A model generated the notes under the pieces. That model saw only the letters and a list, made by a program, of their open reading frames with translations, did not search any database and had not been told where the DNA came from. From assembly GCA_025350595.1 (NCBI GenBank), contig JANXXP010000302.1:1-33595 (forward strand): 33,595 nt of DNA, written 5' to 3'. The position numbers and the translations under genes are program-made. The stretch comes from Bacteroidota bacterium (GTDB taxonomy: Bacteria > Bacteroidota > Bacteroidia > Bacteroidales > VadinHA17). Below, in pieces: positions 1 through 33,595 of this stretch (the first letter of the stretch is position 1; every line of letters starts with the position of its first letter).

Positions 1-238
1 AAAACCCGGACCTCAATGGAATACAATGGAGATTACTCTTGATGGCCCGGAAACAATCGTCTTCCTGAACGACGTTAAAGTAACTGATTTCAAAGAAGGC
101 GACCCGGTACCTGCTAAGAAATTTGACTTTGAACCTGACCGTGGACCTCGACCTTTATCAGGTTATATGGGTATTCAGAATCATAGTGATGTCGATGTCG
201 TATTTTTTAAGGAAGTCTCCGTTAAGCCTCTGATTTAA
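1..238 (+). CDS. C-terminal fragment of a DUF1080 (3-keto-disaccharide hydrolase-like) protein
   Basis: The reading frame is open from the left edge (first whole codon at position 2) to a TAA at 236-238, so about 78 residues of the C-terminus are visible and the start lies outside the window. The visible part carries the usual end of the DUF1080/laminin-G-like fold: a 'QWNTMEITLDG' strand, 'VFLNDVKVTDF', then 'SGYMGIQNHSDVDVVFFKEV' and a final 'VKPL'. DUF1080 proteins are generally exported beta-sandwich proteins of carbohydrate metabolism, some now assigned as 3-keto-glycoside hydrolases. They are very often next to Gfo/Idh/MocA oxidoreductases, as here, where the oxidoreductase could make the 3-keto sugar. 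Whether they share a transcript is unclear, because a 163-bp gap with a GC-rich inverted repeat lies between them. An internal ATG at 26 is not the real start, since the homologous strand begins before it. Confidence 0.8.
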   Translation, partial: KPGPQWNTMEITLDGPETIVFLNDVKVTDFKEGDPVPAKKFDFEPDRGPRPLSGYMGIQNHSDVDVVFFKEVSVKPLI

Positions 239-288
239 AACAAGTAAGATTATTCCACTCTCGTTAGACAAATAATTTTTTTTGTGCT

Positions 289-340
289 CCTTCCCCCTGG
301 GGAAATGCCTGCCCCGCTTCAGCGGGGGTTGGGAAGGGGG
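289..340. repeat. GC-rich intergenic inverted repeat
   Basis: A sharply GC-rich island sits in an otherwise AT-rich 163-bp spacer. Its core is a perfect hairpin, CCCCGC (312-317), loop TTCA, GCGGGG (322-327). It is nested inside a second imperfect pairing of CTTCCC (290-295) with GGGAAG (331-336). The island is followed by TTTT at 341-344, so on the + strand it could act as a terminator or processing hairpin after the DUF1080 gene. Elements of this look (short C-run, hairpin, G-run) are common dispersed intergenic repeats in Bacteroidota. A related-looking C-run/TTC/G-run string occurs at 13285-13308. The terminator role is inference. Confidence 0.5.
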
Positions 341-401
341 TTTTAAGAATAAAGGTTCAGAATTATTTTAATTACAAATACTCATTTAAAAATCTATTAA
401 A

Positions 402-1931
402 ATGAGACCAATTAACCATAATAAGCAGAAATCTAAAGATTTTTCAAGACGCAGTTTTGTGAAGACTGCTGCATCGGGTGCTGCTGCCCTTACAATTCTT
501 CCTAATTTCACTGTTAGCGGACTTGGACATGTTGCTCCCAGCGATAAACTCCTCATTGCAGCAGTTGGATGCGGAGGTGAAGCTGCAGATGATATACGCC
601 ATTATGCAATCGCTCCAAAGAAGAATGCCGAAATAGCTTTTCTCTGTGATGTTGATGACCGCCAGGCGGCTCCAAGGATAAAACAGTTCCCGAAAGCCAA
701 ATTCTATCACGACTGGCGAGAAATGTTCGACAAGGAGAGCAAAAACTTTGATGCCGTTTCGGTTGCTATACCCGACCACAATCACGCTATTGTTGGTCTC
801 AGCGCTATGCAGCTGAAAAAACACCTGTATCTTCAAAAACCTTTAACGCACGATATTTATGAGGCACGTATTCTTACTCAGGCTTCTGAAAAATATAAGG
901 TAGTAACCCAGATGGGCGACCAGGGAGCATCGTGCGATGGCATGCGCACTCTCAGAGAATGGATTGAAGCTGATGTGCTGGGTGAAATAGAGAAAGTTTA
1001 TTGCTGGACCGACAGGCCTGTATGGCCGCAGGGAATTCCATGGCCAAAAACAGGTCCTGCAGTTCCAAAGGAGCTTAATTGGGATCTATGGCTGGGAACC
1101 TCAAAGGAAACTAACTATATTGATAACCTTGTCCCTTTCAACTGGCGGGGATGGTGGCAATTTGGTACTGGTGCTCTTGGAGACATGGGATGTCATATAA
1201 TCGGCCCTCCGTTTAAACTTCTTAATCTTGGTTATCCTACTGAAATAACCTGTAGCGCCAGCACAGTTTACAGCGGGATCTTTGTTGAAGGTCTGTACCC
1301 TGAGAGTGGTCCTGTCGCAAGTTCAATCCGGTTCAGGTATAAAATGAAAAACGGAAAGGATCTTGACCTTTATTGGATGGATGGAGGGATCACTCCCGAA
1401 CGTCCGAATGAGATTGATCCTGACTTAAATATGAACGAGATACTTTGTGATTATCCTCCTGGACTGAACGATTATGAAGGAGGAACATTGTTCATTGGAA
1501 CAAAGGGAAAAGCAGCATGTGGATGGGGAGGACGAAATCCGATACTTCTACCACTATCACGGAACAAGGAAATAAATATTACCAAAAAATACGCAAGAGT
1601 TGATGGAGACATGGATGGTCACTGGTGGCAATGGATTGATGCATGTATTGCAGGTTACGGGAATATGGAAGTTGACTCACCCTTTGTTGGCTATGCAGGC
1701 CCGTTGACCGAGACAGTGCTGATGGGGAATCTGATACTGAGAAGTTTTAATATTCGTGAGAAAATCAGTAGAAATGATCCGGTTTATGGTAAAATGGAGG
1801 GATTTAACTTCCCTGGCAGGTATATAACCTACAAATGGGATGGCCCCAATATGAGAATAACCAATTTCGAACAGGCCAACCAGTTTGTAAAGAGAGAATA
1901 CCGTAAAGGCTGGGGGGAGATCAAACTCTGA
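402..1931 (+). CDS. Tat-exported Gfo/Idh/MocA-family oxidoreductase
   Basis: This is a 509-aa NAD(P)-dependent sugar oxidoreductase. The N-terminus has a twin-arginine signal (SRRSFVK at residues 15-21, followed by an alanine-rich hydrophobic stretch), so it is probably folded with its cofactor in the cytoplasm and exported. A Rossmann glycine motif, VGCGGEA, is at residues 55-61. The family's 'EKP' signature appears as QKP (145-147), which keeps the lysine. The C-terminal domain contains the GALGDMGCH motif typical of the large secreted members found in Bacteroidota and Planctomycetes. The family oxidises or reduces sugars and related polyols; the GH109 members that hydrolyse glycosides by an NAD mechanism belong here, but I cannot place this one in GH109. 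It is followed after 1 nt by the NagB gene, indicating an operon. The substrate is unknown; a role in 3-keto sugar formation for the DUF1080 neighbour is an inference. Confidence 0.88.
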   Translation: MRPINHNKQKSKDFSRRSFVKTAASGAAALTILPNFTVSGLGHVAPSDKLLIAAVGCGGEAADDIRHYAIAPKKNAEIAFLCDVDDRQAAPRIKQFPKAKFYHDWREMFDKESKNFDAVSVAIPDHNHAIVGLSAMQLKKHLYLQKPLTHDIYEARILTQASEKYKVVTQMGDQGASCDGMRTLREWIEADVLGEIEKVYCWTDRPVWPQGIPWPKTGPAVPKELNWDLWLGTSKETNYIDNLVPFNWRGWWQFGTGALGDMGCHIIGPPFKLLNLGYPTEITCSASTVYSGIFVEGLYPESGPVASSIRFRYKMKNGKDLDLYWMDGGITPERPNEIDPDLNMNEILCDYPPGLNDYEGGTLFIGTKGKAACGWGGRNPILLPLSRNKEINITKKYARVDGDMDGHWWQWIDACIAGYGNMEVDSPFVGYAGPLTETVLMGNLILRSFNIREKISRNDPVYGKMEGFNFPGRYITYKWDGPNMRITNFEQANQFVKREYRKGWGEIKL

Positions 1932-1932
1932 A

Positions 1933-2655
1933 ATGAAAATAACCATTTATCCTGATTACTCCGAATTATCCGTAAAAACTGCTGAGCAGATTTCCGCTAT
2001 AATTTCAAAGAAACCTGATGCATTGCTTTGCTTTCCTGCAGGAGAAACCTCAGTTGGGACTTTCAAGCAACTAGTAGAACTTCATAAAACAGGAAAACTA
2101 AGTTTCAAACATGTCAGGATTGTAGGATTGGACGAATGGGTACATATCGGAGAAATGAAATCTGAAAACTGTTACTCATTCATGAGAAAACATCTGTTCG
2201 ATTACATCGATAATAGAGAAGAAAATTTCTGTTTTTTCAATGGAGAAGCCACTGATCTTAAAAAGGAATGCATCAAAACGGATAATTTTATAAAGAAAAA
2301 CGGGCCAATTGATATGATCCTGCTTGGTGTCGGAATGAATGGCCATCTTGGATTAAATGAACCAGGAACCTCATGGGACAAATATTCCCATGTTGCTGAA
2401 CTCGCCGAAACCACCAAAACTGTAGCTCATAAATACTTCACCGGACAGGTCGAATTAAAAAAAGGCATTTCCCTGGGAATGAAATATATTTTGGATTCTA
2501 AAACTGTTATACTTCAGATGAATGGAGCTAAAAAAGCTCCGGTAGTGAAAATGCTGATTGACAGCGAGGTATCTCCTGCTTTCCCTGCATCTGCTGCAAA
2601 AACGCATCCGAACTCAATTCTGCTTCTGGATAAGGAAGCTGCAAAATTGCTTTAA
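1933..2655 (+). CDS. nagB: glucosamine-6-phosphate deaminase, short NagB type
   Basis: This 240-aa protein belongs to the NagB/6-phosphogluconolactonase fold family. The reaction expected is glucosamine 6-phosphate to fructose 6-phosphate plus ammonia, in the cytoplasm. Visible motifs: a phosphate-binding region near FPAGETS (residues 34-40), the catalytic-base region GLDEW (D67, E68), and GVGMNGHLGLNEP (132-144) with H138 and E143. The residue aligned with Asp141 of the long E. coli enzyme is Asn136 here. I recall Asn at this position in the shorter Gram-positive-type NagB proteins, and the 240-aa length fits that group rather than the 266-aa allosteric E. coli type. It starts 1 nt after the oxidoreductase stop and ends 10 nt before the PfkB kinase, so the three are very likely co-transcribed. 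An isomerase/deaminase acting on another hexosamine phosphate is possible. Confidence 0.85.
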   Translation: MKITIYPDYSELSVKTAEQISAIISKKPDALLCFPAGETSVGTFKQLVELHKTGKLSFKHVRIVGLDEWVHIGEMKSENCYSFMRKHLFDYIDNREENFCFFNGEATDLKKECIKTDNFIKKNGPIDMILLGVGMNGHLGLNEPGTSWDKYSHVAELAETTKTVAHKYFTGQVELKKGISLGMKYILDSKTVILQMNGAKKAPVVKMLIDSEVSPAFPASAAKTHPNSILLLDKEAAKLL

Positions 2656-2665
2656 AAACTATTAT

Positions 2666-3787
2666 ATGGATAAAAGGATCAAAGATGCTATTCCGGGAAT
2701 TGTATCTCAGTTAAACGAACATCAAAAAGAGGAGGTCAAAGCCTTCCTTGGATTTGATGCCTGCATAGATAAAATTACCCTGGTAGTAAAGAATAAAAAG
2801 GAAAACGGGGAACAGGAATATTATGCTAATCTTCGTCATTTCGGTGAATTTCTCATTAGCCGTGAAAACAAAAGTTGTGGCCTTGAACTTCAAACAAAAC
2901 AATCCAAGATTGGCGGCAATATGGTTATAATGGCGAATGCCCTGGGAAGTCTTGGAGTTAAGGTCGACTGCATTGGAACATTTGGTCTCCCGGGGATTTT
3001 GCCGGTATTCAATTCCATGTCGTCAAACTGCGCCCTGTATACAATAGCTGATACTATTCAGGTTACTGCACTTGAATTTAACGACTCAAAGGTAATGATG
3101 TATGATCCGGGACCATATTTCACACTTGACTGGAAAGACGTAAAAAATCTGTTAGGAATCGAAAAATTAAAGTATCTCCTTACCGGAAAACAACTTGTAT
3201 CTTTTGTAAACTGGAGTGAAATTGAAAATGCCACACAGATATGGCAGGGAATCCTCGAAGAGGTATTACCGTCAGTTGTAATGCCGGAAACCCATCCTTA
3301 TTTTTTCACTGATTTAGCTGATTTTGCGCGAAAACCAGAGAAAGAGATACGAATCTTAATAGACCTTCTCGGCAGGTTTAAACAGTATTTCAGAGTAATT
3401 ATTAGCCTTAACGAGAATGAAGCAGATCTGATTGCCAAAGCAATGGGAGTTCTGCGCGATCCATCAGATGAAAGCTATATCAGATCTCTATATAAAAGTA
3501 TTAATGTGGATGTATTAATTATTCACCGGACAAAAGATGCCATCGCTTTTGATAATAGCACATTTGAAAAGTGTAATACCTTTTTCTGTGAAAATCCGGC
3601 ATTACTTACCGGAGCCGGCGATAATTTTAATGCAGGATTCTGTTTCTCCCTATTTCACGATTTTAACCTCTTTCAATCGCTGTTGCTGGGAAATGCAGGT
3701 TCCGGATCATATGTAAAAAACGGTATCAGTTCTGAGTTAAATACGCTGATAGATTTTTTAGAACAAAGCCTGGTATTGAATAATTAG
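2666..3787 (+). CDS. PfkB-family carbohydrate kinase
   Basis: The product is about 373 aa. The frame can be extended upstream to 2558, but that would overlap 98 bases of nagB; the ATG at 2666, 10 nt after the nagB stop, gives MDKRIKDAIPG and is preferred. The N-terminal GFDACIDKI and GGNMVIMANALGSLG regions resemble the ribokinase-family substrate and signature-1 segments. Near residue 320 the sequence LTGAGDNFNAGF is the PfkB signature 2, with the catalytic base Asp in GAGD. The likely reaction is ATP-dependent phosphorylation of a sugar or sugar phosphate in the cytoplasm. Placement after NagB suggests it phosphorylates the product or substrate of that pathway, but substrate cannot be read from the sequence. 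Its stop codon overlaps by 4 bases the stop of the convergent SusC-like gene, so there is no room for a terminator between them. Confidence 0.85.
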   Translation: MDKRIKDAIPGIVSQLNEHQKEEVKAFLGFDACIDKITLVVKNKKENGEQEYYANLRHFGEFLISRENKSCGLELQTKQSKIGGNMVIMANALGSLGVKVDCIGTFGLPGILPVFNSMSSNCALYTIADTIQVTALEFNDSKVMMYDPGPYFTLDWKDVKNLLGIEKLKYLLTGKQLVSFVNWSEIENATQIWQGILEEVLPSVVMPETHPYFFTDLADFARKPEKEIRILIDLLGRFKQYFRVIISLNENEADLIAKAMGVLRDPSDESYIRSLYKSINVDVLIIHRTKDAIAFDNSTFEKCNTFFCENPALLTGAGDNFNAGFCFSLFHDFNLFQSLLLGNAGSGSYVKNGISSELNTLIDFLEQSLVLNN

Positions 3788-6582
3788 AAAATAATATTCG
3801 CACCAAAAGTCACCGTTCGTGTTCTGCACCAGGTGTTCCTTCTATCGATCCCCGGAATTAACGGATTGTATGTATTATAGTCAGTATCTCCATATCTTGG
3901 ATTAGGATCGGAGCCCTTATATTTAGTTATATAGAACAAATTGTTAGCAGCCAGATACAATCTGATCTTACTGAATTGTGTATTTTGTGACAGCCTGAAG
4001 TTATATCCCAGACACATATTATCCAGAGAAACGAAGGAAGCATTTTCAACATCAAAACTTGATCTGACAGCCATCCCATTCTTAAGCATTCCGGTAGCGC
4101 TGTTTCTCATATCTGCAGCAGTCTTCGGCAGGTTATAGGAACCAATCATAGCTGGCGCTTCATAAATAGAACGAAATGAATTGACCAGATCATGCCCGAA
4201 TACACCACGAAAGAAAATATTCAGATCCCAGTTTTTATAATTAATCATATTCCCAAAACCGATCAACATTTTTGGCAAGCCATTTCCCACTATCTGCGCA
4301 TCATTATAATCGATATATCCATCCTTATTTGTATCAACCAGAATTGTTCTGCCATCCTCACCAATTCCATTGTAAACCCATGCAAGTAATTGACCGATTG
4401 GTTTCCCTTCCTCTACCCGCACTAAAGCTACGCCAGCACCTCCCGGTGATCCCATGTCACCAATAGCCAGTATACCAACCTTAGAAACGCCATTATTACT
4501 ATCAGATAGTGAAATCAGTTTGTTTTTAATATTTATTGACGGGTTAAATGATATGGCATATGAGAAATCAGATTTCTTTATGGCAATATAGTTAAGAGTT
4601 AACTCAATCCCACTGCTGCTTAGCTTACCAAGGTTTAGTAAAGTCTGCCAATAAAGGTTTGGTGGAGATGGTACGAAATATGTATATAATAAATCTGTGG
4701 TAGTGCTGTTATAAAAGTCAAAAGAACCGTTCACTTTTGATTTGAACAATGAAAAGTCAAATCCAAGATCAAACTCTCCATGCATTTCCCATTTAAGATC
4801 AGGATTTGAATTGCTTTGAGGGTAATAACCGGGGACAAAGGCACCATTATAGTAAAAATAGTTTTGCGGACTCATTCGAAACAATGACTCATAACTGTTT
4901 GATGGCTGGTTTCCTGTAATTCCGTAATTAGCCCGTACTTTTAGATTATCTATAAAACTTCCCTCAGTCAGTTTTGACAGATTTGCTCCTGCACCAAAAG
5001 CCGGGAATAAGCCCCATTTATGATTAGCGCCGAACCGTGAAGAACCTTCATATCGTGCGCTGGCAGTAACAAACCAGGTGTTGTTGAGATTCAGGTTTAT
5101 CCGTCCAAAAAATGCAATCAGCTTATTTGAGTCTTTGTAACTTGAGGCTGTTCCATTTCCGTTTTTAAAATCAAGAGCAGCTGAAAGATTATTGAAAGTG
5201 AAAGCATCGGTCAGAAAATTACCTGCCTGGACAAAAAAACCAGCATTAGTAAAATCCTGGAAAGAATATCCTCCCAAAACACTAATATTCAATGAAGATG
5301 TAATATCTCTGTTAAAATGTGCCGTTGATTCAAAAAGACGGCTGGAATAATTATCTTCCTGTCTGGAGGCTAACCCATTTGTGTTCATTCCCTTGTAGAA
5401 ATCATGTATATCAAAATACTGACCTTTCAGTGCACCAATACTCTGGATAGAATAAAATGCATCTAGGTTCAGTCCTTTAATAATTTCGAAGGTTCCCTTT
5501 AATGAAATATTCATGATCCTGTCCTGACCCGCATTTTTATTGAGTTCGAGCATTGAAACCGGATTATAATAATCAAATAAAGACTGTTGAAAATATCCAT
5601 CAAATTTTGAATACTGCGGGTCGCTGCTTCTTACTGTTGATGTCGGATTGAATATAGCTGCGTAACGAAAAGCATCAGCAAAAACATATTTTGATTCCCG
5701 TTGCGTTGCTGCCATATTTAAATCCATGGTAAAGCGATCATTTAATGCCTTTTGGTTGAGATTAAATCTTCCGTTAATCTGATTATACCCGGTATTAATC
5801 AAGACCCCATCTCCACTTCGTAAATTTATTGATGCCCTGTAACTTGTCTTGTCAGTCCCTCCTGATATCGTCAGGTTGTGCACCTGAGAAATAGCTGTCC
5901 GTTCAATCTCCTTAAACCAGTCAGTATTTGATCCAAAGTCCGTTCCCAAACCTGTTTCCCTTGATAAAGCCCTCCATTCAGAAGCGGTCATAACAGGTGT
6001 ATTTTTGGCAACCATCTCAACACTTGTATAAACATTATAGTCGATAATCGCTCTTCCTGATTTACCTTTCCTTGTGGTTACCAGAATCACACCACAAGAA
6101 GCCCTTGTCCCATAAATCGCTGCAGCAGCACCATCCTTTAATACAGTAATTGATTCAATATCATTTGGATCAATATTATTCAGTGATCCTCCGGGAACAC
6201 CATCAATAACTATCAGTGGCAGCGTATTTCCGTTTATGGTACTAAACCCTCTTAAACGAATATCATATACTCCATCAGGATCACTTCCTGGTTTACTTAT
6301 AGATAAGCCGGCGACTTTACCCTGGATCAGTTGTAAAGGACTTTCAATATTTCCCTTGTTGAACTCGGAGAATCTGATAGTGGTAATGGAGAATATGACT
6401 TCTCTCCATTTTTGAATTCCATATCCAATATTCACGATATTGTCTCGCAGGATTACAGAATCAGATTTAGTCTGTGCGATTTCATTTTGCTGTGCTAATG
6501 TCGCGCTAAAATGAATGAAAATCAGGAAAAGAGATAATAGACTTAACCTCCCGAGACAGGGAAATCTTCGTGAAGATGTCAT
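3784..6582 (-). CDS. SusC/RagA-type TonB-dependent transporter lacking the N-terminal regulatory-like domain, no SusD partner
   Basis: This 932-aa outer-membrane protein is a close paralogue of the SusC at 19163-22180; large parts align almost without gaps (for example the plug signature NNIDPNDIESITVLKDGAAA and the C-terminal GIDRRNTWCRTRTVTFGANI). A signal peptide ends near residue 30 (SATLA). In the paralogue about 75 residues of CarboxypepD_reg-like domain follow; here they are missing and replaced by a short linker of about 16 residues. The TonB-box-like segment reads DNIVNIGYG instead of EVVVVGYG. The plug (about residues 65-170) and barrel look complete. It is the last gene of a five-gene block, 29 nt after a giant propeller lipoprotein, and no susD follows. 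It probably imports an oligosaccharide, perhaps with a propeller lipoprotein or the distant SusD as partner; that is inference. Confidence 0.92.
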   Translation of the reverse strand: MTSSRRFPCLGRLSLLSLFLIFIHFSATLAQQNEIAQTKSDSVILRDNIVNIGYGIQKWREVIFSITTIRFSEFNKGNIESPLQLIQGKVAGLSISKPGSDPDGVYDIRLRGFSTINGNTLPLIVIDGVPGGSLNNIDPNDIESITVLKDGAAAAIYGTRASCGVILVTTRKGKSGRAIIDYNVYTSVEMVAKNTPVMTASEWRALSRETGLGTDFGSNTDWFKEIERTAISQVHNLTISGGTDKTSYRASINLRSGDGVLINTGYNQINGRFNLNQKALNDRFTMDLNMAATQRESKYVFADAFRYAAIFNPTSTVRSSDPQYSKFDGYFQQSLFDYYNPVSMLELNKNAGQDRIMNISLKGTFEIIKGLNLDAFYSIQSIGALKGQYFDIHDFYKGMNTNGLASRQEDNYSSRLFESTAHFNRDITSSLNISVLGGYSFQDFTNAGFFVQAGNFLTDAFTFNNLSAALDFKNGNGTASSYKDSNKLIAFFGRINLNLNNTWFVTASARYEGSSRFGANHKWGLFPAFGAGANLSKLTEGSFIDNLKVRANYGITGNQPSNSYESLFRMSPQNYFYYNGAFVPGYYPQSNSNPDLKWEMHGEFDLGFDFSLFKSKVNGSFDFYNSTTTDLLYTYFVPSPPNLYWQTLLNLGKLSSSGIELTLNYIAIKKSDFSYAISFNPSINIKNKLISLSDSNNGVSKVGILAIGDMGSPGGAGVALVRVEEGKPIGQLLAWVYNGIGEDGRTILVDTNKDGYIDYNDAQIVGNGLPKMLIGFGNMINYKNWDLNIFFRGVFGHDLVNSFRSIYEAPAMIGSYNLPKTAADMRNSATGMLKNGMAVRSSFDVENASFVSLDNMCLGYNFRLSQNTQFSKIRLYLAANNLFYITKYKGSDPNPRYGDTDYNTYNPLIPGIDRRNTWCRTRTVTFGANIIF

Positions 6583-6611
6583 ATTTGAAATAATTTTACC
6601 TTGAACTAAAG

Positions 6612-9600
6612 TTACTTCAATATTTGAAATATCTCAAGGTTTCGGTCATTAATTGCTACTAACAAATAATGTTTTCCCAGTATATTAATCGTGACTATCT
6701 TCCTTGCATCACCGGAAATCGCAAGACCGCTTTTAACAGGCATTAGCGCATTAAAATGCTTCATGGTATCTCCGAGCAAACACCAGCCATAGCTTGCATC
6801 AAAACGCCCTAATGATGGCCTTACAGCATAATCGTTTCCTGCGAGGAGCAGATCCTGTTTTCCATCTTTATCAATATCCTTGACAATGATTGATCGTACT
6901 GTTGAAAACTGTGCTTCAACGGGAAGCTTGCTCAATTTAAAAGTTCCATCCCCGTTATTATAAAATACAGAGCTTTCGAACATCTCAGCTTTTTTCAGTA
7001 AAGCATGTGTCATTATATCTTTCCCAAAGATATCCTTAACTGTCTGTCCTCCGAAATCTGAATAATTCGGATATTTTTTATCTAACCCTCCTATCTGGCT
7101 CATTAGCTCATCGAGTGAAGCTATGGGGTAACTTACACCATTCTGATAGGAACAAATTACCTGATCGAGTGATCCGTTATTGTCAAAATCGCTCATGTAC
7201 ATCTCAACAGGTTCTTTGACTGATGCTTTTAACATAGAATTGAGGCCAAGATTTCCACAGATTAAATCCTGATATCCGTCTCCATCAACATCAGCAACAG
7301 TCACGCAATTCCACCATCCCGATGTTTCATTAAGACCGGCAAGACCTGTAACATCATTAAAATGTCCCTTATCATTTCTGTACACAGAAACTTTCATCCA
7401 TTCACCTACAACAATAAGATCCTGATCACCATCATGGTCAAAGTCCATCCACGCAGCATCAGTAACCATGCCAGCCTTCCTCACTGCATCAGCTGTCTCA
7501 TTTGTCACAACTTTAAAATGTCCATGGCCGTCATTTTCCAGCAGATACTGGTCAGGGGTCCATCCATAAGCGCCCGGAACTGATCTCGATCCAACAAACA
7601 AGTCAATATCTCCATCTTTGTCAAAATCACATGGTCGTACACACGATCCGTTATGTGACATCAAAGGCAAAGAACCTTTAGTAAATACCCCTTTCCCATC
7701 ATTAATAAGCAACAAGTCAGTCAGCATTGGATTTCCAATAAGTAACTCATTGCCTCCTCTTACAATATAGAGATCAAGATCACCATCTCCGTCAGCATCA
7801 AAAAAAGCGGCGTCGACATCGTCAGTGAAAAGATTCTTAGTAAGCAGTGGTACGTTTAATGGTTTAAACGATCCGTCTTTTTGCTGAACAAACATCATAG
7901 CTGCCTGACCTTTCGCACCTCCGACAAAGAGATCATCGAGGCCATCCCCATTTATATCTCCAACAGCCAGTGCGGGTCCTTCAGCTGAAAGACTATGAGG
8001 GATAAGTTTCTCCCGGTTAAAATCCACATAGTCATCTTCTTTGTGAGTGAACTCTAACCCCTGGATCTGGGTAAGGGAGAACAGTTTCGACTTTCCATTA
8101 TCCTGATCAATCAGCCCTGATTTTTTCTCTGCATTTCTAATATCAAGATATAGTATTGTGTCAGCCGGTACATTTTTTAATGTTTGTTCTGACAGGTCGG
8201 GCCATCTTACTACCAGGGAATCGATAAATTTATCTTCTCCCAGGCCAAAATGCAGCACATCTGAAGTCGCTGACAAAAAACCTCTTGTTGGAAATTGTTC
8301 CGCAACCTGTTTCTGTCTGTCACTAAATAGGGTAATGCGTGAACCAATTCCCCGGGAATTTAAACCTTTTCCTTTTAACGCAACTGATAAATAATGGTTG
8401 TTTAATTGGGTTGAAGCATTATTCCTGAAGATAAATGCCTTTTCATTTATATTGTTTACGATAAGATCAAGATCACCATCATTGTCAAGATCGGCATAGG
8501 TTGAACCATTGGAAAAAGAACGAGTCTCAAAACCCCATTCCTTAGCTTTGTTCGAAAATGTGAGATCATGGTTATTTTTGAAGATATAATTTACATTTGG
8601 ATACAGAGGCATCCTCTTGTACAACTCACTATCAGGAACATTACTGTTATCCTTTGATGGGGAAAATCTATTCCCTCCTGTCAGGAATTTTACATAGTCC
8701 AGATCGTTAGCCCTTCTGTAGATTCCGTTGGTTATGAAGAGATCTTTCCATCCATCATTATCAACATCACAAAACAAAGGCGACCAGCTCCAGTCAGTTG
8801 AGTAAACCCCTGCCAGCTGACCTATTTCACTGAACATTCCCCCACCCAGATTTAGTTGGAGAGTATTCCTCACAAATTGATAATAATACCCATACTTGAG
8901 TTTTAACTGAAACAATTCGTAGTCATCCTCCCCTCCCGATTGCTTCCTGATTTTTTCATCATCCGGCATCATATCCAATACCATCACATCAAGCAATCCG
9001 TCATTATTAATATCTCCCACATCATTACCCATTGAGGACCTGCTTGTATGTCTGAAATAATCAGTTAGTTTTTCTGAAAAAGTTCCATTGCCATTGTTGA
9101 TGTACAAATAATCATTTTCGTGGAAATCATTAGAAACAAATATATCGGGTAAGCCGTCATTGTTAATGTCGCAAACATTGACTCCCAGGCCATAACCAAT
9201 CTGACTGCTATATATTCCGGCTTCCCGGGTAACATCATGAAAAATGTGCTTCCCGTTTACCTCATCATTTCTGAATAGTCTGTCCCCTGCAAGAGAATCA
9301 AAGTCATTACGCAAAGAAACAGGGCCATAGCTTCGTGACGTATGTACAGAATGATTCAAGAGGTACATATCAAGATCGCCATCCATATCGTAATCAAAGA
9401 AAGCAGCCTGTGTAGAAAAACCCTGGAAGTCCAGACCGTACTCATGTGCCTGTTCTTTGAATGTCAGGTTACCCTGGTTTATGAACAATTGATTCCTGCC
9501 ATGAAGATTCTTATAATTCCCTACCTGGCAAACATAAATATCGAGCAGACCATCTCCATTAACATCTGCCATAGTTACGCCAGTCTTCCAGTCACCTGTT

Positions 9601-9923
9601 CCTTCTACCCCGGCAGAATTCGTGATATCTTCAAAAACTAAATTCCCTTTGTTAAGGTAGAGCTTATTTGGGTTCTGATTGGAAGTGAAATATAAATCAA
9701 CAAGACCGTCATTATTAATATCCCCGGCAGCAACACCTGCCCCGTTATTGAAGTACAGATATTCAATTATGTTAGACTGCTCAGTTTCCGTAAGCTTATT
9801 TACAAAATCAACATTTGTAACTGAAGAAGGTAACAAAGTAAACAAATGATCTGCCTCTTTTTTCTCAGATTTACAGGAAAAAACAAATAAAAGTGCAATC
9901 AAAAAAAAAGCTGAATTCTTCAT
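6612..9923 (-). CDS. giant lipoprotein with two seven-repeat FG-GAP/VCBS propellers flanking an ASPIC/UnbV domain (copy C)
   Basis: This 1103-aa protein has a lipoprotein signal (MKNSAFFLIALLFVFSC, Cys17), followed by a charged SEKKE stretch, so it is membrane anchored and perhaps surface exposed. Calcium-binding DxDxDG-type loops start at about residues 68, 120, 177, 252, 304, 386 and 478, then again at 656, 709, 766, 827, 878, 912 and 1016. Seven repeats per half predict two seven-bladed integrin-like beta-propellers. Between them, residues about 524-596 match the ASPIC/UnbV domain (GIGSRITLF, LHFGLG, DSLVVRWPD). The sixth C-terminal repeat has an insertion with SYPIASLDEL and an aromatic YPNYSDF stretch shared by the paralogues. 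Enzymatic motifs are not seen. This copy is the most divergent of the three. It lies 9 nt after copy B and 29 nt before the second SusC. A glycan-binding or scaffold role is inferred from fold and context. Confidence 0.88.
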   Translation of the reverse strand: MKNSAFFLIALLFVFSCKSEKKEADHLFTLLPSSVTNVDFVNKLTETEQSNIIEYLYFNNGAGVAAGDINNDGLVDLYFTSNQNPNKLYLNKGNLVFEDITNSAGVEGTGDWKTGVTMADVNGDGLLDIYVCQVGNYKNLHGRNQLFINQGNLTFKEQAHEYGLDFQGFSTQAAFFDYDMDGDLDMYLLNHSVHTSRSYGPVSLRNDFDSLAGDRLFRNDEVNGKHIFHDVTREAGIYSSQIGYGLGVNVCDINNDGLPDIFVSNDFHENDYLYINNGNGTFSEKLTDYFRHTSRSSMGNDVGDINNDGLLDVMVLDMMPDDEKIRKQSGGEDDYELFQLKLKYGYYYQFVRNTLQLNLGGGMFSEIGQLAGVYSTDWSWSPLFCDVDNDGWKDLFITNGIYRRANDLDYVKFLTGGNRFSPSKDNSNVPDSELYKRMPLYPNVNYIFKNNHDLTFSNKAKEWGFETRSFSNGSTYADLDNDGDLDLIVNNINEKAFIFRNNASTQLNNHYLSVALKGKGLNSRGIGSRITLFSDRQKQVAEQFPTRGFLSATSDVLHFGLGEDKFIDSLVVRWPDLSEQTLKNVPADTILYLDIRNAEKKSGLIDQDNGKSKLFSLTQIQGLEFTHKEDDYVDFNREKLIPHSLSAEGPALAVGDINGDGLDDLFVGGAKGQAAMMFVQQKDGSFKPLNVPLLTKNLFTDDVDAAFFDADGDGDLDLYIVRGGNELLIGNPMLTDLLLINDGKGVFTKGSLPLMSHNGSCVRPCDFDKDGDIDLFVGSRSVPGAYGWTPDQYLLENDGHGHFKVVTNETADAVRKAGMVTDAAWMDFDHDGDQDLIVVGEWMKVSVYRNDKGHFNDVTGLAGLNETSGWWNCVTVADVDGDGYQDLICGNLGLNSMLKASVKEPVEMYMSDFDNNGSLDQVICSYQNGVSYPIASLDELMSQIGGLDKKYPNYSDFGGQTVKDIFGKDIMTHALLKKAEMFESSVFYNNGDGTFKLSKLPVEAQFSTVRSIIVKDIDKDGKQDLLLAGNDYAVRPSLGRFDASYGWCLLGDTMKHFNALMPVKSGLAISGDARKIVTINILGKHYLLVAINDRNLEIFQILK

Positions 9924-9932
9924 AAGAAAGTT

Positions 9933-12900
9933 TCACTTTCCTAATTCTTTAAAAACCTGTAATGAATCATGGCTCCTGCCAACCATTAATAATTTACCGT
10001 TAGATGTTGCCACTTCAAGAATACTTCTGACCTCTCCTTCAAGATGTAATCCTGATAATTTTGCAGGAATATAACTAAAATTTCCCTTCCCGTCACCATC
10101 TAAAAATGCACCATAGCTGGCATCATATCTTCCTACTTCCGGTTTAACATTAAACAAATTACCTCCCAGCAGAATATCAGTTTTCCCATCTCCATTATAA
10201 TCACCAACAGCTGCTGCATAAACTGGTGAAAACTGCACCTCCGCCGGCAAAGGTTTTCTTGTAAAATGACCCGAACCATCATTAATAAAAAGAGAGGTTT
10301 CGAGGAGATTTGCATCAAGGCGAATAGCGCTCTTTAATTGATCGGGAGTGAAGATATCTGTTATCTGTTGATTTTTATACGTATCATACTTTTTGTATTT
10401 GTCTTCCAATCCCGGGATTTGTTTTGTCAGATCGTGCTTCAGAGCTAGCGGATATGATTTATCACCATCATAAACACATATGATCTGCTCAACAGTACCG
10501 TTGAGGTCAAAATCATTTACATACATGCTTACAGGTTTTTCAGGCGAAGCTTTGAACCTGGAGTTAAGTCCATGATTTCCGGCAATAAAATCTATATTCC
10601 CGTCGCCATCAAAATCCCCGGCGGCAAGGCAATTCCACCAGCCTTCAGTTTTCTCAGAACCAAAAGCATCCTTTTTTTCAGTAAACTTACCTTTGTCATT
10701 AATGAATACTCTTAATGACATCCAGTCTCCGGCAATTATCATATCTTTATCTCCGTCACCGTCCACATCTACCCAGAGCATATCCCTGATCATACCGATT
10801 TTCTGAAGTTCAGGGGCAATCTCTGCAGTAACATCTGTAAAGTTTCCTTTCCCGTCATTCTCAAGAATATACCCATTTACAGGTACTCCATATGAAAAAG
10901 GTTTAAGACGGATGCCGACAAACAATTCCACTGCTCCATCGTTATCAAAATCTGCTGACCTTACACAGGAACTACTCTCATATTTTCCCGCAGGCAATAT
11001 CTGATCTGATTTTACAAAATGACCTTTCCCATCGTTAATATACAATCTGTCTGCGAGAGCTGATGAGCTCTCGGGAAATTCATTACCTCCGCAAGCCACG
11101 TATAAATCAAGGTCCCCATCCCCATCAGCATCGAACATTGCACAATCAACTTCTTCTGAGATCTTATCCGCTTCAAACAAAGATTTTTCAACTGATTCAA
11201 ATGTTCCGTTTTTTCGCTGAATCATCAAAGCCCCTGCCTGTCCTTTAGGTCCACAGATATATATATCCTCCAGACCATCTCCGTTTACATCACCTTTGCA
11301 CATACGGGGACCTTCAGTTGACATCATGTGAAACAGCAAAGGTTCGCGTTCAAAATCATTAAAATCATTCTCCTTATGAACGAAATCAATCACTGCATCT
11401 TTGCTGATATCTTTAAAGTATTTATTTCCAGAGCTGACAGGATCAACAGTATGTACAGAAATCTTTTGTGCTTCCTTCTGATCAATAGTTAAGGTCTGGT
11501 TTGTTTTTACATTTGTTAAAAGTGTGCTGCGGTTATCAGGCCATTCAACAATAAGAGAATCCACCATGGTCAATGCGCCCAGACCTAAATTAGGGCGGGG
11601 ATCCACTGTCGATAAATATCCTCGCATCGGCATTTGCTCAAGATATACAAATTTGCCGTTGTTAATGGCTGTTATCTTTGCACCAATAGCCTGTGTATTC
11701 CCTGCTACACCCTTTAATATTAATTTCAGATAATGATTGTCAGGTAATTGTTTATTGGATTCATTCCGGTAAACTGACATTGGCATATTGACATTGTTTA
11801 TGACAAGATCAAGATCGCCATCGTTATCCAGATCGACATATGCAGCGCCATTTGAGAAACCGGGGGTATCGAGTCCCCATGAAGATGTCACATTCTGAAA
11901 TCTGTAGTTTCCCGAATTCCTGAAAGCGTAATTAGGGATCTTAACAGAAGGAATTGCGTCAATAAGAGCCCTGTAATTCACATTTTTACCTACAATCACA
12001 GACATTGCCATGTCTCTGTTTGAGAAGAATTGAATATAATCCTGATCAGTCAGATCCTTATAAATACCATTCGCTACAAAAATATCCTTAAGACCATCAT
12101 TATCAAGATCTGCTATCAATGCACCCCAAGACCAGTCGGTAGCAGAAACACCTGCCAATCTGCCAATTTCACTAAAAGTTCCATCAGCATTGTTCAATTG
12201 AAGCATATTCCTCGTAAACTGGTGATGATAACCATTATCCACGCTTGATTTATAACTATCCCAGCTATCAAATGTTGTCTTAGTTTTAAGCCGGTCCATA
12301 TGCTCGGGAAGCATGTCAGTAGCGAATATTTCAGGATAATGATCATTATTTATATCGGCCATATCACCGCCCATGGAGGCAGCTGAATTGGATCTCATCA
12401 TAGAAACCATGGTTTCCCTGAATGTACCGTCATGATTATTGAGATAGACATAATCCCTTTCGAAAAAATCATTCGACACATAAATATCCATCCATCCATC
12501 CTGATCGATATCTCCGATCATTACACCCAGACCAAATCCAATCGTACTTCCGAAGATACCTGCTTCAGCACTTACATCTGTAAATTTATTGCCATCATTT
12601 CTGAAAAGCTTATCACCTCCAATTGAATCCCGAATGAATCGCTGGTTTACCTTTTGATTAAAACTTCCAATTGCTTTTGGAAAATTTTTAAGCAGGAACA
12701 GGTCCAGATCTCCGTCCTTGTCGTAGTCAAAAAAAACTCCCTGGGTAGAATTGCCGGGTTCGTCTATTCCATACTCTTTTGCTTTGTCAGTAAATGTAAG
12801 ATCACCGTTGTTGATGAACAATTCATTCCTGTTCTGAACCCCTTCCTCATTTCCCGACTTGCATACATAAATATCAATTAATCCGTCACCATTTACATCA

Positions 12901-13331
12901 GCAAAGCTAACCCCTGTTGACCATCCCTTTCCTCCAATACCAGCCCTTTGTGAAATATCTTCAAATTTTAAATTGCCTTTATTGAGGTAGAGAACATTGG
13001 AACCCATGTTTGAACCCATGAAAATATCAGGAAGACCATCGTTATTCACATCGCCAATTGCAACACCGCCGCCATTATAAAAATTACGGAAAGTATAGAT
13101 ATTGAATTTACTTTTCAGCTGCCTTTCATAGTCTAGCTTATTGGCAAAATCAGCATGGGTAACGCTTGCGGGCATAAGAGTAAATAAATGGGGTACTGAC
13201 TGTTTCCCGCATGAAATGATAAAAATCGGGAATAATAACAATAACAGTTTAAAAAGCCAAACACCCAAATTGGCCAGTTTCGATCCCCCACCCCCCCCGA
13301 AGAGGGGCTCTTTACGTTCAAATGCAATCAT
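9933..13331 (-). CDS. giant lipoprotein with two seven-repeat FG-GAP/VCBS propellers flanking an ASPIC/UnbV domain (copy B)
   Basis: This 1132-aa protein has the same seven repeats, ASPIC, seven repeats plan as its neighbours, for example DVNNDGLPDIF and DLDNDGDLDLVINN in the first half, an ASPIC segment with AIGAKITAI and LGLGAL, and DADGDGDLDLYV and DYNGDGKTDIL in the second. It is closer to copy A than to copy C. The N-terminus is odd: the ATG, 1 nt after the preceding gene's stop, is followed by MIAFERKEPLFGGGGG before the hydrophobic LFKLLLLLFPIFIISC lipoprotein signal (Cys41). The extra 20-odd residues are encoded by a GC-rich repeat-like segment including eight consecutive Gs. A TTG codon at 13268-13266 could give a more normal signal peptide. 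Either way a lipoprotein is predicted. The role is inferred as surface binding or partner of the adjacent SusC; no catalytic motif is seen. Confidence 0.85.
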   Translation of the reverse strand: MIAFERKEPLFGGGGGSKLANLGVWLFKLLLLLFPIFIISCGKQSVPHLFTLMPASVTHADFANKLDYERQLKSKFNIYTFRNFYNGGGVAIGDVNNDGLPDIFMGSNMGSNVLYLNKGNLKFEDISQRAGIGGKGWSTGVSFADVNGDGLIDIYVCKSGNEEGVQNRNELFINNGDLTFTDKAKEYGIDEPGNSTQGVFFDYDKDGDLDLFLLKNFPKAIGSFNQKVNQRFIRDSIGGDKLFRNDGNKFTDVSAEAGIFGSTIGFGLGVMIGDIDQDGWMDIYVSNDFFERDYVYLNNHDGTFRETMVSMMRSNSAASMGGDMADINNDHYPEIFATDMLPEHMDRLKTKTTFDSWDSYKSSVDNGYHHQFTRNMLQLNNADGTFSEIGRLAGVSATDWSWGALIADLDNDGLKDIFVANGIYKDLTDQDYIQFFSNRDMAMSVIVGKNVNYRALIDAIPSVKIPNYAFRNSGNYRFQNVTSSWGLDTPGFSNGAAYVDLDNDGDLDLVINNVNMPMSVYRNESNKQLPDNHYLKLILKGVAGNTQAIGAKITAINNGKFVYLEQMPMRGYLSTVDPRPNLGLGALTMVDSLIVEWPDNRSTLLTNVKTNQTLTIDQKEAQKISVHTVDPVSSGNKYFKDISKDAVIDFVHKENDFNDFEREPLLFHMMSTEGPRMCKGDVNGDGLEDIYICGPKGQAGALMIQRKNGTFESVEKSLFEADKISEEVDCAMFDADGDGDLDLYVACGGNEFPESSSALADRLYINDGKGHFVKSDQILPAGKYESSSCVRSADFDNDGAVELFVGIRLKPFSYGVPVNGYILENDGKGNFTDVTAEIAPELQKIGMIRDMLWVDVDGDGDKDMIIAGDWMSLRVFINDKGKFTEKKDAFGSEKTEGWWNCLAAGDFDGDGNIDFIAGNHGLNSRFKASPEKPVSMYVNDFDLNGTVEQIICVYDGDKSYPLALKHDLTKQIPGLEDKYKKYDTYKNQQITDIFTPDQLKSAIRLDANLLETSLFINDGSGHFTRKPLPAEVQFSPVYAAAVGDYNGDGKTDILLGGNLFNVKPEVGRYDASYGAFLDGDGKGNFSYIPAKLSGLHLEGEVRSILEVATSNGKLLMVGRSHDSLQVFKELGK

Positions 13332-13332
13332 A

Positions 13333-13959
13333 TTATTTCTGTATCCTTTTACTGATGTCTTTTTGAATATTTCCTACAGTTGAAGATGTATCACGAATCT
13401 CTTTTTTTACAAGCATATCTGTAAAGACAGCCCAAACATGAACATCATCCTGTTTAAATATTGAGATCTGACGATTACCTGTAACCTTGACAAAAGCGCT
13501 TCCTCTTTTAGGACTCTTAACTTCAATAAAACCAGTACCATACTGTTGCTCATACCATTTTAATACATCAAGCTGCAGGCTGTCTGAACTAAGTGATTTA
13601 TTCCATGGCGCCCAGCCATTATAAAAAAGCCGCACCGGCATTTCATAAATCTTACCATTTATGAATTCAGGATAAAAATCCATTGTAGCCGAAGCTTTCA
13701 ATTCCTTATTTATCTTGTATTCGACTGTCATATTTCTTGTTCCCTGCCTGATAATCCCTTTCATGTTAAGGGCCCAGCACTGTGTATAAAACGACTTTTC
13801 CGGCATGCCGAGATACAGTCCCATAAACAATGAATCGCATCTTACCCCGCTGGCAAGTTCATGCTTCAACATCCTATCGTATTTAGCCTTTGGCGAACAT
13901 CCTGAAATGATATAAACTGCAATGAGCATGGGCATCAGCCATAAAATTTTTGTTTTCAT
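13333..13959 (-). CDS. small lipoprotein of unknown function between two propeller genes
   Basis: I do not recognise a named family. From the ATG at 13959 the product is 208 aa; a TTG codon at 13971 would add four residues, but the ATG gives a normal MKTK n-region. The signal MKTKILWLMPMLIAVYIISGC has a lipobox with Cys21. The mature part is a single globular-looking domain with the segments MGLYLGMPEKSFYTQCW, FYPEFINGKIYEMPV, NGWAPWNKSL and KWYEQQYG, ending in a lysine-rich tail. It begins at the stop of copy A (the TTG alternative would overlap its TGA) and stops 1 nt before the start of copy B, so it is surely translated in the same operon. Its place between two 1100-aa paralogues suggests a periplasmic or outer-membrane helper of them. 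This is inference; it might also be a small glycan-binding lipoprotein. Confidence 0.75.
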   Translation of the reverse strand: MKTKILWLMPMLIAVYIISGCSPKAKYDRMLKHELASGVRCDSLFMGLYLGMPEKSFYTQCWALNMKGIIRQGTRNMTVEYKINKELKASATMDFYPEFINGKIYEMPVRLFYNGWAPWNKSLSSDSLQLDVLKWYEQQYGTGFIEVKSPKRGSAFVKVTGNRQISIFKQDDVHVWAVFTDMLVKKEIRDTSSTVGNIQKDISKRIQK

Positions 13960-13967
13960 AGTTTCTG

Positions 13968-16900
13968 TCAATATTTATAAAATTGTAAATTATCGTTATT
14001 TCTTGCAACTATTATGAAATGTCTTCCATGTATATTTAGAATTTTCAGATCCCTGATTTCACCCTTCACGGAAAGACCTGAATTAAGAGGGGAAACAGAT
14101 TGCCAGGTTCCATCAGAGCTCCCTTTTAAGAAAAGACCATAAGAAGCATCATAAATTCCTGTTTCAGGTTTTGCTCTATACTGATTTCCTCCTATAATTA
14201 TATCACATATTCCATCATGGTCAAAATCATCTGCAGCAAGAGCATAAACCGGTGAAAATTGTGCTTCCACAGGCAGCGGTTTCAGTTGAAACGATCCCTT
14301 TCCGGTATTCATCATTATACAGCTTTCCATAAACCTGGCATTCAATTTAACTGCTCTCTGTAAAACATCAGGTGAAAATATATCTTCAATTGTCGCATCC
14401 TTATAATCATCAAATTTCTTATATTTATTTGCCAGTGAAGGAATTTGCTTCACAAGATCATCCTTCATAGCCAATGGATAAGATTTGTCGCCATTAAAAG
14501 TACAAATGACCTGTTCCGTACTCCCATTCAGATCAAAGTCATTCACATACATTTGTACTGGCTTTTTTGCAGAAGCCTTAAAACGCGAATTTAGTCCCTG
14601 ATTTCCCAATACAAAATCTATATTTCCATCACCGTTCAAATCTTTAGCAATAATAGTATGCCACCAACCTTCAGTATCTGACAAACCAAATTGTTCTGAT
14701 TCGTCTTTAAAGATTCCCTTATCATTAATAAACAGCTTTATTCCCATCCAGTCACCAACAATCACCATATCAAGATCACCGTCATTATCCACATCAGCCC
14801 ATACCATATCAGTAATCATACCCAGCCCTGTGAGCCCTGGTGCCCTTTTCCGAGTAACATCGGTAAAATTGCCATGCCCATCATTTTCCAACAGGTAACC
14901 ATTTACAGGTATTCCATATTCAAAGGGACGTAAACGAATACCAACAAACAAGTCAATATCGCCATCTTTATCAAAATCTGCAGGTTGCACGCAGGAGGTA
15001 CTCTCATACTTCCCGGCAGGCAGGATTTGGTCAGATTTAGTAAAGTTGCCTTTCCCGTCGTTTATATACAATCGATCTGCTAACGCTGATGAACTTGAAG
15101 GAAATTCGTTGCCTCCACTGGCTATATATAAATCCTGATCACCATCTCCATCTGCATCAAAGAAAGCACAATCGGTATCCTCAGATATTTTGTCAGCCTC
15201 AAATAATTTCTCATTAGTCTTTTTAAAATGGCCCTGTCGATCCTGCACATATAAAGCTCCGGGAGAATCTTTGGCTCCACAAATATAAGTATCATCAAGA
15301 CCGTCTCCATTAACATCACCAACGGCCATATGAGGTCCTTCATTTGACAACATCTGAAATAACAGCCTGTCGCGCTCAAAATCATTGAATTCATTCTCCT
15401 TATGTTTATAATCAAGCCCCCCTGGCTGTTCAACTTTTTGAAGTATTGAATTTAGTCTCTTTTCAAGTACATTTGAAGGGCTCACAATTGCATCCTTCTC
15501 ATCAAGTTTCAAAAACTGGTTTACTGCAACCCTGTATAATGCCGAATATTTGCCATCAGGCCAGTTAACGATCATTGAATCAATCAAAGGCGCAGCCCCA
15601 AGTCCAAAATGCAGTCGGTTATCTACAGTAGATTGAAAGCCGCGCATAGGAACCTGTTCCTGAAAAGTTATTCTCCCATTGCAATAAAGGGTGACCCCGG
15701 CACCGATAGCCGCTGTATTTTTATCTGCCCCTTTTAAAGAAAGCATAAGAAAATTTGTCCCCGACTTGCTCTTTGTTTCGTTTCTGTAAACAAACGGGGG
15801 CATATTAACATTATTTACAACCAGATCGAGGTTGCCATCGTTATCCAGGTCGGCATAAGCTGCTCCATTCGAAAAAGAGGGTGTCGCCAGACCCCATTTA
15901 TCTGATAAATTCGTAAAAGTGAGGTCCCCGTTATTATGAAAAGCATAATTAGGAACTTTCACCGAAGGGATCATATCAATTATTTTCAAAATCGCTTTCT
16001 CCTCAGTCTTGATCATGGTTCTCATCAGGGAGGCATCGGAATAGAAGTTAAGATAATCGCGGTCGAGCAAATCCTTATATATACCGTTTGCCACAAATAT
16101 ATCTTTCCAACCGTCGTTATCAAGATCCATTATCAGTGCCCCCCAGCTCCAATCTGTTGTACTTACTCCGCTCAGCCTTCCAATTTCGCTGAAAGAACCG
16201 TTTCTGTTATTAAGCTGAAGAACATTACGGGCAAACTGATGACCATATCCATTGGCAATTTTATTCTGATATCTCTCCCAGCTTTCAAACATTGTTTTCG
16301 TTTTCAGCCGTGAGTTTCCTTCCGGAGTCATTTCAGTTACGAATATGTCAGGGTAAGCGTCGTTGTTTATATCTGCCATATCAGCACCCATGGCGCCGAG
16401 ACTGGTCTCCCTCATCTGATCCTCAAGCGATTCGGTAAATGTGCCGTTTTTATTGTTGATATAGAGATAATCACGTTCGAAAAAATCATTGGATACATAA
16501 ATATCGGGCCATCCATCGCGATTCACATCACCGACACTTACTCCGAGACCAAATCCGATTTTACTTCCGTATATCCCAGCTTCTTTACTAACATCAGTAA
16601 AATGACCATTATCGTTACGGTACAATTTATTACTTCCAAGCGTATCACGTACCTGTCTTTGTCCGGGTTTAATATCAAATTCCGTCACTGATTGAAATGA
16701 GTTGTTGAGCAGATAACAATCCAGGTCGCCATCCCTGTCATAATCAAAAAAAGCAGCATGGTTTGACAATCCTACGTCCGCCAGTCCAAATTCAGTAGCT
16801 TTTTCAGTAAAGGTAAGATCGCCATTATTAATGAATAGCTCATTGCTCCTGTTTTTTGTATTGGGTTGTCCCGATTTGCAGACGTAAATATCAAGGAACC

Positions 16901-17300
16901 CGTCGCCATTAACGTCTGCAATACTTACTCCGGTAGACCAGGAACCTGATGAAGCCACCCCTGCCTTATCAGTAATATCCTCAAATACAAAATTGCCCTT
17001 GTTTAAATAGAGTTTATTCCCTGTCATGTTGCCGCAAAAGTAGATATCAGGCAGACCATCATTATTAAAATCACCAATCCCTACCCCCGCACCGTTATAA
17101 AAATTACGGTAAGTATAGGTATTGAATTGTTCGGTATATTCCAGTTTATTTACAAAACCGATGTGGGTTTGCTTTTCCCCGAGAAGCGTAAATAGCGTTG
17201 CAGAATCGTTCGCTGACTTTCCCCTGGAGCATGACAAAAATAAGACAGATATCAACGGGATTATCCATCTTAAGGAACCTCTATACCTCAAATAATTCAT
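13968..17300 (-). CDS. giant lipoprotein with two seven-repeat FG-GAP/VCBS propellers flanking an ASPIC/UnbV domain (copy A)
   Basis: This 1110-aa protein is the first gene of the propeller block. The signal peptide ends in ISVLFLSC with Cys24. Fourteen acidic calcium-loop repeats are visible. Those in the first half include DFNNDGLPDIY, DYDRDGDLDCY, DVNRDGWPDIY and DLDNDGNLDLV. Those in the second include DVNGDGLDDTY, DADGDGDQDLY, DFDKDGDIDLF and DLNGDGNIDFV. The ASPIC/UnbV module between them has AIGAGVTLY, LHFGLG and DSMIVNWPDG. In the fifth repeat NDAYPD and in the thirteenth DFDLNG depart from the canonical loop, and both departures recur in copy B. It starts 52 nt after the hairpin that ends susCD. 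Integrin-alpha-like propellers are usually binding modules; a surface glycan-binding role is inference from the locus. The stop TGA nearly abuts the next gene, indicating translational coupling. Confidence 0.87.
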   Translation of the reverse strand: MNYLRYRGSLRWIIPLISVLFLSCSRGKSANDSATLFTLLGEKQTHIGFVNKLEYTEQFNTYTYRNFYNGAGVGIGDFNNDGLPDIYFCGNMTGNKLYLNKGNFVFEDITDKAGVASSGSWSTGVSIADVNGDGFLDIYVCKSGQPNTKNRSNELFINNGDLTFTEKATEFGLADVGLSNHAAFFDYDRDGDLDCYLLNNSFQSVTEFDIKPGQRQVRDTLGSNKLYRNDNGHFTDVSKEAGIYGSKIGFGLGVSVGDVNRDGWPDIYVSNDFFERDYLYINNKNGTFTESLEDQMRETSLGAMGADMADINNDAYPDIFVTEMTPEGNSRLKTKTMFESWERYQNKIANGYGHQFARNVLQLNNRNGSFSEIGRLSGVSTTDWSWGALIMDLDNDGWKDIFVANGIYKDLLDRDYLNFYSDASLMRTMIKTEEKAILKIIDMIPSVKVPNYAFHNNGDLTFTNLSDKWGLATPSFSNGAAYADLDNDGNLDLVVNNVNMPPFVYRNETKSKSGTNFLMLSLKGADKNTAAIGAGVTLYCNGRITFQEQVPMRGFQSTVDNRLHFGLGAAPLIDSMIVNWPDGKYSALYRVAVNQFLKLDEKDAIVSPSNVLEKRLNSILQKVEQPGGLDYKHKENEFNDFERDRLLFQMLSNEGPHMAVGDVNGDGLDDTYICGAKDSPGALYVQDRQGHFKKTNEKLFEADKISEDTDCAFFDADGDGDQDLYIASGGNEFPSSSSALADRLYINDGKGNFTKSDQILPAGKYESTSCVQPADFDKDGDIDLFVGIRLRPFEYGIPVNGYLLENDGHGNFTDVTRKRAPGLTGLGMITDMVWADVDNDGDLDMVIVGDWMGIKLFINDKGIFKDESEQFGLSDTEGWWHTIIAKDLNGDGNIDFVLGNQGLNSRFKASAKKPVQMYVNDFDLNGSTEQVICTFNGDKSYPLAMKDDLVKQIPSLANKYKKFDDYKDATIEDIFSPDVLQRAVKLNARFMESCIMMNTGKGSFQLKPLPVEAQFSPVYALAADDFDHDGICDIIIGGNQYRAKPETGIYDASYGLFLKGSSDGTWQSVSPLNSGLSVKGEIRDLKILNIHGRHFIIVARNNDNLQFYKY

Positions 17301-17352
17301 AACATGAAGCTCCCTCTATAAATATTATATTATGTAAATTCTTTAATAGAAA

Positions 17353-17385
17353 GAGAGCAGGCAAATATAAGAATTGCCTGCTCTC
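17353..17385 (-). terminator. strong hairpin terminator downstream of susD
   Basis: A perfect 12-bp inverted repeat, GAGAGCAGGCAA (17353-17364) and TTGCCTGCTCTC (17374-17385), encloses a 9-nt AT-rich loop. It lies 28 nt after the susD stop. On the - strand it is followed by TTTCTATT, a modest T-rich tract, and preceded by an A/T-rich stretch. It therefore probably ends or attenuates the susCD transcript, making the propeller block either a separate unit or one expressed by read-through. The second stem arm ends only 52 nt before the ATG of the next gene. Confidence 0.8.
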
Positions 17386-17412
17386 AAAAAGATTATTGTT
17401 TACTTTTAATTA

Positions 17413-19119
17413 CTAGTAACCTGTATTTTGGGTAAGATTTGGGTTAGCAGCAATTTTATCTTTGTGTATCGGGAAAAGGTTGGTATATGAAGCTGTAATA
17501 ATAACATCACCAGCGTTATTATGAGGAAGAGCCCATTTATCAACTTGAGTGAATACTCCCCAACGGATCATAGCCTGACGTCTGCTTTTTTCAAATGCAA
17601 GCTCACGGCCCATTTCATTGAATAATTCACCACCACCAACAACAGGGCCAGTGAGATTAAAACTTAGTTTCCCATCAAGAGTTGCTAAAGCCGGAACACC
17701 AGCGCGTGCTCTCACGAGGTTAACTAGAGCTAAAGCAGTAGGATCTGTTGCATTACCTGTCTTACGCCATTGAGCTTCAGCTTTCATAAGAAGTACATCA
17801 GCATAACGGAATACGGCATAGTCGTTGCTAAGGTTTTCACTGCTTCCCATTGCAAATTCCCATTTTCCAACTCTTACACCACCCTGGCGCCAGCATTGTG
17901 GACCAAGTTCATTGATCTGTGGAGCAGGAACACCACCAATAAGATCACCAATACTCCCAAAATTATAAACTTTCCCATCAGGATCTTTCTGGAATGGAGC
18001 CGGAAGACGTGCAGGAAGATCATTTGCTTCATAACCATCATCCTGTAGAAGTTTCCCATTACTATCGTACTGATAACCTGCAAGGAAAGTACCGCGTTTC
18101 AAAGACGGGCTTGTTAGTGTTCCTGGCTCGCCTTTTCTGATATCAGTTGCGCTGAAGGAATTATAGAATTCCTCAAGTGAACAAAAACCATTCCAGGGCT
18201 GAGCTGTAAGATTGTAAGTTGCCTGATTCAGATAACTAAGTGTCTGCATGTGGAGATTGAATCCCTGGAAGAACACTTTATCATAAGGTATGGCAAAGAT
18301 AAATTCTTTGGAACCTGAATTGTCGGTATTAAAGTTTTTAAAGAAATTGCCTTCAAGAGAATATTTACCTGAGTTGATAACCTCATCACAGGCAGCAATA
18401 ACTTTGTCCCATTGTGGGGTTCCGGTATAAACGCCAGCGTTAAGATACAATTTTGCCAGGAGTGTTTTACCAGCCCATTTATTCATACGGGCATAAGTAG
18501 TTCCATCAACTTTATCAGATAACTTTGGAACAGCTGCCTCAAGGTCACCAACTATAAAATCATATACAGCTTTTCTGCTTGCAGTTGCAGGTGTTGCTTC
18601 TGCTTTGGCAAAATCAGTAACCAAAGGAACATTACCAAACTCATCAATTAACTGCCAGTAAAAGAAACCTCTTACAGCCTGTAATTCTGCAACATAAGCG
18701 TCACCAACTTCCTGTTTAACCTGACCGCTTGTAACAAGTGACTGGAACTGGTAAATAAGTCTGTTAGCTGTGTTTACACCATTGAACCCGAAGTTCCATG
18801 CGCCACCCATAGCGCCATCTTCTTTAGTCCACATATGTAAATGTAATCTTCTCCAGCTACCACCATCATCCCAGTCCTGACCTCTGGTTGGAGCAGTAAG
18901 CTCGTCTGTGGTCATTTCCTGTAACTGCTGTGGGGTATCTGAAGCAAAGTTACCGAACTGAGTATAAGCGGCTCCAAGAGCTGAAATAAACTCCTGTTCT
19001 GTTTTGAAGAAGTTGGCAGGAGTAACCTGACTATAAAGTGTTTCATCAAGTTTAGTACACGACTGACTAAGACCAGCCAGCATAAACAACCCTATTAATA
19101 GAAATAGTGACTTTTTCAT
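17413..19119 (-). CDS. susD: SusD/RagB-family outer-membrane glycan-binding lipoprotein
   Basis: The product is 568 aa from the ATG at 19119; an upstream ATG at 19143 would add eight charged residues (MKTKERNK) and is less typical. The signal peptide MKKSLFLLIGLFMLAGLSQSC gives lipid-modified Cys21. The mature start CTKLDETLYSQVTPANFF is typical of SusD proteins. Helical tetratricopeptide-like segments follow, including the conserved AELQAVRGFFYWQLIDEFGNVPL segment region and the C-terminal RYADVLLMKAEA and RRQAMIRWG motifs of the RagB/SusD domain. SusD proteins form the lid of the SusC barrel and bind the glycan. The gene starts about 43 nt after the susC stop and is followed by a strong hairpin, so susC and susD form the end of a transcription unit. 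Family assignment is secure; maltodextrin specificity is inferred from neighbouring enzymes. Confidence 0.95.
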   Translation of the reverse strand: MKKSLFLLIGLFMLAGLSQSCTKLDETLYSQVTPANFFKTEQEFISALGAAYTQFGNFASDTPQQLQEMTTDELTAPTRGQDWDDGGSWRRLHLHMWTKEDGAMGGAWNFGFNGVNTANRLIYQFQSLVTSGQVKQEVGDAYVAELQAVRGFFYWQLIDEFGNVPLVTDFAKAEATPATASRKAVYDFIVGDLEAAVPKLSDKVDGTTYARMNKWAGKTLLAKLYLNAGVYTGTPQWDKVIAACDEVINSGKYSLEGNFFKNFNTDNSGSKEFIFAIPYDKVFFQGFNLHMQTLSYLNQATYNLTAQPWNGFCSLEEFYNSFSATDIRKGEPGTLTSPSLKRGTFLAGYQYDSNGKLLQDDGYEANDLPARLPAPFQKDPDGKVYNFGSIGDLIGGVPAPQINELGPQCWRQGGVRVGKWEFAMGSSENLSNDYAVFRYADVLLMKAEAQWRKTGNATDPTALALVNLVRARAGVPALATLDGKLSFNLTGPVVGGGELFNEMGRELAFEKSRRQAMIRWGVFTQVDKWALPHNNAGDVIITASYTNLFPIHKDKIAANPNLTQNTGY

Positions 19120-19162
19120 TTTATTTCTTTCTTTTGTTTTCATATCTTATTCATTTTCAGGG

Positions 19163-22100
19163 TTAAAATACAATGTTTACACCAAATGTAACTGATCTGG
19201 TTCTACACCATGTTCCCCTTCTGTCGATTCCAGGAGCGAGTGGATTATTATTATCTTCACTATCACCATATCTTGGGTTTGGATCAACACCTTTGTATTT
19301 GGTGATATAGAATAAGTTGTTCCCTGCCGCATATACACGTAATTTACTGAAAGCGCCACCTTTAGGCATTTTGAAATTATAGCCTAAAGCTGCGTTATCA
19401 AGAGATACAAAATCAGCTTTCTCAACATAAAGGTCGCTGAATACACCCGAAGAGTTGTTCAGAAGAACTCCGGTTGAAGCGTTTCTCATATCCTTTGCTG
19501 TTTTTGGAAGGTTATATGAGCCCATTGCATTAGGTACTTCATAAAAACAACGGAAAGAGTTGATCAGGTCGTGTCCGAATACGCCACGGAAGAACAGGTT
19601 CAAATCCCAGTTTTTATAGGTAAAGTTGTTGCCAAATCCAACGATTAATTTTGGTAATCCGTTTCCAACAACCGTACGGTCATAAGAGTCAATTATTCCA
19701 TCAGGAACACCATCTTTTCCACTAATATCCTGCAGGATCAGGTTACCTGTTGCATCAATTTCTTTGAATTTATATGCAATAATCTGACCAATTGGTTTAC
19801 CTTCCTGAGCTCTTATCAGTGATGTATTGTTCTGCCCTGGTGATCCCATGTTCTCGAGATCGCGTACCCCGTATTTCAATTCAGCGCCATTATAGGTTCC
19901 TGAAAGAGATACCAGAGTGTTCTCAAGATTATAGGAAGGAGTAAAAGATATGTTGTATGAAAAATCTGCTTTCTGAATAGCATTGTAGTTCAATGTAAGT
20001 TCCAAACCACTACTCTTGATTTTACCAAGGTTCAGCATTGCCTGCTGATAAAGGTTTGGAGGACTTGGAACTTCGTATGAGAATAACAAGTCAGTTGTTG
20101 TTCTTGTATAGAAGTCGAAAGAACCTGACAATTTTGATTTCCATAATGAAAAATCAAATCCCGCATCAAATTCACCTTTCTTCTCCCATTTAAGATCGGT
20201 ATTGGCATTACTAACAGGTGCATAAGCAGGACCAAAGTTTCCGTTATAAAAGAAGTTGCCTGAAGGACCAAGACGCAATAGTGATAAATAACTTTCACTT
20301 GGCTGGTTTCCTGTAACACCGTAGTTCGCTCTTATTTTCAGGTTATCGAGGAAGCTTAAGTTAATAAGCTTGGACAGATCGGCACCACCACCAATAGCAG
20401 GGAACAACCCCCATTTATTAGCCGATCCAAATCTTGAAGAACCTTCATATCTTGCACTTGCAGATACAAAGAAAGTGCTGTTGATGTTCACGTTAACACG
20501 GCCGAAAAATGCAATCAGTTTATTTGAGTTCTCATAACTTCCTGCTGTACCAAGACCATTTTTAAAGTCCAGAGCAGCGCCTAAATTATTATAGGTAAAA
20601 GCATCTGTAAGATAATTACCGGCGTGAACATTAAATCCTCCGTAAGTAAAATCCTGATATGAATAACCGCCAAGGGCGCTAATACTCAATGAAGAAGTTA
20701 AATCGCCATTATATTTTACTGTTGATTCAAACAGACGACTGATAGCATTTTCTTCACTCCTGTCAGTCATTCCGTTAGTGTTCGCTCCGACCCAGAAGCT
20801 GTTCTTATCATAATAGGTGTTTCTTAAATTTACGCTATTCTGCACTGAATAAAAAGCATCAACATTTAAACCTTTAACAATTTCAAATGTGCCTCTTAAT
20901 GACAAGTTTAATAACTGGTCTTCACCATCATTTTTATTTTCCTGAAGAATCTGAACCGGGTTATAATAATCGAATAAAGACTGGTTGAAATATCCGTCAT
21001 ATTTAACAAATAATGGATCAGAAGCGTCGGTCATAACCGGAGCCGTTGGATTGAAAATTGTAGCAAACCTGAATGCATCACTGAATCCATAGCTTGCTTT
21101 TTTGTCGGTAGCTCCAAGATTCAGATCTAAAGTAAATCTGTCATTTATTGCTTTCTGTGTGACGTTAATTCTACCGTTAATCTGATTATAACCTGATGTA
21201 CGCATAACGCCTTCAGCATCACGATAGTTTAAGGAAGCCCTGTAAGTAGTTTTATCAGTACCTCCAGACATGGAAAGATTATGAACCTGTGAAAGGGCAG
21301 TCTGGGTTGTTTCTTTGAACCAGTCTGTGCTGAAACCAAAGTCAGTACCTAAATTGGTTTCGGTTTTCATTGCTCTCCACTCGGCTGCGGTCATAACATC
21401 GGTATGCTTGGCAATCATTTCTACAGTAGCATATACGTTGTAGTCAATAACTGAAGTTCCTTTTTTACCTTGTTTTGTTGCAACAAGGATAACACCGCTC
21501 GAACCTCTTGTTCCATAAATAGCAGCTGCAGAACCGTCTTTCAATACGTTAATAGATTCGATATCGTTAGGATCAACGTTATTAAGAGATCCCCCAATAA
21601 CACCATCAATTACAACCAAAGGTCCGGTGTTCGCACCAATTGTGCTCAAGCCTCTAAGACGAATATCATAGGAACCGTTCGGGTCACCACCAGCTTTGCT
21701 GATAGAAAGACCTGAGACTTTACCCTGAATTAATTGTACAGGACTGTTTACGTTACCTTTGTTGAATTCATCAGATTTTACACTGGTGATTGAACTTGTG
21801 ACCTCTCTCTTCTTCTGTGTGCCGTATCCGACAACCACAACTTCAGAAATTGCACTCATTGCTGAAACCATAACTACATCGACAGTAGTCTGAGATCCAA
21901 CAGTTACAGTTTGAGAAGTAAAACCAATTGAAGTAAATACAAGAACAGCTTCATTTCCAGGAACTGCAATGCTGTAGCTTCCGTTAGCATCAGTCATGGT
22001 TCCCTGAAGTGTACCCTGAATTACGATGTTTACTCCTGCAAGCGGACCCTCCGAAGCAGAAGAAACTTTACCTTTAATTGTCTTACCCTGAGCACTGGCG

Positions 22101-22180
22101 ATGCTTACCGCAAAGCCTAAAAGCAGAAGAGACATTAAGCATCTCCTCCATAAAAACACAGAATTTCGCAAAGTTGCCAT
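19163..22180 (-). CDS. susC: SusC/RagA-type TonB-dependent outer-membrane transporter
   Basis: This is a complete 1005-aa SusC-family protein. A signal peptide ends near residue 30 (SIASA). A CarboxypepD_reg-like domain occupies about residues 34-107 (IKGKVSSASEGPLAGVNIVI, then TDANGSYSI and LVFTSIGF). It is followed by the TonB box-like EVVVVGYGTQKKREV (113-127), the plug (about 130-240, with DPNDIESINVLKDGSAAAIYG) and a 22-strand barrel ending in SVTFGVNIVF. It drives uptake of oligosaccharides across the outer membrane using TonB energy, with the SusD encoded just downstream as lid. A 321-bp AT-rich region upstream carries an operator-like palindrome, helically spaced T-rich repeats and a TAAATTTG element. 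The two GH13 enzymes, GH65 phosphorylase and beta-phosphoglucomutase upstream suggest an alpha-glucan substrate. Confidence 0.95.
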   Translation of the reverse strand: MATLRNSVFLWRRCLMSLLLLGFAVSIASAQGKTIKGKVSSASEGPLAGVNIVIQGTLQGTMTDANGSYSIAVPGNEAVLVFTSIGFTSQTVTVGSQTTVDVVMVSAMSAISEVVVVGYGTQKKREVTSSITSVKSDEFNKGNVNSPVQLIQGKVSGLSISKAGGDPNGSYDIRLRGLSTIGANTGPLVVIDGVIGGSLNNVDPNDIESINVLKDGSAAAIYGTRGSSGVILVATKQGKKGTSVIDYNVYATVEMIAKHTDVMTAAEWRAMKTETNLGTDFGFSTDWFKETTQTALSQVHNLSMSGGTDKTTYRASLNYRDAEGVMRTSGYNQINGRINVTQKAINDRFTLDLNLGATDKKASYGFSDAFRFATIFNPTAPVMTDASDPLFVKYDGYFNQSLFDYYNPVQILQENKNDGEDQLLNLSLRGTFEIVKGLNVDAFYSVQNSVNLRNTYYDKNSFWVGANTNGMTDRSEENAISRLFESTVKYNGDLTSSLSISALGGYSYQDFTYGGFNVHAGNYLTDAFTYNNLGAALDFKNGLGTAGSYENSNKLIAFFGRVNVNINSTFFVSASARYEGSSRFGSANKWGLFPAIGGGADLSKLINLSFLDNLKIRANYGVTGNQPSESYLSLLRLGPSGNFFYNGNFGPAYAPVSNANTDLKWEKKGEFDAGFDFSLWKSKLSGSFDFYTRTTTDLLFSYEVPSPPNLYQQAMLNLGKIKSSGLELTLNYNAIQKADFSYNISFTPSYNLENTLVSLSGTYNGAELKYGVRDLENMGSPGQNNTSLIRAQEGKPIGQIIAYKFKEIDATGNLILQDISGKDGVPDGIIDSYDRTVVGNGLPKLIVGFGNNFTYKNWDLNLFFRGVFGHDLINSFRCFYEVPNAMGSYNLPKTAKDMRNASTGVLLNNSSGVFSDLYVEKADFVSLDNAALGYNFKMPKGGAFSKLRVYAAGNNLFYITKYKGVDPNPRYGDSEDNNNPLAPGIDRRGTWCRTRSVTFGVNIVF

Positions 22181-22360
22181 AGTTAAATTCTTTTAGGTTT
22201 AGTTAATTTTAAGAATAGTAATATATTAAATAGTTGTAATGTGTTAAAATTTAATGTATTAAACTTTAAAGAGTTCTTTTGAATAAGTATTTTTAAAATT
22301 GTTACAAGGTTTTATTAGGCAAATCAAATTTAAACTTATTTTTTTAAGTTCCTAATGTAG

Positions 22361-22393
22361 TTTTAACAGAATTTTAACGAAATTTTAATATGG
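22361..22393. repeat. three 11-bp T-rich tandem repeats upstream of susC
   Basis: Three consecutive 11-mers begin with the same block: TTTTAACAGAA (22361-22371), TTTTAACGAAA (22372-22382) and TTTTAATATGG (22383-22393). The 11-bp period is close to one helical turn, so the A/T tracts would lie on one face of the DNA. They sit between the operator-like palindrome and the putative -7 element, just upstream of where the -33 region would be. This arrangement could bend the DNA or act as an upstream-element-like site; the function is inference. Confidence 0.45.
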
Positions 22394-22430
22394 CAGTTGA
22401 AATTCTAAACCACCATGAATTGCCCACTTC

Positions 22431-22450
22431 TATTTCAAACGTTTGCTGAA
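22431..22450 (-). promoter_or_regulatory. LacI-type operator-like palindrome upstream of susC
   Basis: The - strand reads TTCAGCAAACGTTTGAAATA, with the perfect 10-bp palindrome CAAACGTTTG at 22436-22445. A copy differing at only 2 of 20 positions lies at 30896-30915, upstream of the MFS transporter gene, in the same orientation relative to its gene. A-tract/CG/T-tract palindromes of this kind are typical of LacI-family operators. Its centre is about 260 bp before the susC start and about 108 bp upstream of the putative -7 element, a position that fits activation better than simple repression. No regulator gene is in the window. Confidence 0.55.
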
Positions 22451-22501
22451 TGTATCTGACAAAAACACAGAAGATTAAAAAAAAATATTTTTTCTGTTTT
22501 C

Positions 22502-24412
22502 TTAATATTTTTTAAGGACAATTGAAGATATAGGAGGAATTTCCAGGTTTATTCCTGAATCAGTAGTTTTAAAAAAAATCTGGTTTCCAGGAAAGATCTG
22601 TTTATAAATTCCACAATGTTTTACTTTTATAACAACACTTTGTTCTTTATCAGATCTGTTAAAAGCCATAACCATCTCATCTTTACCTTTTGTCCGGCTG
22701 TAAGCCAATACCATATTTTGATCGTCAGCTAAAATAAATGTCAGATCGCCATAAATCAACACAGGATTATTTTTTCGCATTTTACAGAGTGCTTTATAAA
22801 AATTCAATAAAGATGTATCACATCTGACTTCATCCACAGGTCTTGTCTTTAATGGGTTATAGTCCGCCTTTTCATTTTCAAAAACAATATCATCCCACAC
22901 AATAGGTTTCCGGCAATCCGGATCATCAGCACCCCACATCCCTAACTCATCTCCGTTCCAGATATGAGGAGCACCAATATATGTAAACTGATGTACCAGA
23001 AGGAGCTTTTGCTCTTTTCTTGTTAGTTCATCTGGTTTATTAATCTTATAATCCGGATTTTCAGAAGGTTTGGCGTGGTATTTATCCATTGTTTTATTAA
23101 AAAAAGATGTTGAAAGTCGTGGAGAATCATGAGTAGCAGCAACATTCATCATTTCAAGGAGATTGTCAAAACCAATATCCTTATTGATCCTCCCGATCTC
23201 ACTCACAAATCCAGAAGGTGAAAGAACTGGTTCTGCCTGGCCAAAGAACCCTCTTGCAACCCTGAACCAACGATAATTCATTATTGCATCGAACTGATCG
23301 CCTTCGAGATAAACTTCCGGATCAAAGAGTTTATCAGGCCATTCAAGCCACCAGATTTCACCGATCAGGTAAGCTTCAGGATTAATTTCCCTGACACGCT
23401 TACGGTAGTCTCGCCAGAATCCCATTGGTATTTCACCCGCCACATCAAGACGGAATCCATCAACACCGTCAGAAGGATTGCCGTCATTATCCGGATCAAG
23501 CCATCTTTCCGTTACCTTATATATATACTCCCTTAAAGATTCTGAATGAAGATTCCCTTCAAAGGGCATCACTTTATCGTCCGGAGGAATGATATCTTTT
23601 TTAAATACCGGCATCCATGGATTATTGCCACCCCATCCCTCATATTTAAATTCATCAGCAGGTGTTGAGGGATCGTCGTACGAAATAATATTGTACCAAT
23701 CTGCAAATTCAGATTTACTTCCATTTTTACGGATATCATTAAGAGCCCAAAAATCTTTCCCGGTATGATTCCAGGAATAATCCATTATTACCCTGATACC
23801 TCTCTTGTGACATTCATTAATTACTTTGAGAAACAGCTTGTCAGCAGAAGTCCATTTCCATGTAGAAGAATTAACTGGCGTTTCAGAATTAATCAGAGCA
23901 ATATCTCCCTTAGGATCGGGACCAAAATTACGATCGACATGTGTATAATTGCGGGCATCATATTTATGAAGTGATGGAGATTCATTCAGGGGATTAAAAT
24001 AAATCGCATTTATTCCGAGATCCTGCAGATAATCCAATTTGTCGAGGACTCCCTGAAGATCGCCCCCATATCGCCGGGCCTGAATTTTAGAATTAAATCC
24101 ATCAGCTTTTATACTGTCGAGCCATGGCTCATGTGCATACCAGTCGTGGCCCCATGGTGTTATCGTCCAGCTTTTTGGAATATAGGTGGGAAAGCCTCCA
24201 GCCATATCAGCGGGGGTCGGATCATTTGAGGGATCTCCATTGCGGAAGCGTTCAACAAAGATCTGGTACCATATGGCAGATTTCGCCCATTCAGGAACTG
24301 AGGAAATGGATTTGTCTTCTGTTACTTTTACAGAATGTCTCTGTTGTGAACAACTCAAAAGGGGTAAACAAAAGACACTCAGAAGTAACAGATTGGATTT
24401 AAATGAATACAT
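22502..24412 (-). CDS. GH13 alpha-glucan-degrading lipoprotein (alpha-amylase/neopullulanase-like)
   Basis: This 636-aa protein has a lipoprotein signal ending LPLLSC (Cys21). The four GH13 regions are all present: DYSWNH (211-216), GFRLDVA (319-325, nucleophile Asp323), GEIW (351-354, acid/base Glu352) and THDSPR (427-432, Asp429). The N-terminal AIWYQIFVERFRNGDPSND segment and the RRYGGDLQGVLDKLDYLQDLG region match the neopullulanase/cyclomaltodextrinase-like and related amylase groups. The C-terminus has a beta domain ending in LEIPPISSIVLKKY. The enzyme should hydrolyse alpha-1,4 (possibly alpha-1,6) bonds in starch, pullulan or maltodextrin, at the outer membrane or in the periplasm. It starts 6 nt after the other GH13 gene. 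The exact subfamily and product specificity cannot be settled by eye. Confidence 0.9.
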   Translation of the reverse strand: MYSFKSNLLLLSVFCLPLLSCSQQRHSVKVTEDKSISSVPEWAKSAIWYQIFVERFRNGDPSNDPTPADMAGGFPTYIPKSWTITPWGHDWYAHEPWLDSIKADGFNSKIQARRYGGDLQGVLDKLDYLQDLGINAIYFNPLNESPSLHKYDARNYTHVDRNFGPDPKGDIALINSETPVNSSTWKWTSADKLFLKVINECHKRGIRVIMDYSWNHTGKDFWALNDIRKNGSKSEFADWYNIISYDDPSTPADEFKYEGWGGNNPWMPVFKKDIIPPDDKVMPFEGNLHSESLREYIYKVTERWLDPDNDGNPSDGVDGFRLDVAGEIPMGFWRDYRKRVREINPEAYLIGEIWWLEWPDKLFDPEVYLEGDQFDAIMNYRWFRVARGFFGQAEPVLSPSGFVSEIGRINKDIGFDNLLEMMNVAATHDSPRLSTSFFNKTMDKYHAKPSENPDYKINKPDELTRKEQKLLLVHQFTYIGAPHIWNGDELGMWGADDPDCRKPIVWDDIVFENEKADYNPLKTRPVDEVRCDTSLLNFYKALCKMRKNNPVLIYGDLTFILADDQNMVLAYSRTKGKDEMVMAFNRSDKEQSVVIKVKHCGIYKQIFPGNQIFFKTTDSGINLEIPPISSIVLKKY

Positions 24413-24418
24413 AACGAA

Positions 24419-25810
24419 TTAAAAATGAAATCCATTTCCCGCAAAGATCTTATATCCCCACGGTTCAATTCTTAGTGAATCAGCAAACGGAAGGGTAGTT
24501 TTGGTTCCGGAGAAATATTCTGTAAAATCGCCATTAAGCATTTCCATAGAAGGTTTTACGGCAACACTTTTTTTGCTGAGATTAAGGAAAACGACAACTA
24601 TATTTTCATCTTTCTCACGGGAATAAGCAAAGACCCTATTATCCTTATTGGTTTTTATCTTCATCATTTTTCCGCCAAAATCACCATTCCACAAAGCTTT
24701 GTTCTGTTTTTTCAATGATATAAGGCTTCTATAGAATCCGGTCATGCTGCATGAGTCCCATTTTATGGTATCCCTGACAAAGAATTTTAACTTCTTGTCA
24801 AGACAAACTTCCTGACCGCTATATATAAGAGGTACACCCTGGGCTGTAAATATTAAGCACGCGTAAGCTTTTTGAGCATCACCCATCAGTGAATCTATAG
24901 TTCCGGCCCATGAATTTTCATCGTGGTTCGTGAGGAACTGAAGACGATACACATTATTCGGATAAACTGACCATTCAGTATTATAATACTTTACAAGGGC
25001 CTTAACACTATCCTTACCCTGGGCTATACTATTCATCAGATGATGCATCTCCCATGCATAATTCATGTCAAACCCTTTTTCAAGAAACTTAGGATCTTCT
25101 ATTTCTGCAAGCAGAAGGACCGGTTTTATTGCTGACAATGTTGTTCTTGCTCTGTCCCAAAACGCAACAGGGGTATTGTGTGGATGATCTACGCGGAATC
25201 CGTCAACTCCCATTTTAACCCAGAATGACATAGCGTCGATCATATAATCCTGAAGCTCTTTCTTCGACCAGTCAAGCTGAATGACATCGGTCCAGTCGGT
25301 TCCAATAGGTGGAGTGAATTTACCTGTTTTATCTTTGACATACCATTCCGGATGTTCAACAGTAAGTTTATTATCCCATGAAGTATGATTAGGCACCCAG
25401 TCTAACATCACTTTCATTCCCAGTTCATGCGCTTTATTTAAAACATCCATAAAATCATCCATTGTTCCGTATGCCGGATTAACAGCCATGAAATCGCGAA
25501 CTGAATAATAGCTGCCTAATTCTCCTTTTTTATTCAAAGAACCTACAGGGAAAGTTGGCATGAACCAGAGGACATCAACTCCCAATGATTTCAGTCGTGG
25601 AAGATGTTCAGCAAAAGCTTTAAATGTACCTTCAGGAGTATACTGCCTTACATTTACCTCATATAGTACTGAATTTTTCGACCACTCAGGGTGGACCACA
25701 TCAGAAACAAAAGGTTTGGTTTCTTTTTTACTTGCAACAGCAGTACAAGCTGCCATAGTTATTAAAATTGCCAGAATGAACAGTGTCAGACTTAAGGGTA
25801 GTTTTTCCAT
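24419..25810 (-). CDS. compact GH13 alpha-amylase-family lipoprotein
   Basis: This 463-aa protein has a lipoprotein signal ending ITMAAC (Cys22). The GH13 regions are complete: DWVPNH (137-142), GFRVDH (204-209, nucleophile Asp208), AEIED (235-239, acid/base Glu236) and NHDENS (295-300, Asp297). The barrel begins with NSVLYEVNVRQYTPEGTFKA, and a short C-terminal beta domain ends at EPWGYKIFAG. It is smaller than the neighbouring GH13 enzyme and lacks an N-terminal domain, so the two are not recent duplicates and probably differ in substrate length or linkage. It is the first of the GH13 pair, 6 nt upstream of the other, after a repeat-bearing gap that separates it from the GH65 gene. The role is alpha-glucan hydrolysis outside the inner membrane; exact specificity is unknown. 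Confidence 0.9.
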   Translation of the reverse strand: MEKLPLSLTLFILAILITMAACTAVASKKETKPFVSDVVHPEWSKNSVLYEVNVRQYTPEGTFKAFAEHLPRLKSLGVDVLWFMPTFPVGSLNKKGELGSYYSVRDFMAVNPAYGTMDDFMDVLNKAHELGMKVMLDWVPNHTSWDNKLTVEHPEWYVKDKTGKFTPPIGTDWTDVIQLDWSKKELQDYMIDAMSFWVKMGVDGFRVDHPHNTPVAFWDRARTTLSAIKPVLLLAEIEDPKFLEKGFDMNYAWEMHHLMNSIAQGKDSVKALVKYYNTEWSVYPNNVYRLQFLTNHDENSWAGTIDSLMGDAQKAYACLIFTAQGVPLIYSGQEVCLDKKLKFFVRDTIKWDSCSMTGFYRSLISLKKQNKALWNGDFGGKMMKIKTNKDNRVFAYSREKDENIVVVFLNLSKKSVAVKPSMEMLNGDFTEYFSGTKTTLPFADSLRIEPWGYKIFAGNGFHF

Positions 25811-25879
25811 TAGATTGTTCTGAGTTAGTTATTTTATAGAAGTGTAATGTGTCGTAATTATCCCCATCGATTTTCTTCA

Positions 25880-25983
25880 TTTGCCCCTAACCCTAAAAGG
25901 TGCGAAGAACCGAGCACGCAGTGCGAGCTCGGCGCAGCCAAAATCAATTACTCCCTTTAGGGCCTGGGCAAATAATTGATTTT
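25880..25983. repeat. intergenic repeat element with nested and mutually exclusive hairpins
   Basis: An imperfect long inverted repeat pairs 25880-25900 (TTTGCCCCTAACCCTAAAAG...) with 25953-25972 (CCCTTTAGGGCCTGGGCAAA). Inside it is a GC-rich hairpin, CCGAG (25910-25914) with CTCGG (25928-25932), around a GCAC-GCA-GTGC core. A second, perfect 11-bp pairing joins AAAATCAATTA (25940-25950) with TAATTGATTTT (25973-25983); its loop contains the right arm of the first repeat, so the two folds compete. The base composition contrasts with the surroundings. It looks like a small dispersed non-coding element lying between the GH65 and GH13 genes. I see no ORF that accounts for it. Confidence 0.6.
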
Positions 25984-26025
25984 CAAGCACTGAAATTTCA
26001 GTATCCATATTTTCAGATAGTTATA

Positions 26026-28332
26026 CTATTTAACAATAATTTCTGTTTTACCTTTTACGATATAATTTTTTGTATCAAATACCAAATTCAGAGATTTTTC
26101 AGAAAGGTTTCTTACAATTGTTTGTGTGCTTGATACTTTTACTTCGAAAAGGATACCACGAAACCTGGAATGAAAGGAATACGATTTCCAGTTATCAGGA
26201 ATTAATGGCTTAAGAAGGATCTTATCATCCTGTATTCTCATACCTCCAAATCCCTCAACTATTGCAAGCCAGGTGCCAGCCATACTGGTTATATGCAAAC
26301 CATCTGAGACTTCGTTATTATAATCATCAAGATCTAACCGGGCTGTTCGCAGATACAGCTCATAAGCTTTTGCGATATTTCCGATTCTTGAAGCCAAAAT
26401 TGAATGAATACATGCAGATAATGATGATTCATGAACTGTCATTTGTTCGTAAAAATCGAAGTTGCGCTTTATGGTTTCAGTATCATATTTATCTTCAAAA
26501 AGATATAGCCCCTGCAACACATCAGCCTGCTTAATATAACATGATCTGAGTATCCTGTCCCATGACCAGTGCTGATTTATTGGTTTTTCGTCTTTCGGAA
26601 TTGATTCAGCACTTAGAAGTTCTTTGTCAAGAAATCCATCCTGCTGCAGAAAAACCTGACGCTTTGTATCTACATTAAAGTGCATATTTTTTACCAGCTC
26701 TGACCATCTCGGTAGCTCAGTTTTGAAGTTGAAATTGGTCTTCTTTAAAACCTTGCCAAGCTTAGACGAATTTCCCTTTTCAAGTTCTTCAATAGTTTTT
26801 AAAGTGTACGATAATGTCCAGACCGCTAATGAATTTGTGTACCAGTTATTATTGACATTGTTTTCGTATTCATTTGGTCCGGTTACACCAAGGATCACGT
26901 ATTTTTTAAGGTTCTCAGAGTATGTTGCCCTCTGACTCCAGAACCTTGAAATAGCAATGAGAACCTCTAATCCGTAATCAGCCATATACTCTTTATCACC
27001 AGTATGCCTGATATAATTATATATTGCGAAAGCTATAGCCCCGTTACGGTGTATTTCTTCAAATGTAATTTCCCACTCATTGTGACACTCTTCACCGTTC
27101 ATTGTTACCATTGGATACAACGCGGCGCCATGCTTAAATCCCAACTTTTCAGCGTTTTCAATACTTTTCTGAAGGTGCTTATATCTGTATAGCAGTAAGT
27201 TTTTACCCACTTGTTTATCAGCTGTTTTCAGAAAAAATGGCAAGCCAAATGCTTCTGTATCCCAATAAGTGCTGCCGCCATACTTTTCGCCTGTAAATCC
27301 TTTTGGTCCAATATTAAGTCTTTCGTCTTTCCCGGTATATGTCTGGTTAAGATGAAAAATATTAAACCTTATTGCCTGCTGGGCTGAGATATCCCCATTG
27401 ATAACTACATCTGAAGTAGCCCAGATTTTATCCCATTCATTGATATGATCTGAAAGGAGCTTGTTGTATCCACTTCTAATTGCAAATTCAAGACGCTGAT
27501 TAACAATTGCTGGAAGATTCTTCTTATCATAATTCAGAGATGATATTACTGAAACGAACTTATAGAGTACAAGCTCTTCACCCTTTCCTGCGACTGAAGA
27601 AAAAGTGTTAGCAACATATTTTGCTCTGTCAGTTATTTCAGGTTTTATCTTTACCTTTTTGTTATCCTTCTCCAGAATATAAGTCATTCCAAGTGCGACA
27701 TGAAAATCGGTTTTCATTGTTCGGGAAATAAGCATCCCGCTACCTTCTGATATGTGCCGGCTAACTTCTTTCCAGAATTTTTTTCCATAGTTTGTATCTT
27801 CATTCCTGACATCGGAATCGAGATAAACAGTGAAACTGACTGATCCGCTAAAATTCACAGGTTTAACTGAATATCGGATCAATCCCAGGTCAGGTTCAGT
27901 CATACTAAGGAATCGTTTTGAGCTTATTTCAAGAGTTTTGGTTTTCAAAATTGTGATATTGAAATGTCTTTCAAGATATCCTTCTTTCATATTAAGGGTT
28001 CTCCTGAAAGAATTTATCTTTACCTGAGCCAGGTCAATTACTTCACCATCAACTGTGAGATTGATCCCAATCCAGTTTGGCGCATTGAGCACTTTAGCAA
28101 AATATTCAGGATATCCATTTTTCCACCATCCGACTCTTGTTTTATCGGGATAATATACTCCGGCTACATAGCTACCACGGTGATAATCACCGCTATAATG
28201 TTCCTCAAAGTTAGCTCTCTGACCCATGTAGCCATTCCCGAGGGAAAAAATACTTTCAGACTCTCTGTTCATTTCAGGATCAAATCCCTCTTCAACAACC
28301 AGCCACTCATCTTTCTTATAATAGCTATTCAT
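26026..28332 (-). CDS. GH65 inverting disaccharide phosphorylase, probably maltose phosphorylase
   Basis: The product is 768 aa with no signal peptide, so it is cytoplasmic. GH65 hallmarks are visible: the N-terminal NRESESIFSLGNGYMGQRAN region, GPKGFTGEKYGGSTYWDTE (342-360), GEECHNEWEITFEEIHRNG (413-431) and GVTGPNEYENNVNNN (482-496). Glu488 in GPNEYE is at the position of the catalytic acid reported as Glu487 in Lactobacillus brevis maltose phosphorylase. The expected reaction is maltose plus phosphate to beta-glucose 1-phosphate plus glucose. The gene starts 1 nt after beta-phosphoglucomutase, which consumes that product, and two GH13 enzymes follow, which favours maltose over trehalose, kojibiose or nigerose; those specificities remain possible because the family motifs are shared. 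The C-terminal jelly-roll domain appears complete. Confidence 0.92.
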   Translation of the reverse strand: MNSYYKKDEWLVVEEGFDPEMNRESESIFSLGNGYMGQRANFEEHYSGDYHRGSYVAGVYYPDKTRVGWWKNGYPEYFAKVLNAPNWIGINLTVDGEVIDLAQVKINSFRRTLNMKEGYLERHFNITILKTKTLEISSKRFLSMTEPDLGLIRYSVKPVNFSGSVSFTVYLDSDVRNEDTNYGKKFWKEVSRHISEGSGMLISRTMKTDFHVALGMTYILEKDNKKVKIKPEITDRAKYVANTFSSVAGKGEELVLYKFVSVISSLNYDKKNLPAIVNQRLEFAIRSGYNKLLSDHINEWDKIWATSDVVINGDISAQQAIRFNIFHLNQTYTGKDERLNIGPKGFTGEKYGGSTYWDTEAFGLPFFLKTADKQVGKNLLLYRYKHLQKSIENAEKLGFKHGAALYPMVTMNGEECHNEWEITFEEIHRNGAIAFAIYNYIRHTGDKEYMADYGLEVLIAISRFWSQRATYSENLKKYVILGVTGPNEYENNVNNNWYTNSLAVWTLSYTLKTIEELEKGNSSKLGKVLKKTNFNFKTELPRWSELVKNMHFNVDTKRQVFLQQDGFLDKELLSAESIPKDEKPINQHWSWDRILRSCYIKQADVLQGLYLFEDKYDTETIKRNFDFYEQMTVHESSLSACIHSILASRIGNIAKAYELYLRTARLDLDDYNNEVSDGLHITSMAGTWLAIVEGFGGMRIQDDKILLKPLIPDNWKSYSFHSRFRGILFEVKVSSTQTIVRNLSEKSLNLVFDTKNYIVKGKTEIIVK

Positions 28333-28333
28333 A

Positions 28334-28993
28334 TTAAATCATTTTTTCAATAAGACGTAATCGGCTTATATTCATCTCATTAAGCCCTTTAATAACAAAA
28401 TCGGCTTCCGTCAGCACTTTGGTAGAGCCGATACCCACACATTTCATACCTGCGTTTATTGCTGCCTGCACGCCGGCCACAGCATCTTCAAAAACCACGC
28501 AATTTTCGGGCTTAACACCAAGCATTTTTGCTGCGGTCAGAAATACTTCAGGATCAGGTTTGGCTTTATGAACATTATTACCATCAGCAACAGCATTAAA
28601 AACATTACTAAGATTCACCCGTTTAAGAATCATGGGAGTGTTTTTACTGGCAGAGCCAAGCGCGATAGGGATATTAGCATCTTTTAATTCTCTTATAAAA
28701 TCAAGAGACCCCGGAAGTATCTCTTCCGGAGTCATTTTGCTAATGTAATCCACATACCAGCTGTTCTTAAGACGTGCATATTCATCTTTGGCTACTGCAT
28801 CGATGCTTAAATTACCAATCTCAAGAATTATTTCAAGTGATGCCATACGGCTAACTCCTTTAAGACGTTCGTTGTCTTTTTCAGTGAAATTTATCCCAAT
28901 CTGATCCGTGAGTCTTTTCCAGGCAAGAAAATGATACTTAGCCGTATCAACTATAACTCCGTCAAGGTCAAAAATACAGGCCTCTACTTTCAT
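28334..28993 (-). CDS. pgmB: beta-phosphoglucomutase (HAD superfamily)
   Basis: This 219-aa cytoplasmic enzyme converts beta-glucose 1-phosphate to glucose 6-phosphate. HAD motif I is FDLDGVIVDTA (residues 8-18), with nucleophile Asp9 and acid/base Asp11. The helical cap contains RLKGVSR, which matches the beta-PGM cap signature. GSASKN is motif II and KAKPDPEVF the motif III lysine region; VFEDAVAGVQAA carries the motif IV acidic pair. The length and motif order match Lactococcus lactis beta-PGM. Its ATG shares one base with the TAA of the transporter gene, and its stop lies 1 nt before the GH65 start, so transporter, mutase and phosphorylase are translationally coupled. A general HAD phosphatase is unlikely given the cap motif and the GH65 partner. 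Confidence 0.93.
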   Translation of the reverse strand: MKVEACIFDLDGVIVDTAKYHFLAWKRLTDQIGINFTEKDNERLKGVSRMASLEIILEIGNLSIDAVAKDEYARLKNSWYVDYISKMTPEEILPGSLDFIRELKDANIPIALGSASKNTPMILKRVNLSNVFNAVADGNNVHKAKPDPEVFLTAAKMLGVKPENCVVFEDAVAGVQAAINAGMKCVGIGSTKVLTEADFVIKGLNEMNISRLRLIEKMI

Positions 28994-30750
28994 TATACAT
29001 TTTGTGATTTAACTTCATCCACATCCTTCACAAACAGAACCAATGCCGCTGCAATAAACATCGAAACGCCTCCTGCGACGAGAGCCAGAATACTTTGTCC
29101 ACCAAAAAGGCTTTTTACCAGAAAGCCAAGAATACTGGCTGCCATAATCTGAGGAATAACAATGAAAAAGTTGAAGATACCCATATAAGTCCCCATCTTA
29201 TTTGATGGAAGTGAGCCTGTAAGAATAGCATAAGGCATTGCAAGAATACTTGCCCAGGCCAGGCCAATACCCAGCTCAGAGATCAGAAGAAGTTTTGGAT
29301 TTTTGATCAGTAAGAATGAGATAAGGCTAATGCCGCCAATTATCAAACTGATGGAATGAACTGTTTTCCTGCTGGTGATTCTTGCAAGTGCAATGAGGAG
29401 AAATGCCATAATTGCAGCAAATCCGTTATATACTGCCATTAAAATGCCAACCCAGTCGGCACCCTTATTGTATTCTTTCTCAATAGACAGTAATCTGGCC
29501 TTTACTTTCTGGTCGGAAAGAAGAAGATCTTTCTTACTTCCATCATTAAAAAACTGAACAACCCTCATTGATATAACAACCTGTTTTCCCGCATCAAATT
29601 TCTTTTCAAAGGCTGTCATATCTGACCTGATATCTTCCAGGTTACTCCACTTTTTTGACTCCGGGAGAACTGATACTTTATCGAGTGATTGCTTCATTGA
29701 TAAGAAAATATCCTTGTCAAGCTTCATATCATACTTAGTGCTGGTTACTCCGGCAGTTGTATAAATCCACATTGAGAACAGGGCAAACCACGAAAAAAAC
29801 TGAACAAAAGAGAGCTGGACCATGGTCTTTGGCATCTTAAAAAGGTCATTAATAATAATAACCAGCCCATTGTCAGTCTTTTTGTTCATTGTAAATACTC
29901 CGGTCACAACCTGGATGAGCCCGAATACAATCAGTCCAAATCCGAGAATATAAACCTCGGCCTGCATCTTAAACATATAAACAAAAAAGCTGATAACTGC
30001 CCCGGTTAGTATCCAGATGAGAGATGATTTGAAGAATTTGCTTTCAGGAAGGAAGTCTTCGACATGTTCTACGTTTTTATTTACTTCTCCCGGACCCGGC
30101 TCACTGAACTCAGCAAGCTCCAGAGGGGAATATTCTTTTGTCTTGAATATTGTCCATGCCACAGCGAGTAAAAAAACTATGGCTCCAAGCAGAAATGAAA
30201 GAATTATATGAGGAGGAATTTTTCCTGCTTCAGATATGTTTGAAACACCAAACCAGTTTGTAAGTATATACGGTAGAGCAGAAGCAACAACTGCACCTGT
30301 CCCTATGAAGAAGCTCTGCATAGCAAACCCTGTTGTTCTCTGTTCAGAAGGAAGCATATCACCAACGAAGGCTCTGAAAGGTTCCATTGATACATTTATT
30401 GATGCATCCATTATCCATAGAGTTCCTGCGGCTATCCACAAAACCGGAGAGTGAGGCATGAAAATCAATGCGATGGAAGCAAGAATAGCTCCAACAAGGA
30501 AATATGGACGGCGACGACCGAGTCTGTTCCAGGTATTATCGCTCATGTGGCCTATTATAGGCTGAATAATGAGTCCGGTAACAGGTGCCGCTATCCAGAG
30601 AATGGGTATGTTCTCAACTTTTGCCCCGAGTGTTTCAAATATTCTGCTGACATTTGCATTTTGCAGTGCAAAACCAAACTGGATTCCGAGGAATCCGAAG
30701 CTCATATTCCAAACCTGCCAGAAGGAAAGATTCGGTTTCGATTTTTTCAT
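28993..30750 (-). CDS. MFS/SLC45-like sugar transporter with a large extra-membrane insertion
   Basis: This 585-aa inner-membrane carrier has the loop motif [17 protein letters not shown] (67-83) after the second hydrophobic segment, as in the glycoside/SLC45-type sugar symporters that include bacterial maltose carriers. About 12 hydrophobic segments are visible, among them [36 protein letters not shown] and [16 protein letters not shown]. Between the segment ending near residue 334 and the next at about 433 lies a charged insertion of roughly 95 residues, which explains why it is longer than the usual 450-500 aa. The gene opens an operon with pgmB and GH65, so it most likely brings maltose or short maltodextrins into the cytoplasm. 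A good promoter lies at 30801-30830 and an operator-like palindrome at 30896-30915. The substrate is inferred from context. Confidence 0.88.
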
Positions 30751-30800
30751 AAGACAAAGTATTATCCGGGTAAGTGAAGAAAACGGTTTAGGATTTCATT

Positions 30801-30830
30801 CAAATTTAGGGAAAAGGATTTGATTCCCAA
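30801..30830 (-). promoter_or_regulatory. Bacteroidota-type promoter of the transporter-pgmB-GH65 operon
   Basis: On the - strand TTG (30830-30828) is followed, after exactly 19 nt, by TAAATTTG (30808-30801). This matches the Bacteroidota promoter form TTG-N19-21-TAnnTTTG. Transcription would begin near 30794, giving a leader of about 45 nt before the ATG at 30750. The same TAAATTTG octamer occurs upstream of susC (22325-22332). Confidence 0.7.
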
Positions 30831-30895
30831 GTCTTATATCTTATTTATTTTCATGCAGATTCGCTGATTTTCAGGCAGTAAGAACCGATGTACTA

Positions 30896-30915
30896 TGTTT
30901 CAAACGTTTTCTGAA
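30896..30915 (-). promoter_or_regulatory. LacI-type operator-like site upstream of the transporter operon
   Basis: The - strand reads TTCAGAAAACGTTTGAAACA, with AAACGTTT at its centre. It matches the susC-upstream site (22431-22450) at 18 of 20 positions and has the same orientation relative to its gene. The centre is about 97 bp upstream of the -7 octamer; the susC site is about 108 bp upstream of its octamer, one helical turn further. This supports a common regulator of the maltose operon and susC. Confidence 0.55.
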
Positions 30916-31097
30916 AATAAATGAAATCCATTAACCCTGCCAACATGCCAGCAGGATCAGAAGATAGCTTAACCTTTACAAGTGACGTTCATGTAGAGAT
31001 CCCTCGCTTCGATTACTTACAATTTCATAAGGGTTGCGAAATGAATCGGAAAAAGGATCTCATCTAACTCATAATATGCATTTAAAATAACTCTGAT

Positions 31098-33595
31098 CTA
31101 CTGTATTAAAGTAAACTTAAGGCTGAATCCGAAGTTTGTATTAGAAGTGGGGAAGGTATTTGCAACAAAAGGATTATTCATTGTATGGTCTGCAAAGATC
31201 TGAAGATTAAACCTGTCGCTGAGAACATAATCAGCACTGGTTCCTATTGTAAATACTTTCTGTCCGACCACAGGCTGGTTTACGTCCTCAATAAGTTTTC
31301 TGGCTATTGTTTTATTATCTCTAATTGAGAAATCGAGTCGGAGATTCAAATCGCTTTTCAGCGCTCTCTGTCCATTGCCCGTTTTAAGAATTATCTTGAC
31401 GTTATCAAACCTGTACCCGGTTCCGAAAATTAGCTCATTAATCCTTGCATCGGCTATCTGATTACTAGTGAGATTAAGTGAAACAGTCCTCGACTTTTTC
31501 CATTCGAACCTTGTTGTAAGGCTGTTTTTCCAGTTCAGGTCAACATTTATCAGAGGGCTGAACTGTTCACTGATAGTTACAACATTTATTTCATATTGCT
31601 GGATGTAATTATTCTGAAGGTCCCTGATCCTGTTTATTCCATCGCCATCGCCCTGATAATTAAGATTTGTTGTATAAGAACCAATCTGATATGTGCTTCT
31701 GTACTGATGCGATATATTTACTGACCGGAATGTCCTTTGTATAAACTCAAATTTAGAGAGTCCGTCAAAATTGATCCTCCAGTTTGGCATCATTTTTAAA
31801 GCTGAGGGGAATGTTTCAAGTCCTACTTTATCGGGACTTGATTTGGTATACGCGGCAAGGAATGCCGGTATTAAAACCTCCCTTGATGTGCTCCCATATC
31901 CGCTTTTAAATGGTCCCTCAATCGGACTGCCGGTTAATGGATCAATATCGGGATTGTAAGCCGGGTCGATTTTTTGTCGTTCGGCAGCTCTCCTTTCTGA
32001 GATTATTACAGCATTTTTCTTAAAGGCTTCAAAGGTCGGAGACACATAATCGTTGGAATTTGATATCTTTTCGAAAGCAGTTCCCCATGAAATAATTGAT
32101 ATAGAGAAGTTTCCTGATACTATTTTGTTTCGTGTGCTGTCGGGAAAGTTACCGTTATAATCAGCTATATAATATGAACTGACATCTTCCAGAAATCTGC
32201 GGTCGGCATTAACATCTATCCTCAGCCCCGGGAAAGGTTCAATGAGACTTCTGAATGATAAGTCGAGCTTATTATTATACATTGCCGGTGAATTAAGCAG
32301 GGTATCTTTTGACAGCCATCCGTTGCTTACAGCTTTATCAAAGAAATTCCTGTCACTATAGCCGAGGATAAATGGCCAACCAGGCGCAAGAAGATTATTA
32401 TTGTCCGACATGCCCAGATATTTTGTGCCGGGAGTATATCCGGGAAGGAACTGACCCTGGGCAGAAGTATAGGTAAGACTGACCGATCTCACACCCATCA
32501 TTGCTCTGATTAAATACTCCCCTCCAACAATAAACGGATTGCGCTTTTTCTGTATCTTACCTTCAACTGTCACTCGTGCTCCATCAGTCTGTTCAGCGGC
32601 AATGAAATTAACCTTGTTCTCATTGACTATTTCCATCTTGCCTTTCACATCTGCACCGCTCTTATTGGTAATCTTAACTTTGACATCCTTTGTTTTAAGA
32701 TTGTGATAGATCGCCTTAACACCACCTGCTTTGAAATTAACATTGTCCTTAGTGTAAATTACGGTCTCAAATTCGGGCTTCTTTTTCTGTGGTGCATCAG
32801 GCCGGGTGTTGTTCTCAATATTTTTAAGAAATTTCCATTTCCCATATATAGTCGTAAGGCTGGCCATGGCAGTCAATGTCAGCTCATTATGATTTTTAAT
32901 CGAATTCCCAAGATTAATCTTCATGCTATCGGGAAAAAGAGGGCCGGCAAGCCAGGTATAATCAGCACCATATCTTGCATTGGCATTTGCCCAAGACATT
33001 AATGGAAGTTTATTTATCGGAATTGTATAGGTGACATTTATAAAATGGTTATAGTTTGTTGTCCGGCCAAAATTCCTGAGATTAGTCATTACCGAATCGC
33101 GCCAAAAGCCATAACTGCTACTATATCTCTGTTTATCAACACCGCCGGGTGGTTCATCAATCCTGGCAAGATTAGTGGCTGTAAAATCGAACTTCAGCTG
33201 ACGGGTAATATCATATTTAAAATCATAAATTCTGCTCCATTCGAAATCTTTTTTAAATGAGGGTGTTATTCTCAGAAATGGATTATCTATATTTCTTGAT
33301 TTCAATTCATTATAAGTTCGATTAAGGTCGGTACGAAAAGAAATACTCTTTGGAAAAAGATAGAAGTTAAAGTCCTTAAAAAGCTTAAAAACCGGTGAAT
33401 TTAAGAAGCTGACATTTTTGAATGGCGAAATATTCACCGGTTGTGCCTGATAATCATAGTTTAGCCCGCCCCTGTAATTCTTTTCGAGGTCAATTTCAGT
33501 TTTGGTATTGCTTTTGTAAATTTCATTATATGTATAGTTTACGCTGAGGTTTGCGGGGTCCCATACATGGGGTTTAGTACCCCGTTTTGTTATTC
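31098..33595 (-). CDS. sprA: cell-surface / type IX secretion protein SprA, C-terminal part
   Basis: The frame is open to the right edge of the window; about 832 residues of the C-terminus are present, out of the 2300-2450 usual for SprA. The codon at 33437 that could pass for a start is a GTG inside a conserved stretch; upstream residues KPHVWDPANLSVNYTYNE and LEKNYRGGLNYDY are typical SprA sequence, so the real start lies outside. Further SprA landmarks are NISPFKN, PLMSWANANARYGADYTW, RNPFIVGGEYLIRAMMGVRS and the terminal FGFSLKFTLI strand. SprA is the very large outer-membrane barrel that forms the translocation channel of the type IX secretion system and was first found through gliding motility. 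It is transcribed toward the maltose locus but separated by 347 bp and is unlikely to be part of it. None of the locus enzymes shows an obvious type IX C-terminal signal. Confidence 0.93.
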   Translation of the reverse strand, partial: ITKRGTKPHVWDPANLSVNYTYNEIYKSNTKTEIDLEKNYRGGLNYDYQAQPVNISPFKNVSFLNSPVFKLFKDFNFYLFPKSISFRTDLNRTYNELKSRNIDNPFLRITPSFKKDFEWSRIYDFKYDITRQLKFDFTATNLARIDEPPGGVDKQRYSSSYGFWRDSVMTNLRNFGRTTNYNHFINVTYTIPINKLPLMSWANANARYGADYTWLAGPLFPDSMKINLGNSIKNHNELTLTAMASLTTIYGKWKFLKNIENNTRPDAPQKKKPEFETVIYTKDNVNFKAGGVKAIYHNLKTKDVKVKITNKSGADVKGKMEIVNENKVNFIAAEQTDGARVTVEGKIQKKRNPFIVGGEYLIRAMMGVRSVSLTYTSAQGQFLPGYTPGTKYLGMSDNNNLLAPGWPFILGYSDRNFFDKAVSNGWLSKDTLLNSPAMYNNKLDLSFRSLIEPFPGLRIDVNADRRFLEDVSSYYIADYNGNFPDSTRNKIVSGNFSISIISWGTAFEKISNSNDYVSPTFEAFKKNAVIISERRAAERQKIDPAYNPDIDPLTGSPIEGPFKSGYGSTSREVLIPAFLAAYTKSSPDKVGLETFPSALKMMPNWRINFDGLSKFEFIQRTFRSVNISHQYRSTYQIGSYTTNLNYQGDGDGINRIRDLQNNYIQQYEINVVTISEQFSPLINVDLNWKNSLTTRFEWKKSRTVSLNLTSNQIADARINELIFGTGYRFDNVKIILKTGNGQRALKSDLNLRLDFSIRDNKTIARKLIEDVNQPVVGQKVFTIGTSADYVLSDRFNLQIFADHTMNNPFVANTFPTSNTNFGFSLKFTLIQ

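Follow-up and report, generated by a model that had tools for sequence, protein, structure and literature searches.

Introduction

CRTAC1 and bacterial proteins of the CRTAC1/UnbV type carry a calcium-blade propeller followed by an ASPIC/UnbV domain, an order shared by the proteins analysed here. The CRTAC1 chain stops after the ASPIC region, with the addition of an EGF-like domain in vertebrates. Loops of the form Dx[DN]xDG are also described in the seven-bladed propellers of integrin alpha and of the Psathyrella velutina lectin (PMC3123361); these are without the combination of twin propeller and ASPIC, and the likeness to the lectin is taken from that paper, no match to it having been obtained here.

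According to PMC10404256, BtuG is a seven-bladed propeller lipoprotein that sits on the TonB-dependent transporter BtuB and captures vitamin B12 in Bacteroides. It may be a candidate for how the present proteins work, these being likewise putative propeller lipoproteins linked to a transporter (here by adjacency alone); however, BtuG has one propeller, its partner is BtuB rather than SusCD, and it gave no sequence match in a PDB search at E<=1. The levan and dextran SusCD utilisomes are four-component complexes with further lipoproteins (PMC7618045). Like the proteins described here, their surface glycan-binding and GH lipoproteins are encoded with SusCD, whereas the present loci hold up to three or more paralogues, a small lipoprotein and varied enzymes. 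We take the folds of those utilisome lipoproteins to differ from the propellers at issue.

To our knowledge, the usual annotation of such proteins goes no further than VCBS/FG-GAP or ASPIC. No paper on the full-length architecture was found among those listed in searches of the open-licence PubMed Central literature, which agrees with the preliminary description of this locus, where the paired design was judged little described; the term UnbV occurs in PMC9957290, PMC3174227 and PMC3909097, among others. The DNA analysed (the window) is a 33,595-nt stretch from a Bacteroidota bacterium.

Results

Loop number and ASPIC position are constant in three tandem genes

The genes and domains first considered were:
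13968..17300, (-) strand: P0003, position-1 predicted twin-propeller lipoprotein, 1110 aa (open ORF; Pfam, loop pattern, AlphaFold2, position-1 group)
9933..13331, (-) strand: P0002, position-2 predicted twin-propeller lipoprotein, 1132 aa (open ORF; Pfam, loop pattern, position group)
6612..9923, (-) strand: P0001, position-3 predicted twin-propeller lipoprotein, 1103 aa (open ORF; Pfam, loop pattern, position group)
11487..11690, (-) strand: ASPIC/UnbV domain of P0002, residues 548-615 (Pfam)
8151..8351, (-) strand: ASPIC/UnbV domain of P0001, residues 525-591 (Pfam)
10299..10577, (-) strand: insertion domain of P0002 (alignment to P0003)
6975..7253, (-) strand: insertion domain of P0001 (alignment to P0003)

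Pfam recognizes 10, 11 and 10 FG-GAP_3 stretches in P0001, P0002 and P0003, respectively, and a single UnbV_ASPIC domain in each. The calcium-loop pattern D-x-[DNH]-x-[DNGK]-[GADHCYVIL]-x-x-[DE] has exactly 14 matches in each protein, seven on either side of the aligned ASPIC region, as the preliminary description had counted; when residues were shuffled (2000 times per window protein), the mean fell to 0.53-0.61 matches, with a maximum of 4-5. The genome holds seven full-length copies in all, on four contigs, and the four additional paralogues also have exactly 14 matches each, again 7 + 7 around ASPIC. The constancy claimed for loop number and ASPIC position thus extends beyond the window: in a 120-row alignment scored with a loose pattern, the loops hold their columns, all 14 being present in 90/120 sequences and at least 13 in 112/120. 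The proteins had also been called lipoproteins, and a cysteine does occupy the aligned position in 295/323 rows, 253 of the 323 satisfying a crude lipobox pattern.

P0001 and P0002 are 48% and 58% identical to P0003, with all 14 loops aligned, and mutual identity among the three ranges from 39 to 62% across three domains. Only P0003 was folded; the twin-propeller architecture of the other two is deduced from these identities and aligned loops.

The model of P0003 predicts two seven-bladed propellers with ASPIC docked on the first

The AlphaFold2 model of P0003 (pLDDT 94.2, pTM 0.92), read together with residue coevolution, predicts two seven-bladed propellers rather than the loose VCBS array that the preliminary description had argued against:
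15768..17192, (-) strand: propeller 1, residues 37-511, seven blades, seven calcium loops (DSSP of model, couplings)
15501..15755, (-) strand: ASPIC/UnbV domain, residues 516-600, apparently docked on propeller 1 (Pfam, couplings)
13974..15458, (-) strand: propeller 2, residues 615-1109, seven blades, six with calcium loops (DSSP of model, couplings)
14325..14603, (-) strand: insertion domain, about residues 900-992 (alignment, coevolution)

In the model, the N-terminal strand 37-40 closes blade 7 of propeller 1. Closure is matched by couplings (v-7C, rank 8; 1A-7A, rank 17 of 378), while some neighbouring pairs are weak (5A-6A, rank 90; 6A-7A, rank 50). The ASPIC domain appears to rest against the side of propeller 1 that bears the calcium loops, an arrangement shared with the CRTAC1 match described below; residue 547 couples with 399 (z 17.6) and residue 529 with 132 (z 9.8). 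A dumb-bell with a separate ASPIC domain, as originally pictured, is not what emerges; at a pTM of 0.92, the whole chain seems to have one fixed shape. Coevolution between the propellers is noisy, inter-domain pairs making up 89 of the top 300, and no pair joining the two propellers was prominent.

Loops and blades do not correspond one-to-one in propeller 2. Its last blade (1082-1109 plus strand 621-623) is without a calcium loop, and an insertion domain of about 90 residues separates strand B from strand C in the fifth blade. This domain contains loop motif 13 (921-929, a hairpin) and the SYP...DDL...KY..Y stretch, which is partly conserved (P942 in 107/120 rows, Q952 in 99/120, K958 in 94/120, P0003 itself having N at the last column). 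The shared insertion had been assigned to a thirteenth repeat; the stretch is indeed shared, but by coevolution motif 13 is a loop and no repeat unit.

An eight-bladed propeller 2, with blade 13 separate, was considered and rejected because strand 895-899, uncoupled from 915-920 (rank 178 of 496), pairs instead with 994-998 (rank 28), and because blades 12 and 14 are coupled to each other (12B-14B, rank 22; 12A-14A, rank 41), the strand set for these ranks having been chosen after inspection of the top couplings. The coupling of loop 12 to 994-998 is 7.54, a value reached by 0/196 shifted controls. Against seven blades, loop 13 pairs with loop 6 of propeller 1 when the two halves are aligned by profile. 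For 12B-994/998 by itself, the shifted control gives 5.2%, from a null that contains real contacts. Two expected pairs in propeller 2 are also weak (v-15C, rank 76; 14A-15A, rank 215 of 496).

The best Foldseek match of the model is CRTAC1 (PDB 9etn; TM 0.73 on a 551-residue chain, 616 columns), and a PDB sequence search at E<=1 returned CRTAC1 (E 2.4e-10) and integrin alpha-6 (E 1.3e-5) and no others. By Pfam and domain order, a single UnbV_ASPIC domain comes immediately after the FG-GAP propeller in P0003, and in the model this propeller is closed by an N-terminal strand, with ASPIC packed on it. The matched CRTAC1 chain has roughly half the length of P0003, in which ASPIC is followed by a second homologous propeller (about 500 residues) with the insertion domain. 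Unlike CRTAC1, the present proteins are predicted lipoproteins, often encoded beside SusCD.

Invariant residues cluster near a possible pocket

Outside the loops, twelve residues do not vary across the 323 rows: D272, N282, M304, M324, W384, W386, G406, W580, G878, N900, G902 and N904. All but N282 and W580 are located where blades start and in or before B-C loops, around the fifth blade of propeller 2 and, in propeller 1, around blades 4-6. A pocket would be expected there. As a class, the top loops show no higher conservation than the bottom loops (mean 0.51 against 0.52), with 12% against 5% of columns at 90% or above, the top face having been assigned from topology and not from coordinates; it is lowest in the insertion domain (0.43). 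Two short CRTAC1-like proteins encoded in the window's genome share N271, D272, N282, M304, W386, N405 and G406, so part of the invariant set may be a fold signature. Because the invariant residues are common to all three positions, we would expect the copies to share either a partner or a single type of small ligand (probably a saccharide), and not to bind three different polymers.

The propeller genes are associated with SusC and SusD

The neighbouring genes are:
17413..19143, (-) strand: P0006, SusD/RagB lipoprotein (Pfam)
19163..22180, (-) strand: P0007, SusC TonB-dependent transporter with N-terminal carboxypeptidase-regulatory-like domain (Pfam, NCBIfam)
3784..6582, (-) strand: P0005, second SusC, without that N-terminal domain (Pfam, NCBIfam)
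22502..30750, (-) strand: upstream alpha-glucan genes (two GH13, GH65, beta-phosphoglucomutase-like, MFS transporter), the beta-phosphoglucomutase-like gene named by reading the sequence alone, with no domain scan

P0005 and P0007 are 64% identical over 927 columns. Of 395 Bacteroidota genomes sampled, 116 contain a full-length propeller match, the genome of the window being one of them; two candidates were scored per genome. At one locus per genome, SusD lies directly upstream on the same strand in 50/86 loci and within 8 kb upstream in 60/86; 36/86 loci have a single propeller gene. The background expectation for SusD is 1.3% (274 PF07980 matches in 86.3 Mb from 20 of these genomes), an enrichment of about 55-fold within 8 kb, signal and background having been counted with different SusD profiles. 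In one genome (G313) with a single PF07980 match, that SusD is one small ORF away from the propeller genes. The association is nonetheless partial, as 21/86 loci (two of them truncated) have neither SusC nor SusD within 8 kb upstream. In the other direction, many SusD genes seem to manage without propellers, since the window genome has 18 PF07980 matches against full-length propeller genes on only four contigs, a count limited by short contigs.

The alpha-glucan genes are not regular neighbours of the propeller set in other genomes and look local to this window; enzymes near the other sets vary too widely to indicate a substrate. Because of this variation, the association is with SusCD and not with one glycan locus: the proposal of a multi-copy accessory stands in that several copies lie next to SusC/SusD, but its single glycan locus does not. 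Promoter-like and terminator-like sites between 16000 and 31200 are at chance level (43 against 45.3, and 12 against 10.6), and a Bacteroidota-type promoter pattern matches the window 2 times, with 2.16 matches expected.

A small lipoprotein gene accompanies the set, and the three propeller positions are old

The interval first ascribed to the three large proteins also includes a fourth gene:
13333..13971, (-) strand: P0004, small lipoprotein, likely ATG start at 13959 (ORF, model)

P0004 has no Pfam or NCBIfam match, and its AlphaFold2 model (pLDDT 94.2) gave 0 matches in a fold search of the PDB at E<=0.001. The family occurs in 27/395 genomes, each of which is also one of the 116 that carry the propeller family (hypergeometric 4e-16, kinship ignored), and 26/28 family matches are within 1.5 kb of a propeller match, among the matches listed.

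In loci where the small lipoprotein gene marks the positions, propeller sequences group by position (64 rows; 2 changes against a shuffled mean of 30.6, with 0/200 shuffles as low) and gene order is kept. The full set is also present in cultivated marine species such as Algoriphagus zhangzhouensis and Marinoscillum furvescens. Because this grouping holds across many families, the three copies are old position-specific groups and no recent amplification. It is highly improbable that the three arose here by recent amplification of some ordinary VCBS/FG-GAP gene lacking any special design: paralogues are common in this genome, with its seven full-length copies, but shared position groups, 39-62% identity and the fixed 14-loop pattern all speak against it. 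In one genome family, the position-1 form consists of propeller 1 and ASPIC only, which offers a natural comparison for the contribution of propeller 2.

Discussion

The architecture, the blade ring, the docking of ASPIC, the place after SusC-SusD, the position groups and the tie to P0004 are supported by computation. We give an even chance to the reading that P0001-P0003 together with P0004 form an outer-membrane ligand-capture accessory of the SusC-SusD transporter. Each large protein would comprise a CRTAC1-like core (calcium propeller with docked ASPIC) and a homologous second propeller bearing the insertion domain. All four would sit in the outer membrane as lipoproteins exposed at the surface, where the propellers would contact SusCD and capture ligand for it extracellularly, as surface glycan-binding proteins or BtuG do elsewhere. 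Two marks of SusCD surface glycan-binding lipoproteins are present, namely the lipoprotein cysteine (295/323) and susC-susD adjacency (in the window and in 50/86 loci elsewhere).

It is unlikely that the proteins are instead enzymes, FG-GAP-type propellers acting on a surface sugar or other substrate with the invariant residues as active site. Twelve invariant non-loop residues at all positions would fit a shared chemistry, and calcium-blade propellers include rhamnogalacturonan lyase (PMC3123361), yet no enzyme family scored above cut-off in Pfam or NCBIfam, the PDB sequence search at E<=1 found nothing beyond CRTAC1 and integrin alpha-6, and GH74 appears only among generic multi-propeller Foldseek matches, at TM 0.29 or less. 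We attach a similarly low probability to structural or adhesive surface parts, akin to integrin or CRTAC1, that lie near SusCD but act independently of it; the nearest solved relatives (CRTAC1 and integrin) and the 21/86 loci without SusC/SusD within 8 kb upstream point that way, whereas the enrichment of SusD within 8 kb upstream (about 55-fold, different SusD profiles) and the gene order kept in the position-test loci do not. Nor is it probable that these are assembly or stability factors of SusCD, indifferent to substrate. Such a role would agree with invariant residues that stay the same at all positions while neighbouring enzymes differ, and with a dedicated small lipoprotein; against it, the window's genome has 18 SusD matches (PF07980) but full-length propeller genes on only four contigs, a comparison limited by short contigs.

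Beyond the ligand-capture accessory, we tentatively raise a wider and rather doubtful proposal, in which SusC, SusD, three position-specific propellers and P0004 would be an old six-part machine of the outer membrane, a new class of utilisome with division of labour among positions and a common ligand or chemistry. If true, this would be a general uptake device serving varied downstream enzymes, and no accessory of a single glycan locus. The fixed architecture, three ordered positions, dedicated partner and invariant residues are direct targets for binding, complex and mutation work. Altogether, the set points to a little-described outer-membrane uptake accessory whose genes, in many Bacteroidota, keep their order next to a gene pair for nutrient uptake, the full-length match being carried by 116 of 395 genomes and often lying beside SusCD, the best-known nutrient transporters of the phylum.

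Fourteen calcium loops in each of three lipoproteins

The three twin-propeller lipoproteins are encoded by open reading frames, numbered by position downstream of SusC-SusD; the small lipoprotein gene lies among them:
6612-9923, minus strand, position-3 propeller protein (P0001)
9933-13331, minus strand, position-2 propeller protein (P0002)
13333-13971, minus strand, small lipoprotein (P0004)
13968-17300, minus strand, position-1 propeller protein (P0003)

Each propeller protein has one UnbV_ASPIC domain, 10-11 FG-GAP_3 stretches and exactly 14 calcium-loop motifs, seven on either side of ASPIC. The same motif count is found in four of four other full-length paralogues of this genome, while shuffled residues gave a mean of 0.53-0.61 and a maximum of 5. 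In a 120-row alignment (the three proteins plus 117 of 150 listed candidates) the loops keep register, with all 14 present in 90 rows and at least 13 in 112. The 7-repeat/ASPIC/7-repeat count of the preliminary description is thus confirmed; the observation is real and well defined, and the gene set is more interesting than the repeat count. Loop 13 was first suspected to differ because its spacing from loop 12, 30-34 residues in every row, is short for a blade.

Predicted fold

Blades were assigned from the DSSP string of an AlphaFold2 model of P0003 (mean pLDDT 94.2, pTM 0.92), whose residue numbers are used here. In propeller 1 the string gives seven units of the form A-loop-B-C-D, and the N-terminal strand 37-40 completes the seventh; residues 516-600, ASPIC, form seven strands. 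Propeller 2 comprises loops 8-14, an additional loop-less three-stranded C-terminal unit (1082-1109) and a closing strand (621-623), and by DSSP alone could have seven or eight blades.

Coevolution was analysed on 323 rows (316 unique open reading frames from fetched loci and seven own-genome proteins; effective sequence numbers are 292 in propeller 2 and 256 in the first half). Strand couplings in propeller 2 fit the ring 8-9-10-11-12-14-15-8: of 496 pairs, 8A-9A ranks 1, 9B-10A 2, 11B-12B 6, 8A-15A 8, 12B-14B 22 and 14B-15A 23, and the pairs v-15C (76; v is the closing strand) and 14A-15A (215) are weak or missing. Strand 12B partners residues 994-998 (rank 28), not 915-920 (rank 178). The loop-13 hairpin is coupled to two more short strands (13a-13b, rank 27; 13b-x1, 34; 13a-x2, 35). 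This pairing suggests that blade 12, the fifth of propeller 2, carries an insertion domain of residues ~900-992 between its strands B and C. Closure of propeller 1 is clear (v-7C rank 8 and 1A-7A rank 17 of 378); support for its seven blades comes chiefly from DSSP and the loops, since some neighbour couplings are weak (6A-7A 50, 2A-3A 59, 3A-4A 72, 5A-6A 90). The proposed pair of seven-bladed propellers agrees with model and coevolution, but loop 13 appears to lie in the insertion and the last blade of propeller 2 has no loop. The two halves are homologous (profile alignment probability 99.9, E 1.3e-35), and the alignment matches loop 13 to loop 6 and loop 14 to loop 7. This match may be historical: the inner hairpin of an old blade would have left the ring, and a loop-less blade would have been added at the end.

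ASPIC had been expected to stand apart. The P0003 model has the calcium-loop propellers, but ASPIC appears to touch propeller 1. In a noisy analysis, the top inter-domain coupling was 399-547 (z 17.6), followed by 132-529 (9.8), and 89-556 (8.2) likewise suggests that propeller 1 loops contact ASPIC. The best Foldseek PDB match of P0003 is murine CRTAC1 (9etn_A; TM 0.73 on 551 CRTAC1 residues, 616 columns); among 558 matches at E<=0.001, none of the other 49 listed exceeds TM 0.31. A PDB sequence search at E<=1 returned CRTAC1 (E 2.4e-10), integrin alpha-6 (E 1.3e-5) and nothing else.

One genome family (f39) has, in eight fetched loci, a position-1 protein that comprises propeller 1 and ASPIC alone (596-633 aa; profile spans from 6-9 to 573-590), and the copies that follow are full length among those read. 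The short gene directly adjoins the small lipoprotein gene or overlaps it in six (L137, L141, L146, L150, L154, L157); in L160 and L162 the two are 1.2 and 1.6 kb apart, gaps that could hold a broken second half. Elsewhere in the window's own genome, a 1188-aa protein (L102:14563-18126, contig C324) combines TPR repeats, seven calcium loops and ASPIC, and its contig also has two CRTAC1-like genes.

Conserved residues

Outside the loops, D272, N282, M304, M324, W384, W386, G406, W580 (in ASPIC), G878, N900, G902 and N904 are 100% conserved in the 323 rows, and N271, G305, N359, N405, Q1014 and N1039 at least 98.8%. Except for N282 and W580, the fully conserved positions fall at the start of blades, at the end of B strands or in B-C loops; the blades concerned are 4-6 in propeller 1 and the fifth in propeller 2, and the one after the latter holds Q1014 and N1039. 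Averaged by class, top loops are conserved to the same extent as bottom loops (0.51 vs 0.52), and conservation is lowest in the insertion domain (0.43). This genome also encodes two short CRTAC1-like proteins, which have N271, D272, N282, M304, W386, N405 and G406 in common with the family but lack M324, N359, W384 and D415.

Frequency and SusC/SusD neighbourhood

In an even draw of 395 genomes across Bacteroidota, with no more than two candidates scored in each, the propeller family occurs in 116, and in 66 of 171 genera, at E<=1e-60. Of 100 regions fetched, the counts rest on 86 loci, each from a different genome; these genomes are those, among 115 others with a match, that were placed in a score-ordered list. 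The proposed association with SusC genes holds for most: SusC or SusD lies within 8 kb upstream in 65 of 86, but 21 have neither (two of these incomplete at an end). SusD is immediately upstream in 50, and upstream within 8 kb on the same strand in 60; the figure expected within 8 kb on one strand is 1.3% (274 PF07980 matches in 20 of these genomes, ~86.3 Mb in total), although the observed counts come from a profile built on the loci themselves and the two rulers differ. The propeller gene is single in 36 loci and paired in 22; runs including the small lipoprotein number 20. Of two further own-genome copies, the one on C146 adjoins a SusD fragment at a contig end, and around the one on C38 the stretch covered shows no gene labelled SusC or SusD.

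Other genes recur nearby. A PAP2-type gene lies downstream in 38 of the 86 loci and 37 of 80 named loci; its ~448-aa product (e.g., L048:20559-21902; PAP2 domain in one scanned representative) reads as lipoprotein-like and vanadium-haloperoxidase-like. A ~300-aa protein (e.g., L085:8710-9615; GyrI-like domain in one representative) is downstream in 14 of 80, mostly Flavobacteriaceae going by record titles. Stand-alone FG-GAP-type proteins of ~500-525 aa (L111:4901-6451, L112, L116, L117, L119, L122, L149, L200, L098) score 62-80 bits with the propeller-2 profile vs 26-35 with propeller 1.

Gene order and the three positions

A recurrent order, SusC-SusD-V-small lipoprotein-V-V (V, propeller gene), is seen in the 80 named loci, which are the best 80 among at least 580 relatives and thus biased towards the query. 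L038 and L040 lack the first propeller gene, and their small lipoprotein gene directly follows SusD. A second copy of the set in the window's genome (contig C337) is interrupted by the contig end. Position labels, assigned where the small lipoprotein is present, were placed on a 64-row tree (61 rows come from loci and three from the window; quick method, SH-aLRT only) covering Bacteroidales, Flavobacteriaceae, Cyclobacteriaceae, Reichenbachiellaceae, Saprospiraceae, others and one Balneolota. Positions 2 and 3 each form one side of a branch with support 100, and position 1 needs two changes. The total of two is the minimum; shuffled labels averaged 30.6, and none of 200 was as low.

The position-3 gene is in two reading frames in L019:17312-20546 and L029:13321-16607, perhaps through decay or assembly error. 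A second SusC in the window (3784-6582) is 64% identical to the first, without its N-terminal carboxypeptidase-regulatory-like domain and without a SusD of its own inside the window; at this place L019 has two SusC-like frames of 101 and 699 aa.

The small lipoprotein P0004 matched nothing in Pfam or NCBIfam. Its predicted fold (pLDDT 94.2, 29 aligned members) is helix-sheet-helix-sheet between terminal helices, with no PDB fold match at E<=0.001. At E<=1e-10 (at most eight candidates scored per genome), the family occurs in 27 of the 395 genomes, all within the 116 with propellers (hypergeometric 4e-16, kinship ignored). Of 28 matches, 26 lie within 1.5 kb of a listed propeller match; of the others, one genome (G211) has no listed propeller place and one (G368) has it on another contig. 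Propeller genes flank the small lipoprotein on both sides in 17 of the 20 runs; in three the preceding one was not seen.

Substrate and function

Upstream of the set in the window are genes for an MFS transporter, a beta-phosphoglucomutase-like protein, one GH65 and two GH13 proteins. Among the named loci elsewhere, 8 of 80 have a labelled GH65 and 2 of 80 a GH13, and among the fetched regions a GH65 is labelled in 8 of 100; L019, the closest relative among the best 80 of at least 580 (80% identity), has neither labelled within the 23 kb examined. The alpha-glucan link thus looks local to the window. Among the neighbour families listed (25 of 54 and 25 of 61), operon-like neighbours comprise further FG-GAP proteins (downstream, 9 of 59), SSF (downstream 3, upstream 4 of 39), MFS (5), trehalase (2), GH3 (2), GH97, a fucosidase and more.

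Precedents are BtuG (PMC10404256), utilisomes (PMC7618045) and calcium blades (PMC3123361). The last paper also notes a protein from a cyanobacterium in which three seven-bladed propellers stand in tandem, and tandem propellers as such are therefore already known. Less probable readings make the proteins enzymes, adhesins or assembly factors. The best reading, to which we give an even chance, is that the propeller set would serve SusCD as an accessory for capture at the cell surface.
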